Part shown: one piece after another, positions 1 through 64,000 of the stretch
Layout of the letters: each line of letters starts with the position of its first letter
Numbering within the stretch: position 1 is the stretch's first letter
From: Hyphomicrobiales bacterium
Lineage (GTDB): Bacteria; Pseudomonadota; Alphaproteobacteria; Rhizobiales; OSC116
DNA length: 64,000 nt
NCBI GenBank assembly: GCA_013214705.1
Contig: JABSRZ010000011.1
Span: 62,001 to 126,000, forward strand
Direction: 5' to 3'
Program-made: the position numbers and the translations under genes
Notes under the pieces: generated by a model
Told to the model about the DNA's origin: nothing
Database searches by the model: none
What the model saw: the letters and a program-made list of their open reading frames with translations, nothing else

Positions 1-675
1 CCGAAGCCTAAAAGCCTGACCAATGCACAAGCCGCAGCCATGCCGCTAACTAGTTTGACCGCATGGGAAATGTTATTTGACCGACTTGGCATAAAACAAG
101 GTGGTGGCGAGGGCGACACTTTATTGGTCATCGGTGGTGCTGGCGGTGTTGGTTCAATGACCATTCAAATTGCCAAACAACTTACAAAGCTGAAAATTGT
201 CGCCACGGCATCTCGGCCTGAAACTGAAGCTTGGTGCAAAGATCTGGGTGCAGATATAGTGGTAGATCATCGTGATTTGCTTGCCAGCATGAAAGCCAAA
301 GGCCTTAAAGACGTTAAATATATCGTCCAATATGCAGATTTAGCTCAGCATTGGGATGCTATGTGTGAATTGGTCGCGCCTCAGGGTAAAATCGGCACGA
401 TTGTCGAAACAGATGAACCTATCAATATATCGCAATTACAAGGTAAATCTGTAGCTTTATGTTGGGAACTAATGTTCACCAGAGTCATGCACCAAACCGA
501 AGATATGGCCGAACAAAACAAAATTCTAACCCGCATAGCTAAGATGGTGGATGAAGGCGTCATTCGCACCACATTACAACAGACATTAAACGGCTTTACA
601 GTGGAAACTATGAAAGAAGCCCATCGGCGGATTGAACAAGCCAATGTCATTGGCAAGCTAGTAATAGAATATTAA
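1..675 (+). CDS. Zinc-type alcohol dehydrogenase-like / quinone oxidoreductase (MDR family), 3' part
   Basis: The reading frame is open from the first base, so the N-terminal part lies outside the window; about 224 residues are visible. They form the nucleotide-binding half of a medium-chain dehydrogenase/reductase: a GGAGGVGS-type glycine-rich turn that binds NAD(P)H, followed by a Rossmann fold (ATASRPE, DLGADIVVDHR) and the C-terminal return of the catalytic domain (GKLVIEY). The family reduces quinones or enones, or oxidises alcohols. The visible part has no structural-zinc cysteine cluster, as in the zinc-independent quinone reductase branch. A GMC oxidoreductase follows after 28 bp, so the two are probably cotranscribed. 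The substrate cannot be told from sequence. Confidence 0.85.
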   Translation, partial: PKPKSLTNAQAAAMPLTSLTAWEMLFDRLGIKQGGGEGDTLLVIGGAGGVGSMTIQIAKQLTKLKIVATASRPETEAWCKDLGADIVVDHRDLLASMKAKGLKDVKYIVQYADLAQHWDAMCELVAPQGKIGTIVETDEPINISQLQGKSVALCWELMFTRVMHQTEDMAEQNKILTRIAKMVDEGVIRTTLQQTLNGFTVETMKEAHRRIEQANVIGKLVIEY

Positions 676-703
676 TTTGTAAGCATCAAACAGGAGAACC
701 ATT

Positions 704-2326
704 GTGCCAAACAAACCCAAACTAGATATAGGACCCTATGACTATATCATTGTTGGCGCTGGTTCTGCTGGTTGTGTATTAGCCAACCGGCTAAGCGCTG
801 ACCCCAAGATAAAAGTGTTGTTGCTAGAAGCTGGGGGCAAAGACAATTACCATTGGATACACATTCCCATTGGTTATTTATATTGTATGGGCAATCCGCG
901 GACTGACTGGATGATGAAGACAGAGCCAGATGCAGGCTTAAATGGGCGGGCTTTGAATTACCCACGCGGTAAAGTGTTGGGTGGCTGCTCGTCTATAAAC
1001 GGTATGATTTATATGCGCGGCCAAGCCGGCGATTACGACCAGTGGCGGCAATTGGGCAATAAAGGCTGGGCGTGGGATGATGTATTGCCCTATTATACAA
1101 AATCTGAAAATCATTATTTAGGCAAATCGGCTATGCATGGGCAGGGCGGCGAATGGGAAGTGCAAAAGCAGCGCTTGTCTTGGGAAATTTTAGACGCGTT
1201 CCGTGACGCTGCTGGCGAATTGGGCATACCAAAGACCGAAGATTTTAATGATGGAAATAATGAAGGCGCTGGTTATTTTGAGGTGAACCAAAAAGATGGC
1301 CGCCGGATGAGCACAGCTCGGGCGTTTTTAAAACCAATTAGACATCGCCCTAATTTGCGGGTGTTGACCCATGCGCACACGACCTCGTTAATATTAGAAG
1401 GCAAGCGCGTCACAGGGGTTGAGTTTGAACTAAAAGGCCAACCGGCCATTGCCAAAGCGAGCGGTGAAGTTATATTGTCCGCAGGCGCGGTGAATAGCCC
1501 CAAAATTTTGGAGCTTTCCGGCATTGGGCGAGGGGATGTTTTGTCAAAATTTGACATCCCGGTGCGGCATGAATTGGATGGTGTTGGTGAAAACCTGCAA
1601 GATCATCTGCAAATTCGAACGGTTTTTAAAATTAAAAATGCCGTCACTCTGAACCAAAAAGCCAATAGTCTTATTGGCAAAATGGCGATGGGTTTGGAAT
1701 ATGCATTGTTTAGATCTGGCCCTTTGTCGATGGCGCCTAGCCAGCTGGGGTTATTTGCAAAAAGCAGCCCACATATTGAAACACCGGATTTGGAATATCA
1801 TATCCAACCGCTTAGTACCGACAAGTTGGGAGATAAACTGCATCCGTTTCCGGCGATTACTGCATCTGTTTGTAATTTACGACCCGAAAGCCGCGGGACT
1901 ATCCATATAAAATCTAAAGACACAACACAACATCCGGCGATTGTTACCAACTATCTTTCGACCCAAAATGACCGAGATATTGCGGCCAAATCGATACGGT
2001 TGACCCGCCAAATAATGCAGGCCAAGGCGGTGGCACAATTTGAACCAGAAGAATTGCTGCCCGGCACACATGTGCAAACTGACGAACAATTAGCCTATGA
2101 AGCGGGTAATATTGCGACCACCATTTTCCACCCGGTGGGAACGTGTAAAATGGGCGATGATGCTTTGGCGGTTGTCGATGATCGGCTGCGTGTGCATGGG
2201 TTACAAGGTCTGCGGGTGGTGGACGCGTCTATCATGCCGACCATTACCTCTGGCAATACCAACTCGCCGGTTATTATGATTGCCGAAAAAGCCGCCGATA
2301 TGATTTTGCAAGATCGTAAAATCTGA
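704..2326 (+). CDS. GMC family FAD-dependent oxidoreductase (choline/alcohol dehydrogenase type)
   Basis: A 540-residue glucose-methanol-choline oxidoreductase, the normal length for bacterial members. It starts at a GTG with a good ribosome binding site (aggag) just upstream. The N-terminus has the FAD-binding motif [13 protein letters not shown] and the downstream acidic residue in LLLEAGG. The GMC signature around [17 protein letters not shown] sits near residue 90, and the C-terminus has the catalytic-His region ([11 protein letters not shown]) and [16 protein letters not shown]. The family oxidises primary alcohols to aldehydes in the cytoplasm. The gene lies between an MDR oxidoreductase and a TetR regulator, with a haloalkane dehalogenase-like hydrolase beyond. 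Oxidation of the alcohol released by that hydrolase is a reasonable inference but is not shown. The substrate is unknown. Confidence 0.93.
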
Positions 2327-2335
2327 GCCAAACGC

Positions 2336-2968
2336 TCAGCTGGTTAAAATGCCATGCAGAATAAGGTCTATATTGGCGCTCAACCAGCGTTTTTTATACG
2401 GGCTATCATCCATGACATTTTCGCCGCTGGTTTCTTTGATCCAAGTGGCGTAGAGAATCTGGCTGCCTAGCCTATCTAAAATAAGCCCGGTTAGCATGGC
2501 AGTGTCTAGTTTCTCGCGCACGATGCCCAGTTTTTTTGCCGACTCTAGAAACTCTATTAATTTTAGATTATAGGTTTCAAAAGCTTCAAAAATAAATTGT
2601 TCACGGATCACCACTTTAAACAAATCTGGTTGATCTACCAGCGCTTCCAAGGTTTCGGCGATGAACATTTCTAGCTTGGCGATGAGGGTCTCGCGGTTTT
2701 TAGGCGGGCCACTAATGATGCGTATCGGCACCATCAATACCCGTTCGGAAAACCCCAATAGAAACTCGTCATATAGACCTTGCTTGGAGCCAAAATAGTA
2801 ATGGATCATGTTGGATGTGGTATTTGCCAATGCGCAAATATCGCGCACGGCGGCGCTTTCGAAGCCATTTTTGGCAAATAACGCACCGCCAGCCAATAGT
2901 AATCTCTCCCGGGCTGGCAATTCGGGGTCAGGCGTCATTGCGGCGGGTTGTTTGACTTTTCGCATCAT
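2336..2968 (-). CDS. TetR/AcrR family transcriptional regulator
   Basis: The N-terminal TetR helix-turn-helix is clear: RERLLLAGGALFAKNGFESAAVRDICALA followed by NMIHYYFGSKQGLYDEFL. The C-terminal half is a variable, mostly helical ligand domain. The frame is open up to 3016, which would add 16 residues not typical of the family, so I chose one of the tandem ATG codons at 2963-2968. Neither start has a convincing ribosome binding site. The gene is convergent with the GMC gene (9 bp gap) and divergent from the dehalogenase-like gene at 3064, which is the classic position for a regulator of that promoter. The ligand is unknown. Confidence 0.85.
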   Translation of the reverse strand: MMRKVKQPAAMTPDPELPARERLLLAGGALFAKNGFESAAVRDICALANTTSNMIHYYFGSKQGLYDEFLLGFSERVLMVPIRIISGPPKNRETLIAKLEMFIAETLEALVDQPDLFKVVIREQFIFEAFETYNLKLIEFLESAKKLGIVREKLDTAMLTGLILDRLGSQILYATWIKETSGENVMDDSPYKKRWLSANIDLILHGILTS

Positions 2969-3063
2969 AATTATAGGGTTTCTAAGGGTAAAAAAATCGC
3001 TATTTACATTTAACATAACAACTGTTACATATCAACGATAATCTGTTTTATTGGAGAAGATAA

Positions 3064-3933
3064 ATGCCTGATCGTTACGAATTTCCGTTTAAACAAAACT
3101 ATTTAGATATTGATGGCCAACGCATGCATTATGTGGATGAGGGTAGTGGCCCTGTGGTGTTGCTGATGCATGGTGAACCCACTTGGAGCTATCTATATCG
3201 CAAGATGATACCGCCGTTAGTCGCGGCTGGATATCGGTGCATCGTGCCGGATTTGATCGGATTTGGCCTGTCCTCCAAACCAGAGGATGAAAGCTATTAC
3301 ACGTTAAAGCGCCATGTGGCTCAAATATCTGAACTGATTGGTAAGCTGAAATTGCAAGATATGACTGTTGTTGGGCAAGACTGGGGTGGGCCGATTGGTC
3401 TAGGTTATGCGATTGAAAATAAAACTAATATTCGGTCGCTGGTGATTCTAAACACTTTGGTTGCGCCCATGCTGTTGCCCGGGCCGTTCAGATTGTTATT
3501 CACCCATGGTGGGTTTTCTAGTTTTTTGATCAGGCGGCTTGATTTGATGCGCAAGGCGGCTTTTATGTCGGGTTTTCATAAGAAGATTGATAGCCGGGTT
3601 AAGCAGCAATATCTCGCGCCGCACCCCACGCCAGCTTCACGCGCCGGGGTTGCGGCATTTCCAAAACTGGTGCCGGGCAGGCCGAACCATGTGAATTACG
3701 ACTATATGGTGAATATGAGTGAGACCTTAAAAAAATGGGATTTACCGGTGTTGGTTATGTTTTCGGACAAGGACATCGCGTTTAAAGTGGCAGATGGCCA
3801 AAATATCGCCAAAATGGTACCCAATGGCCGGTTTATAAAAATTCGCAATGCCGGACATTTTCTGCAAGAAGATGCGGGAGAAGAATTAGCAGACAACATG
3901 ATCGAGTTTTTAGGAAGCGAGGTCTGGACTTGA
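3064..3933 (+). CDS. Haloalkane dehalogenase-like alpha/beta hydrolase (HLD-I type)
   Basis: A 289-residue alpha/beta hydrolase with the hallmarks of haloalkane dehalogenases. The oxyanion/halide segment is HGEPTW (residues 36-41). The nucleophile is Asp106 in GQDWGGP, followed by Trp107 as in DhlA. Asp235 (FSDKD) and His265 (NAGHFLQED) complete a D-D-H triad as in HLD-I enzymes. Such enzymes hydrolyse carbon-halogen bonds to an alcohol plus halide in the cytoplasm. Epoxide hydrolases are the main alternative, but they usually have HGFP and HDWGG. It is transcribed divergently from a TetR regulator and followed by a MAPEG protein. The natural substrate is unknown; related marine enzymes are often promiscuous. 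Confidence 0.82.
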   Translation: MPDRYEFPFKQNYLDIDGQRMHYVDEGSGPVVLLMHGEPTWSYLYRKMIPPLVAAGYRCIVPDLIGFGLSSKPEDESYYTLKRHVAQISELIGKLKLQDMTVVGQDWGGPIGLGYAIENKTNIRSLVILNTLVAPMLLPGPFRLLFTHGGFSSFLIRRLDLMRKAAFMSGFHKKIDSRVKQQYLAPHPTPASRAGVAAFPKLVPGRPNHVNYDYMVNMSETLKKWDLPVLVMFSDKDIAFKVADGQNIAKMVPNGRFIKIRNAGHFLQEDAGEELADNMIEFLGSEVWT

Positions 3934-3995
3934 TTCACGTATAAAACCAACTCAAACCAAACATAGTTTCGGAAAATAATCAAAAGGAATTTATA

Positions 3996-4397
3996 ATGGA
4001 ATATACCACAGCGCTTTACTCGATTGGCCTCATCACATTTGTGCTGCTGTTTATCGAAGTCAACTTCACCTATGCCACCCAAGGGTTTTCCTATGGTTGG
4101 TCATCCAACCGCGGCAAAGATGCGGTATTTACGCCGTTGGCGCAGCGCATCTCTAGTGCTTATAACAACCAAGTGCAGTCGGCCGCTTACTCGGTGCCAG
4201 TATTTGCCGCCGCTGCATTCACTGGGCTTGAAAGCAGCAGTGCCGAAACGGCAACGCTAATTTTTGTCATTGGCCGGGCTATTTATGGCCCGCTTTATTA
4301 TATAGGCGTTGGGAACTTGCGTTTGGTCGGCTTTGGCATGGCAACCTTGTCTATGCTCTACATCCTGTATGTATTGGGACAATCTTTAATGGCATAA
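3996..4397 (+). CDS. MAPEG family membrane protein
   Basis: A 133-residue protein with four predicted membrane helices (around residues 5-25, 60-78, 83-100 and 108-130). The loop after helix 1 holds the pattern PLAQRISSAYNNQVQSAAYSVPVF, which fits the MAPEG family (membrane-associated proteins in eicosanoid and glutathione metabolism). Several MAPEG proteins are glutathione transferases or peroxidases, but most bacterial ones are uncharacterised. It lies 62 bp after the dehalogenase-like gene on the same strand with an aaggaatt Shine-Dalgarno, so it may share that transcript. A glutathione-linked detoxification role is inference. Confidence 0.75.
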   Translation: MEYTTALYSIGLITFVLLFIEVNFTYATQGFSYGWSSNRGKDAVFTPLAQRISSAYNNQVQSAAYSVPVFAAAAFTGLESSSAETATLIFVIGRAIYGPLYYIGVGNLRLVGFGMATLSMLYILYVLGQSLMA

Positions 4398-4442
4398 ATC
4401 AAAAAGGTTTAATGCCAATATTTGTAGGCATCGTTTGAATGG

Positions 4443-4856
4443 TTATTCTGGCTCTGCTGAGCCAATGTTTTTTATGGCGTGGACGACTAACAATCCGCCC
4501 CATGAAAGCATGACGATGCCGACCCATTCATTATCCAGTTCAAATTGAGCGCTTAGTATATAAGCCCATGTCATCACCACCATAAATGTTATCAAGTGGA
4601 TGAAAAAACTGCGCCATTCACGGGTCATAAACTTACTTTCTGCAATTGTCATGTTATCAGGTTGCTTAATCGCATTAAAATCTTTCTGCAATTCAGAGCT
4701 AGAGATTTTAAACCCTGCGGCCAAGGCCTTCAGTGTTTCTAAACTGGGTTTTTCGCCCTTTTCTAAGCGTTGAACGGTGCGGGCGCTCAGGCCAGTGATG
4801 TCAGCCAATTGTTCTTGTGACCAACCTTTTTCAAGCCTTCTGTGTTTTAATTCCAT
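4443..4856 (-). CDS. Xre-family HTH regulator with C-terminal two-helix membrane domain
   Basis: 137 residues. Residues 1-55 are an HTH_3/Xre domain (RLEKGWSQEQLADITGLSARTVQRLEKGEKPSLETLKALA). The C-terminal half has two hydrophobic helices (about residues 85-105 and 113-130) resembling the 2TM domain found in small bacterial membrane proteins. The protein is therefore probably a membrane-tethered DNA-binding regulator. It is divergent, across a 316-bp AT-rich gap, from an alpha/beta hydrolase with its own N-terminal membrane anchor. The target is unknown; the divergent gene is the natural guess. Confidence 0.8.
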   Translation of the reverse strand: MELKHRRLEKGWSQEQLADITGLSARTVQRLEKGEKPSLETLKALAAGFKISSSELQKDFNAIKQPDNMTIAESKFMTREWRSFFIHLITFMVVMTWAYILSAQFELDNEWVGIVMLSWGGLLVVHAIKNIGSAEPE

Positions 4857-5172
4857 TGCTATATTCCCATTCTAAATTTATATGCAGTTCATTATCAATT
4901 TCAGATCTGATTGAACACGACAAATAGCAGACAATAACCTGACAAACATCTAACATGTTTAGGCTAAAAACGATAACCGCATCTATCTGGCCATATGGTT
5001 TTTAGCTATGTATGAAATTATCGAATAAAATAAAATCGTATAACTAAAAATTGCAAGTGTTTTGGGTGACTAATATCTATAGTCCTATTGGTAGGAATTT
5101 GCCGTCAAATTTTATAAAAATTACCGGCGTTCTACAAATATTTAAAATCAATTTTAAAACGAGTTTATCATA
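4857..5172. other. AT-rich intergenic region between divergent genes
   Basis: 316 bp with no credible coding frame on either strand. It must contain the divergent promoters of the Xre regulator and the membrane hydrolase. I see no strong palindrome or RNA-like structure. Confidence 0.5.
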
Positions 5173-6171
5173 ATGAAAGCAAGAAAACTGGTGAAATTTA
5201 TAGTGATATCTGTTCTCATAACTGTGACCATATATTTTGCCATCGCCTTGGGCTTGTTATTGTCTCAAAGCCCGACAGAGTTGGGCAATATGCCAACAAT
5301 TTCATTTGAGGCGACCACCAGTTCGGCGCTTGATGATGAAGTTGTTTTAACCAATTATACTGCGCGAGATGGCGCTCAAATTGGGTTTAGGCATTTTGGG
5401 GCGACCGCAGATGATGCGCCTTTGGTGGTGTTGATTCACGGGTCTGGTTGGCATGGCGGCAGTTACACTAAAATTGCCGAATTTTTGTCTGCCAATGGCG
5501 ATTTTGAAGTGTTATTGCCCGATTTAAGGGGGCATGGCCCTAACGCCGCTATGCGCGGCGACGTGGCTTATATTGGCCAGTTAGAGGATGACCTCGCCGA
5601 CCTCATTGAAGCCCATCTAGGCGATGGCCAAAAACTTTATGTGATCGGCCATTCAAGTGGTGGTGGTCTGGCCATCCGGTTTGCGGGTGGGCAATATGGC
5701 CAAAAACTCGATAAAGTTGTTCTGATGTCGCCTTTCCTTAAATATAATGCACCAACAATGAGACTAAATGCTGGTGGGTGGTCAATACCGCTTACCCGGC
5801 GTATCATCGGCCTGACTATGCTCAACAGTGTTGGCATCACTTTATTTAATGACATGACAGTCATTCAATTTAATTTCCCGCTAGCTGTGTTAAATGGAAA
5901 CCAAGGTTACACGGCAACGCAAAGTTATAGCTATCGGCTTAATACGTCTTTTGCGCCGCGTGATGATTATCTCGCCGACATCGCCAAATTGCCGGAATTT
6001 TTATTGCTGGTTGGGGCCAATGATGATGCCTTCATTGCCGATGAATTCGAACCAATAATGGCGACTGCAACCTCAACAGGACAGTATAAAATATTGCCAA
6101 ATGTAGACCATTTGGGGTTAATTAATAACCCCGAAGCTAATGTTCTTATGCTAGAATTCTTGCAAGATTAA
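5173..6171 (+). CDS. Membrane-anchored alpha/beta hydrolase (serine lysophospholipase-like)
   Basis: 332 residues. One N-terminal membrane helix (about residues 10-31) is followed by a periplasmic alpha/beta hydrolase domain. Motifs in order: HGSGWHGGSY (oxyanion hole), GHSSGGG with the nucleophilic serine, GANDDAFI with the acid, and NVDHLGLI with the histidine. The family cleaves esters or lysophospholipids; this one's substrate is not evident. It is followed 31 bp later by selO on the same strand, so the two may be cotranscribed. Confidence 0.85.
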   Translation: MKARKLVKFIVISVLITVTIYFAIALGLLLSQSPTELGNMPTISFEATTSSALDDEVVLTNYTARDGAQIGFRHFGATADDAPLVVLIHGSGWHGGSYTKIAEFLSANGDFEVLLPDLRGHGPNAAMRGDVAYIGQLEDDLADLIEAHLGDGQKLYVIGHSSGGGLAIRFAGGQYGQKLDKVVLMSPFLKYNAPTMRLNAGGWSIPLTRRIIGLTMLNSVGITLFNDMTVIQFNFPLAVLNGNQGYTATQSYSYRLNTSFAPRDDYLADIAKLPEFLLLVGANDDAFIADEFEPIMATATSTGQYKILPNVDHLGLINNPEANVLMLEFLQD

Positions 6172-6202
6172 CTCTTGCAAGCTATAGGCGAAAAATTAAA
6201 TT

Positions 6203-7675
6203 ATGAAAAAACCAGATTTCAAAATTAGTTATAGCCAATTGCCCGACATTATGTTCACTCCCACGCGGCCAGACCCGGCGCCAAAACCAAATTATGCTTG
6301 GGTGAATGTTAGATTTGGCCATAAAATAGGCCTAGATGATGAATGGTTGAATTCGCAACAATCGCTAGATTTTTTTTCGGGCAATGCTGACAGTGACGAG
6401 TATTCATCACTGGCAATGGCTTATTCGGGCCATCAATTTGGGCATTTTTCGGCTCAATTAGGCGATGGTCGGGCGCTTTTGGTGGGTGAATTCAGTGGCC
6501 AAGACGGCATTGGCTATGACATTCATCTGAAAGGCAGTGGCAGCACGGCTTATTCGCGGCGGGGTGATGGCAAGTCGACTTTAAGGGCTGCTTTAAAGGA
6601 GGTTTTATTCTCGGAATATTTGGCCTCGATTGGCATCGCGACTACGCGGGCTTTGGCGGTTTTTGAAACCGGGGAAGTGGTCAGGCGCGAGACATCACAC
6701 AAAGGCGCGGTGTTGGTTCGATTGGCAAAAAGCCTTATACGCGTAGGCACGTTTGAATTTGCTAATCTCAGCGAAGACAAGCTTGTGGTTGGGCAATTGG
6801 CAGATTTTATTCTACAACGTGAATTTAGCCATATTTCGGATGCGGGTGCTGTTAAATATCAAAAACTGTTTGAGCAAATATTATCGCGCCAGGCTGAACT
6901 GATTGCAAATTGGATGAGCGCAGGGTTTATTCATGGGGTGATGAATACTGATAATATGGCTCTTTCGGGCGAGACCATAGATTTTGGCCCGTGTGCTTTT
7001 ATGGAAAATTTTAAACCAAGCCAAGTGTTTAGTTCGATTGATAAACAGGGCAGATATGCGTGGAATAGACAGGCTGAAATCGCGGTGTGGAACCTCACAA
7101 GATTGGCTGAGGTTTTGTTGCCGTTATTTGATGATGACCAAAAGGCGGCGATTGCATTTGCCGAAGCTGAATTGAATGCATTTATGCCGCGGTTTGGAAA
7201 GCATTTTACCGGCTTAATGATGCAAAAAACTGGCCTCACATTAACGGCTGAAAATGCTGAGACAATGATGAACCAAACTTTTGCGGCGTTAACTGCATCT
7301 AAACCAGATTATACCTTATTTTTCAGATATTTGAGCGATATTTTGAAAGGCATGCCTGATGATAAATTGTTGGCATTGTGCGAAGATCAAGAACCCATCA
7401 AACAATGGCTAGAGACTTGGCAACAACATATTGCCAATGAAAGCTTGACGGCTGAAAATATTGCCGAAAAAATGGAGCAAATAAACCCGTTATATGTACC
7501 AAGACTTGGGCTTGTTGAGCATGCGCTTGACGATGCGCAGAACGGTGATTTGACGAGTTTTAACAAATTGCTAACGGCTCTACAATACCCATATGTCGAA
7601 CGAACTGAGTTTTCTGAATTTGCCATGCCTGAAGGCTTAACTGATGGCAATAGGCAAACATTTTGTGAGACCTAG
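6203..7675 (+). CDS. selO: Protein adenylyltransferase SelO (YdiU/UPF0061 family)
   Basis: 490 residues, close to the 478 of E. coli SelO. SelO is a pseudokinase-fold enzyme that transfers AMP to protein hydroxyl side chains and is linked to redox stress. Visible family motifs: AYSGHQFGHF near residue 73, HLKGSGSTAYSRRGDG with ATP-binding Lys110, GFIHGVMNTDNMALSGETIDFGPCAFME (residues 241-268) carrying the metal-binding Asn/Asp and DFG. Cys264 and the antepenultimate Cys488 match the C272/C476 redox pair of the E. coli enzyme, the latter being where eukaryotic SelO has selenocysteine. Nothing suggests it is broken. Confidence 0.95.
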   Translation: MKKPDFKISYSQLPDIMFTPTRPDPAPKPNYAWVNVRFGHKIGLDDEWLNSQQSLDFFSGNADSDEYSSLAMAYSGHQFGHFSAQLGDGRALLVGEFSGQDGIGYDIHLKGSGSTAYSRRGDGKSTLRAALKEVLFSEYLASIGIATTRALAVFETGEVVRRETSHKGAVLVRLAKSLIRVGTFEFANLSEDKLVVGQLADFILQREFSHISDAGAVKYQKLFEQILSRQAELIANWMSAGFIHGVMNTDNMALSGETIDFGPCAFMENFKPSQVFSSIDKQGRYAWNRQAEIAVWNLTRLAEVLLPLFDDDQKAAIAFAEAELNAFMPRFGKHFTGLMMQKTGLTLTAENAETMMNQTFAALTASKPDYTLFFRYLSDILKGMPDDKLLALCEDQEPIKQWLETWQQHIANESLTAENIAEKMEQINPLYVPRLGLVEHALDDAQNGDLTSFNKLLTALQYPYVERTEFSEFAMPEGLTDGNRQTFCET

Positions 7676-7743
7676 CCGATAGTGGGAATTTGGTAACCTT
7701 GGGCTGTACAAAACACTTTGTACTTCCGTATGGCAAATATCAG

Positions 7744-8914
7744 CTATTTTGGCCTTGATAAATAACTCAAATGTTGATCATAATTTAGTGGGTTACCATC
7801 GGTTCTTTGTCTTGCTGGAGTGGATTTAATATAGGCTCGGTCTGTGCCCTTGTTGGTGGTTAATAACGCTTCGCCATGGCTTAAACCCGGCAAGTTTTTG
7901 GCCCGCCATGCAATACTTGTTTTAGAGTGGCAAAAATTATGGCTTCTATAATTCTATACAAACTTGGCGCCATTTGCCACCATAGCACGTCTCGGCTATA
8001 AGTGTTGCCCGTGCCGATGGGGTTGCTTTTGACAATTAGCTCGACAGTTGCCCAAAAATCATTATCTCTAATGGGGTCTAGATTTTGTTCGGCTGTGCCT
8101 GTACCAATAGGTCGTTGAACAAATAAAGGCGATGTTTTGGAGAGCTTAGCTTCGATCTGGAATTCACGCCTTAGCCGGTCAGCAATAACTTCTTTTTGAA
8201 CTTTACCAAATAATAAAATCGACGCATGACCATTGGGTTTTAACTCTACTTGAATGAGTGGGTTTTCATCGGCCCTAGACAATAAAGCCGCGTAGAGTGC
8301 TTGTTCTGAACCCTTTGCAACGGGTGAAACCACTGACTCTAGGGTTGGGGGGGGTATAAACGGCTGGCTTTAGACTCGATTTACCTAATTTTGCGCCGAC
8401 CCGGATGCCCTTAAGGCCTTATATAGGCCAGCTTTGACCCATCTGGCTGGCGATTTATTGCAAAAACATGGCCGTCTAATGGTTTATCTGATGACGCCAA
8501 TATATTATTGGGCAATAAATTGGCGATGTTAGCTGTCAAGTGCTCAATGCCAAGGCCGGCGATGGCGGACCCCACAATAATCGGATAAACACAATTTATG
8601 GTGATGGCGTTTAGAAGAGCATGTTGCAATTGGACTTGGGTGAGAGTTCTGCCTTCAATAATTTGTTGTAAAACTTCGAGGTTAGTTTCGGCAATTGTTT
8701 CGGTAAGTTTTGCAGCATATTGTGGGTTGTTGAGCTGTTCTTTTGCCACCATAGCCAGCGGGCCACCCTCTGCCGTGGCGCGGTTTATCGACATGGTTTG
8801 GGTGTTAAGTTTTTGAAAAATATGTTTTATAATTTCGGCAGATCGAGCGCCTGAACAGTCAATTTTATTTGTAAAAATCAGGGAAGGTATATTATTTGCT
8901 TTTAACGATTTCAT
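7744..8914 (-). pseudogene. Decayed ribosomal-protection GTPase (TetM/OtrA-like tetracycline-resistance translation factor)
   Basis: Reading leftward, three pieces of one elongation-factor-like protein appear in order but in different frames. (1) 8914-8411 holds the G4 motif TNKID and the end of the GTPase domain up to KLAYIRP, then a stop. (2) After a run of eight C's (8347-8354) comes the C-terminal core: PTLESVV, ADENPLIQVELKPNGHASIL, GKVQKEVIADRLRREF, then ATLKQVLHGG (to about 7900). (3) A shifted frame gives the typical end, LPGLSHGEALL and RTDGNPLN, stopping at 7746. Domain II and part of the C-terminus are deleted. A degenerate P-loop-like stretch (NKTSTRRQQYF) near 9060-9110 may be what is left of the N-terminus. 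Intact relatives of about 640 residues release tetracycline from ribosomes or act as EF-G paralogues. Confidence 0.75.
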
Positions 8915-9534
8915 TGAGTTGAAAATCGTCTAAAAGCGAAGTTTTAGAGCTGCTTGGCGCATAATTGTAACTTTGTTGACCGTAGAATTAAGTAACGCGC
9001 CCAGATGTAACTGCTTTTTGACAATAGGTAAAATAATTTATATTGGTTGATTTTGATTTCATCACTCCAGTGGTTGCGGTTTTGAAAGTATTGCTGCCGC
9101 CGTGTTGAGGTTTTATTGGGAGTTGTGCGGCGTCTAGAAATTTGAAATCTCACATTATTATGGCAAAATTATGCACTGCGGTATTGATACCAATTTTATA
9201 TATAGTTGTAATCCATAGTTTAAATTTGAATTATTTCAATGTCATACAATTAGACAATAGCTGGTTTATCTATCTGAATTTACTGAATAATTATTCACTA
9301 AGTGAATTTAATATCAGTGAAGATTGGTTTAACATTAAGCCCCGTAAAAATAATAATATATATGATACCAATAGCTAATTTATCAGGTTAATTAGGGGTT
9401 TGATATTGCCTCTGGCCAATTTACATGCAGTTATAAGTCACGGTTTTAGATTAAAAGATCGATTTGAGATCGAAATAATCAACAATATGCCATGGGTTTT
9501 TGACTTGTAGGCATGGATTAAAAGGGAAAATACA
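8915..9534. other. AT-rich non-coding region, remnant of pseudogene 5' end
   Basis: 620 bp with no convincing gene. The left part (to about 9140) probably contains the unrecognisable N-terminus of the ribosomal-protection pseudogene on the minus strand. The rest is very AT-rich and should hold the promoter of the sugar-binding protein gene at 9535. A 78-codon frame at 9142-9378 has AT-driven composition and no homology that I recognise. Confidence 0.4.
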
Positions 9535-10791
9535 ATGAAAAATTTTTTATTTACCACTGTTGCCGCGACGACATTATTGTCGATATCTGCTGTTGCAGCT
9601 GCTGAAAAAGTGACCATCACCATCGAAAGTTGGCGTACTGACGATTTGTCGATTTGGCGCGACCAGTTAATTCCTGAATTTAACAAAATCCACCCGGATA
9701 TTGAAGTTAAATTTAACCCAACAGCACCAACTGAATATAATGCTGCCTTAAACGCTAAACTAGATTCTGGCACCGCTGGCGATATGATTACCTGCCGTCC
9801 GTTTGACAATGCATTGGCGCAATATGATGCCGGTCACCTAGCGTCTTTGAATGGCCTTGATGGGCTTGAGAATTTTGGCCCTGTGGCGAAATCGGCTTGG
9901 ACTACGGATGATGGCAATGATATTTTCTGTGTGCCGATGGCATCGGTGATTCATGGGTTTATCTATAACAAAGACGCCTTTGCAGAAGTTGGCGTTTCAG
10001 TGCCTGAAACCCGCGCTGAATTTTTTGCTGTGCTTGACAAAATTAAAGCCGACGGCAATTATATTCCGCTGGCTATGGGTACGAATGACCAGTGGGAAGC
10101 CGCCACAATGGGTTATTATAACATTGCGCCAAACTATCATAAAGGTGAAGAAGGCCGTTTAGCGATTATTGCTGGCACTGCCAAACTTACCGATGCGGAA
10201 TGGACAGCACCATTTGCAGAATTGGCAAAATGGAAAGATTATTTGGGCGATGGTTTTGAAGCACAAACTTATCCAGATAGCCAAAATCTGTTCACTTTAG
10301 GACGTGCAGCGATTTACCCTGCTGGTTCGTGGGAAATAGCTGGATTTGATGCCAATGCAGATTTTGCGATGGGTGCTTTTAGGCCACCAGTGGCAAATAA
10401 AGGCGATGAATGCTATATTTCTGACCATACAGATATTGCCTTGGGCATGAATGCCAATACAGCAAACCCAGTAGAAACTAAGATTTTCTTAAGCTGGGTT
10501 GGTAGTGCAGAATTTGCAGCAATTTATGCAAATGCTTCACCTGGTTTCTTCTCGTTATCTGACCATAATGTGAAACTAGACAACGCTCTGGCTTCTGATT
10601 TTGTTAGCTGGCGTGCTGAATGTAACTCCACTATTCGGGCATCAGCTCAAATTTTGACACGTGGCACACCAAATCTTGACACCGAAATTTGGGGCGCTTC
10701 AGTTGCGGCCATTAAAGGCCTATCTACCCCTGCTGAACTTGGTGCTAAACTTCAAAAAGGTTTAGACAACTGGTACACACCTGCCAATTAA
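9535..10791 (+). CDS. ABC transporter substrate-binding protein, family 1 (sugar type)
   Basis: 418 residues. The Sec signal peptide is MKNFLFTT...SAVAAAEK, with cleavage after AAA near residue 23. The mature protein has the family-1 solute-binding fold: ITIESWRTDDLSIWRDQLIPEFNK at the start, NKDAF near residue 145, AIYPAGSWEIAGF near residue 265. These periplasmic proteins bind mono- or oligosaccharides for CUT1 importers. A transcription terminator hairpin follows, and two permeases, a dehydrogenase and an ATPase lie downstream on the same strand. The hairpin would let the binding protein be made in excess of the membrane parts, a common arrangement. The sugar is unknown. Confidence 0.92.
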   Translation: MKNFLFTTVAATTLLSISAVAAAEKVTITIESWRTDDLSIWRDQLIPEFNKIHPDIEVKFNPTAPTEYNAALNAKLDSGTAGDMITCRPFDNALAQYDAGHLASLNGLDGLENFGPVAKSAWTTDDGNDIFCVPMASVIHGFIYNKDAFAEVGVSVPETRAEFFAVLDKIKADGNYIPLAMGTNDQWEAATMGYYNIAPNYHKGEEGRLAIIAGTAKLTDAEWTAPFAELAKWKDYLGDGFEAQTYPDSQNLFTLGRAAIYPAGSWEIAGFDANADFAMGAFRPPVANKGDECYISDHTDIALGMNANTANPVETKIFLSWVGSAEFAAIYANASPGFFSLSDHNVKLDNALASDFVSWRAECNSTIRASAQILTRGTPNLDTEIWGASVAAIKGLSTPAELGAKLQKGLDNWYTPAN

Positions 10792-10806
10792 GAATATACA
10801 AATTGA

Positions 10807-10834
10807 ATGGGCGGCAGATTGCCGCTCATTTTTT
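10807..10834 (+). terminator. Intrinsic terminator / attenuator after the sugar-binding protein gene
   Basis: Inverted repeat GGGCGGCA-GAT-TGCCGCTC (one G-U pair) followed by a T run. It sits 15 bp after the stop codon of the binding-protein gene and before the permease genes, so partial read-through is likely. Confidence 0.75.
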
Positions 10835-10960
10835 AACTTGTTCTCAAAGTTACAATGATTAAACTGATTTGGGGATTAAACTGAATTGGGCAGTTTATGA
10901 ATTAGTGAATGCTTAAAATGGCCGCCAAATTTATGGCTTGGCCGAACTAGGATTAATGCG

Positions 10961-11881
10961 GTGACTCCCAAAATTAAAACCATTCGATGGCACATACCTC
11001 TACTCTTATTGCCGGCCGTAATAATTTACTCGGCGATTATGATTTTCCCGCTATTGGCGACTTTAAACTTGTCTTTTTTTAATGTTGAAGAAGGTAAGCA
11101 AGTTTTTGTCGGCATTGCCAATTATATTGTCTTATTTGGCAATGAAATATATTCGGAAAAATTTTGGAATGCTTTGGGTAATAATGCCTATTTCTTTATG
11201 ATACATATGTTGGTGCAAAACCCGCTGGGCATTATTTTGGCCGCCATGTTAAGCAGTAAAAAATTACGATTTACCGCGTTTTACCGCACGGCGATATTTA
11301 TTCCGGCCATATTGTCATTTGTGATTGTTGGCTTTGTTTGGAAGTTGATATTGAGCCCGTTATGGGGCATTGCGCCAGATTTACTGGACATGATTGGGCT
11401 TAAGAGCTTATTTCTACCGTGGCTGGGCAAAGAAGCTTATGCATTGACCACAATATCGCTTATTTCGGTTTGGCAATATATTGGCATCCCGATGATGCTT
11501 ATATATGCTGCCTTGCTATCCATACCCGAAGAGGTGGTGGAAGCGGCGGAATGTGACGGCATCACTGGCAGTTCATTATTTTGGAAAATAAAACTACCGC
11601 TTATATTGCCGTCTATCGGGATTATATCTATTTTGACATTTGTCGGCAATTTTAACGCCTTTGATTTAATTTATGCCACTCAAGGTGCGCTTGGTGGCCC
11701 TGGCTTTACCACCGATATTTTGGGCACATTATTATACCGTACGTTTTTTGGCTTCCAGCTGCAATTGGGTGACCTGTATGCAGGTTCCACCCTAGCCACT
11801 GTTATGTTCTTTATCATTTTGGCCGGCGTGTGTGGGTATTTATTTGGTGTGCAAAATCGTTTGCGCCGCTATCAATTTTAG
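10961..11881 (+). CDS. Sugar ABC transporter permease (MalF/UgpA type)
   Basis: 306 residues from a GTG start, with six predicted membrane helices. The inner-membrane EAA loop that docks with the ATPase is visible near residues 194-213 (EEVVEAAECDGITGSSLFWKIKLPLILPS). It forms the first transmembrane subunit of the CUT1-type importer, with the next gene as its partner 9 bp downstream. The gene is preceded by about 170 bp containing the terminator of the binding-protein gene. Substrate specificity cannot be read from this subunit. Confidence 0.9.
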   Translation: MTPKIKTIRWHIPLLLLPAVIIYSAIMIFPLLATLNLSFFNVEEGKQVFVGIANYIVLFGNEIYSEKFWNALGNNAYFFMIHMLVQNPLGIILAAMLSSKKLRFTAFYRTAIFIPAILSFVIVGFVWKLILSPLWGIAPDLLDMIGLKSLFLPWLGKEAYALTTISLISVWQYIGIPMMLIYAALLSIPEEVVEAAECDGITGSSLFWKIKLPLILPSIGIISILTFVGNFNAFDLIYATQGALGGPGFTTDILGTLLYRTFFGFQLQLGDLYAGSTLATVMFFIILAGVCGYLFGVQNRLRRYQF

Positions 11882-11890
11882 GAGGCTATT

Positions 11891-12736
11891 GTGCATTTGG
11901 ATAAGAAATTTAGCCATATTGGCCGCTCGATATTCATTCATACATTTTTGATTTGTTTTACCATTTTGGCACTATTTCCGATGGTGATTGTGATCATCAA
12001 TAGTTTTAAAACCCGAAAAGGCATATTTAGAGAGCCGTTAAGTTTTCCGACCGCAGAAACATTTAGCATAAAAGGCTATGAGACGGTTATCACCGGGGGT
12101 GATTTTCAACTATATTTCACCAATAGTTTTATCGTTACCAGTGTTTCGCTGTTTTTTATTCTGCTGTTTGGCGCCATGGCGTCTTATGCGTTGTCTGAAT
12201 ATCGGTTTAAAGGCAACCTGTTTATGGGCTTGTTTTTGGCGTTTGGCATTATGATTCCCATCAGGCTAGGCACGGTGGCCATTTTGAAACTAATGGTCGC
12301 CACCGGGTTGGTGAACACGCTCACGGCGTTAATTTTGGTCTATATCGCCCAAGGCTTGCCTTTGTGTATTTTCATATTAACCGAGTTTATGAAAACAGTT
12401 TCGGATGATTTGAAAAATGCCGGGCGGATAGATGGTTTGAGTGAATATAGAATATTGTTTACCTTGGTTATACCGCTCATTCGGCCGGCTATGGCGACAG
12501 TGGCGGTGTTTTCGATGATACCGATTTGGAATGATTTGTGGTTTCCGCTCATCTTGGCATCGGGTGAAGAGGTTAAAACCATCACCTTGGGTGCGCAAAA
12601 TTTCATTGGCCAATATTTGACCAATTGGAACGCGGTGCTGGCCGCATTGTCGCTGGCTATATTGCCAGTGGTAATTTTATATTTAATATTCTCTCGACAA
12701 TTGATCCGCGGGATAACATCAGGAGCGGTGAAATGA
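11891..12736 (+). CDS. Sugar ABC transporter permease (MalG/UgpE type)
   Basis: 281 residues from a GTG start preceded by taggagg, with six membrane helices. The EAA loop is at about residues 173-190 (SDDLKNAGRIDGLSEYRILFTLVIPLIRPA). It pairs with the preceding permease to form the channel. Its stop codon overlaps the ATG of the Gfo/Idh/MocA gene (ATGA), which indicates translational coupling within one operon. Confidence 0.9.
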   Translation: MHLDKKFSHIGRSIFIHTFLICFTILALFPMVIVIINSFKTRKGIFREPLSFPTAETFSIKGYETVITGGDFQLYFTNSFIVTSVSLFFILLFGAMASYALSEYRFKGNLFMGLFLAFGIMIPIRLGTVAILKLMVATGLVNTLTALILVYIAQGLPLCIFILTEFMKTVSDDLKNAGRIDGLSEYRILFTLVIPLIRPAMATVAVFSMIPIWNDLWFPLILASGEEVKTITLGAQNFIGQYLTNWNAVLAALSLAILPVVILYLIFSRQLIRGITSGAVK

Positions 12737-13809
12737 GTGATAAAATGCAGGCAAAAAAACCGATTAGAGTGTTGGTGGTTGGGCTTGGCCAAATGGGCTT
12801 GGCGCACGCCACTGCCTATCATGAACAGGCCGAATTTGAAATTGTCGCCTTGGTCAACCGATCGGTGCCAGAATTGCCAGATTGCTTAAGCGATTACCCG
12901 TTTAGTCATGACTACGCTGCCGCGTTGGCACACTATAGGCCTGATATGGTGTCGATTAACACTTATGGCGATAGCCATGCGGAATTTGCCAAAATGGCGC
13001 TAAATGCTGATGCGCATATATTTATCGAAAAACCATTGGCAACAAATGTTGCAGATGCGCAAGAGGTGGTAGATTTGGCCATTGCTAAAAATAAAAAACT
13101 AGTGATAGGCTATATTTTAAATCATCATCCATCGTGGAAATTATTTGTCGAAAAAGCCCAACAATTGGGTGGACCATACGCGATGCGGATGAATTTAAAC
13201 CAACAATCGAGCGGGCACGCCTGGCAAATTCATAAGAACTTGATGCAGTCTACATCGCCTATTGTCGATTGTGGGGTGCATTATGTCGACATTATGTGCC
13301 AAATAGTCGGCGCGATGCCAGTGCGGGTGACCGGTATGGGTGTGCGGCTAAGCAATGAAATAAGCAGCGACATGTATAATTATGGCCATTTGCAAGTGGT
13401 GTTTGCGGATGGCAGCGTTGGTTGGTATGAGGCCGGATGGGGGCCGATGATGTCTGAAACTGCCTTTTTTGTTAAAGACGTGATAAGCCCGAATGGCAGT
13501 GTATCTATTGTGGCAGATGCTGACAATAGTTCCGCCGATGTGGACGCGCACACCAAAACATCGAATATCCGCATTCATCATGCAAAATTAAATGCCGATG
13601 GTGAGTTTGCCAAACAAGATACAAATATAGCGATGGATGACGAACCGGGGCACCAAGAGTTATGCGGTTTAGAGCAGGAATTTGTGCATAAAGCCATCAA
13701 TCAAGACCTTGATTTAACATCACATATGAAGAATGCCATTCAATCGTTGCAAATATGTTTGGCGGCGGATGAAAGCATTCGCAACAATTCAACAATTTAT
13801 TTGAAATAA
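12733..13809 (+). CDS. Gfo/Idh/MocA family oxidoreductase
   Basis: 358 residues. I chose the ATG at 12733, which overlaps the previous stop; the frame is open further upstream but only inside the permease gene. The N-terminal Rossmann fold has GLGQMG (residues 17-22). The family EKP motif is at residues 99-101 (FIEKPLATN), with the Lys serving catalysis. The C-terminal domain carries DCGVHYVDIM, typical of sugar or inositol dehydrogenases using NAD(P). Sitting inside a sugar ABC operon, between permeases and ATPase, it probably oxidises or epimerises the imported sugar. Confidence 0.9.
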   Translation: MSDKMQAKKPIRVLVVGLGQMGLAHATAYHEQAEFEIVALVNRSVPELPDCLSDYPFSHDYAAALAHYRPDMVSINTYGDSHAEFAKMALNADAHIFIEKPLATNVADAQEVVDLAIAKNKKLVIGYILNHHPSWKLFVEKAQQLGGPYAMRMNLNQQSSGHAWQIHKNLMQSTSPIVDCGVHYVDIMCQIVGAMPVRVTGMGVRLSNEISSDMYNYGHLQVVFADGSVGWYEAGWGPMMSETAFFVKDVISPNGSVSIVADADNSSADVDAHTKTSNIRIHHAKLNADGEFAKQDTNIAMDDEPGHQELCGLEQEFVHKAINQDLDLTSHMKNAIQSLQICLAADESIRNNSTIYLK

Positions 13810-13822
13810 GCGAGATTTGGTT

Positions 13823-14830
13823 ATGGGCACTTTAAAATTAAAAAATATTTCTAAATCATTTGGCAATGTTGAGGTGCTGCGCGATATAAGCCTAGAGGTT
13901 GCGGACGGCGAATTTGTTATATTTGTTGGCCCATCTGGCTGCGGCAAATCGACATTGTTGCGCATCATCGCCGGGCTTGAAGACGCTACCAAGGGCGAAG
14001 TGATTATTGATGGCCAGATGGTTAACCATTTGGGCGCGGCTGACCGCGGCATATCGATGGTGTTTCAGAGTTATGCGTTATATCCGCATATGACGGTTGA
14101 GGCCAATATGGGGCTTGGCCTAAAGCAAGCCAAAACGCCCAAGGCCGAAATCAAAGCCCGGGTGACCAAAGCCGCCAACATGTTGGAGCTAACGCCATTA
14201 TTGAATAGGCGACCGGCCGAACTTTCGGGCGGGCAGCGCCAACGGGTGGCCATTGGCCGCTCTATTGTGCGGGAACCGAAGATATTTTTATTTGACGAGC
14301 CGTTATCTAACCTCGACGCCGCCTTGCGGGTGAACACCCGAATTGAGATTGCCAACTTACATAACAGTTTAAACAGCAGTATGATTTATGTGACCCATGA
14401 CCAAGTCGAGGCGATGACATTGGCCGACAAAATTGTGGTGCTGCATGATGGAAAAATTGAACAAATTGGCCACCCTATCGAACTTTATAACCACCCATGC
14501 AACATGTTTGTGGCTGGCTTTATTGGCTCGCCGAAGATGAATTTTTTTGATGCCGATAAATTGGATGTAAAAAATGCAATTACGGTTGGCGTGCGGCCAG
14601 AACATATAAAAATTGATGCCAAACAAGGCGATTATGAGTGTGAGATAACTTATGTTGAGCATTTAGGATCTGACTCTAACTTATATCTGACTCACCCCAA
14701 ATTGGGCGCGTTTACGGTGCGGGTGTTTGGGCAAGTTGCCTATGCGCGTGGTGAGACATTGCACGCCAGCTTACTGAAAGAATCTATGCATAAATTTGAT
14801 GAACATGAAAATGTGATCACAGATATTTGA
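13823..14830 (+). CDS. ABC transporter ATP-binding protein (UgpC/MalK type)
   Basis: 335 residues from the ATG at 13823. Walker A is GPSGCGKS (residues 36-43), the Q-loop is FQSYALYPHMTV, the signature is LSGGQRQRVAIGRS, Walker B is IFLFDEPLSN, and the switch His is in YVTHDQVEAM. The C-terminal extension (about residues 240-335) is the TOBE/MalK regulatory domain (VGVRPEHI). It powers the importer encoded upstream and is the last gene of that operon. The C-terminus (HKFDEHENVITDI) is echoed by a ghost copy at 16067-16192. Confidence 0.93.
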   Translation: MGTLKLKNISKSFGNVEVLRDISLEVADGEFVIFVGPSGCGKSTLLRIIAGLEDATKGEVIIDGQMVNHLGAADRGISMVFQSYALYPHMTVEANMGLGLKQAKTPKAEIKARVTKAANMLELTPLLNRRPAELSGGQRQRVAIGRSIVREPKIFLFDEPLSNLDAALRVNTRIEIANLHNSLNSSMIYVTHDQVEAMTLADKIVVLHDGKIEQIGHPIELYNHPCNMFVAGFIGSPKMNFFDADKLDVKNAITVGVRPEHIKIDAKQGDYECEITYVEHLGSDSNLYLTHPKLGAFTVRVFGQVAYARGETLHASLLKESMHKFDEHENVITDI

Positions 14831-14877
14831 TGGAGGCTGACGTCACTTCTCGGCTATAGTTGTAGAAAAGGTGACTT

Positions 14878-15093
14878 ATGAAAGATAAAAACATTTTAAA
14901 AGCCGGTATTATTGGCACAATTATTGCCGCCTTGTGCTGTTTCACCCCGGTTTTGGTTATTCTGTTTGGGGTAGTCGGCCTGTCCTCACTTGTTGGATAT
15001 CTGGATATTGTGCTGTTGCCTTCGCTCGGCTTTTTTGTTTTGCTAACCGGCTATGCCCTGTGGCGCAGACAAGCCCGTAATAAAAGCTCCTAA
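14878..15093 (+). CDS. merF: MerF-like small membrane protein
   Basis: 71 residues with two membrane helices (about 8-28 and 36-62). The core IIGTIIAALCCFTPVLVIL closely matches MerF, a mercuric-ion uptake protein of the inner membrane, and it retains the vicinal Cys20-Cys21 pair. The family's second, C-terminal cysteine pair is absent; the tail is RRQARNKSS. No merR, merT, merP or merA lies nearby. A good ribosome binding site (aaaggtga) precedes the ATG. A broken second copy lies at 15890-16057. Mercury transport is therefore possible but doubtful. Confidence 0.75.
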   Translation: MKDKNILKAGIIGTIIAALCCFTPVLVILFGVVGLSSLVGYLDIVLLPSLGFFVLLTGYALWRRQARNKSS

Positions 15094-15207
15094 GCCAAAT
15101 TTTTTCGGCAGATTGATGGTTGTGGGCGTAGTTGTCTGCAATGATGGAATAGTATATTGATATAAGGTAAAAGTGAAGGCGCGGCTCAGTCAATCAGGGA
15201 GAATACA

Positions 15208-15858
15208 ATGAGTAAACTTCTTATTTGGTTTGCTGCATTTATCCTAGTAAACATTTCATTAACAGGTATGTCGCTGGCAGCCACGTTAGGCACAGCAACG
15301 ATGGCTTGTACCCAGCAAGGGATTGTTGACGCCGGAGGTAATCTTAAAGGCATTGATGGTAAACTTAGCAATAGCACCAAGAAGGCAGCCACAGCATATC
15401 TTAAGAATAATGACACTGCTTTACCTGAACTTTCCATCGAAACTGCCGCAGAATGGTGCAAGGAATTAGGTGCCATGGTTGCTGTTGTCGATTTGGATAT
15501 TCCGGATATTCGTAACAACACAATAGTGCATGTTATATTCTTTCACTACCTTGGTGATATTGTGAAGCTGTTTAGGAACGGCATAATTGATGGCCAGAAA
15601 TACAATGAATTTCGCTGGTTGCTTGTGGGTGACACACCGCGCATGGTTGCCATTCTAACGTTTGAGAAAATAGTTGAAAGTAAACAGGAGGATAATCCTC
15701 TCTATGCAATCTGTCTTAATTTGGCGCCAGAAGCTAAATGGCGAAATGTTGACATTGAGCGCGATGGATTTATCTGCACCGAGTTTAAAGAAGAAGGTAT
15801 TTATGAATCCAACGATGAAGGATTGCATCTTATCGGCTTCCCGGTGGAAAAAAGGTAA
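15208..15858 (+). CDS. Secreted protein of unknown function
   Basis: 216 residues from an ATG with a gagaata-type ribosome binding site. The N-terminus is a Sec signal peptide (LLIWFAAFILVNISLTGMSLAAT, cleavage near residue 25). The mature part is soluble with four cysteines (residues 34, 89, 168 and 190), which might form disulfides in the periplasm. I recognise no family. It lies between an intact and a broken merF-like gene, and codon use resembles its neighbours. The encoded protein looks real because of the signal peptide and even composition, but its role is unknown. Confidence 0.6.
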   Translation: MSKLLIWFAAFILVNISLTGMSLAATLGTATMACTQQGIVDAGGNLKGIDGKLSNSTKKAATAYLKNNDTALPELSIETAAEWCKELGAMVAVVDLDIPDIRNNTIVHVIFFHYLGDIVKLFRNGIIDGQKYNEFRWLLVGDTPRMVAILTFEKIVESKQEDNPLYAICLNLAPEAKWRNVDIERDGFICTEFKEEGIYESNDEGLHLIGFPVEKR

Positions 15859-15889
15859 ATAACCAACCCAATAAATATAGCAGTGTGCA

Positions 15890-16057
15890 TTATTTGCATG
15901 CTGTTTTACCCCGGTATTGGTAATTCTGTTTGGGCTGGTCGGCCTGTCCTCACTTGTTGGATATCTAGATATCCTGTTACTGTCCTCGCTAGGCTTTTTC
16001 ATTCTACTAACCGCCTACGCCCTCCAGCGCCGACAATTTTGCAACAAAAATTCGTGA
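15890..16057 (+). pseudogene. Truncated second copy of the merF-like gene
   Basis: The frame encodes LFACCFTPVLVILFG and then LVGLSSLVGYLDI through ILLTAYALQRRQ to a stop at 16055-16057. This is nearly identical to residues 18-64 of the MerF-like protein 0.8 kb upstream. The first 17 residues are gone: the upstream frame runs into a stop, with no start codon or ribosome binding site. It is a partial duplication or the residue of a recombination event. Confidence 0.8.
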
Positions 16058-16066
16058 GCTAAAATT

Positions 16067-16192
16067 ATTTGTGAGTTTCAGGTTTTGTGGCGGATTGGTG
16101 TGGCTGCGTGAGCGTCAGGCGACATGTTTCATGCCCGCCACCCAATAGAGGCTATTCATAATTCTGATGAAAATGTGATTACTGGAACTTGA
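16067..16192 (+). pseudogene. Ghost C-terminus of a second UgpC/MalK-type ABC ATPase
   Basis: Translated in one frame with one internal TGA (16109-16111), this stretch reads FQVLWRIGVAA*ASGDMFHA... and ends EAIHNSDENVITGT-stop. It aligns residue by residue with the end of the intact ATPase at 14700-14830 (VRVFGQVAYARGETLHA ... HENVITDI). The TGA replaces a tyrosine codon. The DNA has diverged, so it comes from an old duplication or a lost paralogous operon, not a recent copy. Confidence 0.55.
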
Positions 16193-16273
16193 AAGTTGAG
16201 ATTAAGAAATTTCGTTGGGTAAAACTTTAAAAACCGTTTGAAACCCCAAGTTAACTGCCTTATACACGTCCTT

Positions 16274-16365
16274 GGATAGGTGGCCGAGTGGTCGAAGGCG
16301 CTCCCCTGCTAAGGGAGTAAACGTTTTATAGCGTTTCGAGGGTTCGAATCCCTTCCTGTCCGCCA
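16274..16365 (+). tRNA. tRNA-Ser (anticodon GCU)
   Basis: The acceptor stem GGATAGG pairs with CCTGTCC (one G-U), and the 3' CCA is encoded at 16363-16365. The anticodon stem CTCCC/GGGAG holds the loop ct-GCT-aa with anticodon at 16308-16310. A long variable arm (AAACG ... CGTTT) marks a class II tRNA, and the T loop is TTCGAAT. It serves AGC/AGU codons. Its 3' end is repeated at 18499-18520, making it the attachment site of a small island. Confidence 0.97.
16344..16365 (+). repeat. Left attachment repeat (tRNA-Ser 3' end)
   Basis: The last 22 nt of the tRNA gene, from the T loop to CCA, recur at 18499-18520 with one mismatch (C to T). This is the usual signature of site-specific integration into a tRNA 3' end. 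Confidence 0.8.
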
Positions 16366-16440
16366 CTTTTTCCCAGTAACCCATTGATCTGTAAGGGTTA
16401 TTTGGATTCTTTGGTTTTAAATTCCACTATTTTTTCCAAA

Positions 16441-16460
16441 TGCATTACCAAATGCATTAC
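16441..16460. repeat. TGCATTAC direct repeats, left end of island
   Basis: Two TGCATTAC octamers spaced 12 bp apart, followed by ACAAACTTTC. A matching block (three octamers then TCAAACTTTC) lies inside the right end. They could be arm-type integrase binding sites or remains of the same end sequence from successive insertions. Confidence 0.55.
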
Positions 16461-16579
16461 CTATTACAAACTTTCCGATTTTAAAACTAGCTAAGTCATT
16501 GATTTTAGAGCCGACCTTATCCAAGTTTCATTTTAGGAAGTTGGCGAGTCCTCTTGGCAGGTAATTGAGTGACTCTTTT

Positions 16580-18037
16580 CTATTGAAGACTTGCGTTTTG
16601 CGGTCTGACGTTTTCTTGGTTTAGCTCATTGGAAGTAACTTCGTCGATGTTATTATGTTCCAAAAATTCGATTGAGTTTTTAGTCTTCTTCATCGGGGTC
16701 AAGGTACGTCCGTAAATTTCTTGAAACTTGGTTTTGACGCACTCATCATCACGTACATGATAAAAAACAGGCCATTGTTCGTAGTTAGATTCGTCCCAAT
16801 CCTCATTATGAACCAATGCAGACATTTTTTCCGCAACTGCCGGCGCGTCCCCACGAATCGCCATGCTACATATAAGAAAGTTGTCGCTTTTGGATGCCCA
16901 ATCTTCCTCAGCCAGAAGAATTTCACACTTTTTGTCTTCGCCCAACAACTTATGACAATTAGCCAGATTGATCTTGTTAATTAAATCGCGGGCAACTTCT
17001 TTTGCGCCTTTTAAATCGGTCGTGGCAAATATCAAAATCCGGAGGGCAAGCTCGTACTGTCCACGTTCGATTAATTTAAAACCAAAATCACCTATAATGG
17101 TATCAGCTTTTATGCTCGAATCAGGAAATAATTTTCTCCAAATAACTTGAGTCAGTTTGATCCCAAATTCTAATATAACATCGATCACATTTGAAAAATA
17201 TTCTGGCCCGGCTTTTAGTTCATCTCCAATTTGGACTTTGCTCTTCCTTTCAAACTCCAAACCCTTTGTATTTTCAATGTATATATCATTCACAACCCCA
17301 TTGGCGTGTACGAATAGATTTCGGCGTTCCACAATTTCTAGTAGCTGATCCCACCTGTCATAGTTCTTTGAAATTGGACTTTTACTATCTGTGTGGCGTT
17401 CCACCCATTTGATTTGCTCCGCAATGTTCGACCGCATCACCCCATCTATTTCTTTTTCTATCATTTTTTCTTTGAATTTTTCAGTACCACCGGCCCCAAA
17501 TACATCTTTTATGGAAATACTTTTCTCACTATCCTCGATTATATAAGGTTTCACCTTTAGGATTTCCCTCATCAGTAAGACAATGTGATGTTCAAGGCTA
17601 CTGACGATGCCGATAGTCAACATTTTTGGTACTTGCTTACTAACGTGAGCACTTGTCTTTTGGGAATCAATTATGTTCTTAAACTCACCAAACTTTTCTA
17701 GCGAAACGGTGTAGTCGTCGTTTTTATCGGTTTCAACTTTTTTAATGCAGTTTTTGTTCAAAAAAGTGGCAATACTCTTTTGTTGAATACCCTGTGTAAT
17801 TAAAGGGGCAAATGTTGCAATCAACGGGAGAATATCGTTATAGCCAAACATGGAATTAGAAAATTCTGCATGAATTTTATGGAACCCATTATCCTTAGGA
17901 TCTTCTTTTACTTCGGCATTTTCCTCATTATTTTCTTCTGGTTTTTCATCAAAGTTATTGTCCCAGGAAATCTGATGACTTTTGTATTTTTGACCGTCTT
18001 TGGTAAGGCGAACGTAAAATTCTTTTTGAATTGTCAC
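16580..18037 (-). CDS. HEPN-motif-containing protein of unknown function (defence candidate)
   Basis: 485 residues, no signal peptide. The N-terminus (about residues 27-50) is an acidic Asn/Glu-rich linker. Residues 65-90 are hydrophobic (LPLIATFAPLITQGI). The region 145-250 looks helical and ends in VERRNLFVHANGVV, whose R239-N-x3-H244 matches the Rx4-6H (RNxxxH) catalytic motif of HEPN ribonucleases. The C-terminal part (315-440) looks like a helical repeat. I do not recognise the full-length family. HEPN proteins are common RNases in toxin-antitoxin and anti-phage systems, and location alone in a tRNA-borne island fits such a role; that role is inference. The motif is short and could be coincidental. 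Confidence 0.75.
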   Translation of the reverse strand: MTIQKEFYVRLTKDGQKYKSHQISWDNNFDEKPEENNEENAEVKEDPKDNGFHKIHAEFSNSMFGYNDILPLIATFAPLITQGIQQKSIATFLNKNCIKKVETDKNDDYTVSLEKFGEFKNIIDSQKTSAHVSKQVPKMLTIGIVSSLEHHIVLLMREILKVKPYIIEDSEKSISIKDVFGAGGTEKFKEKMIEKEIDGVMRSNIAEQIKWVERHTDSKSPISKNYDRWDQLLEIVERRNLFVHANGVVNDIYIENTKGLEFERKSKVQIGDELKAGPEYFSNVIDVILEFGIKLTQVIWRKLFPDSSIKADTIIGDFGFKLIERGQYELALRILIFATTDLKGAKEVARDLINKINLANCHKLLGEDKKCEILLAEEDWASKSDNFLICSMAIRGDAPAVAEKMSALVHNEDWDESNYEQWPVFYHVRDDECVKTKFQEIYGRTLTPMKKTKNSIEFLEHNNIDEVTSNELNQENVRPQNASLQ

Positions 18038-18251
18038 TTTTTTTCCTTAACTTCGATTAGCATACAAAACATAATGCATTAATAGTATAGATTTACTAGT
18101 GTTTGACGGCATTTTTCTGTTTTTAGTAATTTATTCAACAATCAACTACGCGATCATAAATATTGATAAAAACTTGATTGGTGATAAATTTCCCCTTTAT
18201 CCAAACTATAGCACGAATATTGAATTGATACTTAAACAACATTTGGCATAG

Positions 18252-18404
18252 TTGATTGAAAAAGTGGGTGATTTGGGTGGTTACAATGCGATTGGCCATT
18301 TGTTCAAATGTTTAAATTGCGGGTATCAAGTTACCGGCCCGGTTGTGTTTGCTAAGAATGATTTTATCCGTAAACGATTGGCCAATGCAGGGTTGGAGGA
18401 TTAG
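18252..18404 (+). pseudogene. Gene fragment with a zinc-ribbon-like CxxC
   Basis: A 50-codon frame after a TAG and without a start reads ...GYNAIGHLFKCLNCGYQVTG ... RKRLANAGLED-stop. It looks like protein (one CxxC knuckle, ordinary composition), and the frame continues upstream of the TAG. It is probably the 3' end of a gene lost from the island. I cannot name the family. Confidence 0.4.
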
Positions 18405-18412
18405 AATTTTTT

Positions 18413-18443
18413 TGCATTACCTTTTGCATTACTTTTGCATTAC
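18413..18443. repeat. TGCATTAC direct repeats, right end of island
   Basis: Three TGCATTAC octamers at 18413, 18425 and 18436, followed by TCAAACTTTC. They have the same orientation as the block at 16441-16460 and lie about 55 bp inside the right attachment repeat. Confidence 0.55.
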
Positions 18444-18498
18444 TTTTCAAACTTTCAAATTATGTAAGTCTTTGTTTTATAATATGTTATTATCTATA

Positions 18499-18520
18499 TC
18501 GAATTCCTTCCTGTCCGCCA
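18499..18520 (+). repeat. Right attachment repeat (copy of tRNA-Ser 3' end)
   Basis: A 22-nt copy of 16344-16365 with one substitution, not part of any tRNA. It marks the distal boundary of the island, just before the end of dnaE2. Confidence 0.8.
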
Positions 18521-18603
18521 TTTCTCTTTTTATATTGTTCACTCGCTTTATATATTTGTTCAGCCGAATTGTGCTGCGCAAAACACACTGTCAAATGTTG
18601 ATT

Positions 18604-21600
18604 TTAATGAAAATCACGCGATGGAAATAAACGCCTGGTATATTGCCGTGGGTGGTTTGGCATTGGCTGTGCCATAGATTGTTGGTTGCCAATTTGGTGC
18701 TGAGGCGGAAAGTTTGGCAGACGCATATAATCTAGCAAATGCGATAAGTCCTCTATCTCATAAGCGATGATATGCGCCACAATGCCCTCGCGTTGTAACA
18801 CGCCTTTAACCCGCATAAGCCGCGCAAAAAACACTTGGCTTTTAAATTTTTCGAATATTTTTGGCCAAGTGATGATGTTGGCCGTGCCGGTGTCATCCTC
18901 TAGGGTTATAAAACATACGCCCTTGGCTGTGCCCGGCCGTTGGCGCGCCATCACAATGCCGGTTACGGTTATGGGCTTGCTGAGGCTGCGTGTTAGCAAT
19001 GTGTTGTGTTTTTCGCCGCCGGTAATGCCGCGCAATTGCCCCATTGGGTGGCCTTTAAGTGACAGGCCAAAGGTGGCGTAATCTTCCACAATATGTTGTG
19101 CAGGCGTCATGTCGGGCAAATGTTTTAAATCATCCAATGTTTCTACAGCATTGTCATCCTCACCGCGGGCGGCAAAAAGCGGTAGCGGGGCGAGGTTTTT
19201 AATGCCTTTTAATTGCCAAATGACATCTCGGCGTTTTAAATTCATCGAGCCAAAAGCATCGGCATTGGCGAGTTTTTCTAACGCTTTGGGTGATATGTTG
19301 GCACGCCGCCAAATGTCTTTCGGCTCTATATAACCATTATTTCGGGCGGCCACCAGCCAATTGGCATCGGTTTGTTTTATGCCTTTTATCTGCCGCAAGC
19401 CAACCCGTACGGCATAATGCAAACGGCCTTGTTTGGTAATTTTGGTGTAATCTACGGCTTCTAAGCTGTTGTCCCACATCGAGTAATTTACATCGGGTGG
19501 CCGCACCTCGACCTTGTGGTCGCGCGCATCGCGGATGAGTTGGGCAGGGGCATAAAAGCCCATAGGTTGCGAATTTAAAATGGCGCAGGCGAAAATATCG
19601 GGGTAATGGCATTTAATCCACGCGCTGACATAGACCAGAATGGCGAAACTAGCGGCATGGCTTTCGGGGAAGCCATATTCGCCAAAGCCTTCGATTTGTT
19701 TAAAACAGCGTTCGGCAAAGGCTAACTCATAATTACGCTCTATCATGCCTTTGATGAATTTTTGTTTATGGCTCGAAATTGTGCCTGAATGTTTAAAAGT
19801 CGCCATTGAGCGGCGCAGGGCATCGGCTTCGGATGGGGTGAAGCCTGCCGCTACCTCGGCCATTTTCATGGCTTGTTCTTGAAATAATGGCACGCCTAAG
19901 GTGCGCTCTAAGACTTTTTCTAATTCAGGCGATGGATATTTGACTTTATAATTTGGGTCATCGCGCATTTTGTTGCGCCGTTGAATATACGGGTGCACCA
20001 TATCGCCTTGTATCGGCCCCGGGCGTACAATGGCCACCTCGACCACCAAGTCATAAAAACAGCGTGGCTGCATACGCGGTAAAAAAGCCATTTGGGCACG
20101 GCTTTCGACCTGAAATACACCCACACTATCGCCTTCGCACAACATATCATAAACCGCTTCATCATCTTGTGGTACGCTGGCGAGGCTCAGTTTTTTACCA
20201 TAATGGCTATGAATAAGGTCGAATGCTTTGCGAATGCAAGTCAACATGCCTAGGCCTAAAACATCAACTTTTAGTATATTCAGCTCGTCAATGTCATGCT
20301 TGTCCCATTCGATGACGCTCCTATCTTCCATCCGCGCATTCTCTATCGGCACAATTTCATCTAACCGCCCAGCTGTAATCACAAAGCCGCCGACATGCTG
20401 GCCTAAATGGCGCGGAAAACCATTAAGCTCTTGTGCTAGTTCTAAAGTTTGGCGTAAGCGTTTGTCTTTAGGGTTAAAACCGGCTTGAACAATCAACTCA
20501 TCTGACATTTCTTCGTGCGACCAGCGGAATTTTTGCGAGGTTAGCCGCTCTATCATATCTTCGCTCATGCCCATGGCTTTGCTGACCTCGCGGATGGCGC
20601 CTTTGAACCTAAAATGTGTAACCGTGGCGGTGATGCCTGCACGGTCGCGGCCATATTTTCGGTAAATATATTGGATAACCTCTTCGCGCCGTTCATGTTC
20701 AAAATCGACATCTATATCTGGTGGTTCATCGCGGTCGAGTGATATAAAGCGCTCGAATAATAATTCGCTATTTTTAGGGTCAACAGCGGTGATGCCCAAA
20801 ATATAACAAATGGCGCTGTTGGCGGCCGAACCACGGCCTTGGCACAATATATCTTGGCTGCGGGCAAAGCGCACAATGTCATAGACGGTTAAAAAATAAG
20901 CCGCAATGTCCTTTTTTTTGATGATGTTTAGCTCATGTTTAATAAGCCGCGTGACTTTTGGTGGTGTGCCAAAGGGATAACGAATTTTTTCATTTTGCAT
21001 GGTGAGATAGACAAGTTCGTCATAAGCAGAACGGCCATTGGGTGACACTTCTTTAGGATATTCATAAGCCAATTGGTCTAAATTAAACTCAATTTCATCG
21101 GCAATTTTTTGGATGTTGCTAAGTGCCAATGGTTGATTTTTAAATATTTTATACATTAGATCAGCCGGTTTTAAATAGCGCTCGGCATTTTTTAGTGCCA
21201 ATTTGCCAATTTGGGTGATGGTGATTTTTTCGCGCATGCAGGTGAGGATATCGGCTAACGGTTTGCGGGCTTTATTGTGCATAATCACATTATTTGTGGC
21301 GACAATGTCTATTTTGAACGAGCGGCAAATATGTGCAATTTTGGCGATATAAGCCGCATCATTGCCGCCATAGCTATGGTTTACCGCCACATAAAAGCTA
21401 GTGAAATATTTTTGATATAACCTAATTATTGTGGCAAAATTATCTGGTAAAATTGGCGGCGGTAGATAAATGAATATCTGCCCCTTGGCGTGGTCGACAA
21501 CATCTTTAATGCTAATGCGGCAATCGCCTTTTTCGGCGCGGCGGCGGCCAAGCGATATAAGCCGCGATAACCGCCCATATGCTGGCTTATTTTTGGGGTA

Positions 21601-21849
21601 GCAAAGCAGGCTTTGACCATCAATAAGGTCTAACCTCGCGCCAACCAAAAGTTTTATATTTTTGCCGTGTTTTTTGTGATAATTAACCGCAGCGTGCATG
21701 CGCACCACACCCGCCAATGTATTGCGGTCGGCAATGGAGACGGCATCATGGCCCAGCTTTATTGCGGTTTCTACAAATTCATCGGCTTGGCTGGCGCCTT
21801 CTAAAAAGCTAAAGGCTGATAATATTTGCAATTCGGCATAATAAGACAT
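18604..21849 (-). CDS. dnaE2: Error-prone DNA polymerase DnaE2
   Basis: 1081 residues from the ATG at 21849 (ORF open to 21963, but that part lies within imuB; an ATG at 21864 is also possible). It is a C-family polymerase: N-terminal PHP domain (AELQILSAFSFLEGAS), catalytic aspartates in PPDIDVDFEHERREEV, finger/palm segments, and C-terminal OB domain (PITVTGIVMARQRPGTAKGVCFITLEDDTGTANII). Lack of the long C-terminal tail of replicative DnaE and the imuA-imuB context identify DnaE2. With ImuA/ImuB it performs SOS-induced translesion synthesis. The start is one base after the imuB stop, so the genes are translationally coupled. Confidence 0.96.
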   Translation of the reverse strand: MSYYAELQILSAFSFLEGASQADEFVETAIKLGHDAVSIADRNTLAGVVRMHAAVNYHKKHGKNIKLLVGARLDLIDGQSLLCYPKNKPAYGRLSRLISLGRRRAEKGDCRISIKDVVDHAKGQIFIYLPPPILPDNFATIIRLYQKYFTSFYVAVNHSYGGNDAAYIAKIAHICRSFKIDIVATNNVIMHNKARKPLADILTCMREKITITQIGKLALKNAERYLKPADLMYKIFKNQPLALSNIQKIADEIEFNLDQLAYEYPKEVSPNGRSAYDELVYLTMQNEKIRYPFGTPPKVTRLIKHELNIIKKKDIAAYFLTVYDIVRFARSQDILCQGRGSAANSAICYILGITAVDPKNSELLFERFISLDRDEPPDIDVDFEHERREEVIQYIYRKYGRDRAGITATVTHFRFKGAIREVSKAMGMSEDMIERLTSQKFRWSHEEMSDELIVQAGFNPKDKRLRQTLELAQELNGFPRHLGQHVGGFVITAGRLDEIVPIENARMEDRSVIEWDKHDIDELNILKVDVLGLGMLTCIRKAFDLIHSHYGKKLSLASVPQDDEAVYDMLCEGDSVGVFQVESRAQMAFLPRMQPRCFYDLVVEVAIVRPGPIQGDMVHPYIQRRNKMRDDPNYKVKYPSPELEKVLERTLGVPLFQEQAMKMAEVAAGFTPSEADALRRSMATFKHSGTISSHKQKFIKGMIERNYELAFAERCFKQIEGFGEYGFPESHAASFAILVYVSAWIKCHYPDIFACAILNSQPMGFYAPAQLIRDARDHKVEVRPPDVNYSMWDNSLEAVDYTKITKQGRLHYAVRVGLRQIKGIKQTDANWLVAARNNGYIEPKDIWRRANISPKALEKLANADAFGSMNLKRRDVIWQLKGIKNLAPLPLFAARGEDDNAVETLDDLKHLPDMTPAQHIVEDYATFGLSLKGHPMGQLRGITGGEKHNTLLTRSLSKPITVTGIVMARQRPGTAKGVCFITLEDDTGTANIITWPKIFEKFKSQVFFARLMRVKGVLQREGIVAHIIAYEIEDLSHLLDYMRLPNFPPQHQIGNQQSMAQPMPNHPRQYTRRLFPSRDFH

Positions 21850-21850
21850 A

Positions 21851-23374
21851 TCACGACCACCCATGCAAAAAATAGCGTTTTTTTGTGGCGGAAATTTCAC
21901 CCGTTTCCGCCCGGATAATATGGGCTGTGGCATAGACCCAAAATTGCCGCCCTGATTGGGCAATTAACCACCAATAATCACGCGCGCCATCTTGCCATAA
22001 CGGGTCATTCCACCACCATTCGGGCAAGATACGTTCTGGCCCAGATTTGCGAATTATGGTTTGGCGTTGGCCTTGATACTCAAAATTTGCAAAGCTAAAG
22101 TCAAACAATATATAGGGTTGTTTTAGCATGCGGGTAGGGCGCTTTAAAGGGGTTTTGTGCCAACTTGAAGGGCCAATATTTATGCTTTGTTTCAGCTCGC
22201 TAAAAGCCCGTTCTGGAATGTGGTTATTGGCAGGCACATAGCTCATTATTTTATCAAACCCAATTTTGTTGCCAATATGGTCGAATAAATCGGTCAATGG
22301 TATGTTTTCGGTTTCATTTTTGTCTAAATAATTGTCGGATTTTGAGATGTAATTTTCGACTAAATTGGCGGTTAGCATTATTTTATCAATGCCATCGGGG
22401 GCGTTTAATTTATCTAGCTTAAGCGCGAATAATTTGGAGAGGTTTTGGGCTGATAAATGGGCTTGTGATGTGTTGATTTGTATCTGTTGAGTGGTGTGGT
22501 CTGGCCGAAATATGGTGAGGTTTAATTGCCTTGATGCCTTGCCCTTTACTTTGAGCATTATGAGTAGGTTTTCGAGCAATATTTTTAGCGTTGTTTGCAA
22601 ATAATTCGACAATATAACAGTGTGTTCAAATGCTTGAGATGTTTGATATATGCTATTGAATTTTATAGCTTTAAAGGCTTGTGATTCATGCCCTAAAGCT
22701 TGGTTCATATGGGTCAAAAGGGTTTGCCCAAAACGTTTGACCAATGACGCGCTTTTTAGCGGCAAAAGGTCTTTGATTTGCCGCAGGCCAAGCCGTTGTA
22801 ATTGGCCGATGATTTCATCATCAATGTCTAAATATTCTATGGGTAATTTTATCAACGCGGCATGCTCTTTTGGCTTATCGTCATGCAAAATATATGTGCC
22901 AATAACCGCTTGGTTTACAAAGGCGTTGGCACTGCGCATATTACTGGCCATGGCAATTTGGCTGTCATAACCTAGGCCATATAAATCATATTGAATGTGC
23001 TGCAACAAAGCCTCATTGCCACCAAATAAATGCGCGCAACCAGTTGTGTCTAGCAACAGTTTAGAATGGCCATAAAGCATAATTTTAGGTGTATATTTAA
23101 GGCAAAACTGGGCTATTTTTTTAATGATTTTGGCCTGCAAATTGGGGTTGTTTGGGCAGGTGATAATTTCATCAAAACAAGCCAATGCTTTGGTTAGGCT
23201 TTGCTGTTTGTCAATGCCGAGTGATTTCGCCTTGGCATTGGCATCGATGATGATGTCTTTGTTGGCAATGCGTTCGATTACCACATGGGCTTTGTCATCC
23301 CAACCATTTCGCTGGTCATGCGCGAGCTTGTTGAGCTGTAAATGCGGGAGCGAGATTGATATAAAATTTTTCAT
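21851..23374 (-). CDS. imuB: ImuB, Y-family polymerase-like mutasome subunit
   Basis: 507 residues. It has the Y-family fold: N-terminal SISLPHLQLNKLA, LLLDTTGCAHLFGG around residues 107-120, QIAMASNMRSANAF, and a helix-hairpin-helix region (LQRLGLRQIKDLLPL). ImuB is usually catalytically inactive and acts as the adaptor linking DnaE2, ImuA and the beta clamp. A candidate clamp-binding motif is PLTDLF in the second half. It overlaps the end of imuA by 59 nt and is followed directly by dnaE2. The start chosen gives the usual N-terminus. Confidence 0.93.
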   Translation of the reverse strand: MKNFISISLPHLQLNKLAHDQRNGWDDKAHVVIERIANKDIIIDANAKAKSLGIDKQQSLTKALACFDEIITCPNNPNLQAKIIKKIAQFCLKYTPKIMLYGHSKLLLDTTGCAHLFGGNEALLQHIQYDLYGLGYDSQIAMASNMRSANAFVNQAVIGTYILHDDKPKEHAALIKLPIEYLDIDDEIIGQLQRLGLRQIKDLLPLKSASLVKRFGQTLLTHMNQALGHESQAFKAIKFNSIYQTSQAFEHTVILSNYLQTTLKILLENLLIMLKVKGKASRQLNLTIFRPDHTTQQIQINTSQAHLSAQNLSKLFALKLDKLNAPDGIDKIMLTANLVENYISKSDNYLDKNETENIPLTDLFDHIGNKIGFDKIMSYVPANNHIPERAFSELKQSINIGPSSWHKTPLKRPTRMLKQPYILFDFSFANFEYQGQRQTIIRKSGPERILPEWWWNDPLWQDGARDYWWLIAQSGRQFWVYATAHIIRAETGEISATKKRYFLHGWS

Positions 23375-23903
23375 TTTTAATGTCCATAATCCAATTTTCC
23401 TTTCCCGAAATAAAGCCTTTCTCGCGGCTCCTTAAAAGTTTGATATTATATTTGTTGGCTTGGCCATCGGCCAAGTCGATTTGCCAGCGTGTCATGGCGC
23501 TATTGGCATTTTGCGAAATGCCATTAAGCAGTATAAAGGCTTTGGATTTGCCCTTTTGCGCCGCCATGTTAAGCCGCTTGCTTTGCAGTAGATTTGGCTG
23601 TTTTAAGCCATTGGCAATTATATATTGTACAGCGCCAGAGCGTAAGGCCTCTTCGATAACCCAAAGAGCTTGGTGTTGGTTCTGATAGGCTACAAAATTA
23701 ACTTTATGCAAATTAATGCCTAAATTGACCAAGGCATGTGGGTATAGATAATCGGCCGCCTTTTGTGGTTCAAGCCATATAACCTGATATTTGGCCTGGG
23801 CAAGCTGCATAAGTGCAAAATATAAAGCAAACTCACCAAAAAACTCGTGGCTGCCCGTGCATAACAATTCATCTATTTGGTTTTTGGCAGTCACTTTGTG
23901 CAA
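23316..23903 (-). CDS. imuA: ImuA, SOS mutagenesis accessory protein
   Basis: 195 residues, shorter than most ImuA proteins. It has a RecA/SulA-like fold: an N-terminal ELLCTGSHEFFGEFALYFALM segment, YQVIWLEPQ, and QYIIANGL, then the C-terminal TRWQIDL and NIKLLRSREKG block common to ImuA. In other bacteria ImuA-type proteins bind RecA or ImuB and are needed for damage-induced mutagenesis. It is the first gene of the imuA-imuB-dnaE2 operon. A perfect LexA box lies 25 bp upstream of the ATG. Confidence 0.88.
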   Translation of the reverse strand: MHKVTAKNQIDELLCTGSHEFFGEFALYFALMQLAQAKYQVIWLEPQKAADYLYPHALVNLGINLHKVNFVAYQNQHQALWVIEEALRSGAVQYIIANGLKQPNLLQSKRLNMAAQKGKSKAFILLNGISQNANSAMTRWQIDLADGQANKYNIKLLRSREKGFISGKENWIMDIKNEKFYINLAPAFTAQQARA

Positions 23904-23927
23904 TACTCACTCATATTTCGTTGCAAT

Positions 23928-23942
23928 GTTCTTACTTTGTTC
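23928..23942. promoter_or_regulatory. LexA (SOS) box upstream of imuA
   Basis: GTTC-TTACTTT-GTTC exactly matches the alphaproteobacterial LexA direct-repeat operator GTTC-N7-GTTC. It lies 25 bp upstream of imuA, so LexA should repress the operon until DNA damage. The divergent gene at 24055 is 112 bp away on the other side. Confidence 0.88.
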
Positions 23943-24054
23943 TACAATAGAATCTTAAAGTGAGTCAATGATGATTCGAAAGTATTTGGGTTATTGATAT
24001 TTGAAGTTATGATGATGAAAATGCGCGAGGTGGCTTTAAAATGAAGGTGTTGAG

Positions 24055-24447
24055 ATGAAAAAATATAGCCCAATATTGCTGGCAACTATAGTTTTGGCGC
24101 TGTTATATTATTTTAAAGTGGCAATTAAGCTGAGTTTGGCACATGCATGGTGGCACACGAATGCAACATTGATTGCCGCTTCTATTGGCTTGGTTATTGG
24201 TTTGCTGCTTATTTGGCTTAAACCACTAAAACCTGAAATGGCAAAATGGCTCGAGCGCGGCTTGGTGCTGACATTTGTAATTGCCACATATATTACCTAT
24301 GCGGCCGGCCGAGAGTTTATTGACAGCGCGGTGTTTGAAGCGCGGGCGGGGCAGGTTTGGCATATTGGCTATTATGTAACAGTGGCGACATTTATCATTA
24401 CATTTAGCCATATATATAAAGCGGTTAGAGGGAAATTATCAAAATAA
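24055..24447 (+). CDS. Four-helix membrane protein of unknown function
   Basis: 130 residues with four predicted membrane helices (about 5-22, 36-54, 65-84 and 100-122). I do not recognise the family. A histidine-rich stretch between helices (LAHAWWHTN) and WHIGYYVT near residue 103 might contact a cofactor, but that is speculation. It is divergent from imuA across the LexA box and convergent with hemB (10 bp gap). A weak gtgttgag precedes the ATG. Confidence 0.6.
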   Translation: MKKYSPILLATIVLALLYYFKVAIKLSLAHAWWHTNATLIAASIGLVIGLLLIWLKPLKPEMAKWLERGLVLTFVIATYITYAAGREFIDSAVFEARAGQVWHIGYYVTVATFIITFSHIYKAVRGKLSK

Positions 24448-24457
24448 AGCCAGATGA

Positions 24458-25459
<1,002 letters not shown>

Positions 25460-25831
25460 TTATAGCCAAAGCCTATTGTTTTGATTCAGTTATTATGCCG
25501 GCATAATATAGCAATCTGTAGCAAATAAAAGCTTAGAGCATGTATAAGTTGTGATCAAAAACCCCGGCAAAAGCAGAAATGATTAAATAAGGTTAACGAT
25601 TTTGAAGCTGAATTGGGATGAATTTGGCAAATAATGGGTGATTAATAGCGGTTTGTACTGAAATGAAACATTTAATAAAATATGACCTAAAAAGATTACA
25701 TTTGGTTAAGCATTCTCCTTACATTTGCATTAATACCTAGCCTGTAATTTGACAATTACGCAATTAACGCCTGTTGGATTTGGTTTGGTTTTACCGCCGA
25801 TGATGCAAGCTACAAAGAGAATGGTGCTAAA
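25460..25831. other. AT-rich divergent intergenic region (hemB / ldtR)
   Basis: 372 bp without a credible gene. It must hold the promoters of hemB (minus) and the MarR regulator (plus). I could not pick out a riboswitch or strong palindrome. Confidence 0.5.
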
Positions 25832-26344
25832 ATGAATAATTTATATGCCCAGCCAAATATGCAAATGCATGAGGATAGCTCTATAGAGCTTGAACCAACT
25901 TATCTGGAATGCCTGTCGTTAGTGGAAAGACTACACAGACGTTTGTTAGATGTGATAAAAGATGAGTTTGAACGCTTAGGGTGGCATGAAGTGAATTCAG
26001 TGCAAGCGCTTTTGTTGCATAATATAGGCGATAGTGAGCTAACCGCTGGTGAACTGAAATCGCGCGGCTATTATTTGGGCAGCAATGTTTCCTACAATTT
26101 AAAGAAATTGGTCGAAAAGAATTTTGTTGAGCATAAGCGCTCGACCGAAGACAAAAGATCGGTGCGCATAAGGCTAACCCCTAAAGGCCAAGAAGTGCGA
26201 GAAACCCTTGATGAATTATTTGCCAGACAAATAGCGCAAATTGAACAAGTTGGCGATCTTAGCATGGGAGAAATGTCAATTTTTGTAAATAGTTTACGAA
26301 AATTAGAACGTTTCTGGGCGGATCAAATAAGGTTTAGACTATAA
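25832..26344 (+). CDS. ldtR: MarR/winged-helix regulator, LdtR-like
   Basis: 170 residues with a MarR-type winged helix: HRRLLDVIKDEFERLGWHEVNSVQALLL, ELKSRGYYLGSNVSYNLKKLVEKNFVEHKRSTEDKRSVRIRLT. The NSVQALLLHNIG and GYYLGSNVSYNLKKL blocks match LdtR, the regulator described in Liberibacter and Sinorhizobium that activates an L,D-transpeptidase gene and affects stress tolerance. The gene directly downstream here is an L,D-transpeptidase, which fits. The symbol rests on motif and synteny recall, not a search. Confidence 0.83.
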   Translation: MNNLYAQPNMQMHEDSSIELEPTYLECLSLVERLHRRLLDVIKDEFERLGWHEVNSVQALLLHNIGDSELTAGELKSRGYYLGSNVSYNLKKLVEKNFVEHKRSTEDKRSVRIRLTPKGQEVRETLDELFARQIAQIEQVGDLSMGEMSIFVNSLRKLERFWADQIRFRL

Positions 26345-26366
26345 AAATCTAGATTTATAGTTAATC

Positions 26367-26392
26367 AAAGCGGGCTTCATGCCCGCTTTTTT
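26367..26392 (+). terminator. Intrinsic terminator after ldtR
   Basis: AAAGCGGGC-TTCAT-GCCCGCTTTTTT: a perfect GC-rich hairpin followed by a T tract, 23 bp after the stop codon. The L,D-transpeptidase downstream therefore has its own promoter. Confidence 0.9.
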
Positions 26393-26597
26393 GCATAAAT
26401 ATCACAATTTAACTTTAAAAACGGATTTCTCTTTTATGTGATTTGCAATTTCTATAAGTATTTCGTATCAAAAGATCATGTTTATCGATATTTTAATCGG
26501 GTCTTAATGTTATTTGCAGATAAATATTATATGTATTTATTGCCTTTTTGAAATTGCTTTATTTAAAAACCTCACCAAAGATTGCTAGGGGATTATT

Positions 26598-27872
26598 TTG
26601 AAACCTATTCGTTCGTTATATTTTGGCATTGGCCTAGCCGCTGCTACGATTACCCAACCATTTGCTGCGTCTGATAGCATAAATGTATGGGATGATGGCT
26701 TTGATACATCGGGGAGTTTTGCAAAACCAAACTCTAGCCCCGTAAATGTATATGACGCTAGCCGAAGCTATGGCAGCAATTTTGGCTCGGTTACCAATAA
26801 TAGCGTTACGCCATTATTAAGCAACGACACTGTTGCCGCGATGCAAACTGCCATAAACAAATATAGCCGTATTGTGAAAACAGGCGGTTGGCCTAAGGTG
26901 AGGGGCAATTTGGCACGCGGTGCAAATAGTGCTGATGTGATTAATTTGCGCCAGAGATTGTTTTTAGAAGGCGATTTGCCGCGCGTAAGTGGTGATGCAA
27001 AAGTTTTTGATTTTAATGTTGATCAAGCCGTTAGGCGTTTTCAGGCGCGTCACGGATTGGTTATCAATGGCATCGTTGCTGCTGACACCTTAAACGCGAT
27101 TAATGTGACTGCGGCTGGGCGATTGCGCCAAATGAAGCTGAATTTGACCCGCATTAAAAAAGCCAAACGCAAAATATACAATAAAGCGATTGTGGTGAAT
27201 ATACCGGCACAGAAGGTGGAAACCGTCGAAAATGGTGCCATTGTATCGCGTCATAACATAGTTATTGGTAAAATTGACCGCCAAACGCCGCTGATTAGCA
27301 GCACATTAAGCCAAGTGAATTTTAACCCTTATTGGCATGTGCCGGTATCGATTGTGCGGCGCGACCTGGTGCCAAAGATAATTTCTGACCCTTCTTATAT
27401 TAAACGCACAGGCATGCGTATTTATACCACTTGGGGCGGCACAGAAATTGACCCCAAAGATATAGATTTTAGGTCGCCTAAAGCGCTTAGATATGCTTAT
27501 AGACAAGACCCAAGTCGTGGCAATTCGCTAGGCCAAGTGAAACTTAACTTCCCAAGCCCATCTGCCGTATTTATGCATGACACCCCGGGGCAGAGCCTGT
27601 TTACACGTAACTTTAGGGCTTATAGTTCAGGCTGCATTCGCATTCAGAACATTCGCCAAGTGGTGGATTGGGTGCTAAAAGACGAAAAAGGTTGGACACC
27701 AAGTGCCGCAAGTGCATATTTTGCCAATGGCGAGCGTAAAGACGTGAACCTTCGTAGTAAGGTATCGGTGCGTATGGTATATATAACAAGTTGGGTGACC
27801 CCAGCTGGCACAGTGCATTTTAGAAAAGACCTTTATAAAAAGGATGGCATTGGCTCTTTAGCGGCCAACTAA
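26598..27872 (+). CDS. L,D-transpeptidase with peptidoglycan-binding domain (YcbB-like)
   Basis: 424 residues from a TTG start preceded by aggggat; no ATG fits before the signal peptide (residues 1-24, ending PFAAS). A PG-binding_1 domain spans about 105-170 (VINLRQRLFLEGDLP ... AVRRFQARHGLVINGIV). The YkuD catalytic domain spans about 195-350 with His327 (FMHDTPG) and S344-G-C346-I-R348 as nucleophile motif. It makes 3-3 crosslinks or attaches proteins to peptidoglycan in the periplasm. The neighbouring ldtR-like gene is its probable regulator, and a terminator follows at 27895. Confidence 0.93.
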   Translation: MKPIRSLYFGIGLAAATITQPFAASDSINVWDDGFDTSGSFAKPNSSPVNVYDASRSYGSNFGSVTNNSVTPLLSNDTVAAMQTAINKYSRIVKTGGWPKVRGNLARGANSADVINLRQRLFLEGDLPRVSGDAKVFDFNVDQAVRRFQARHGLVINGIVAADTLNAINVTAAGRLRQMKLNLTRIKKAKRKIYNKAIVVNIPAQKVETVENGAIVSRHNIVIGKIDRQTPLISSTLSQVNFNPYWHVPVSIVRRDLVPKIISDPSYIKRTGMRIYTTWGGTEIDPKDIDFRSPKALRYAYRQDPSRGNSLGQVKLNFPSPSAVFMHDTPGQSLFTRNFRAYSSGCIRIQNIRQVVDWVLKDEKGWTPSAASAYFANGERKDVNLRSKVSVRMVYITSWVTPAGTVHFRKDLYKKDGIGSLAAN

Positions 27873-27894
27873 ACTTTTCACAAATTATGGAATT

Positions 27895-27919
27895 AGGCGG
27901 CTTTTAAGCCGCCTTTTTT
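27895..27919 (+). terminator. Intrinsic terminator after the L,D-transpeptidase
   Basis: AGGCGGCTTTTAAGCCGCCT followed by five T's; perfect stem, 22 bp after the stop codon. Confidence 0.9.
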
Positions 27920-28004
27920 ATGCTAAAAATTCACCACATATTAGGGATATTTGTTTAGAAATTATTAGAAAGATTGTTTTATCTCATTTTGGCTATCTGA
28001 ACCT

Positions 28005-28328
28005 ATGTTATTGTACCGAATTAAAAAATTAATACGCTCTGGCTTTATCGTTACCTTGCTGACGAGCCTATGTTTTTATTTTGGTTTTCATTTATTTGAT
28101 GGTGAAAAAGGTTTAATATCTATGTGGCGGTTGCAGGATAACCAAATAGAGCTGCATAGCGAATTGGTACGGCTGCAGGGCGTTAAAACCAATATGCAGG
28201 CTTTGTTGTCCAAGCTAGATAGTGGCGCAGTTGAGGATGATTTCTTGGATGAATTGGTGCGCCAGAAGCTTGGTTATGTGGCTAAAAATGACCTGATTAT
28301 TCTGCGTCCAAAAGCCAGTTTTAATTAA
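28005..28328 (+). CDS. FtsB/DivIC-family septum formation initiator
   Basis: 107 residues: short cytoplasmic start, one membrane helix (about 12-29), then a periplasmic coiled coil (residues 40-75, ELHSELVRLQGVKTNMQALLSKL) and the C-terminal DELVRQKLGYVAKNDLIIL block typical of FtsB/DivIC. The family links early and late divisome proteins at the septum. Its position just upstream of the pyruvate dehydrogenase operon is conserved in alphaproteobacteria as I recall. Confidence 0.85.
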   Translation: MLLYRIKKLIRSGFIVTLLTSLCFYFGFHLFDGEKGLISMWRLQDNQIELHSELVRLQGVKTNMQALLSKLDSGAVEDDFLDELVRQKLGYVAKNDLIILRPKASFN

Positions 28329-28514
28329 TTAACTATTATTTGGTTAATAGATTAAATAACTATATAAAACATATATTTGTTGCTGAAAAAATATGCAATT
28401 CTTGGGCTATCTTTTTCGCTTATATTCAATTATATTAAATTAAATTTGCGGAAAAATTTGATACCATTCAACATTGGATAAGAATATCGAAAGATATTTG
28501 CAGAAAGGAAATTT

Positions 28515-29543
28515 ATGGCTGCGCGCGCTGCACCTAAGAAAAAACCTACAAAAAAGAACCAATCCTCGGGTAAAATTGCTAATTTTTCGGAACAAGAAGA
28601 ATTAAAATCCTATTATGACATGCTGTTGATACGCCGCTTTGAAGAAAAAGCCGGCCAACTATATGGCATGGGTCAAATTGGTGGTTTTTGCCATTTATAT
28701 ATTGGCCAAGAGGCAGTTGTTACCGGCATAAATATGGCGCTAAAAGAAGGCGACCAAAGCATTACCGCCTATAGAGACCATGCACATATGCTGGCCGTAG
28801 GGTTAGACCCCAAGGGTATAATGGCCGAATTAACAGGCCGCGAAGGCGGTTTGTCTAAAGGCAAAGGCGGCTCGATGCATATGTTTAGCCGCGAGAAACA
28901 CTTTTACGGCGGCCATGGCATTGTGGGGGCACAAGTGCCGATTGGCACTGGCTTGGCTTTTTCGAATAAATATAATGGTTCAGACAATATATGCGTGGCC
29001 TATATGGGCGATGGTGCCTCTAACCAAGGCCAAGTTTATGAGAGCTTTAACATGGCCAAATTGTGGAATTTGCCGATTGTTTACGTGATCGAGAATAACC
29101 AATACGCCATGGGCACTGCGGTTGCGCGGGCTTCATCGCAAACCGATTTTTCACGCCGTGGAGTCAGCTTTAACATACCCGGCGTAAAAGTGGATGGCAT
29201 GGATGTACGCGCTGTTTACGCTGCGGCCGATGACGCGGTTAAATATGCCCGCGAAAATGGTCCGATAATTTTGGAAATGTTGACCTATCGATACCGTGGG
29301 CATTCTATGAGTGACCCAGCAAAATACCGGACTAAAGATGAAGTGCAGCGTATGCGCGCCGAACATGACCCCATTGAACAAGTTAAAAAACGTATATTGG
29401 ACGGCCGCTTGGCCAGCGAAGATGACTTGAAAGATATGGATAAGAAAATTCGCGCCATTGTCACTGAATCGGCAGATTATGCAACCAATTGCCCCGAGCC
29501 TGACCCCAGTGAATTGTGGACAGACGTGTTGATTGAAACTTAA
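28515..29543 (+). CDS. pdhA: Pyruvate dehydrogenase E1 component, alpha subunit
   Basis: 342 residues with a Lys/Ala-rich N-terminus ([14 protein letters not shown]). The TPP/Mg motif is [32 protein letters not shown]. The phosphorylation-loop-like segment [19 protein letters not shown] is typical of E1-alpha. With pdhB it forms the E1 heterotetramer that decarboxylates pyruvate and reductively acetylates lipoyl groups. The start is supported by agaaagga. It is the first gene of a four-gene operon, with an AT-rich 186-bp leader that should hold the promoter. Confidence 0.97.
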
Positions 29544-29565
29544 GCAAAATGTAGGAGAAAAAAAT

Positions 29566-30936
29566 ATGGCTATAGAAATTTTAATGCCTGCATTGTCACC
29601 AACAATGGAAGAAGGAAAACTTTCTACCTGGTTGGTGAAAGAAGGCGATAATGTTGGATCTGGCGATGTATTGTGCGAGATAGAGACTGACAAAGCAACG
29701 ATGGAAGTTGAATCAATTGACGAAGGTGTGATTGGTAAAATATTGATCGATGCAGGCACTGAAAATGTGTTGGTCAACACTGTGATTGCGATTTTGCTAG
29801 AAGATGGCGAAGATGCCAGCGTGATGGATAATATGAAGCCGAGCGCAGCACCTATTGCCACTGCCGAAGCTGAACCGGTTGCAGAAACTACCTTGGTTGC
29901 TGCCCCTGTTGCGGTCATTCCGCAAACTGACGAAATTCCTGAAGGCACAACCTTTAAACAACAAACCATCAGAGAAGCCTTACGCGACGCCATGGCCGAA
30001 GAAATGCGCCGTGAAGACAGCGTATTTATAATGGGTGAAGAAGTGGCCGAATATCAAGGCGCTTATAAAGTGACCCAAGGATTGTTGGAAGAATTTGGCG
30101 ATAAACGGGTGATCGATACACCGATTACCGAGCATGGTTTTGCGGGTTTAGGTGTGGGCGCGGCCTTTGGTGGGTTAAAGCCAGTGGTTGAATTTATGAC
30201 CTTTAACTTCGCCATGCAGGCAATTGACCATATCATCAACTCGGCTGCTAAGACATTATATATGTCTGGCGGTCAAATGGGTTGTCCTATCGTATTTCGG
30301 GGTCCAAACGGGGCGGCGTCTCGCGTCGGGGCGCAACATAGCCAAGATTATACCGCTTGGTACGCCAACATTCCGGGGTTAAAAGTGGTTTCACCCTATA
30401 GTGCAGAAGACGCAAAAGGCTTGTTAAAAGCCGCTATACGTGACCCCAACCCGGTGGTATTTTTGGAAAATGAACTGCTTTACGGCGTGACCATGGACGT
30501 GCCTGAATTGGACGATTTTGTGTTGCCAATTGGCAAGGCCAAAATTGAACGCGCTGGCACGGATGTGTCCATCGTATCGCACAGTATGGGCATTAAACTG
30601 GCGCTTGAAGCGGCAGAAATTTTGGCCGGGCAGGGCATTAGTGCCGAAGTTTTGAACTTGCGTACAATTCGCCCACTTGACACCGAAGCCATTATTGCCA
30701 GCGTTAAGAAAACTGGCCGGATGGTAACTGTTGAAGAAGGCTGGGTACGTTGTGGCCTTGGTGCCGAATTAACCGCCGTGGTTATGGATGGTGCATTTGA
30801 TTACCTAGATGCCCCAGTGGCGCGGGTGACAAGTAAAGATGTGCCTTTGCCATATGCTGCAAACCTAGAAAAACTAGCTTTACCAAGTGTCGACGATGTC
30901 GTGAATGCTGCGCGTAAAACTTGTTATGCTGATTAA
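29566..30936 (+). CDS. pdhB: Pyruvate dehydrogenase E1 component, beta subunit with N-terminal lipoyl domain
   Basis: 456 residues from the ATG at 29566 (taggagaa ribosome binding site). Residues 1-80 are a biotinyl/lipoyl domain with lipoyl Lys43 in [13 protein letters not shown]. After a Pro/Ala/Val-rich linker (95-125) comes the E1-beta body ([33 protein letters not shown]). A lipoyl domain on E1-beta is a known alphaproteobacterial feature. By eye, this domain is about 80 percent identical to that of pdhC, suggesting origin by duplication. It overlaps no gene and follows pdhA by 22 bp. Confidence 0.97.
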
Positions 30937-30947
30937 GGGGAATTGAT

Positions 30948-32255
30948 ATGCCAACACCTATTTTGATGCCAGCACTATCTCCGACAATGGAATCTGGTAA
31001 ATTATCTGCATGGTTAGTGAAAGAGGGCGATACGGTCTCTTCTGGCGATGTGATGTGTGAAATTGAAACTGACAAAGCCACCATGGAAGTAGAATGTGTC
31101 GACGAGGGCACAATTGGTAAAATATTGGTAGAAGCCGGCACAGAAGATGTGCTGGTGAATGCCGCTATTGCCATATTGCTTGAAGAAGGCGAGGACGCAT
31201 CGGCATTGGAAGGTTATACGCCACCGGCCATACCTGGAGCGCCTGTTGCAGCAGCGCCTGTTGCCACCGCACTTGTTGATGATGTTGCGTCGAAACAAGT
31301 GGCTGTAGCCGCAGCACCTGCATCCGCACCCGCTGTTTCTGCGCCAAAAGCCGCTAGTAAATCGGCTCATTTCTCATCGCCATTGGCGCGGCGCATTGCC
31401 GGGCTTGAAGGCATTGACATTGGCTTGGTAACTGGCACAGGCCCCAATGGCCGGATTATAAAACGCGATGTATTAGATGCGGTTAAAAACGGTGTGGCCA
31501 AACCACAAGCAGTCGCTGGCTTTAGCTCAACGGCAGTTGACGCTGTGGCGGTTAAAGCTTTATATGCCGAAGATAGTTATGAAGAGATCGCTGCAGATGG
31601 TATGCGCAAAGTCATTGCCAAACGCATGACCGAAACCGCACGCGATGTGCCGCATATATTCTTGACAATCGATTGTGCGATTGACGCTTTGTTATCTGCC
31701 CGTAAAGGCTTAAACGCATCTGGCGAAGTGAAAATTTCGGTAAATGATTTTGTGATTAAAGCCGCGGCCATGGCGCTGATAAAAGTGCCAGAAGCCAACG
31801 CAAGTTGGACAGGCGACAGCATTTTAATGCATAAACATGCTGACATCAGTATGGCCGTTGCCATTGAAGGTGGGTTAATTACGCCTATAGTGACCAATGC
31901 AGACCTTAAAGGTTTGGCCGAACTTTCGCTAAATACCAAAGATTTGGCAACCCGTGCACGCGACAGAAAATTATCGCCCAGTGAGTATCAAGGTGGTACA
32001 TTCTCTATCTCCAATATGGGCATGATGGGCATTAAGCAATTCACATCCATCATCAACTCGCCGCAAGGCGCTATATTGAGCGTTGGTTCTGGCGAAAAGC
32101 GGGTGATTGTGGCTGCTGGTGGCGATTTTGTTGCCAAAACCATGATGACCGTGACACTTGCCTGTGACCATAGAGTGATTGATGGTTCTGTGGGTGCGAG
32201 CTTCCTTGCTGCATTTAAAGGCTTTATTGAACAACCTGTTAGTATGTTATTATAG
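30948..32255 (+). CDS. pdhC: Dihydrolipoamide acetyltransferase (E2 of pyruvate dehydrogenase)
   Basis: 435 residues. The single lipoyl domain spans 1-80 with Lys43. An Ala/Pro/Val linker (95-140) leads to the peripheral subunit-binding domain (SSPLARRIAGLEGIDIGLVTGTGPNGRIIKRDVLDAV), then the catalytic acyltransferase domain (about 205-435) with the DHRVIDG active-site motif near the C-terminus. E2 forms the complex core and passes acetyl groups to CoA. It follows pdhB by 11 bp with an aggggaa ribosome binding site. Confidence 0.97.
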   Translation: MPTPILMPALSPTMESGKLSAWLVKEGDTVSSGDVMCEIETDKATMEVECVDEGTIGKILVEAGTEDVLVNAAIAILLEEGEDASALEGYTPPAIPGAPVAAAPVATALVDDVASKQVAVAAAPASAPAVSAPKAASKSAHFSSPLARRIAGLEGIDIGLVTGTGPNGRIIKRDVLDAVKNGVAKPQAVAGFSSTAVDAVAVKALYAEDSYEEIAADGMRKVIAKRMTETARDVPHIFLTIDCAIDALLSARKGLNASGEVKISVNDFVIKAAAMALIKVPEANASWTGDSILMHKHADISMAVAIEGGLITPIVTNADLKGLAELSLNTKDLATRARDRKLSPSEYQGGTFSISNMGMMGIKQFTSIINSPQGAILSVGSGEKRVIVAAGGDFVAKTMMTVTLACDHRVIDGSVGASFLAAFKGFIEQPVSMLL

Positions 32256-32270
32256 AAAAGGACTTGAGAT

Positions 32271-33677
32271 ATGAGCAATCAAACTTATGATGTTGCGATT
32301 ATTGGTGCAGGCCCTGGCGGCTATGTAACGGCTATACGGGCTGCACAACTTGGTTTAAGCGTGGTGGTTATAGAGCGCGAGCATTATGGCGGCATTTGCC
32401 TTAACTGGGGCTGCATTCCTACCAAGGCTTTATTACGTTCATCTGAGCAATATCATATGATGGCGCACAGAGCCGAAGAATTTGGCCTAAAAGTCGAAGG
32501 CGCAAGCTTTGATTTGGATAAAATCGTCGCCCGTTCGCGCGGTATTGCCAAACAAATGAACCAAGGCATTCAGTATTTATTTAAAAAGAACAAAGTCAAT
32601 GTGGTTGATGGCGAGGCTAAAATTAAAGCCAAAGGCGTGGTTGGGGTAACTGCCAACGGCAAAGCACTGCCTGACATTAAAGCCAAAAATATCATCATAG
32701 CCACCGGCGCACGGGCGCGAACCTTCCCGGGTATGGAGCCAGATGGCAAATATATATGGACTTATAAGCAAGCGCTGGTGCCTGACACTGTGCCAGAGCG
32801 ATTGCTGGTTATTGGTTCGGGCGCAATTGGTATAGAATTTGCCAGCTTCTTTAACGCTTTGGGCAGTAAAACCACAGTGGTAGAAGTAATGGACAGGGTG
32901 TTGCCGGTTGAAGATAAAGACATTAGTAAATTTGCCTTAAAACAGTTTAAAAAACAAGGTATGGAGATATTAACCAGCACCAAAGTTGATAAATTGACGC
33001 CGGGTAAAAAAGACATTACCGCCAGCATTACGCTCAAAAACGGCAAGACCGAACAGCGCACTTTTGACCGTGTGGTTTTGGCGGTTGGCATTGTTGGCAA
33101 TGTTGAAAATATCGGGCTTGAAACGCTTGGCATTAAGCATGATAGAAGCCACATTGTGGTGGATCAATGGAGTAAGACCAATGTTGATGGCATATATGCC
33201 ATCGGCGATGTGGCCGGCCCGCCGTGGTTGGCACATAAAGCCAGCCATGAAGGCATTATATGCATTGAAAAAATTGCCGGCGTAAAAGACGTTCACCCGC
33301 TAAACCCTGCTAACATACCGGGTTGCACATATTGCCACCCACAAGTTGCATCGGTTGGTTATACCGAAGAAAAAGCCAAACAAGCTGGCTATAAAGTTAA
33401 GGTTGGTAACTTCCCATTTGTTGGCAATGGCAAAGCTGTGGCACTTGGTGAGCCAGAAGGGCTGATTAAAACTGTGTTTGATGCCAAAACCGGTGAGCTA
33501 CTTGGCGCGCATATGATTGGCGCTGAAGTGACTGAGTTGATACAAGGTTATGTGATTGCTCGGGGTTTAGAAACCACCGAAAAAGAACTAATGCACACTG
33601 TGTTTGCCCACCCGACGCTGTCAGAAATGATGCATGAATCGGTATTAGATGCTTATGGCAAGATGATTCATATGTAA
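32271..33677 (+). CDS. lpdA: Dihydrolipoyl dehydrogenase (E3)
   Basis: 468 residues. FAD-binding GAGPGGYVTAIRAAQLG near residue 12, redox disulfide Cys43-Cys48 in GGICLNWGCIPTKALL, NAD-binding GSGAIGIEFASFF, and the C-terminal dimer interface with HAHPTLSE-type His-Glu pair (VFAHPTLSEMMHE). It reoxidises dihydrolipoyl groups of E2. It is the last gene of the pdh operon, followed by a strong terminator. Confidence 0.97.
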   Translation: MSNQTYDVAIIGAGPGGYVTAIRAAQLGLSVVVIEREHYGGICLNWGCIPTKALLRSSEQYHMMAHRAEEFGLKVEGASFDLDKIVARSRGIAKQMNQGIQYLFKKNKVNVVDGEAKIKAKGVVGVTANGKALPDIKAKNIIIATGARARTFPGMEPDGKYIWTYKQALVPDTVPERLLVIGSGAIGIEFASFFNALGSKTTVVEVMDRVLPVEDKDISKFALKQFKKQGMEILTSTKVDKLTPGKKDITASITLKNGKTEQRTFDRVVLAVGIVGNVENIGLETLGIKHDRSHIVVDQWSKTNVDGIYAIGDVAGPPWLAHKASHEGIICIEKIAGVKDVHPLNPANIPGCTYCHPQVASVGYTEEKAKQAGYKVKVGNFPFVGNGKAVALGEPEGLIKTVFDAKTGELLGAHMIGAEVTELIQGYVIARGLETTEKELMHTVFAHPTLSEMMHESVLDAYGKMIHM

Positions 33678-33692
33678 CGAAGCAGAAGATTG

Positions 33693-33727
33693 AAAAACCC
33701 GCTGTAAAATTTTACAGCGGGTTTTTT
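33693..33727. terminator. Bidirectional intrinsic terminator (lpdA / OmpA-like gene)
   Basis: Perfect inverted repeat: AAAAACCCGCTGTAAAA joined directly to its complement TTTTACAGCGGGTTTTT. T runs lie on both strands, so it can end the pdh operon and the convergent lipoprotein gene. Confidence 0.92.
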
Positions 33728-33755
33728 GTGTGAATGGCCATTTAAACCGTTGTGA

Positions 33756-34406
33756 TTAATGCGGCGTGATGGCGATTTCTACCCGGCGGTTGGCAGCACG
33801 GCCACCAGCAGAACTGTTGTCAGCAATTGGTTGAAATTCGCCAAAGCCGCGCACGCGAATTCTTTGGTCGGCAACGCCGCGCGCGGCAACATATTGCGCC
33901 ACGCTAATGGCTCTGTTTTCAGATAATGTTTGGTTGGTGCTGGCTATGCCAACACTGTCTGTATGGCCATTAATTTCCAAAGTTGTTTTTTCGTATTTTT
34001 TGAGGGTTTTTGCAATGGCGTTGAGGGCTGGGTAGAATTTACTCACAACCGAATACTCGCCAGTTTGGAAGCTGATATTTGACGGCAATGTGATGATGAT
34101 TTGGTTGTTCACTCGTTTTACAAGCACGCCAGAACTATCTAATTCCGCCCGTAATTCTTTTTCCTGATTATCCATATAAAGGCCGATGCCACCGCCAAAC
34201 AAGCCACCAAGAATAGCGCCAAAGAAGGCATTGCCAACCGCTTCGTTAGAATTTTTGGCTATCAATACACCACCAAGAGCGCCAACACCGGCGCCAATAG
34301 CCGCACCAGTTGCTGCATTGTCTAGCTCGTCGGTATTTACCAAGCCCGATGTGCTGGTACAAGCCACTAGGCCAGTACATAATGCTAACACCAATATTTT
34401 TTTCAT
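33756..34406 (-). CDS. OmpA-family outer-membrane lipoprotein (YiaD-like)
   Basis: 216 residues. Lipoprotein signal peptide with lipobox LVAC (Cys16 lipidated). Residues 30-80 are glycine-zipper-rich (GAAIGAGVGALGGVLIA, AFFGAILGGLFGGGIGLYM). The C-terminal OmpA domain (about 105-216) has the peptidoglycan-binding motif NGHTDSVG and NQTLSENRAISVAQYV, ending RRVEIAI. It anchors outer membrane to peptidoglycan non-covalently. It is a single gene, convergent with lpdA. Confidence 0.93.
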   Translation of the reverse strand: MKKILVLALCTGLVACTSTSGLVNTDELDNAATGAAIGAGVGALGGVLIAKNSNEAVGNAFFGAILGGLFGGGIGLYMDNQEKELRAELDSSGVLVKRVNNQIIITLPSNISFQTGEYSVVSKFYPALNAIAKTLKKYEKTTLEINGHTDSVGIASTNQTLSENRAISVAQYVAARGVADQRIRVRGFGEFQPIADNSSAGGRAANRRVEIAITPH

Positions 34407-34529
34407 GTTTTTCCCTCTTATTGCTGATTTATGTCATATTTGCCGTTACCTTAACTGAATAATGGTAAATTAAGACTAAATTATGTGCGAAATTGGACTT
34501 GTTATCAGATATTAAATAACTCAATGATT

Positions 34530-35396
34530 TTAAGGCCTTAAATTAAAGTGTCGATAGGCTTTTAACTTTAGATCTTCACATATAAACGAAACTGATTTGC
34601 CATATATCTGTTTATATTCGGTGTAAATTTTATCGCAATGAAGCTCGTTATAATGATTGATGATGAATAATTTTCCAGTTTGATAAAATTTTTGTGCAGC
34701 GGTTACATTCCACCAGTTTTTTTCATCGCTATAGGATTCATATAATACCCCATCGAAAATTTGAGAATTTTGAACGTGGTTTTTGGCCATACATTTCATG
34801 CCTTTTTGGTGAACATAAGCGCACAGATTATGGGCATATTCGATGGATTGGGCAATGGTGGCGCGCAAATTATAGGTTTTTCTATTGTCATCATCATAGA
34901 GCCAGTCCATATTATCGAACTCCACCCAGTCAAAACCCCAATTTTCAAGCCTATCTATACGCGCTTGCATTATGCTGACTAGTTGAGGGTTAATTTGGCT
35001 GATGAAATACTCGCCCGGCCATTCACCCCATGGTTTTTGGGTTAGATAGGGTGTTAGGGCGGCAAAATCTGGCCGCCATTCCTCCCCCGTGCCAATGCTG
35101 ATATAAGCGGCAACTTGGTTGTTATTGGCTTTTAAAGCTGCAACTTGCTTGGCTATATTATTTTGCAATGGGTCAAGTAAAATATAGGCATTATGGGCGT
35201 TTGCCAAAATATTTTGCAGCGCATCGGCTTGGTAATTTTCTTGGTAGGCTTGGTTGAAAATCGGCGTTGGTGGCTTTATATGTGCGGTTGCATTGGCCGC
35301 ACTAAGCTCCATAATAAAAAATATAATCAAGCTAGATTTGACGGCAGACACTATATTAGACTCTCTCCAATCTATACACAGGCAATTTTTTACCAT
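34530..35396 (-). CDS. GH114-like TIM-barrel protein (endo-alpha-1,4-polygalactosaminidase family)
   Basis: 288 residues as annotated, but the ATG at 35396 lies inside a palindrome and the N-terminus is odd; an internal start before the signal peptide (SLIIFFIMELSAANATA) is likely. The body shows the GH114 pattern: VAAYISIGTGEEWRPDF, GEWPGEYFI, ARIDRLENWGFDWVEFDNMDWL with acidic residues after the beta strands, and LYESYSDEKNWW. Known members cut galactosaminogalactan-like polysaccharides, and the fold is extracellular or periplasmic. It is divergent from the pyrimidine operon. The substrate is unproven. Confidence 0.75.
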   Translation of the reverse strand: MVKNCLCIDWRESNIVSAVKSSLIIFFIMELSAANATAHIKPPTPIFNQAYQENYQADALQNILANAHNAYILLDPLQNNIAKQVAALKANNNQVAAYISIGTGEEWRPDFAALTPYLTQKPWGEWPGEYFISQINPQLVSIMQARIDRLENWGFDWVEFDNMDWLYDDDNRKTYNLRATIAQSIEYAHNLCAYVHQKGMKCMAKNHVQNSQIFDGVLYESYSDEKNWWNVTAAQKFYQTGKLFIINHYNELHCDKIYTEYKQIYGKSVSFICEDLKLKAYRHFNLRP

Positions 35397-35404
35397 TTGA
35401 TAAA
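35389..35404. promoter_or_regulatory. Candidate second RutR-type operator upstream of preT
   Basis: TTTACCATTTGATAAA matches the RutR consensus TTGACCA-NN-TGGTCAA at 11 of 14 defined positions. It lies 118 bp upstream of preT and overlaps the annotated start of the divergent GH114-like gene. It is weaker than the perfect site at 40561. Confidence 0.4.
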
Positions 35405-35521
35405 AAAATTATTTCCTGTAATGTTAGTATATTATAATTGTTATAATTTACGATCATAAAAATAATCATTTTTAAGAAGTGCAAAAGCGCCAAAAAATAT
35501 TATCCAATTTGAGGGAATGCC

Positions 35522-36868
35522 ATGTCTAATACCCGACTGACCGATGGAGTGGTCTCAGCGCGGCTAGAAGCCGAAGAATATAAAGATAATTTTACAGATT
35601 TGCACGCGCCTCTGAATACGCACGAAGCGCTTGTGGCGGCAGATAGATGCTATTTTTGCTATGACGCTCCTTGTATGGATGCCTGCCCAACAAGCATCGA
35701 CATACCGTTATTTATCCGGCAAATATCTACCGGGAATAATTTGGGCAGTGCCAAAACAATTTTTGACCAAAATATAATGGGTGGCATGTGTGCGCGTGTT
35801 TGCCCGACAGAAACTTTATGCGAAGAAGTGTGTGTGCGTGAAGTGGCCGAAGGAAAACCGGTTAAAATTGGCCAATTGCAACGTTATGCAACTGATGCGC
35901 AAATGAAAACCGGCATTCAGCCCTATATGCGCGCAAAAGCAACAGGCAAAAAAGTGGTGGTGGTTGGCGCTGGGCCAACTGGTTTGGCATGTGCTCATCG
36001 GCTGGCTATGTATGGCCATGAGGTGGTTATATACGAAGCGCGGGCTAAAGCTGGCGGGTTGAATGAATTTGGCATTGCCAGTTATAAATCGGTAGATGGG
36101 TTTGCGCAAAAAGAAGTCGAATGGCTGCTGTCTATTGGTGGCATAAGTATTGAATGTGATAAGAAAATTGGCGATGGCGTTAAGATTGCCGACTTGCAAG
36201 ATGAATTTGATGCGGTTTATTTGGGCATTGGTTTGGGCGGCGTTAATGCGCTAGGGCTTGGCGATGAAACCCAAGACAACGCGCTGGATGCGGTTGATTT
36301 TATATCTGACCTGCGCCAAGCGGGAGACCTAGCTAATCTGCCGATCGGCCGAAATGTGGTGGTTATTGGTGGCGGCATGACCGCAGTTGATGCAGCCGTG
36401 CAAGCCAAATTACTGGGCGCGGAAAGCGTGACCATGGTTTACCGGCGCGGCAAGAAAAATATGAGTGCCTCGGTATATGAACAAGAATTAGCCACCAGCA
36501 AGGGTGTGCGTATTATTTACAATGCCGCCCCGGTAAGAATTCAAGGTAATGGCGCAGCTGAGGCGGTTGAATTTGCTTATACTGAAATTGTTGATGGCAA
36601 ATTGCATCAAACAAATGAGGTATTTGCCTTGCCAGCTGACCAAATATTTACCGCCATTGGGCAGACATTAGATGCCGACATTGCATCGCTGGACATTGAA
36701 GGTGGTAAAATAAAAGTTTTAGACTCTGGGCGCACTTCGCTTGCTAATGTATGGGCCGGTGGTGATTGCGCAACCGGTGGTGATGACTTAACCGTTACCG
36801 CAGTAGCCGAAGGGCGCGATGCGGCTGAAGACATCCATACGGTTCTAACTTCAAATAAGGAGGCTTAA
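35522..36868 (+). CDS. preT: NAD-dependent dihydropyrimidine dehydrogenase subunit PreT
   Basis: 448 residues. The N-terminus has an iron-sulfur cysteine cluster (CYFCYDAPCMDACPTSIDIP) and a second set at CARVCPTETLCEEVCV, as in glutamate-synthase-like and DPD electron-entry domains. FAD-binding VVVGAGPTGLACAHRLAMYG starts near residue 143 and an NAD-binding GGGMTAVDAA near 281. It transfers electrons between NADH and PreA, which reduces uracil and thymine. The preT stop is directly followed by the preA ATG, so the subunits are coupled. Confidence 0.94.
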   Translation: MSNTRLTDGVVSARLEAEEYKDNFTDLHAPLNTHEALVAADRCYFCYDAPCMDACPTSIDIPLFIRQISTGNNLGSAKTIFDQNIMGGMCARVCPTETLCEEVCVREVAEGKPVKIGQLQRYATDAQMKTGIQPYMRAKATGKKVVVVGAGPTGLACAHRLAMYGHEVVIYEARAKAGGLNEFGIASYKSVDGFAQKEVEWLLSIGGISIECDKKIGDGVKIADLQDEFDAVYLGIGLGGVNALGLGDETQDNALDAVDFISDLRQAGDLANLPIGRNVVVIGGGMTAVDAAVQAKLLGAESVTMVYRRGKKNMSASVYEQELATSKGVRIIYNAAPVRIQGNGAAEAVEFAYTEIVDGKLHQTNEVFALPADQIFTAIGQTLDADIASLDIEGGKIKVLDSGRTSLANVWAGGDCATGGDDLTVTAVAEGRDAAEDIHTVLTSNKEA

Positions 36869-38185
36869 ATGGCCGATCTAAGATCTGAATTTATAGGCAT
36901 TAAATCTCCAAACCCGTTTTGGTTAGCCTCTGCACCGCCAACAGACAAAGAATATAATGTTAGGCGTGCGTTTGAAGCCGGCTGGGGCGGCGTCGTGTGG
37001 AAAACCCTCGGCGAGGCTGGCCCGCCAGTGGTGAATGTCAACGGCCCAAGATATGGCGCTATATGGGGCGCAGACAGACGTTTGCTTGGCTTGAATAATA
37101 TAGAATTGATTACCGACCGCCCGCTAGAGGTGAATTTGCGCGAAATCAAAGCCGTTAAGCGCGATTACCCCGACCGTGCGGTGATTGTGTCACTTATGGT
37201 GCCGTGCGAAGAAGAGGCTTGGAAGGCCATTATGCCACTGGTCGAGGAAACCGGCGCTGATGGTGTGGAGCTTAACTTTGGTTGCCCGCATGGCATGGCA
37301 GAGCGTGGTATGGGCAGCGCTGTTGGCCAAGTGCCAGAATATATTGAAATGGTGACCCGTTGGGTTAAGCAATATAGCCGTATGCCTTGTATTGTGAAAT
37401 TAACTCCCAACATTACCGATGTAAATTTGCCAGCCCAAGCTGCTATGCGTGGTGGTGCGGATGCTGTGAGCTTAATCAACACCATTAACTCTATCGTGTC
37501 GGTCGATTTGGATACTTTTGCGCCGCAACCAACCATTGATGGTGTGGGCGCGCATGGTGGTTATTGCGGCCCAGCGGTTAAGCCGATTGCGCTTAATATG
37601 GTGGCCGAGATTGCCCGTAATGCTGCCACCGCACATTTGCCTATATCTGGCATTGGCGGGATAACAACATGGCGCGATGCCGCCGAATTTATAGCTCTGG
37701 GTGCTGGCAATGTGCAAGTTTGCACCGCTGCGATGACTTATGGTTTTAAAATTGTTGAAGAAATGATCACTGGGCTTTCGGCTTGGATGGACGAACAAGG
37801 CCATGAAAGTGTGGCGTCAATTGTAGGGCGGGCTGTGCCTAATACCAAAAATTGGCAGGACCTGAACTTAAATTACATTGCCAAAGCGGTGATTGATCAA
37901 GACGCTTGCATTAAATGTGGCCGCTGTTTTGCGGTGTGCGAAGACACATCTCATCAAGCTATATTTGACCAAATAGATGGCGCGCGCGGGTTTGAAGTGA
38001 ATGATGCCGAATGTGTTGCTTGCAACTTATGCGTCGTGGTTTGCCCGGTCGAAAATTGCATTACGCTGGAACCGTTGGCAGTTGGCGCTATGGACGAACG
38101 CACTGGCAAAGTAGTTGAAGCCGAATATGCAAATTGGACAACTCATCCGAATAATCCGATGGCGGTGACTGAACCTGCCGAATAA
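36869..38185 (+). CDS. preA: NAD-dependent dihydropyrimidine dehydrogenase subunit PreA
   Basis: 438 residues. An FMN-binding dihydroorotate-dehydrogenase-like barrel (NPFWLASAPPTDKEYNVRRAFEAGWGG, LNFGCPHGMAERGMGSAVGQ, TPNITDV, ISGIGGITTW) is followed by two 4Fe-4S motifs (CIKCGRCFAVCED and CVACNLCVVVCPV). It reduces the 5,6 bond of uracil/thymine, the first step of the reductive pathway. At the position of the catalytic cysteine of mammalian DPD (GLACGQD) it has Val (GSAVGQV), as I recall for E. coli PreA. A terminator follows. Confidence 0.95.
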   Translation: MADLRSEFIGIKSPNPFWLASAPPTDKEYNVRRAFEAGWGGVVWKTLGEAGPPVVNVNGPRYGAIWGADRRLLGLNNIELITDRPLEVNLREIKAVKRDYPDRAVIVSLMVPCEEEAWKAIMPLVEETGADGVELNFGCPHGMAERGMGSAVGQVPEYIEMVTRWVKQYSRMPCIVKLTPNITDVNLPAQAAMRGGADAVSLINTINSIVSVDLDTFAPQPTIDGVGAHGGYCGPAVKPIALNMVAEIARNAATAHLPISGIGGITTWRDAAEFIALGAGNVQVCTAAMTYGFKIVEEMITGLSAWMDEQGHESVASIVGRAVPNTKNWQDLNLNYIAKAVIDQDACIKCGRCFAVCEDTSHQAIFDQIDGARGFEVNDAECVACNLCVVVCPVENCITLEPLAVGAMDERTGKVVEAEYANWTTHPNNPMAVTEPAE

Positions 38186-38208
38186 CTTAAATAAATATTG
38201 AATTTAGA

Positions 38209-38237
38209 AGCGAGGTTTGCAATATGTGAACCTCGCT
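38209..38237 (+). terminator. Intrinsic terminator after preA
   Basis: AGCGAGGTT and AACCTCGCT flank an 11-nt loop and are followed by TTTATTTTT, 23 bp after the preA stop. It is only 20 bp before the next gene start. Confidence 0.8.
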
Positions 38238-38256
38238 TTTATTTTTGGGGGCTCAC

Positions 38257-39177
38257 ATGGATAGCAAACAACGTTTAGGCCATATGGCTATGTTGGCATT
38301 CTCGATTATGGTCGCTGGGTCATTTATCTTTGTGGTGAAAATATCCAACTTGGCCGAACCCGCGGCGGTTAACTCTTTAAGGTTTTTAATTGGCGCGGTG
38401 CTGATTGGCCTTTACATGTGGATCAGTAAGTCCATTAGCAAAACAGAGTTTAAGAAAATTATGGTCGCGCCATGGCGGTTTGTGATATTGGCCGGGGTCT
38501 TTAGCTCATATTTTATTTTCATGTTTGAAGGTTTGAAAACTGCTGCTTCGGTGTCTTCATCGGTAATTTTTACGCTTATACCGGTTATGGCCGCCATATT
38601 CGGTTATATATTGTTAAAACAAATTACTACCAAACGCATGGCCCTAGCGTTGTTTATTGGTTTTATTGGCGCAATTTGGGTGATTTTTAAGGCCGATATG
38701 GGCAATTTATTGGCGTTTAAAGTGGGTGGCGGCGAACTGACATATTTTTTGGGCTGCATTGCACATGCTATATTTATACCCCTATCACGCAAATTTAACT
38801 GGGGCGAAAAACCGTTGGTGACTACATTTGCCATATTGGTGATTGGTAGTGTAATGATGGGTGTATATGGCTATGATGATATTGTGGCCACAGATTGGCT
38901 GCATATGCCGTCTGTTTTTTGGCTCGGCTTGTTATATTTGGCTATTGTTAACAGCGCGATTACATTTTTTTTAATTCAATATGCGGCACTTGTTTTGCCT
39001 TCGGCAAAAGTTATGGCGTATAATTTTCTAACCCCGGTATGGGTGATATTATTAGAAGTTTTGTTGGGCAATGAGTGGCCGCCTGTGCTGATATTTATCG
39101 GCATCGCGATGACAATTACGGCATTGATTCTATTATTAAAAGACGAAAAACCACGAGTTAAACCAGTTACGGCTTAA
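38257..39177 (+). CDS. DMT-superfamily EamA transporter
   Basis: 306 residues from the ATG at 38257 (a TTG 12 bp upstream is in frame but less likely). It has ten predicted membrane helices in two EamA repeats (first around 15-140, second around 150-290). The family exports amino acids, metabolites or nucleobases. It sits between preTA and the regulator gene, with whose 3' end it overlaps by 11 bp. Its place inside the pyrimidine locus suggests transport of a pyrimidine or beta-amino acid, but this is inference. Confidence 0.87.
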   Translation: MDSKQRLGHMAMLAFSIMVAGSFIFVVKISNLAEPAAVNSLRFLIGAVLIGLYMWISKSISKTEFKKIMVAPWRFVILAGVFSSYFIFMFEGLKTAASVSSSVIFTLIPVMAAIFGYILLKQITTKRMALALFIGFIGAIWVIFKADMGNLLAFKVGGGELTYFLGCIAHAIFIPLSRKFNWGEKPLVTTFAILVIGSVMMGVYGYDDIVATDWLHMPSVFWLGLLYLAIVNSAITFFLIQYAALVLPSAKVMAYNFLTPVWVILLEVLLGNEWPPVLIFIGIAMTITALILLLKDEKPRVKPVTA

Positions 39178-40441
39178 GCATAGATTTAAACAGGTTTTCT
39201 AAATATATCGCGGCGTCTTTGTAGCGTTGAACATTATTTTTGCCCATTAAAGTGCGAATTTGCGCATCGAAATCGGCGTAATGCTGGGTGGTTGCCCAAA
39301 TCGAAAATAACAGATGATGCGGGTCTATATCTGCGATTTTACCGGCTTCACTCCAGCTTTTAATGAGCGCTGTTTTCTCATCGACCAAGGTCTTTAAGCC
39401 GCCAGATATAAGGCTATTTATGCGTGGGACACCTTGTAAGATTTCATTGGCGAACAACCGGCTTTCGCGCGGGAAATCTTCTGACATCTGCAATTTACGT
39501 TGCATATAGGCTATAATCTCCGCAACGGGTTCGCCATCTTTATCTATTTGTTCTAGTGGCTCTAACCAAGCTTTAAGAAGCCTTTCGAGCAATTGGGCGT
39601 GAATGGCCTCTTTGCTTTGGAAATAATAAAGAATGTTGGGTTTGGACATGCCAGCTTGAGTGGCTATTTGGTCGATGGTTGAGCCGCGAAACCCGTAGGC
39701 AGAAAAAATATCCAGCGCTGCAGATAAGATTTGTTCGGTCTTTTTACGTTGAATGCGGGTTTTGGGAACAGTTTTTTTATGAGCTTGATGGGGAGACCTT
39801 GCGCGTGCGCCAGCGCCATCCAATATGATTTTTTTAATGTCCCGGGTGGCATTATCCCATTGTTTATCGGATAATTGTTTGTTGCCATTCAAAGTTTCAA
39901 TCTGATGGGTGAAATCGGCATAATGTTGAGTGGTCGCCCAAATCATATATAGCAAATGTTTTGGCTCTATCGGGTCAAGCAGCCCCTCATCAATCCAGCC
40001 TTGAATGTTGGCTTCGCGGGACTTTGTCCATTCGGCTAAATTGGTTTCTAAATAATCTTGAATGATGGGCGCGCCGTGCATCACCTCGTTAGCCCATACT
40101 TTGGAGCTATAGGGATATTTGCGCGAAATTTCCATTTTTTTATCTATATAGCCAGAAAGTGCCTCTATCGGGTTGGCTTGATTGTCGAAGGTATCTGCAG
40201 CGCCGAGCCAAATTTCAAATATATTTTCGACAATTTTGCCATAAAGTGCAAGTTTTGTCGGGTAATAATAATGCAAGTTGGCTTTCGGGATGCCAGCCAG
40301 GTCGGCAATCATTTGGGTGGTGGCACCACGAAAGCCATATTCGGCAAATATGCGTTCAGCAGCGTGCAAAATTGTTTTTTCATTCTCTAGCCTTATATCG
40401 GCTTTGCTAGGTTGTTTTGAAATAACAGGTGAAGAAGACAT
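39167..40441 (-). CDS. Tandem-fused RutR-like TetR regulator (two full TetR units in one chain)
   Basis: 424 residues made of two complete TetR/RutR proteins. Unit 1 (about 15-210) has its helix-turn-helix at TTQMIADLAGIPKANLHYYY. Unit 2 (about 232-424) has TIDQIATQAGMSKPNILYYF. Each ends with the RutR block IWATTQHYADF (167-177 and 381-391). The linker (211-232) is basic. No stop or frameshift separates the units, so it is a true single chain. RutR binds uracil and represses pyrimidine-use genes as a dimer. Here one chain could form a pseudo-dimer on DNA. It is divergent from the aminotransferase operon with a perfect RutR palindrome between them. Confidence 0.93.
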   Translation of the reverse strand: MSSSPVISKQPSKADIRLENEKTILHAAERIFAEYGFRGATTQMIADLAGIPKANLHYYYPTKLALYGKIVENIFEIWLGAADTFDNQANPIEALSGYIDKKMEISRKYPYSSKVWANEVMHGAPIIQDYLETNLAEWTKSREANIQGWIDEGLLDPIEPKHLLYMIWATTQHYADFTHQIETLNGNKQLSDKQWDNATRDIKKIILDGAGARARSPHQAHKKTVPKTRIQRKKTEQILSAALDIFSAYGFRGSTIDQIATQAGMSKPNILYYFQSKEAIHAQLLERLLKAWLEPLEQIDKDGEPVAEIIAYMQRKLQMSEDFPRESRLFANEILQGVPRINSLISGGLKTLVDEKTALIKSWSEAGKIADIDPHHLLFSIWATTQHYADFDAQIRTLMGKNNVQRYKDAAIYLENLFKSMLKP

Positions 40442-40560
40442 ATTGAAAATAGACCAACAAAATCAGAAGTTGAAAGAGCTATAAATTGACTTTAAATGTA
40501 GAATGTAATTAGTTTACATGAAGCCATATTATAAAACAATAGACGGGTTGGTTTTTCATG

Positions 40561-40576
40561 TTGACCAATTGGTCAA
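40561..40576. promoter_or_regulatory. RutR operator (perfect palindrome) over the -35 box of the catabolic operon
   Basis: TTGACCAATTGGTCAA exactly fits the RutR consensus TTGACCA-NN-TGGTCAA. Its first six bases can serve as a -35 box, with TATAGT at 40583-40588 after a 16-bp spacer as the -10 box. Binding would block RNA polymerase. It lies 42 bp upstream of the aminotransferase ATG and 119 bp from the regulator start. Confidence 0.85.
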
Positions 40577-40618
40577 CAATGATATAGTTAGCTCAATATA
40601 TATGAAGTGGGAGATTTC

Positions 40619-41950
40619 ATGATGCCGGATAATTCAAATGTTGTGCCAAATGACTTAAGCGCATTTTGGATGCCGTTTACTAATAACAGGCAATTTAAAA
40701 AAAATCCTCGTATGTTTGTCGGCGCCAAAGACATGCATTTTACCACATCTGAAGGCAACCAAGTGCTTGATGCCACGGCTGGCCTATGGTGTGTAAATGC
40801 TGGCCATTGCCGGCCATTAATTACCGAAGCCATTCAAAAACAAGCCGCTGAGTTAGATTACGCACCGGCATTTCAGCTTGGCCACCCTAAAGCGTTTCAA
40901 CTGGCGAACCGCATTGTCGAACTAACACCAGATGGCATGGACCATGTGTTTTATACCAATAGTGGTTCGGAATCGGTCGAAACGGCATTAAAAATAGCCT
41001 TGGCCTACCAAAAAACCATCGGGCAGGGCAGCCGCACGCGTCTAATTGGCCGCGAACGTGGCTATCATGGGGTCAACTTTGGTGGCATTAGCGTTGGTGG
41101 CATTGTGCCAAACCGTAAAATGTTTGGCACTTTACTAGCTGGTGTTGACCATTTGCCACATACCCATTTGCCCGAACAAAATAATTTTGTCAAAGGTGAG
41201 CCACAACATGGCGCAAATTTAGCCGATGAGCTAGAACGCATTGTGGCTTTGCATGATGCCTCTACCATCGCAGCGGTAATTGTGGAGCCCGTTGCCGGCT
41301 CGACAGGTGTGTTAATTCCGCCAAAAGGTTATTTGCAGCGGTTGCGCAATATATGTACCAAGCATGGTATATTGCTGATATTTGATGAAGTGATTACCGG
41401 TTTTGGCCGCATGGGCGCAAACTTTGCGGCCGATTATTATGGCGTTACGCCAGATATTATCACCACTGCAAAAGGCCTGACCAATGGGGTGATACCTATG
41501 GGCGCGGTGATTGTGAAAAATGAAATACATGATGCATTTATGACCGGCCCCGAAGAAATGATTGAATTCTTCCACGGTTATACCTATTCGGGCAATCCGA
41601 TTGCCTCAGCAGCGGCTTTGGCGACATTGGAAACCTACAAACAAGAAAACCTGTTTGAGCGCGCGGCAGAGATGGCGCCATATTGGCAAGATGCTTTGCA
41701 TTCGCTCAAAGATGCGCCTTATGTTATTGATGTCCGAAATATTGGGCTCATTGGCGCGATTGAGCTTGAGCCGATTGCTGGCAAGCCAACCAAGCGTGCG
41801 TTTTCGGCGTTTTACAAAGCGTTTGATAAAGGCCTGTTGATCAGAACCACTGGTGATATTATAGCCATGTCGCCGCCATTGATTGTGAGCAAAGGCCAGA
41901 TTGATGAAATTGTAGGCAAAATTCGTGACATATTAAATGAGATAGACTGA
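40619..41950 (+). CDS. Omega-amino acid (beta-alanine):pyruvate aminotransferase
   Basis: 443 residues from the ATG at 40619, chosen because gtgggag is 5 bp upstream; a GTG at 40607 is less likely. It is a class III PLP aminotransferase with Asp256 (LIFDEVITGFGR) and PLP lysine 285 (TTAKGLTNG). The N-terminal FWMPFTNNRQFKKNPR is typical of beta-alanine:pyruvate enzymes. It converts beta-alanine (or 3-aminoisobutyrate) to malonate semialdehyde (or methylmalonate semialdehyde). It is the first gene of a long operon whose next gene oxidises that product. Confidence 0.93.
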   Translation: MMPDNSNVVPNDLSAFWMPFTNNRQFKKNPRMFVGAKDMHFTTSEGNQVLDATAGLWCVNAGHCRPLITEAIQKQAAELDYAPAFQLGHPKAFQLANRIVELTPDGMDHVFYTNSGSESVETALKIALAYQKTIGQGSRTRLIGRERGYHGVNFGGISVGGIVPNRKMFGTLLAGVDHLPHTHLPEQNNFVKGEPQHGANLADELERIVALHDASTIAAVIVEPVAGSTGVLIPPKGYLQRLRNICTKHGILLIFDEVITGFGRMGANFAADYYGVTPDIITTAKGLTNGVIPMGAVIVKNEIHDAFMTGPEEMIEFFHGYTYSGNPIASAAALATLETYKQENLFERAAEMAPYWQDALHSLKDAPYVIDVRNIGLIGAIELEPIAGKPTKRAFSAFYKAFDKGLLIRTTGDIIAMSPPLIVSKGQIDEIVGKIRDILNEID

Positions 41951-41964
41951 TTGGGAATAGAGAT

Positions 41965-43455
41965 ATGGATATTATTCAAAATGGTATTAATGGTGAACTT
42001 GTAACCTCTAACTCTGCCACGCAAGTGCCAGTTTTTAACCCGGCCACGGGCGAAGTTTCGGCTCAGTTGCCAATATCAACAGCGGCTGAAGTTGACGCTG
42101 CTGTGGCCGCTGCCAAAGCGGCATTGCCTGCATGGGCAAATTTGCCGCCGCTAAAACGTGCGGCTTTCATGTTTAAATTTAAGCAATTGTTAGATGATAA
42201 CGCCCAAGAAATTGCACGTGCGATATCTAAAGAACATGGCAAAACCCACCCAGATGCATTGGGTGAGCTACAACGCGGCATCGAAATTGTGGATTACGCC
42301 TGCGGTATTCCCGGCCTGTTAAAAGGCGAGTTCAGCCGCAATGTTGGCCCGTCGATTGACACCCATTCTGACCGCCAACCGTTGGGCGTAGTGGCAGGCA
42401 TAACCCCGTTTAACTTCCCAGCTATGGTGCCGATGTGGATGTTTCCGATCGCAGTGATGTGCGGCAATACATTTGTATTAAAACCATCCGAGCGTGACCC
42501 ATCTGCACCGATGCTGATTTGGGAATTGTTTCAACAAGCTGGTTTCCCAGCCGGTGTATTTAACATCGTGCATGGTGACAAAAGCGCGGTTGACCGATTG
42601 CTAGACCATAGCGATGTCAAAGCCATAAGTTTTGTCGGCTCGACCCCCATTGCGGAATATATTTACAGCCGTGGTACGGCTGCTGGCAAACGCGTGCAAG
42701 CTTTAGGCGGCGCTAAAAACCATATGATTATTATGCCAGATGCCGATATGGACCAGGTTGCCGATGCGCTGATGGGCGCAGGTTATGGCAGTGCAGGCGA
42801 GCGCTGCATGGCGATATCTGTGGCGGTGCCAATTGGCGAAGAAACCGCTGATAGATTGGTTGCCACCTTAAAACCACGGGTTGAGGCGTTAAAAATTGGC
42901 CCTGCAACCGATGATGATGCCGAAATGGGCCCCGTGATTACCAAAATGCACCAAGAAAAAGTGCTTGGTTATATTGACCAAGGTGTCAAAGAAGGTGCGG
43001 AACTGGTGGTTGATGGCCGCGGCTTTAACTTACAGGGCTATGAAAATGGCTATTATGTGGGCGGCACTTTGTTTGATAAAGTGACGACCGACATGGTCAT
43101 ATATAAAGAAGAAATATTTGGCCCCGTGCTGCAAGTTGCGCGCGCGACCGATTATGAAACCGCCATCGACATGATAAACAAGCATGAATATGGCAATGGT
43201 ACAGCTATATTTACCCGCGATGGCGACGCTGCGCGGAATTTTGCTGACCGCATAGAAGTGGGCATGGTAGGCATTAATGTGCCGATTCCGGTGCCAGTTG
43301 CCTATCATAGTTTTGGTGGCTGGAAGCGTTCATCATTTGGTGACCATGGCATTTATGGCGAAGAAGGCATACATTTTTATACCCGGCTTAAAACCGTGAC
43401 CACACGTTGGCCAAAAGGCATTAAAAGCGGGGCGGCATTTGCGTTTCCAACTTAA
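41965..43455 (+). CDS. mmsA: CoA-acylating methylmalonate-semialdehyde dehydrogenase
   Basis: 496 residues. Aldehyde dehydrogenase fold with catalytic Cys281 in GSAGERCMAIS, the RCMA form typical of MmsA/IolA, and the NAD site FVGSTPIAEYI. It converts malonate or methylmalonate semialdehyde to acetyl-CoA or propionyl-CoA plus CO2. It lies 14 bp after the aminotransferase and completes pyrimidine carbon breakdown to central metabolism. Both ends look complete. Confidence 0.95.
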   Translation: MDIIQNGINGELVTSNSATQVPVFNPATGEVSAQLPISTAAEVDAAVAAAKAALPAWANLPPLKRAAFMFKFKQLLDDNAQEIARAISKEHGKTHPDALGELQRGIEIVDYACGIPGLLKGEFSRNVGPSIDTHSDRQPLGVVAGITPFNFPAMVPMWMFPIAVMCGNTFVLKPSERDPSAPMLIWELFQQAGFPAGVFNIVHGDKSAVDRLLDHSDVKAISFVGSTPIAEYIYSRGTAAGKRVQALGGAKNHMIIMPDADMDQVADALMGAGYGSAGERCMAISVAVPIGEETADRLVATLKPRVEALKIGPATDDDAEMGPVITKMHQEKVLGYIDQGVKEGAELVVDGRGFNLQGYENGYYVGGTLFDKVTTDMVIYKEEIFGPVLQVARATDYETAIDMINKHEYGNGTAIFTRDGDAARNFADRIEVGMVGINVPIPVPVAYHSFGGWKRSSFGDHGIYGEEGIHFYTRLKTVTTRWPKGIKSGAAFAFPT

Positions 43456-43495
43456 TGGATAGCTAAATAATTAAAGCGAGTTTTGGGAGGGATTT

Positions 43496-44746
43496 ATGAA
43501 TACGGCAGGTGAAAATTTACGCATTAACGGCGACCGTTTGTGGGCGAGTATCCATGAATTGGCCGAAATTGGCCCTGGCATTGCTGGGGGCAATAACCGC
43601 CAAACGCTGACTGATGAAGATGGTGAAGGCCGCCATCTGTTTAGAAAATGGTGCGAAGAGGCTGGGTTGACCATGGGCGTTGACCAGATGGGCAACATGT
43701 TTATGACCCGCGCCGGTACAGACCCGGATGCCCTGCCAGTTTACGTTGGCAGCCATTTAGACACCCAACCAACCGGCGGCCGCTATGATGGCATATTAGG
43801 CGTGCTCGCTGGGTTGGAAATTGCCCGCACGTTAAACGATTTAGACATCCAGACCAAGCACCCGATAGTTGTGACCAATTGGACCAACGAAGAAGGCACG
43901 CGTTATGCCCCGGCTATGCTGGCATCTGGCGTGTTTGCTGGCATGCACACCCAAGAGTGGGCTTATGAAATTGAAGATGCCGAGGGCAAAAAGTTTGGCG
44001 ATGAGCTAAAGCGCATTGGCTGGTGTGGTGACGAAGAAGTCGGCGCCCGCAAAATGCACGCTTTCTTTGAATTGCACATTGAGCAAGGCCCTATTTTAGA
44101 AATCGAAGGCAAAGACATTGGTGTGGTGACACATGGTCAAGGCTTAAGCTGGACGCAGTTGACCATAACTGGCAAAGACAGTCACACTGGAAGTACGCCG
44201 ATGCCGATGCGCAAAAACGCTGGTTTGGGCATGGCAAAAATACTGCAATTGGTAGATGAAATTGCTTGGTCGCACGCGCCAAATGCTGTCGGCGCTGCAG
44301 GGCATATCGAGGTGTTTCCCAATAGCCGCAACGTAATACCCGGTAAAGTGGTGTTTACGGTCGATCTGCGTTCGCCAGACCTTGCCACCATTCAAGACAT
44401 GGAAAAGCGTTTAAAGTCCGGTGCACAACAAATATGTGACGATATGGGCTTGGGCGTAGAGTTTGAAAAAGTCGGTGGTTTCGACCCGGTAACTTTTGAT
44501 GAAAAATGCGTAACCGCTGTGCGCAATGCCGCCGACCGCTTGGGCTATAGCCATAGGGACATTATATCTGGCGCGGGGCATGACGCCTGTTGGATTAACC
44601 GCACAACGCCAACGGCGATGATTATGTGCCCATGTGTCGACGGTTTGTCGCATAATGAGGCTGAGGATATTAGCCAAGAATGGTCGACAGCCGGGGCTGA
44701 AGTTTTGTTCCACGCGGTTGTCGAAACTGCGCAGATTGTGAAATAA
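43496..44746 (+). CDS. Zn-dependent N-carbamoyl-beta-alanine amidohydrolase (beta-ureidopropionase)
   Basis: 416 residues of the M20-type hydantoinase/carbamoylase family. Metal ligands appear in VGSHLDTQPTGGRYDGILG, TNEEGTRYAPAM and ELHIEQGPILE; DSHTGSTPM and GAGHDA follow. It hydrolyses N-carbamoyl-beta-alanine to beta-alanine, CO2 and ammonia. Allantoate amidohydrolase is the nearest alternative, but the pyrimidine genes on both sides settle the role. The ribosome binding site is gggaggg. Confidence 0.93.
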   Translation: MNTAGENLRINGDRLWASIHELAEIGPGIAGGNNRQTLTDEDGEGRHLFRKWCEEAGLTMGVDQMGNMFMTRAGTDPDALPVYVGSHLDTQPTGGRYDGILGVLAGLEIARTLNDLDIQTKHPIVVTNWTNEEGTRYAPAMLASGVFAGMHTQEWAYEIEDAEGKKFGDELKRIGWCGDEEVGARKMHAFFELHIEQGPILEIEGKDIGVVTHGQGLSWTQLTITGKDSHTGSTPMPMRKNAGLGMAKILQLVDEIAWSHAPNAVGAAGHIEVFPNSRNVIPGKVVFTVDLRSPDLATIQDMEKRLKSGAQQICDDMGLGVEFEKVGGFDPVTFDEKCVTAVRNAADRLGYSHRDIISGAGHDACWINRTTPTAMIMCPCVDGLSHNEAEDISQEWSTAGAEVLFHAVVETAQIVK

Positions 44747-44783
44747 CATTATTTTGTCCAAACATTTGAGGGAGTGAGCGAAC

Positions 44784-46241
44784 ATGGCGAATAAAGTGAT
44801 TAAGGGCGGAACGATTGTTACCGCTGACCGTACATATATAGCCGATGTGTTGATTGAAGATGGCCGCATTGCTGAAATAGGGCAAAACTTAACTGGCGAT
44901 GAGACCTTAGACGCTACCGGTTGTTACATAATGCCGGGCGGTATAGACCCGCATACCCATTTGGAAATGCCGTTTATGGGCACATATTCCACTGATGATT
45001 TTGAAAGTGGCACGCGCGCTGGCCTTGCTGGCGGCACAACTATGGTGGTGGATTTTGCCCTGCCAAACCCGCAACAATCGCTGACCGAAGCGCTAAAAGG
45101 CTGGCATAATAAATCCTCCCGTGCCAATTGCGACTATAGCTTTCATATGGCAATCACGTGGTGGGGAGAGCAAGTTTTTGACGACATGGAAACCATCGTT
45201 AAACAGCATGGCATCAATACATTCAAACATTTCATGGCCTATAAAGGCGCATTAATGGTCGATGATGATGAGATGTTTTCATCTTTCCAACGTTGTGCGG
45301 CGCTGGGGGCTTTGCCATTGGTGCATGCCGAAAATGGCGATGTGGTGGCGCAAATGCAAGCCAAATTGCTCGAAGAAGGCAATAATGGCCCAGAAGCCCA
45401 TGCTTTTTCGCGACCGCCAGAGGTGGAAGGGGAAGCCACAAACCGCGCCATCATGATTGCTGATATGGCCGGTGTTCCGCTCTATGTGGTGCATACAAGT
45501 TGCGAACAAGCCCACGAAGCCATACGCCGCGCCCGTCAAAATGGCATGCGTGTCTATGGCGAGCCGCTTATTCAGCATTTGACGCTTGATGAAAGCGAAT
45601 ATGCCAACCCAGATTGGGACCATGCCGCTAGACGCGTGATGAGCCCGCCATTTAGAAGCAAGGCTCATCAAGATAGTCTGTGGGCTGGTTTGCAATCGGG
45701 CAGTTTGCAAGTGGTGGCGACCGACCATTGTGCTTTTACCACTGAGCAAAAGCGCAACGGAATTGATAATTTTACCCTGATACCAAATGGCACGGGGGGG
45801 CTTGAAGACCGCATGCCAATGTTATGGACACATGGTGTGGAAACCGGCCGATTGACGATGAATGAATTTGTCGCTGTAACCTCGACCAATATCGCCAAAA
45901 TACTCAATATGTACCCGCAAAAAGGCGCGATATTGCCCGGTTCTGATGCCGATATTGTGGTCTGGGACCCGAAGTTAAGCAAAACCATTTCGGCCAAATC
46001 GCAACAATCTAGCATTGATTATAATGTGTTTGAAGGCAAGCAAGTAACCGGTTTGCCGCGCTTTACCTTAACTCGCGGCCAGTTGGCTGTAACCGAAGGT
46101 GCGGTGACCACGCAAGAAGGCCATGGCAAATTTGTAAGCCGTAAGCCTTTTCCAGCTGTAAACAGCGCTTTGAGCAAATGGAAAAATGTAACCGCCCCAC
46201 GCAAAGTGCAACGTACCGGCATCCCTGCCTCTGGTGTGTAA
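44784..46241 (+). CDS. Dihydropyrimidinase (D-hydantoinase)
   Basis: 485 residues of the cyclic amidohydrolase family. The metal site has His57 and His59 (GGIDPHTHLEMPF) and carbamylated Lys154 (FKHFMAYKGAL). LVHAENGDVV, VVHTSCEQAHEAI and ATDHCAFTTEQK follow in the usual order. It hydrolyses dihydrouracil/dihydrothymine to N-carbamoyl-beta-amino acids, feeding the preceding gene product. A hydantoin or other cyclic imide could also be used. Confidence 0.95.
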   Translation: MANKVIKGGTIVTADRTYIADVLIEDGRIAEIGQNLTGDETLDATGCYIMPGGIDPHTHLEMPFMGTYSTDDFESGTRAGLAGGTTMVVDFALPNPQQSLTEALKGWHNKSSRANCDYSFHMAITWWGEQVFDDMETIVKQHGINTFKHFMAYKGALMVDDDEMFSSFQRCAALGALPLVHAENGDVVAQMQAKLLEEGNNGPEAHAFSRPPEVEGEATNRAIMIADMAGVPLYVVHTSCEQAHEAIRRARQNGMRVYGEPLIQHLTLDESEYANPDWDHAARRVMSPPFRSKAHQDSLWAGLQSGSLQVVATDHCAFTTEQKRNGIDNFTLIPNGTGGLEDRMPMLWTHGVETGRLTMNEFVAVTSTNIAKILNMYPQKGAILPGSDADIVVWDPKLSKTISAKSQQSSIDYNVFEGKQVTGLPRFTLTRGQLAVTEGAVTTQEGHGKFVSRKPFPAVNSALSKWKNVTAPRKVQRTGIPASGV

Positions 46242-46263
46242 GCTCGTTTTAAAGGAATATTGA

Positions 46264-47061
46264 GTGTCTGACAAATTAGCTTCGGCAACTGTAATCTCGG
46301 CAAAAAAACTATCATTGGTGTTCCAAACCGCTGACGCGCCTGTGCATGCGCTGTCTGAGGTGGATTTGGAGATTAAAAAGGGCGAATTTGTATCGTTTAT
46401 TGGCCCTTCTGGCTGTGGTAAGACCACGTTTTTACGCGCCATTGCCGACTTAGAACAACCAACATCGGGCGAGTTGTTGGTCAATGGCGTCACGCCTTCC
46501 GAGGCACGCGAAGCTCGGGCTTATGGTTATGTGTTTCAACATGCTTCTTTATTTCCGTGGCGAACCATAGAGAATAACATTGCTTTGCCGTTGGAAATAA
46601 TGGGGTATTCGAAAGCTGAGCAAAAACAACGTATTGACCGGACTTTGGAAATGGTGGACTTGCAAGATTTTGCCAAAAAATACCCGTGGCAATTGTCTGG
46701 TGGTATGCAGCAACGGGCATCGATTGCCAGATCGCTGGCGTTTGATGCTGATTTGCTATTGATGGATGAACCTTTTGGCGCGTTAGATGAAATTGTCCGC
46801 GATCATTTGAACCAACAACTATTGGAGCTTTGGGCGCGCACCGAAAAAACCATATGTTTTGTCACCCATTCGATCAGCGAAGCGGTATATTTATCGACCA
46901 AAATCGTGGTGATGAGCCCAAGACCGGGGCGGGTTATCGACATTATCCATTCTACTTTGCCTAAACAGCGCTCGCTCGACATCAGAGAAAGCGATGAATT
47001 TAGAGACATTGCGCAGCGGGTACGCGAAGGCTTAAGGGCGGGGCAAAGTTATGATGGGTAA
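46264..47061 (+). CDS. ABC transporter ATP-binding protein (TauB/SsuB/ThiZ type)
   Basis: 265 residues from a GTG start with an aaggaat site. Walker A GPSGCGKT (residues 47-54), Q-loop FQHASLFPWRTI, signature LSGGMQQRASIARS, Walker B LLLMDEPFGALDE. FPWRTI after the Q is typical of the nitrate/sulfonate/taurine/thiamine-precursor group. It overlaps the next permease by 11 bp. With the two permeases and the NMT1-type binding protein it makes an importer that probably brings in a pyrimidine. Confidence 0.92.
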   Translation: MSDKLASATVISAKKLSLVFQTADAPVHALSEVDLEIKKGEFVSFIGPSGCGKTTFLRAIADLEQPTSGELLVNGVTPSEAREARAYGYVFQHASLFPWRTIENNIALPLEIMGYSKAEQKQRIDRTLEMVDLQDFAKKYPWQLSGGMQQRASIARSLAFDADLLLMDEPFGALDEIVRDHLNQQLLELWARTEKTICFVTHSISEAVYLSTKIVVMSPRPGRVIDIIHSTLPKQRSLDIRESDEFRDIAQRVREGLRAGQSYDG

Positions 47062-47953
47062 AGACGGCAAACTCGTACCTATATTGACGGTATTGGCGGT
47101 TATACTTGGCATCTGGTATGTCAGCGTGGTGTGGTTAAATGCGCCGTTCGAATATGATCAAGCCAAACGCAATAACATTGAACTGAGCTTTGGCGAAATG
47201 GTGACTAACAGCATGAGCCAAAAGCGGCCGGTATTGCCCGCCGCTCATCAAGTGTTTGAAGAAATTTGGAACACCACGGTGTTAAAGAATATAACTTCAA
47301 AAAGATCGTTGATTTATCACGCTTGGATTACCCTATCGGTTACATTATTGGGGTTTTTGATGGGCAGTATTTTGGGCATTTTGCTATCGGTCGGCATTGT
47401 TTACAACCGCGCTATGGAAAAATCGGTTATGCCATGGGTGATAACCAGCCAAACCATACCCATTTTGGCGATAGCGCCGATGATTATTGTGGTATTGAAT
47501 GCCATTGGTTTTTCGGGTCTGTTGCCAAAAGCGTTTATATCGACTTATTTGTCGTTCTTCCCGGTGGTTGTCGGCATGGTCAAAGGCTTGCGCAGCCCAG
47601 AGACATCGCATTTAGACCTTATGCGCACCTATTATAGTAGCAATACTCAGTTATTTTGGAAGCTGCGCTGGCCGTCTTCTATGCCTTATTTATTCACCTC
47701 ACTTAAAGTGGCGGTTGCGGCATCGTTAGTTGGCGCTATTGTGGCTGAATTGCCAACCGGAGCAGTTGCCGGGCTTGGCGCGCGGATGTTGGCTGGCTCT
47801 TATTACGGCCAAACCATACAAATTTGGTCGGCGTTATTTGTGGCGGCCATCGTGGCGGCCGGTCTGGTTATTATAGTCGGGATTGTGCATAATATTGTCT
47901 TAAAACGCATGGGGCAGTTAGAAGAGCAGAATGCAAGGGGGGCGCAGGCATGA
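47051..47953 (+). CDS. ABC transporter permease (TauC/SsuC-like), first
   Basis: 300 residues with about six membrane helices and a long periplasmic segment near the N-terminus. The BPD_transp_1 core (about 95-290) has the EAA loop at SHLDLMRTYYSSNTQLFWKLRWPSSMPYLFTSLK. It overlaps the ATPase gene by 11 bp and the next permease by 4 bp, showing tight coupling. Confidence 0.9.
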   Translation: MMGKDGKLVPILTVLAVILGIWYVSVVWLNAPFEYDQAKRNNIELSFGEMVTNSMSQKRPVLPAAHQVFEEIWNTTVLKNITSKRSLIYHAWITLSVTLLGFLMGSILGILLSVGIVYNRAMEKSVMPWVITSQTIPILAIAPMIIVVLNAIGFSGLLPKAFISTYLSFFPVVVGMVKGLRSPETSHLDLMRTYYSSNTQLFWKLRWPSSMPYLFTSLKVAVAASLVGAIVAELPTGAVAGLGARMLAGSYYGQTIQIWSALFVAAIVAAGLVIIVGIVHNIVLKRMGQLEEQNARGAQA

Positions 47954-48807
47954 ATTTAATTTTTGCAAGTGCATTGCTGTTTTGGCTGGCGGCTTGGGCG
48001 TTAAACCAATGGTTGGTAAAACAGACTTTCTCCAACATTATGACCCAACGGTTGGTAGATGTTTTTGTGCCATTATCGTTTGGCATTACGCTTTTGGTAT
48101 TGTGGGAAGGCGCGGCCAAAGGCTATGATATACCTAAAATATTGCTGCCACCGCCGACGATGATTTGGGAACGAATTACCAATAGCTTGCCAATTTTGTG
48201 GGCAGATTTTAAACAAACATTCTTATTTGCAGTGCTAATCGGTTATGCCATTGGTTGTGGCAGTGGTTTTATCGCCGCCATGTTAATTGACCGCTCGCCA
48301 TTTTTGAAGCGTGGACTGTTGCCTTTGGGCAATTTTGTCGCGGCGCTACCAATTATCGGTGTTGCTCCAATTATGGTGATGTGGTTCGGGTTTGATTGGC
48401 ATTCCAAAGCCGCTGTGGTGATTATTATGACGTTTTTCCCAATGCTGGTGAATACAGTGCAGGGGCTAGCGGTGTCTGGTCATATGGAGCGAGATTTAAT
48501 GCGCACCTATGCTGGCAGTTGGGGGCAAACTATGCTGAAATTGCGTTTGCCGAGCGCCATGCCATTTATTTTTAATGCCTTAAAGATTAACTCAACTTTG
48601 GCAATGATTGGCGCCATTGTGGCTGAATTTTTTGGCACGCCAACAGTGGGTATGGGGTTTAGAATCTCAACCGAAGTGGGGCGGTTGAATGTGGATATGG
48701 TGTGGGCCGAAATTGCCATGGCAGCTTTGGCGGGCTCCACATTTTATGGCATCATTGCGCTGATAGAGAAGCGGGTGACTTTTTGGCACCCATCGCAGCG
48801 GGTGTAG
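47950..48807 (+). CDS. ABC transporter permease (TauC/SsuC-like), second
   Basis: 285 residues, six or seven helices. The EAA loop is MERDLMRTYAGSWGQTMLKLRLPSAMPFIFNALK, close to that of the first permease, so the pair arose by duplication and probably forms a heterodimer. It starts within the previous gene (ATGA overlap). The binding protein follows 95 bp later. Confidence 0.9.
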   Translation: MNLIFASALLFWLAAWALNQWLVKQTFSNIMTQRLVDVFVPLSFGITLLVLWEGAAKGYDIPKILLPPPTMIWERITNSLPILWADFKQTFLFAVLIGYAIGCGSGFIAAMLIDRSPFLKRGLLPLGNFVAALPIIGVAPIMVMWFGFDWHSKAAVVIIMTFFPMLVNTVQGLAVSGHMERDLMRTYAGSWGQTMLKLRLPSAMPFIFNALKINSTLAMIGAIVAEFFGTPTVGMGFRISTEVGRLNVDMVWAEIAMAALAGSTFYGIIALIEKRVTFWHPSQRV

Positions 48808-48902
48808 GGCAATCGAAGTTTAGGGCAATGCCCTAGAAAGCATGGCTAAGGAGCCAGATTAAGAAGCAGAATATGAAAAAAACTAAACTAAGAGGGAAGA
48901 AA

Positions 48903-49892
48903 ATGAATAAAATTAGTACATTATTATTGGCTGGTGCCATGTCGCTGACGGCGATGAGTGCCTTGGCTGCTGAAAAAGTCACTTTACAGCTAAAATGGGT
49001 AACACAAGCCCAATTTGCTGGCTATTATGTTGCGCAAGATAAAGGTTTTTATGCCGATGAAGACCTAGATGTCGAAATCAAATCCGGTGGCCCTGACATC
49101 GCCCCGACGCAAGTGATTGCTGGCGGTGCTGCTGACGTGGTGCTAGATTGGATGCCGTCTGCATTGGCTGCCCGCGAAAAAGGCGTGCCATTGGTGAATA
49201 TTGCACAACCGTTTAAATCATCTGGTATGATGTTGACATGTCGTAAAGACAGCGGCATTAAAACCCCGGCTGATTTTGCAGGCAAAACATTGGGCGTATG
49301 GTTCTTTGGTAACGAATATCCATTCTTGAGCTGGATGAGCAAATTAGGCTTATCTACAAATGGTGGCGCCGATGGTGTGACTGTGTTGAAACAAGGCTTT
49401 AACGTAGATCCTATTTTACAAAAGCAAGCCGCTTGCGTGTCCACTATGACCTATAATGAATATTGGCAGATTATTGATGCTGGTCTATCTGCTGATGATT
49501 TGATTACATTTAAATATGAAGATCAAGGCGTTGCAACGCTTGAAGATGGTATGTATGTGCTTGAAGAGAACCTCAATGACCCTGCCTTTGTAGACAAAAT
49601 GGTACGGTTTGTACGTGCCTCTATGAAGGGCTGGGCATATGCCGAAGCTAACCCAGATGAAGCGGCTGACATTGTGTTAGACAATGATGCATCTGGTGCA
49701 CAAACTGAAAAACATCAACGTCGTATGATGGGCGAAATTGCCAAACTTACTGCTGGCTCTAACGGTGGTGCATTGTCTGAAGCTGATTATCAACGTACTG
49801 TTGATGTGCTGTTATCTGGTGGTGCTGACGTGATTACTAAGCAACCAGAAGGCGCTTGGACAAGTGTGATTACTGACGCTGCAAACATGTAG
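48903..49892 (+). CDS. NMT1/THI5-like ABC substrate-binding protein (putative pyrimidine binder)
   Basis: 329 residues from the ATG at 48903, which has gaggga just upstream; the ORF reaches 48873 but without a matching site. A Sec signal peptide runs to about residue 23 (MSALAAEK). The mature start LQLKWVTQAQFAGYYVAQDKGFYADEDLDVEI is the NMT1/THI5 domain, whose members bind pyrimidines such as HMP or riboflavin-like ligands. Linked to catabolic genes, it probably binds uracil, thymine or a dihydropyrimidine. It ends the operon at a terminator. Confidence 0.92.
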   Translation: MNKISTLLLAGAMSLTAMSALAAEKVTLQLKWVTQAQFAGYYVAQDKGFYADEDLDVEIKSGGPDIAPTQVIAGGAADVVLDWMPSALAAREKGVPLVNIAQPFKSSGMMLTCRKDSGIKTPADFAGKTLGVWFFGNEYPFLSWMSKLGLSTNGGADGVTVLKQGFNVDPILQKQAACVSTMTYNEYWQIIDAGLSADDLITFKYEDQGVATLEDGMYVLEENLNDPAFVDKMVRFVRASMKGWAYAEANPDEAADIVLDNDASGAQTEKHQRRMMGEIAKLTAGSNGGALSEADYQRTVDVLLSGGADVITKQPEGAWTSVITDAANM

Positions 49893-49919
49893 TTGTAATT
49901 TACATAAGACAAAATATGG

Positions 49920-49952
49920 CTCTTCCTTATTGATTTAAGGGAGAGTTTTTTT
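49920..49952 (+). terminator. Intrinsic terminator ending the pyrimidine operon
   Basis: CTCTTCCTTA ... TAAGGGAGAG (one T-G pair, 6-nt loop) followed by seven T's, 28 bp after the stop. Confidence 0.9.
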
Positions 49953-50067
49953 GTAGTGACGGTACTTATTTGACACGATGTTGGCTAAAAAATAGGTTGA
50001 AACAAAGCTAATTTAGCTCATAATCCTTTTATAACAACAACTTCTTCGAATGTTTACGAGGGCAAAT

Positions 50068-51735
50068 ATGACCGCCACCATTAAAAAGATAATTTCGAAC
50101 CCGCCGTTTAATTTGAACAGCGAGGCGAGTGAGTGGGTGTTTGCAACCTTTGATGGCTTAAATGAAGTCGAAAAATTGGGGCAATTGTTTAATTTAATTT
50201 GTTTTGGGCCAGACCCCAAACTGGCTGTGGAATTGCTTGCCCACAAAGTTGGTGGCATCACGCGGATGTTCACCCCAGATTTTGAAGCCGAGCAAAGTGC
50301 CATTGCCGAAATACAGGCAAAATCCAAAATACCGGTACTGATATCGGCGGACCTTGAAGGCTCGATAATGAGCCTGCCATTTGGCACACAAGTGCCAAAC
50401 CCGTTGGCATTGGCGGCGATAAATGACTTAGATAGCACCAAAATTATTTCTGATATTATGGCCAAGGAGGCGTGGGCGGTTGGGGTGAATTGGTCGTTCA
50501 CACCGGTGTTGGATATTAATAAAGAATTTAAGTCGGCCATTGTGGCGACTCGCGGATATGGCTCTGATTTTGATAAAATTGAATCTCAAGCCATGACACA
50601 GTTGAAAAGTTTTCAAGCGGCCGGCATTGCTGCATCGGTAAAACATTGGCCTGGCGAGGGCTATGACGATAGGGACCAGCACTTGGTGACCACAATTAAC
50701 CCACAAAATATGGCCGAGTGGCATGAAACTTTTGGGCGCTTATACAGCCATGCCATAAAGGCTGGGGTTAAAACTGTGATGTCGGCACATATTGCTTTGC
50801 CAAGTTATGTAAGAGAAGTGAACCCAGATGCACATGAGTTAGAACAATGCCGCCCTGCTAGCATTAGCCGGGAGCTTAACTTGCAATTATTACGTGGTGA
50901 GCTGGGTTTTAACGGCTTGATCGTTTCGGATGCCACGCCAATGGCGGGCTTAGGCTCTTGGTCGAAGCGCGAGAAATATTTGCCACAAGTCATAGAAAAT
51001 GGTTGTGACATGATATTATTTAGTGACAACCCAAGTAAAGATTATGAAAATATGGCGGAGGCTCTGCAGGATGGGCGGCTTTCGGCAGATAGATTGGACA
51101 TGGCAGTATATCGTATACTGGCGCTTAAAGCCTCTCTAGGGCTGCACCTGCCGCAAAAATTGGCCAAGTTACCAGATTTAGAACAGTCGCAAGCCATAGT
51201 GCAGGACATAACCGAAAAAGCGCCGACCTTGGTTAAAGATGTGCAAAATATTTTGCCGCTCGACGTGAAAACCCAACGCAAGATATATCTGTTCACCACC
51301 GGGTTGGTTTCACCATTGCAAGGCCCGCAAGATATGGAGTTTGTGGAGATGCTAAAAGCCGAAGGGTTTGAGGTTGTAATTCATGATAAAACCAAGCCGG
51401 GCTTGCGTTTATGGGAAAATGCAGACCTTGTATTATATGTAATGGGCGAAGAAACATTGTTAACGCGGGAACGAATTTTTATGAATTGGGCAGATTTAAC
51501 GGGGTTTTTTGGTGCGGCAATGGAGCGCCCTTGGCACGAAAAAGACTGTGCACTCATATCATTTGGTTACCCTTATTATTTGTATGATGCGCCGCGAATG
51601 CCTTGTGTAGTGAATTCTTACATGGTCGGAAAGTCTATGCAACAAGCCACTCTGGAATGTTTGATGGGGCGCAAACCGTTTGTAGGCATTTCGCCAATAG
51701 ACCCGTTTTGTGGGCTTGTTGATGCCAAATATTAA
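50068..51735 (+). CDS. Glycoside hydrolase family 3 protein (beta-N-acetylhexosaminidase-like)
   Basis: 555 residues from the ATG at 50068 (gagggcaa site); the frame allows a start at 50050. The GH3 barrel has KHWPGEGYDDRDQH (residues 192-205, the NagZ-like KH-x-PG...D-x-H catalytic loop) and nucleophile Asp288 in GLIVSDATPM. A C-terminal GH3 alpha/beta domain (about 370-540) is present, unlike short NagZ. No signal peptide, so it is cytoplasmic. The substrate may be a muropeptide or an imported N-acetylated or nucleoside-like glycoside; unknown. Confidence 0.87.
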   Translation: MTATIKKIISNPPFNLNSEASEWVFATFDGLNEVEKLGQLFNLICFGPDPKLAVELLAHKVGGITRMFTPDFEAEQSAIAEIQAKSKIPVLISADLEGSIMSLPFGTQVPNPLALAAINDLDSTKIISDIMAKEAWAVGVNWSFTPVLDINKEFKSAIVATRGYGSDFDKIESQAMTQLKSFQAAGIAASVKHWPGEGYDDRDQHLVTTINPQNMAEWHETFGRLYSHAIKAGVKTVMSAHIALPSYVREVNPDAHELEQCRPASISRELNLQLLRGELGFNGLIVSDATPMAGLGSWSKREKYLPQVIENGCDMILFSDNPSKDYENMAEALQDGRLSADRLDMAVYRILALKASLGLHLPQKLAKLPDLEQSQAIVQDITEKAPTLVKDVQNILPLDVKTQRKIYLFTTGLVSPLQGPQDMEFVEMLKAEGFEVVIHDKTKPGLRLWENADLVLYVMGEETLLTRERIFMNWADLTGFFGAAMERPWHEKDCALISFGYPYYLYDAPRMPCVVNSYMVGKSMQQATLECLMGRKPFVGISPIDPFCGLVDAKY

Positions 51736-51737
51736 AT

Positions 51738-52193
51738 TTAACGTTGGTTTTTATTCGCACCATTATTGGTGTCAACATGTGGGATGTTAAAATCGGCTTC
51801 GGCCAATACAAAGCCCTCAAACATAAAGGCTGGCGACACTGTGCAGCCCACTAGGGTATAATCGCCAGTGGAAATTGTAGACTGCCAATAGTGCGGCGGA
51901 ACTATGACTTGAGGTCGTTGGGCTTTGATTAGATCTGGCCCTAATATTTGGTCTTGTCGTGGTCCAGTATCGGTTTTTGAAATGGAGATTATGGCTGGTG
52001 CGCCAGCATAATAATGCCAAATTTCTGTTGCATCGACATGATGCCAGTGGCTAACTTCGCCAGCTTTGAGTAAAAAATAAATACATGTGCCGGCAGTTCG
52101 GCCCGCGCCCGCTGCCACCCAAGTTTGCCGGTAATGGCCGCCTTCTGGATGCGGTTTTAAGTTTAAATGGGCTATAATTTGATCGGCTGTCAT
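51738..52193 (-). CDS. Cupin protein (DUF985 family)
   Basis: 151 residues from the ATG at 52193, since MTADQIIAHLNLKPHPEGGHYRQTW is the usual family start; the frame extends to 52220. The cupin barrel shows YFLLKAGEVSHWHHVDATEIWHYYAGAP and a C-terminal VGCTVSPAFMFEGF block. Histidines suggest a metal site. The function of DUF985 is not established. It ends 2 bp after the convergent GH3 gene. Confidence 0.88.
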   Translation of the reverse strand: MTADQIIAHLNLKPHPEGGHYRQTWVAAGAGRTAGTCIYFLLKAGEVSHWHHVDATEIWHYYAGAPAIISISKTDTGPRQDQILGPDLIKAQRPQVIVPPHYWQSTISTGDYTLVGCTVSPAFMFEGFVLAEADFNIPHVDTNNGANKNQR

Positions 52194-52252
52194 CTGTATA
52201 TTAAATAATATACAACCCAAAAATGCAAGTGAGAATATAGCTGGCCTGAATA

Positions 52253-52717
52253 TTATGTTTTTAGAAACATGACCAGTGCCGAGTCATTATTTTCATAATG
52301 ATTTGCCTTGCTATATAAATGCCAAAAGCCTTCGGTTTTATATAGTTTAACGGCAGGAAGGTTGTTTTTTTCCACAAATAGGCGGATAATCGGCCGGGTG
52401 GCATTTTTTATCGCATGCAATAATAATTTTCGGCCAATTTTTTTGCCCCAAAATCGTTCGAGAACAATTAAATTGTCCAGTCCTGTCCAGGGCCTTAAAC
52501 GTTTGTCATTCAGAGCGATATATCCGGCAAACTGGTTGTCATGCTTGGCAATCCAAATTGACTGACTGGGGCTGTTGATTGCCTCTTCGAAATCTGCTTC
52601 ATTCAAATTATAAGGGTCATCTGGAAATGCCGATTTTTGTGCTGCAAGGAGTTCAATTATGTCGGTGGTGCTGGCCTTAATGATATCTAGTGTGTTGGCT
52701 TGGTCATCAGAACTCAT
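52253..52717 (-). CDS. GNAT family N-acetyltransferase
   Basis: 154 residues. GNAT fold: DNQFAGYIALNDKRLRPWTGLDNLIVLERFWGKKIGRKLLLHAI, where the R-x-x-G-x-K-type acetyl-CoA loop is degenerate (RFWGKKIGRKL), then FVEKNNLPAVKLYKTEGF. It would acetylate an amine with acetyl-CoA; the substrate is unknown. It lies between the cupin gene and the FCD regulator on the same strand. Confidence 0.85.
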   Translation of the reverse strand: MSSDDQANTLDIIKASTTDIIELLAAQKSAFPDDPYNLNEADFEEAINSPSQSIWIAKHDNQFAGYIALNDKRLRPWTGLDNLIVLERFWGKKIGRKLLLHAIKNATRPIIRLFVEKNNLPAVKLYKTEGFWHLYSKANHYENNDSALVMFLKT

Positions 52718-52819
52718 GGCGCTTCCTCTTTGTAATTAAATGATATTTTAGCCTCATCCCGGTCAATATAACAGGCAAGTCTTAAAATCTTCTCTCTTAG
52801 CTTTTCATCTGTGGGTTAT

Positions 52820-53590
52820 TTAATTTTGGCTAGCTGCCCATAATCGACGTTTTTTAACGATTTCATGTCGAGACTGATTTTCGAAATGATCTGTAGATAA
52901 TTTTCTTTGATAATTAAGATGTTCTCGCATTGCTGCCTCTGCTGCCTCTGGATCTTGATTCATGATGGCTTGATTTATCAACTCATGTTGGTTGGCTAGC
53001 ACTTGCCAGGTTTTGGCATTTTCTTGGCTTAATTGATGGCTTCTTTTGACGCCTTTTTGCATTAACTCATATAGGCTGCGGGCGACTTGAATGGAAACCA
53101 CATTGCCAGAGGTTTCGATAATCGCCATATGAAACTCCACATCTGCTTGCGCGGCGTTGGCTAAATCTTCATTTTCTATTGCCGATAACAGCAATTGATG
53201 GGTGTGGTTTATTTCTTCGCGCTCAAACTCACTCGAATTTTTGGCGGCTTCAAATGCGCTAGCGCATTCTAAAATGATGCGAAATCTTAAAAAATCGTCG
53301 CTGGTTTTTGGCACACTATCAAATAATTTAATCAGTGGGTTGCTAATGGTCGCCCCAACTTTTGAGGCAACCCGTAATTTAGATCCGCGTTTGGCAATAA
53401 GCAGGCCTTCGGTTGTCAGGATTTGTAATGCAGCCCTAATTGAGGTTCTGGATATGCCCATTTGAACGCCAAGTTCTCGCTCGGCGGGCAGGGCATCATC
53501 AGGTTTTAACACATCCAAAGCTATGAGTTCGCGGATTTGTTTGGCCGCATCTTCTGAAACATTTGCTGATTTGACATGCGTAAATGGCAT
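52820..53590 (-). CDS. GntR family regulator, FadR/FCD subfamily
   Basis: 256 residues from the ATG at 53590. The ORF runs to 53884 but that N-terminus lies over the divergent gene and is not family-like. Winged helix: AKQIRELIALDVLKPDDALPAERELGVQMGISRTSIRAALQILTTEGLL. The FCD ligand domain (about 100-230) has FEAAKNSSEFEREE and DVEFHMAIIETSGN with metal-type His/Asp positions. It is divergent from an lldD-like gene with a consensus operator between them, so it probably represses that operon and responds to a hydroxy acid such as lactate or glycolate. Confidence 0.88.
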   Translation of the reverse strand: MPFTHVKSANVSEDAAKQIRELIALDVLKPDDALPAERELGVQMGISRTSIRAALQILTTEGLLIAKRGSKLRVASKVGATISNPLIKLFDSVPKTSDDFLRFRIILECASAFEAAKNSSEFEREEINHTHQLLLSAIENEDLANAAQADVEFHMAIIETSGNVVSIQVARSLYELMQKGVKRSHQLSQENAKTWQVLANQHELINQAIMNQDPEAAEAAMREHLNYQRKLSTDHFENQSRHEIVKKRRLWAASQN

Positions 53591-53623
53591 TAAAAGTTTC
53601 CTGTTGAGTGACGTCGGAGTTTC

Positions 53624-53634
53624 TGGTACTACCA
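53624..53634. promoter_or_regulatory. Putative FadR/FCD-type GntR operator
   Basis: TGGTACTACCA fits the FadR-subfamily pattern TNGT-N3-ACNA. A second TACCAG at 53638-53643 extends the symmetry with CTGGTA at 53623. It lies 34 bp upstream of the regulator and 41 bp upstream of the oxidase start. Confidence 0.65.
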
Positions 53635-53674
53635 TCATACCAGTTGGGTGTGGATTTTCAAGGAAGATGTTAAA

Positions 53675-54826
53675 ATGAATGTGAATAGCTGTTTCAATTA
53701 TCAAGAGTTTCGCAAATTGGCTAAGAAACGTCTGCCTTCGGCCATTTTTCATTATATTGATGGCGCCGCGGATGATGAACTGACTTATAGACGCAATACT
53801 TCGGCTTTTGATGATGTCGACTTGGTGCCAAATGTATTGGCCGGTGTAGAAAATATCGACATGAGCGTGACCGTTATGGGGCAAAAACTAGCTATGCCTA
53901 TCTATTTAGCGCCAACCGCATTACAACGGCTTTTTCATCATGAAGGCGAGATTGCAGTGGCCAAAGCCGCCGCCAAATATGGCACTATGTTCGGTGTTTC
54001 CTCGTTGGCCACCGTCAGCGTCGAAGAAATAGCAAAAGTTGCTGACACCCCAAATATGTTCCAATTTTACTTTCATAAAGATAGAGGCCTAAATGATGCC
54101 TTATTGCAACGTGCCAAAGCTGCAAAATTTAATGTACTGGCGCTCACGGTAGACACAATTACAGGCGGCAATAGAGAACGCGACTTGAAAACCGGGTTTA
54201 CATCGCCACCAAAACTAACTTTGGAGAGCCTGATAAGCTTTGCCACCCATCCGATGTGGGCATGGAATTTTTTGACCAAACCAAAATTTGATATGCCGCA
54301 TCTTTCGGGTCATATTTCTGAAGGCACCAACCTGTCGGTATCGATTGGTGATTATTTTTCATCAATGCTCGACCAATCGATGAATTGGAATGATGCAGAA
54401 AAGCTTTGTGCCGATTGGGACGGAGAATTTGCGTTGAAAGGAATTATGAGCGTTGAAGACGCCAAAAGAGCGGTAGATATTGGCTGTACCGGCATTATGG
54501 TGTCAAACCATGGTGGCCGACAATTGGACGGAGCGCGTGCACCATTTGATCAATTGGCTGAAATTTGTGATGCCGTTGGTGATAAAATCGATGTCATTTG
54601 TGAAGGGGGAATTCAACGTGGAACCCATGTGTTAAAAGCGCTTTCTGTGGGGGCGAAGGCCTGTTCTGGTGGCCGTATGTATCTATATAGTTTGGCGGCA
54701 GGCGGCCAAGCCGGGGTCGAAAAGGCATTGGGAAATTTCAGAGCCGAAATCGAACGCGATATGAAACTGATGGGGGTTTCATCAATAGACCAGCTTTCGC
54801 GCAAAAATTTACGTTTCCGCACTTAA
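53675..54826 (+). CDS. lldD: FMN-dependent alpha-hydroxy-acid dehydrogenase (LldD-like)
   Basis: 383 residues from the ATG at 53675 (the frame allows 53648). N-terminal FNYQEFRKLAKKRLPSAIFHYIDGAADDELTYRRN, FMN-contacting LAPTALQRLFHHEGEIAVAKAA, the catalytic loop SNHGGRQLDGARAPFDQL with His and Arg, and EGGIQRGTHVLKAL. These match L-lactate dehydrogenase/glycolate oxidase. It is membrane-associated in the LldD group. It is divergent from an FCD regulator and followed by a GlcG-like gene, which fits lactate or glycolate use. Confidence 0.92.
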   Translation: MNVNSCFNYQEFRKLAKKRLPSAIFHYIDGAADDELTYRRNTSAFDDVDLVPNVLAGVENIDMSVTVMGQKLAMPIYLAPTALQRLFHHEGEIAVAKAAAKYGTMFGVSSLATVSVEEIAKVADTPNMFQFYFHKDRGLNDALLQRAKAAKFNVLALTVDTITGGNRERDLKTGFTSPPKLTLESLISFATHPMWAWNFLTKPKFDMPHLSGHISEGTNLSVSIGDYFSSMLDQSMNWNDAEKLCADWDGEFALKGIMSVEDAKRAVDIGCTGIMVSNHGGRQLDGARAPFDQLAEICDAVGDKIDVICEGGIQRGTHVLKALSVGAKACSGGRMYLYSLAAGGQAGVEKALGNFRAEIERDMKLMGVSSIDQLSRKNLRFRT

Positions 54827-54873
54827 TTTTGTTGCCAAAATATTCAATGCGAATTTTAAATAGGACAAAAAAG

Positions 54874-55296
54874 ATGAAAAGAATATCTCTAGACATTGCA
54901 AACACCATCATCGCCGCAGCGCTAAAAAAAGGTGCAGAACTGGGCTTAAACCCACTGGCCGTATCGGTGTTAGACGCTGGCGGCAACCCGATTGCTTTCC
55001 AACGCCAAGACAAAGCTTCAAATTCTCGTTTTCAAATCGCGACCGGCAAAGCGGCAGGCGCGCTGGCATTGGGCATGCCCTCAAGAGAGATTGAACAAAT
55101 TGCGCTTTCGCGCCCACATTTCATCAGCGCCATTGCTGGCCAAACGCCCTATGGACTTATTCCTGCCGCTGGCGGTTTGATTATAAAAGATGCTGAAGGC
55201 GATATAATTGGCGCTATTGGCGTGACAGGTGATACCTCTGATAATGATGAATTATGTTCTATCGCTGGTATTGAGGCGGTTGGTTTAGCCACCTAA
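54874..55296 (+). CDS. GlcG/HbpS-like protein
   Basis: 140 residues from the ATG at 54874 (tagga 8 bp upstream); the frame reaches 54829. The GlcG/HbpS fold: ISLDIANTIIAAALKKGAELGLNPLAVSVLDAGGNPIAFQRQD, AAGALALGMPS, and GGLIIKDAEGDIIGAIGVTGDTSDNDELC. Members bind heme or corrinoids or have unknown roles, and often accompany glycolate or hydroxy-acid oxidation genes. It probably shares an operon with lldD. Confidence 0.9.
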   Translation: MKRISLDIANTIIAAALKKGAELGLNPLAVSVLDAGGNPIAFQRQDKASNSRFQIATGKAAGALALGMPSREIEQIALSRPHFISAIAGQTPYGLIPAAGGLIIKDAEGDIIGAIGVTGDTSDNDELCSIAGIEAVGLAT

Positions 55297-55335
55297 GGCT
55301 TAACCCATCCGCTAAACAGTTAGCCCGTTGGGATG

Positions 55336-56742
55336 TCAATTTGGTTTAATTTCACGCTGCCAAATGTCTTTGATTACACTGTAGGCCATCATCACGTCGG
55401 CGCGGGTTGTGTCAAATTGGCCGACCTGAAACCTAATAATCTTGCGGTCGCCGAAAAGCCCTTGAGTCACATAAATTCGGCCATCATCATTGATGGCGTC
55501 AACTAAGCGTTGCTGGCAATCATCATCGCCGGGGCAGCGGAACGAAAATAAGCTCAAAATCGGCTCCGTGACAATTTCAAACCCGGCAATGCCGCGCAGC
55601 TCCTCGCACAATTCACCAGCCCATAAGATATGGTTTCGGATGCGTGTCCGCAAGCCCTCCAAGCCATAAGAGCGGATGAGAAACCAAATTTTCAAAGCCC
55701 GAAAACGCCGCCCAAGGGGGATGGTCCATTCTGAATAATTGGTCACGCTTTCGCCGGTTGTTTTTAGATATTCCGGCTCGATTTTTAGCGTGTTGAGCTG
55801 TGGTTGTGGGTCTTTAAGGAATTGCACAGAACAGTCAAATTGCGCTCCGAGCCATTTATGTGGGTTAAACACAATGCTGTCAAAGTCATCAACATCTGCC
55901 CAAAAATCGCTGCGCAATTCTGGGCAAATCATTGCTGCGCCCGCCCAAGCGGCATCTAGGTGGGTGTATAGATTTTCGGCTTTGGCAACTTCTAGCACGG
56001 GGCCAAGTATGTCACACGCGCCAACGCCTGTACCGCCGGTGATGGCGACGATTCCGGCAGGGGTGTGGCCGTTAGCACGGTCTTTGGCAATTGCTGCTTT
56101 GAGGGCAGCTACGTCCATACTGTGTCGTGGGCCGTTGGTTGGAATTTTAACTAGGTTGGCTTGTCCTATGCCAGCCACCCAACAGGCGCGGTCTATCGAC
56201 GAATGGACTTGATCGGAGCAGTAAATGCGCAATTGGCCTTTGGTTGACAACCCGTCCTGATTTCCAGTAAAGCCAGTGGCGCGTTCTCGCATTGTCAGCA
56301 CTGCTGACAGCGTTGCGGATGATGCACTATCTTGTATGACGCCGGTATAACCATCCGCAAGGCCGAGCGCTTGGCGCAGCCAATCTACCATCACGCCTTC
56401 GACCTCTGTCGCGGCGGGTGAGGTTTGCCAAAGCATACATTGTGCCGCAACGGTGCTTACCAACATTTCGGCAAGAATAGACGGTGGAGCAGCGTTGGCG
56501 GGAAAATAGGCAAAGAAACGCGGGTGCTGCCAATGGGTCATGCCGGGCATAACGATGCCTTCAAAATCTGCCATGATGGCATCCATCGCCTCTGCCTGTT
56601 CGGGCGGTGAGACTGGAAGTTGGGCTTTTATCTCCCCCGGTGCCGTTTGGGCACGCACTGGCCGGTCGCGCAAAGTTTTGCGGTAATCTGCGCTCCAATC
56701 TGCAATATACTTGCCCCAGTGGGCGAATTCATCCCATTCCAT
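55336..56742 (-). CDS. PLP-dependent aromatic-L-amino-acid-type decarboxylase
   Basis: 468 residues from the ATG at 56742 (MEWDEFAHWGKYIADW is the usual N-terminus; the ORF reaches 56805). Group II decarboxylase: MTHWQHPRFFAYFPANAAPPSILAEML, TPAATEVE-like SPAATEVEGVMVDWL, YCSDQVHSSIDRACWVAG, HLDAAWAGAAMICPE, and PLP lysine in NPHKWLGAQFDCS. It decarboxylates tryptophan, tyrosine, DOPA or a similar acid to an amine. It is divergent from a DMT transporter that could export the product, which is inference. Confidence 0.92.
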   Translation of the reverse strand: MEWDEFAHWGKYIADWSADYRKTLRDRPVRAQTAPGEIKAQLPVSPPEQAEAMDAIMADFEGIVMPGMTHWQHPRFFAYFPANAAPPSILAEMLVSTVAAQCMLWQTSPAATEVEGVMVDWLRQALGLADGYTGVIQDSASSATLSAVLTMRERATGFTGNQDGLSTKGQLRIYCSDQVHSSIDRACWVAGIGQANLVKIPTNGPRHSMDVAALKAAIAKDRANGHTPAGIVAITGGTGVGACDILGPVLEVAKAENLYTHLDAAWAGAAMICPELRSDFWADVDDFDSIVFNPHKWLGAQFDCSVQFLKDPQPQLNTLKIEPEYLKTTGESVTNYSEWTIPLGRRFRALKIWFLIRSYGLEGLRTRIRNHILWAGELCEELRGIAGFEIVTEPILSLFSFRCPGDDDCQQRLVDAINDDGRIYVTQGLFGDRKIIRFQVGQFDTTRADVMMAYSVIKDIWQREIKPN

Positions 56743-57020
56743 TATTTTATTTCTCCCAATGTTTTGCCAACAATCGATGGGTAAACTAGGCGAAAGTCTT
56801 GCCATTTATTGCGGTTTAATTGTGCAGGCTATACGATTCATCGCGGCACATCAAATAAGAATATTGCCTTTATGCGCCAAATTTTTTATGGCTTGGCAGG
56901 TGTTTTAACCGTAAAAACATGTAGATGTGTTGCAATCGATTCATATTGCAATTAATGTTAAATCAAATCTGAACCAAAATAGATTACACTCATCAACCCA
57001 AACTATTGTTCGAGATGCTT

Positions 57021-57989
57021 ATGATTCGCAATGTTTCACTTTCCGCTAATACCTCCGGGGCTTTGTTCGGCTTGGCTGCATTTGCAACATTTTCAATCCA
57101 TGACGTTATTGTTAAACAGCTTGGCGCTAGCTATTCGCCATTCCAGATTGTTTTTTTTAGCGCGCTTCTGAGTTTTCCGCTCATTACGATCATATTGGTG
57201 AGCGATCAAAAGCCAGGCACATTGCGACCCGTGCATCCATGGTGGATAGCCTTGCGGAGTGTCAGCGGTTCGGCATCGGCTATCTGCGCATTTTACGCCT
57301 TCGGTCAACTTCCGCTATCCCAAGTTTACGGCATTCTTTTTGCTGCGCCGTTGATAATCACCGTGTTAGCTATCCCTATGCTTGGCGAAGTCATTCGCAT
57401 TCGGCGTGGGTTGGCTGTGCTTGTTGGTTTGGTAGGCGTTCTGGTGGTTTTAAACCCCGACAAAACACCGATGAGTAGCGGACATATAGCCGCCCTGATT
57501 GCGGCTTTTACCGGCGCTTTAAATTCCATCATCGTCCGAAAAATCGGCAATGATGAAAGAGGTGTGGTCATGATTTTATACCCGATGTTGACCAATCTTG
57601 TGTTGACGGCGATGGTCTTGCCGTTTGTTTACGTGGCCGTGCCCATTGCAGACCTTGGTGGGTTGGCGGTTGTTTCGGCGCTCGTGCTGTTGGCTATGGG
57701 GTTATTGATAGCGGCTTATACACGGGGTGACGCCATAATCGTTGCGCCGATGCAGTATTCTCAGATTATTTGGGCCACCTTATTTGGCGTGTTGTGGTTC
57801 AATGAATTCCCAGAGTGGCAAACTTATGTAGGCACGGCAATAATTGCACTGTCTGGGATTTACATTCTGAAACGCGAAGCCACGGGTAATGTCTCTAAAA
57901 ATACGCCTGTGCTGAAGACGCGCACCCGGATTGGCACTGCAACAGGCGTGCGGGTCGGGTCGATCCTGCGCCGTAAACGTAAGAAATAA
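57021..57989 (+). CDS. DMT-superfamily EamA transporter
   Basis: 322 residues from the ATG at 57021 (57015 also possible; the frame's TTG at 57006 is unlikely). Ten membrane helices in two EamA repeats. The C-terminal tail is basic (TRTRIGTATGVRVGSILRRKRKK) and cytoplasmic. S-adenosylmethionine or amino-acid/amine export are known for the family. It is divergent from the PLP decarboxylase. The substrate is unknown. Confidence 0.9.
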   Translation: MIRNVSLSANTSGALFGLAAFATFSIHDVIVKQLGASYSPFQIVFFSALLSFPLITIILVSDQKPGTLRPVHPWWIALRSVSGSASAICAFYAFGQLPLSQVYGILFAAPLIITVLAIPMLGEVIRIRRGLAVLVGLVGVLVVLNPDKTPMSSGHIAALIAAFTGALNSIIVRKIGNDERGVVMILYPMLTNLVLTAMVLPFVYVAVPIADLGGLAVVSALVLLAMGLLIAAYTRGDAIIVAPMQYSQIIWATLFGVLWFNEFPEWQTYVGTAIIALSGIYILKREATGNVSKNTPVLKTRTRIGTATGVRVGSILRRKRKK

Positions 57990-58490
57990 CCATTTGCCGC
58001 AGTAAGGTGATCGGAATCTGCTCCAATAGTAAAAACAGACTCTGCATAAATTTGGATCGGTTTAAAGGGGAATAGGTCACACCCTTGGCTTTTGATTAAG
58101 TCGATGCTTATGTGGGAACATGGAGCGGCACTAAAGCGGGACATACCGAGTCCACATTGGAGAGCTTAATTTTCAGCGGCCTAACACCCCATCGTTTCGT
58201 ATTGTCCATTTGATTTTGGGTAAATTTATAAAAGTGAAGCGGGTTAATCATTCGCCTAAAGCATATATTTTCTACAGCCCAATCATATTCAGGCCTTCGA
58301 TTATTGGCACACTTTCGCCAACATCAGTTGGGAATTCGGCCGAATGGCCTGTTTTAAGATAACCTCTTCTATCGTAAAAGGCGAGTGTGCATAAGGTATT
58401 TTAACTTAGTAAAGTCAAAATTTAATTGATAGGTTGCTGGGAAGTTAGCTGCACTGAACGGTGGATTAAATCAATTGTTGGGTGGGAATA
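57990..58490. other. Intergenic patch with degraded sequence
   Basis: About 500 bp without an intact gene. It includes a GNAT C-terminal fragment (58272-58400). Short frames at 57860-58144 (minus) and 58426-58737 (plus) do not look like protein. Confidence 0.5.
58272..58400 (-). pseudogene. C-terminal fragment of a GNAT acetyltransferase
   Basis: The frame NTLCTLAFYDRRGYLKTGHS...PIIEGLNMIGL-stop is the typical end of a GNAT domain (the FY-x-RRGY helix and final strand). It is preceded by a stop and has no start or N-terminal half. Confidence 0.5.
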
Positions 58491-58895
58491 TTACAGTTCA
58501 AAATCTGGAAATATTTTTTTATTCACTTTAATCAAATGGCCAATATCTAAAGCATTGCCATCGGAGGTTATTTCTATTTTGGTTATCAGATTTCCTTTGA
58601 ATTGCACTTTGGAATGTCCCACATATTCACTTCTATACTTCCTAGCATTATCTATTATACTCATAATATATGTCGTCTCAAATAAAAACTCATTTATTTC
58701 ATTTATCTCACCATCGAGAAGTCTGTATTCAGGGTAAATTTTGTTCATATAGGCTATCCACTCAATCATAGATAACTCATGCCCAAGAGTGGTTATAACC
58801 ACAGCATTATCTGCAACAATGTCTTGCACATCGTCCATCGTAATATTATTGATTACCTTAAAAAATCTCTCGACACTTTTTCTATTTTCACTCAT
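58491..58895 (-). CDS. SnoaL/NTF2-like fold protein
   Basis: 134 residues. KSVERFFKVINNITMDDVQDIVADNAVVITTLGHELSMIEWIAYMNKIYPEYRLLDGEIN and the C-terminal strand FKGNLITKIEITSDG...DIGHLI fit a SnoaL-like polyketide-cyclase/ester-dehydratase fold. Many such proteins bind small hydrophobic molecules; no catalytic residue can be assigned. Stands alone. Confidence 0.65.
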   Translation of the reverse strand: MSENRKSVERFFKVINNITMDDVQDIVADNAVVITTLGHELSMIEWIAYMNKIYPEYRLLDGEINEINEFLFETTYIMSIIDNARKYRSEYVGHSKVQFKGNLITKIEITSDGNALDIGHLIKVNKKIFPDFEL

Positions 58896-59137
58896 TTATT
58901 ATCACTTTCTTAGCACCACAGCTATCAGCATGTGGCAAGTTTTTGTTCGGTGTCCATGATATATCTGCTGGAATTTCATTTGCAGTGACAAGTCTCGTAA
59001 GACGTAATTTTCGTAACACATTCGGCTAATATTGCCAAGTGTTGCATGGCGGCTCAAGGCCTTTTTGGGCCGGTCTGAGACGGCACACAAGAGTGGATTC
59101 TGCCTGCAATTCGCTCGCGGGCAGTGGAAATGCTAAA

Positions 59138-59446
59138 TTAAGCGATAACTTCACCGATCAACATCTGTGGTTCTACAGTGGTGAAATTTGGGATGTCAGC
59201 CAGGACAGGGCCAGCGACTTTAAGTGCGGCTTGAAGGTTGTCCATGCTGGCAAAAATCATTGTCGCAACAACGTAAAAGCCGGCAGGGACATCAGGGCCA
59301 CCGGCAAGGCCTTTTGAAACGCTAGTGCTTTGGATGTGTTCATCCATATGTTCGCCAACAAGTGGCAAATGGGTTTGCGTGTAATAGGCGTGATCGAATT
59401 TAGTATTTTCAGTTACGGGATACAAAACTTGTAATGAAGTGGTCAT
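59138..59446 (-). CDS. EthD family protein
   Basis: 102 residues. The ferredoxin-like dimeric alpha/beta barrel of EthD: LQVLYPVTENTKFDHAYYTQTHLPLVGEHM, where Y-x-x-x-HLPL is the family signature, then VVATMIFASMDNLQAALKVAGPVLADIPNFTTVEPQMLIGEV. EthD aids P450-mediated ether degradation in Rhodococcus, but most members are uncharacterised. It has an aaaggaaat ribosome binding site. No partner gene is nearby. Confidence 0.88.
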   Translation of the reverse strand: MTTSLQVLYPVTENTKFDHAYYTQTHLPLVGEHMDEHIQSTSVSKGLAGGPDVPAGFYVVATMIFASMDNLQAALKVAGPVLADIPNFTTVEPQMLIGEVIA

Positions 59447-59554
59447 GGTATTTCCTTTTTAGTTTGGTTTTATTATATAAAGTCTAAATGATCACCGATA
59501 ATTGTAGTGACGCCCTCAGTATTTTCGTTTGGCGCGGCGTGAAGTGTGGTCGTA

Positions 59555-59832
59555 TCAGGGTTTCATGCCGCTCCGTGTATTCATTTAAGCAGCGAATTAC
59601 TCAAAAGCCAAGCGGCTTTTCCACCCTATTGCGGAATGCCGTTTTGTTTGCCATGTATGCCGCTATAGTAGTTGAACTTTGAAAGTTCTAAAAATGTTTC
59701 CATAACCGCATTATTATAGCGATTATTTTTTCCTGACATGGATATTTTAAAACCTAATTCACGCAATCGTTTTTGATATGTGAAATTCAATAATTGGCCG
59801 CGGCTAATATGGTATATGAGGCTAGTAGGCAT
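59555..59832 (-). pseudogene. IS3-family transposase (OrfB) remnant
   Basis: The 68-codon frame LIYHISRGQLLNFTYQKRLRELGFKISMSGKNNRYNNAVMETF aligns with the DDE region of IS3-type transposases (HSDRGxQYxS...GNCYDNAVMETF). The catalytic Asp is lost in HIS, and DNA is now NNA. In a shifted frame downstream, AIGWKSRLAFE matches the family's C-terminus, followed by an in-frame stop. About 50 residues between them are deleted. Confidence 0.75.
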
Positions 59833-59951
59833 GGCTGAGCAGGTGTTCTAAACATGATTAAGTATTCATAATTGCATACCTCGATAACGTTTTCTGTAGC
59901 TAGTTAAACATTTATTAAAGGAATATGATCTTCTAAACTTAGGAGATTGAA

Positions 59952-60305
59952 ATGAAAATTGGATATATTTTACAATTAGAAGGCGCTGCGATATTTATGG
60001 GGGCGCTGGTTATATACGCCCAGTCAGGAGCGTCTTGGTGGTTATTTGGAGCGTTAATATTGGCACCAGATTTGGCGATGGTCGGCTATGGATTTGGGCC
60101 TAAAATCGGAACTTTTTGCTATAATTTATTACATAATTATGTTTTGCCTGCTGTATTTGTGGTTGTGGGACTTTATTTTGCTGAAATCCTATACATTCAC
60201 ATTGTGATAATTTGGATTGCCCATATCGGTATGGACAGAGCCATTCAATATGGATTAAAATACAATACAGGATTTAAAGATACACATATTAATAGGTTGA
60301 ATTGA
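59952..60305 (+). CDS. DUF4260-type membrane protein
   Basis: 117 residues with about four membrane helices. LQLEGAAIFMGALVIYAQSGASWWLFGALILAPDLAMVGYGFGPKIGTFCYNLLHNYVLP and IAHIGMDRAIQYGLKYNTGFKDTHI match DUF4260, whose function is unknown. A gaga-type ribosome binding site precedes the ATG. It stands alone between remnants. Confidence 0.8.
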   Translation: MKIGYILQLEGAAIFMGALVIYAQSGASWWLFGALILAPDLAMVGYGFGPKIGTFCYNLLHNYVLPAVFVVVGLYFAEILYIHIVIIWIAHIGMDRAIQYGLKYNTGFKDTHINRLN

Positions 60306-60673
60306 TGCCTGAAAATAAACATATATACCAAAGGGCTGATTGTTCATAAACTAGAAATCGTTTCGACACCGCGCAACCCTATTAATCCATACAAATCCTT
60401 TCTTCGGCCGAATATTGCCTACGAGTGGCGCGGTGAATGGCCTTAATTACTGGTCATCTTCACTCGTTAAAAGCTTTACGATAAAGCCAAACACTTTCCT
60501 ATGAAAATGCACTAATCTGTTCCATTAAAGCTGACGATTTGCAATTTTGCTGTAAGAAAACGGTCTATTTTGGGTTTTTGGGCGAGGGGTAAAGCGGTGC
60601 TTGTTTTCTCTAGCTTGAACCTGATATCAAATATGATATGTTTATAATTATTTCATAGCCAAGGGGAATTTAA
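60306..60673. other. Non-coding region
   Basis: 368 bp without a credible gene. I see only a short imperfect repeat (GATATCAAATATGATATG, around 60630) near the promoter of the next gene. Confidence 0.4.
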
Positions 60674-60967
60674 ATGAACGGTATTTTGATCCAGTATGTA
60701 TACAATGGAGATGAAGAAAAGTGGCAAGCGGCAATAGATGAATTTATAGAAAATATTCAGTCGGATAAACGATTAAATGGTCACTTTTCGTATGAGGTCG
60801 TTTGTCATGAGGGTGGCGAACGGGCTCACATTGGTCACTGGGATTCAGCAGAAACTCTAGAGCATCTGCAATTGCAAGATTTCTTCAAAATATTTTCTAA
60901 ACATGTGAAAGAATTTGCGGGCGATACGTTGAATCCGAAGCGTTTTTATTCAAAAGCGAAGACCTGA
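60674..60967 (+). CDS. Small ABM-like (dimeric alpha/beta barrel) protein
   Basis: 97 residues. ILIQYVYNGDEEKWQAAIDEFIENIQSDKRLNGHFSYEVVCHEGGERAHIGHWDSAETLEHLQLQDFFKIFSKHV has the beta-alpha-beta-beta pattern of antibiotic-biosynthesis-monooxygenase-like proteins. It has an aaggggaat ribosome binding site. The function is unknown and there is no obvious operon partner. Confidence 0.7.
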   Translation: MNGILIQYVYNGDEEKWQAAIDEFIENIQSDKRLNGHFSYEVVCHEGGERAHIGHWDSAETLEHLQLQDFFKIFSKHVKEFAGDTLNPKRFYSKAKT

Positions 60968-61373
60968 TTCACTAAACATTTCAAGCCGCCAATAATTTTT
61001 TTCAACAAGTCGAAATTCGATATTCAATCAGACAGAGCCAAAAAATGTATGAAGCGATGGTTTCAAATTTTTGAGAGTTCACTTTATTGAATTCGAAATT
61101 TGTATCGGGATTTGCTTTGAGTAACTGGCATGACAAGCGCCATTGGGAAAGCACACAGAAATACATTTGTCTGCTGACTACTCTCAGAACGAAGCCGTAA
61201 ATAATAAAAAAATAATGTCAAAATTCAGATGTTGACAAGGTAAATGTTTTTTTATATGTTAAAGTGGTTTAGCGCAAAACCTTGGTATCAATTTTTGTAT
61301 TCTCAAGATGAAGCGCTTTATTTTGAAGCCGCAGGTTTAGCGATAAACCTAATGCATTAATGGTGAGGGTTAA
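60968..61373. other. Intergenic region upstream of the LacI-regulated operon
   Basis: 406 bp without a gene. Its right half should hold the promoter of the LacI-type regulator and contains a candidate operator at 61308-61321. Confidence 0.45.
61308..61321. promoter_or_regulatory. Candidate LacI-family operator
   Basis: ATGAAGCGCTTTAT is a near-perfect palindrome centred on AAGCGCTT, the core typical of LacI/GalR-family sites. It lies 52 bp upstream of the LacI-family start and suggests autoregulation. Confidence 0.55.
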
Positions 61374-62408
61374 ATGGCCAGAACGACAATAAAAGATATT
61401 GCAGAGGCTTCAGGCGTGTCACAAATGACTGTGTCAAATGTCATTAATGATCGAAAATCAAAAGCTTCGGCAGCGACAATCGAAAAAATCAACCAAGCCA
61501 TTAAAAACCTGAATTACCGACCCAATATGTCGGCACGTAGTTTGGCATCTAGCGCCTCCAAGATGGTCGGCGTGGTTATACCTTTTACCGAAAATCAAAA
61601 CCAATTGCTGTTAGACAACCCATTTTACGCCGAAATGATTTCGGGCATAGAAAGTGCATTGCGCGAACAAGGTTATTACATGATGTTGGCGGGCGTTGGC
61701 GAAAGCAATGTAGCCTTAGATGTAATTTCACATTGGAATGTGGATGGGTTAATTGTGCTCGGCATTTATCCTGAAGGCCTATATGACCTGTTGAAAACCA
61801 TGAAATTACCGACTTTACTGATAGACTCCTACATCGAGGATGATCATTTTTATCATCTGCGTGTTGATGACGACGCGGCGGCATTTGAGGCAACAAATTA
61901 TTTAATTGCGCAAGGCCATAAAAACATTGCCTTGGTCACCGGCGCTATTCGCGAAGATGGGGTTATAAAACGTCGTTTAGCCGGCTATAACCGGGCGCTA
62001 AAACAGGCCAATTTAGTGCAAAACCCAGATTATATATTCGAAGGCAGTGTTGGTTTTGCCTGGGGCCAAAAAGCCGCGGATAAATTGATTGCTCAAAATA
62101 AAATTACAGCTGCGTTCTGCACGGCAGATCTTATTGCCGCTGGTTTACTTGCTGGGTTGCATAAAAATGGCAAACAAATACCCCAAGACATAAGTGTAAT
62201 GGGATTTGATAATATATCTATTTCGCAAATGGTTTACCCGGCGTTGACCACAATGGACCAAGAAATTGTTGGCAAGGGCAGGATAGCCGCTAATTTAATG
62301 ACCTCGCTACTAACCAAAAAACAAGTTGAACGTGAGGTTGAAACCAAAGTTAAAATCATCATTCGTGATAGCGTGTCAAAATTTAAAATGAGGCGCGATG
62401 ATGTTTGA
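61374..62408 (+). CDS. LacI family transcriptional regulator
   Basis: 344 residues. N-terminal HTH TIKDIAEASGVSQMTVSNVINDRKS, hinge around YRPNMSARSLAS, then the periplasmic-binding-like effector domain (VGVVIPFTENQNQLLLDNPFYAEMISGI, GFDNISISQMVYPALTTMDQ). It probably senses a sugar and controls the ABC importer whose first permease overlaps its 3' end by 11 bp. Confidence 0.94.
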   Translation: MARTTIKDIAEASGVSQMTVSNVINDRKSKASAATIEKINQAIKNLNYRPNMSARSLASSASKMVGVVIPFTENQNQLLLDNPFYAEMISGIESALREQGYYMMLAGVGESNVALDVISHWNVDGLIVLGIYPEGLYDLLKTMKLPTLLIDSYIEDDHFYHLRVDDDAAAFEATNYLIAQGHKNIALVTGAIREDGVIKRRLAGYNRALKQANLVQNPDYIFEGSVGFAWGQKAADKLIAQNKITAAFCTADLIAAGLLAGLHKNGKQIPQDISVMGFDNISISQMVYPALTTMDQEIVGKGRIAANLMTSLLTKKQVEREVETKVKIIIRDSVSKFKMRRDDV

Positions 62409-63285
62409 TAATATAGACAAATCTAAATATTTGGCGCTGCTGGTTTTGCTGTTGCCCAGCCTACTGGGCATGCTGGCATTTGTCATTGCGCCAATAATTG
62501 CGTCACTTATTTTGAGTTTTTCGCAATGGGATTTAATTGGTGATGTAAAATGGATTGGCTTTGATAATTATACCACCATAATATTCGACCCAGCGGTGCG
62601 AACTGCATTGTTCAATACATTGATGTTTATAGCCGGTTATTTACCAAGCGTTATTGTCATTGCATTGGGGTTGGCATTGGTTTTAAACAGTAAAATCAAA
62701 GCCAAAACATTTTTTAGAGCGGTATATTTTGTGCCCGTCGTAACCTCATGGGTGGCGGTTTCATTGGTGTGGAAATGGATGCTTAACCCGGTTTATGGCA
62801 TTGTCAATTACGGGCTTTCATTTGTTGGTATAGATGGCCCCGGTTGGCTTTATGACCCGAACTGGGCGATGGCAGGGGTAATTTTGACTACAGTGTGGAA
62901 AGACATCGGCTTTGTGATGGTCATCTATTTAGCTGGCTTACAAGATATTCCCGAAAACCTTTATGAAGCGGCGGAGTTAGAAGATGCCAATGCGTGGCAA
63001 AAGTTTAGGTTTATCACTTGGCCATTGCTGGCACGCACGACATTTTTTGTGACCACAATATCGCTCATTAATTCGTTTCAAGTGTTCGATCAAATTTGGG
63101 TGATGACCAAAGGCGGCCCTGCTGGCTCCACCAGCGTGATGATGGAACTTATCTATAAAAATGCGTTTAGCTATTATAAAATGGGCTATGCATCGGCCAT
63201 ATCTTGGGTTTTATTCGTCATTATTTTTGCGGTGACTATAACCCAAAATTATCTGCAAAAACAGCGGAGTGCCTATAATGTTTAA
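62398..63285 (+). CDS. Sugar ABC transporter permease (MalF/UgpA type)
   Basis: 295 residues; start at 62398 or the adjacent ATG 62401. Six membrane helices; EAA loop ENLYEAAELEDANAWQKFRFITWPLLARTTFF. It forms an importer with the following permease, which overlaps by 8 bp. No binding protein gene is in view; it may lie beyond the window. Confidence 0.92.
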   Translation: MMFDNIDKSKYLALLVLLLPSLLGMLAFVIAPIIASLILSFSQWDLIGDVKWIGFDNYTTIIFDPAVRTALFNTLMFIAGYLPSVIVIALGLALVLNSKIKAKTFFRAVYFVPVVTSWVAVSLVWKWMLNPVYGIVNYGLSFVGIDGPGWLYDPNWAMAGVILTTVWKDIGFVMVIYLAGLQDIPENLYEAAELEDANAWQKFRFITWPLLARTTFFVTTISLINSFQVFDQIWVMTKGGPAGSTSVMMELIYKNAFSYYKMGYASAISWVLFVIIFAVTITQNYLQKQRSAYNV

Positions 63286-64000
63286 GCAGTTCGAAAATTT
63301 TTCGGCCGGGCGAAGCCTAACCTATATTTTATTGCTAATCGGTGCTGCTGCCATGTTGCTGCCTTTTGCTTGGATGATTGCTACATCTTTCAAAGGGGAG
63401 GGTGCAGTGTTTGTAACGCCGCCGCAACTTATACCCACAGAGCCAACGCTGGATAATTATTTCAAGGTTTTCAATTCATCGCCAATGGGTCGGTTTATTT
63501 TAAACAGCGTCATCGTGTCGAGTTTAAATACCTTTTTGGTGGTTTTATTTGCTGCGTCATCTGGTTATGCCTTTGCGCGGATAAAATTTAAAGGCCGGGA
63601 AGTGTTGTTCTATGGCTATTTAGCCACCATGATGGTGCCTCAGCAAGTCACTCTGACGCCTTTGTTTGTCATAATGAATTTTCTCGATTGGAGCAATAGC
63701 TACCAAGCGTTGATATTGCCAACTAGCTTTAGCGCGTTTGGGACTTTTTTAATGCGCCAGTTTTTTATGGGCATTCCGCAAGAGATTGAAGACGCTGCTG
63801 TGCTCGATGGGGCAGGGCACATCACCATTTTTTATAAAATTGCCATTCATTTGGCAAAACCAGCCATGGCCACATTAGCAATTTTTGCCTTCATGGCCAG
63901 CTGGAACAGTTTTTTATGGCCGCTCATCATCACCTCAGATAGTTCGATGATGACTTTGCCACTCGGATTATCATTTTTGCAAGGGCGCTGGACAACAGAT
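63278..64000 (+). CDS. Sugar ABC transporter permease (MalG/UgpE type), 5' part
   Basis: 241 residues are visible before the window ends. N-terminal membrane helix LTYILLLIGAAAMLLPFAWMI, SFKGEGAVF, and the EAA loop EIEDAAVLDGAGHITIFYKIAIHLAKPAMATLA. It is the partner of the preceding permease, with an 8-bp overlap. The 3' end lies outside. Confidence 0.92.
   Translation, partial: MFKQFENFSAGRSLTYILLLIGAAAMLLPFAWMIATSFKGEGAVFVTPPQLIPTEPTLDNYFKVFNSSPMGRFILNSVIVSSLNTFLVVLFAASSGYAFARIKFKGREVLFYGYLATMMVPQQVTLTPLFVIMNFLDWSNSYQALILPTSFSAFGTFLMRQFFMGIPQEIEDAAVLDGAGHITIFYKIAIHLAKPAMATLAIFAFMASWNSFLWPLIITSDSSMMTLPLGLSFLQGRWTTD

Follow-up and report, generated by a model that had tools for sequence, protein, structure and literature searches.

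The gene at 39167-40441 of the window, the 64,000-nucleotide stretch from a Hyphomicrobiales bacterium analyzed here, raises the question of whether two complete RutR-like regulators can work as a single chain on one operator, and with which ligands. TetR regulators are described as homodimers. A sequence-only reading of this gene had claimed an uninterrupted 424-residue frame with two full RutR-like TetR units and the block IWATTQHYADF in both, and these observations were confirmed by reading the frame and by Pfam searches of each half. The two TetR_N matches in one protein that this reading called for were found, and each half also contains a TetR_C_3 (YcdC-like) domain; all four domains exceed their gathering scores, which places both halves in the TetR family. 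The parts of the gene are as follows.

39167-40441, minus strand: tandem RutR-like gene, one frame with an ATG start, 424 aa, without internal stop
39806-40441, minus strand: unit 1 (U1), residues 1-212, helix-turn-helix (HTH) and TetR_C_3, from Pfam and the tree
39758-39814, minus strand: linker, about residues 210-228, low model confidence
39167-39757, minus strand: unit 2 (U2), residues 229-424 and stop, HTH and TetR_C_3, from Pfam (residues 218-424) and the tree
40265-40318, minus strand: HTH of U1, residues 42-59, includes K53 (equivalent to E. coli K52)
39623-39676, minus strand: HTH of U2, residues 256-273, includes K267 (equivalent to E. coli K52)

The two units are 39% identical (67 of 173 aligned residues), so the divergence between them stands as first described and the estimate of about a third was slightly low. 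U1 shares 39% and U2 shares 49% identity with E. coli RutR (YcdC; PDB 4JYK, 6Z1B), which is one 212-residue unit, whereas the tandem chain consists of two diverged units. On the RutR models TIGR03613 (cut-off 368 bits) and NF011584 (cut-off 230 bits), U1 scored 199.7 and 183.0 bits and U2 scored 224.5 and 202.2 bits, respectively; E. coli RutR, used as a control, scored 385.5 and 463.6 bits. The units are termed RutR-like because neither half alone reaches the equivalog cut-offs. The whole 424-aa chain passes the RutR equivalog model at 420 bits because two subthreshold stretches sum.

The tandem gene sits with a preTA/dihydropyrimidinase pathway and not with rut genes as RutR does in E. coli. 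By the established pathway, the enzymes of the surrounding cluster would break down uracil and thymine by reduction, giving beta-alanine and beta-aminoisobutyrate and then CoA esters. The neighboring genes are the following.

35522-38185, plus strand: preT-like gene (presumably; no model above cut-off) and preA, a dihydropyrimidine dehydrogenase subunit (above cut-off)
38245-39177, plus strand: what we take to be an EamA-type transporter gene, convergent with the tandem gene, no NCBIfam match
40607-43455, plus strand: genes for the omega-aminotransferase AptA and methylmalonate-semialdehyde dehydrogenase
43496-46241, plus strand: genes for a hydantoinase/carbamoylase-family amidase and dihydropyrimidinase
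46264-49892, plus strand: ABC importer consisting of an ATPase and, as we assume, two permeases and an NMT1-type binding protein

The 3' ends of the tandem gene and the EamA-type gene share 11 bases. The aptA-like gene is given from its first listed GTG at 40607; the ATG at 40619 is the likelier start. Rfam returned no match in 34000-51000. The fusion is kept together with preTA and dihydropyrimidinase genes in G000, G001, and G005, which are the species of the genus with long enough contigs, and the association proposed from the sequence is thereby borne out.

The RutR site is a palindrome of about 16 bp (PMC10891134, available part). A perfect palindrome of this length lies between the tandem gene and the divergent aptA-like gene, and the predicted regulatory elements of the locus are listed below.

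40561-40576, no strand: predicted operator TTGACCAATTGGTCAA, perfect 16-bp palindrome, RutR box, between the divergent genes
40561-40588, plus strand: predicted sigma-70-like promoter of the aptA-like operon, TTGACC-16-TATAGT, 10/12, called by consensus match only
35389-35404, no strand: possible weak second site near preT, TTTACCATTTGATAAA, 3 mismatches

The letters used for the scan are those that we take to be the RutR box consensus; as a control, they gave a 3-mismatch match between E. coli rutA and rutR, where 0.2 were expected in that stretch. The operator is the sole site without mismatch genome-wide. At up to one mismatch, 0.01 boxes were expected in the window and two were found, at 40561 and 43680, and at up to two mismatches the genome holds 66 sites versus 25 for the reversed pattern. 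G001 and G005 carry TTGACCGTCTGGTCAA, one substitution off, at the operator position. A RutR box thus adjoins pyrimidine-catabolism genes at the tandem locus, as a related box does in E. coli. The operator overlaps the -35 element of the predicted aptA-like promoter, which was the best of four promoter-like sites in a scan of 301 bases in which 1.4 were expected. G001 and G005 have the same letters at the weak preT site, although the sequence around it differs. The 43680 box, TTGACCAGATGGGCAA, has one mismatch, falls inside the amidase gene (43680-43695), and is also found in L042 (at 14100) while being absent from the sites listed for L038. A regulon beyond the cluster found no support among the 1-mismatch sites, since both of those located outside the window (L171 and L172) fall inside ORFs that do not look pyrimidine-related.

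Outside the genus, the orthologous units are separate genes in every relative examined, which comprised other genomes of the order and class. We classified 126 distinct loci among L038-L168, with the window excluded; four loci with duplicate unit proteins were dropped, as was L074, a distant paralogue under the score limit. Separate U1 and U2 genes were present in 61 loci, a fused gene in 3, U2 only in 53, and U1 only in 9, where "only" refers to the fetched stretch rather than the whole genome and includes the G004 fragments L041 and L040; because the sample was chosen by similarity to the tandem protein, these proportions are not natural frequencies. The genes run from U1 to U2 on one strand in 60 of the 61 loci with both, which is the order of the fused chain, and most separate genes are surrounded by much of the same reductive pyrimidine-degradation cluster. 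The gap between them is within about 150 nt in 32 loci. According to the ORF tables, the overlap amounts to 4 nt in seven pairs (L047, L049, L050, L052, L053, L080, and L136), and it reads ATGA in all five of these that were inspected. Such an overlap commonly indicates translational coupling.

A maximum-likelihood tree of 132 thinned rows separates a U1 clade (100/99) from U2 and E. coli RutR. The U1 halves of the genus group together and so do its U2 halves, with some long branches in the tree, that of E. coli included. The clustering of the fused halves within each clade indicates a single fusion in a single genus. The nearest relative of the genus U1 is the U1 of G096, and those of the genus U2 are U2 proteins outside the usual cluster arrangement; the histories of the two halves may differ. 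Five U2-like genes of this kind (L060, L061, L062, L065, and L066) are 64-68% identical to unit 2 and have no close RutR box upstream. Some of them are the closest relatives of the fused unit 2, and in L061, L065, and L066 a gene of the aptA-like or amidase type lies about 8 kb away. A mirror-tree comparison gave a U1-U2 correlation of 0.69-0.89, yet U2 and the ABC ATPase of the same cluster gave 0.78. Faster evolution of U2 when paired was hinted at by branch lengths and was set aside, as depths from the clade base pointed the opposite way.

Other fusions were sought in overlapping draws of 150, 397, 385, and 398 genomes, and among the matches listed no uninterrupted match to both halves occurred outside the genus. 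The best 80 of at least 564 relatives, from at least 595 matching stretches of a named-genome scan, likewise held none. In G378 and G651 both halves match with one stop inside, and in G101, G181, G418, and G1084 the one long open frame listed proved on reading to be separate ORFs; all six were rejected as fusions. No fusion was present among the 20 listed of 111 matches to plasmid records, where single places of about 600 bases are matched by both halves. The sequence-only reading had named relatives with always separate units as grounds against a genuine fusion. This describes every relative examined outside the genus and does not hold within it, and the separate genes explain the origin of the fusion rather than refute it.

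The number of boxes differs with the arrangement of the genes. The box search covered the 400 bases that precede the domain of each unit, with up to two mismatches allowed for the first and up to three for a second. Where U1 and U2 are separate, a box precedes U1 in 56 of 60 usable loci, and in 54 of these 56 a second box lies at a distance of 28-44 bases, most often 33 or 34. A box is also present in 44 of 52 U2-only and 5 of 8 U1-only loci, but not one of these 49 box-bearing one-regulator loci has a second. The contrast of 54/56 with 0/49 gives a Fisher p of 5e-28, which is not a true probability because the species are related; random stretches of equal width contain such a site in 28 of 2480 cases. 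U2 genes with a U1 in the same locus have a box in 10 of 61 cases and a second box in none. Genus g62 holds both states, with two boxes in G108 and G228 and one in G073. Whereas the separate genes of Alphaproteobacteria usually come with two boxes about 33 bp apart, the fused genus pairs one chain with one box and no second (the window, L038, and L042), and L041 of G004 has a single box between preT and aptA; the contig of G003 stops short of this region. This tracking of regulator number by box number points to a functional tie between U1 and U2. The paired boxes before U1 (L043-L162) point oppositely, the distal being of the G-A type in 30 of 54 and the proximal of the A-G type in 40 of 54. 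Half-site asymmetry was rejected as a marker of homo- versus heterodimers, since it is also present in one-regulator loci.

These findings probably reflect a naturally occurring RutR-like repressor, made as one chain, that controls the reductive pyrimidine-degradation cluster, acts as a U1:U2 pseudo-dimer on one box, and is released by a pyrimidine. In the proposed mechanism, ancient paralogues that are neighboring and partly overlapping genes in related Alphaproteobacteria would have become one chain in the ancestor of the genus, and the chain would fold as an intramolecular U1:U2 pseudo-dimer. Both HTHs would then hold the single palindromic box at 40561-40576, which would block the -35 element of the divergent aptA-like operon and perhaps damp the chain's own gene. 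Uracil, or thymine, would bind in pockets completed by the glutamine of the partner unit and cause release. Points against this reading are that a plain homodimer through one unit would also need one box, that the 43680 site has no place in it, and that promoter-like sites exceed expectation in the region as a whole (four versus 1.4).

An AlphaFold2 model from a 10-row alignment (pLDDT 80.7, pTM 0.63, with linker residues 214-226 below 50) fits an intramolecular pseudo-dimer and is no proof of one. The top Foldseek matches are RutR chains, each to a single unit, followed by a full-length match to Mce3R (rmsd 8.6, TM 0.58-0.63). VIA-align ranked Mce3R (9b7y) first, with Z 25.1, rmsd 4.8, and 363 residues aligned over residues 11-424. 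AlphaFold2 tends to dock two TetR units of one chain. Given this tendency, the moderate pTM, the 10 rows, and the loose Foldseek superposition, the model is weak evidence for the assembly. The pseudo-dimer on one operator suggested by the sequence-only reading is probably correct in view of the one perfect palindromic box and of Mce3R being the model's best whole-length match.

The structure of Mce3R of Mycobacterium tuberculosis, a single chain made of two TetR units, has been solved. The units form an omega-shaped intramolecular pseudo-dimer whose two HTHs are not identical, the operator is not a palindrome, and there is a single ligand-binding domain, whose cavity is hydrophobic (PMC11667970, available part). 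The tandem chain resembles Mce3R in that one conserved frame encodes two complete TetR units, and it differs in belonging to another TetR subfamily (16% identity by Foldseek). Furthermore, the box nearest to the tandem chain is a perfect palindrome and both of its pockets look intact.

An arrangement that we consider unlikely is that like pairs with like, so that two chains would join through U1:U1' and U2:U2' contacts into a four-HTH assembly that bridges boxes or loops 40561 to the preT site. The boxes found at up to two mismatches in U1-only and U2-only loci suggest that each kind of unit can probably homodimerize, three species, two of which are closely related, share the weak preT site, and Mce3R single chains dimerize further (PMC11667970, available part). 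However, a four-HTH assembly should favor the retention of both boxes, and the one promoter box of the fused genus, compared to two with separate genes, counts against like-with-like pairing and against four-HTH use of the fused chain at the aptA-like promoter. For the separate U1 and U2 proteins of many Alphaproteobacteria, we tentatively suggest that they could form mixed dimers or a mixed tetramer on the boxes spaced by about 33 bp, a two-subunit sensor that the fused genus would have hard-wired; we regard this as possible rather than probable. If true, there would be a conserved TetR system that is heteromeric, and the natural single chain would be its proof. In nature these regulators come as one gene with a single box, as two genes with a pair of boxes, and as a fused gene with a single box, which provides a clean test of heteromer function in neighboring paralogous TetR genes.

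The sequence-only reading had further suggested that the units sense different ligands, and the ligand pocket speaks against it. In E. coli RutR, uracil is stacked between W77 and W167 and bonded to Q171, Y97 is reached via water, Q179 is contributed by the other monomer, and K52 is located at the DNA (PMC10891134, available part). The equivalents are W78, W168, Q172, Y98, Q180, and K53 in U1 and W292, W382, Q386, Y312, Q394, and K267 in U2. The tandem chain thus shares with E. coli RutR the two-domain build, the uracil-contact residues including the partner glutamine, and the DNA-contacting lysine. All five pocket residues and the K52 equivalent are invariant in both units of the four fused chains. 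Of 39 U1 and 41 U2 units from the genome search, fused halves included, 38 or 39 and all 41, respectively, retain the five residues, with L084 and the distant paralogue L074 as the U1 exceptions; named loci were left out of this count because they were seeded on peptides containing some of the pocket residues. A two-input switch seems rather improbable on this basis: U1 and U2 are old, separately conserved paralogues whose recognition-helix positions 51, 53, and 56 differ consistently, but their five uracil-contact residues are the same, from which both pockets should bind the same kind of pyrimidine. Judged by these residues, each pocket of the proposed pseudo-dimer should be completed by the glutamine of the other unit and bind the same pyrimidine type. 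L074 itself (G000:C23:166685-167287) is a 210-residue distant RutR-like paralogue with E and V at the Q171 and Q179 positions, and it probably senses something else.

The genus sample of six genomes contains the full fused frame, of 424-427 aa, in four; the three chains beyond the window are 425, 425, and 427 aa long. G001 and G005 are 98% identical in each unit, which leaves three diverged lineages of the fused chain in all. In G004, the frame can be followed past unit 1 and across the linker up to the contig end, where it diverges; the remainder of unit 2 lies on another contig. In G002 (71% complete), a distant paralogue is the only one present. Between the more diverged species, identity is 73-81% in U1 and 72-73% in U2, and pS is 0.67-0.89; pN is 0.11-0.16 for U1 and 0.17-0.19 for U2, compared with 0.5-0.6 for the linker. 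The linkers of the four fused genes contain no stop and no ATG or GTG. A freely changing linker without a stop, flanked by two constrained halves, indicates selection for the joined chain.

The same values make it very doubtful that unit 2 alone binds DNA and ligand with unit 1 as a structural or modulating appendage. Although U2 has the higher scores on the RutR models and the closer similarity to E. coli RutR, the constraint on U1 is, if anything, the stronger, U1 retains the K52 equivalent and all pocket residues, and it is the sole unit in eight loci, five of which have a box of the same kind. That the joining is a sequencing or assembly error, such as the hidden stop that the sequence-only reading raised against itself, or that unit 2 is made separately from an internal start, can be dismissed with near certainty: relatives outside the genus have two genes, and three of the four genes have in-frame TTG or GTG codons toward the end of unit 1 (by eye, with no obvious ribosome-binding sequence), but the fused frame recurs in the assemblies of three other species, synonymous sites are close to saturated where these have diverged, and the four linkers offer no ATG or GTG.

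With respect to known systems, engineered single-chain Tet regulators reportedly have two Tet repressor units per chain. Such regulators exist as man-made proteins (PMC1797012, available part), whereas the tandem RutR-like chain is natural. RutR regulons for pyrimidine catabolism have been predicted in 68 genomes of 13 groups with taxon-specific motif changes, and the available part of that study mentions neither two paralogues nor a fusion (PMC5343134). No report of a single-chain or tandem RutR was found among the matches listed from the open-licence full-text literature, so the earlier remark that no such protein has been characterized holds for RutR, but a single-chain double TetR of another subfamily has been characterized in Mce3R (PMC11667970). 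Given that precedent, a single-chain double TetR is not new, and the RutR-like version with a palindromic box and two pockets is a new variant. As read from its residues, the chain would offer a naturally occurring single-chain scaffold whose two small-molecule pockets are apparently intact and whose operator is palindromic. Elsewhere in the window, three genes on the minus strand (18604-23903) resemble a mutagenesis cassette and are presumably imuA, imuB, and dnaE2.
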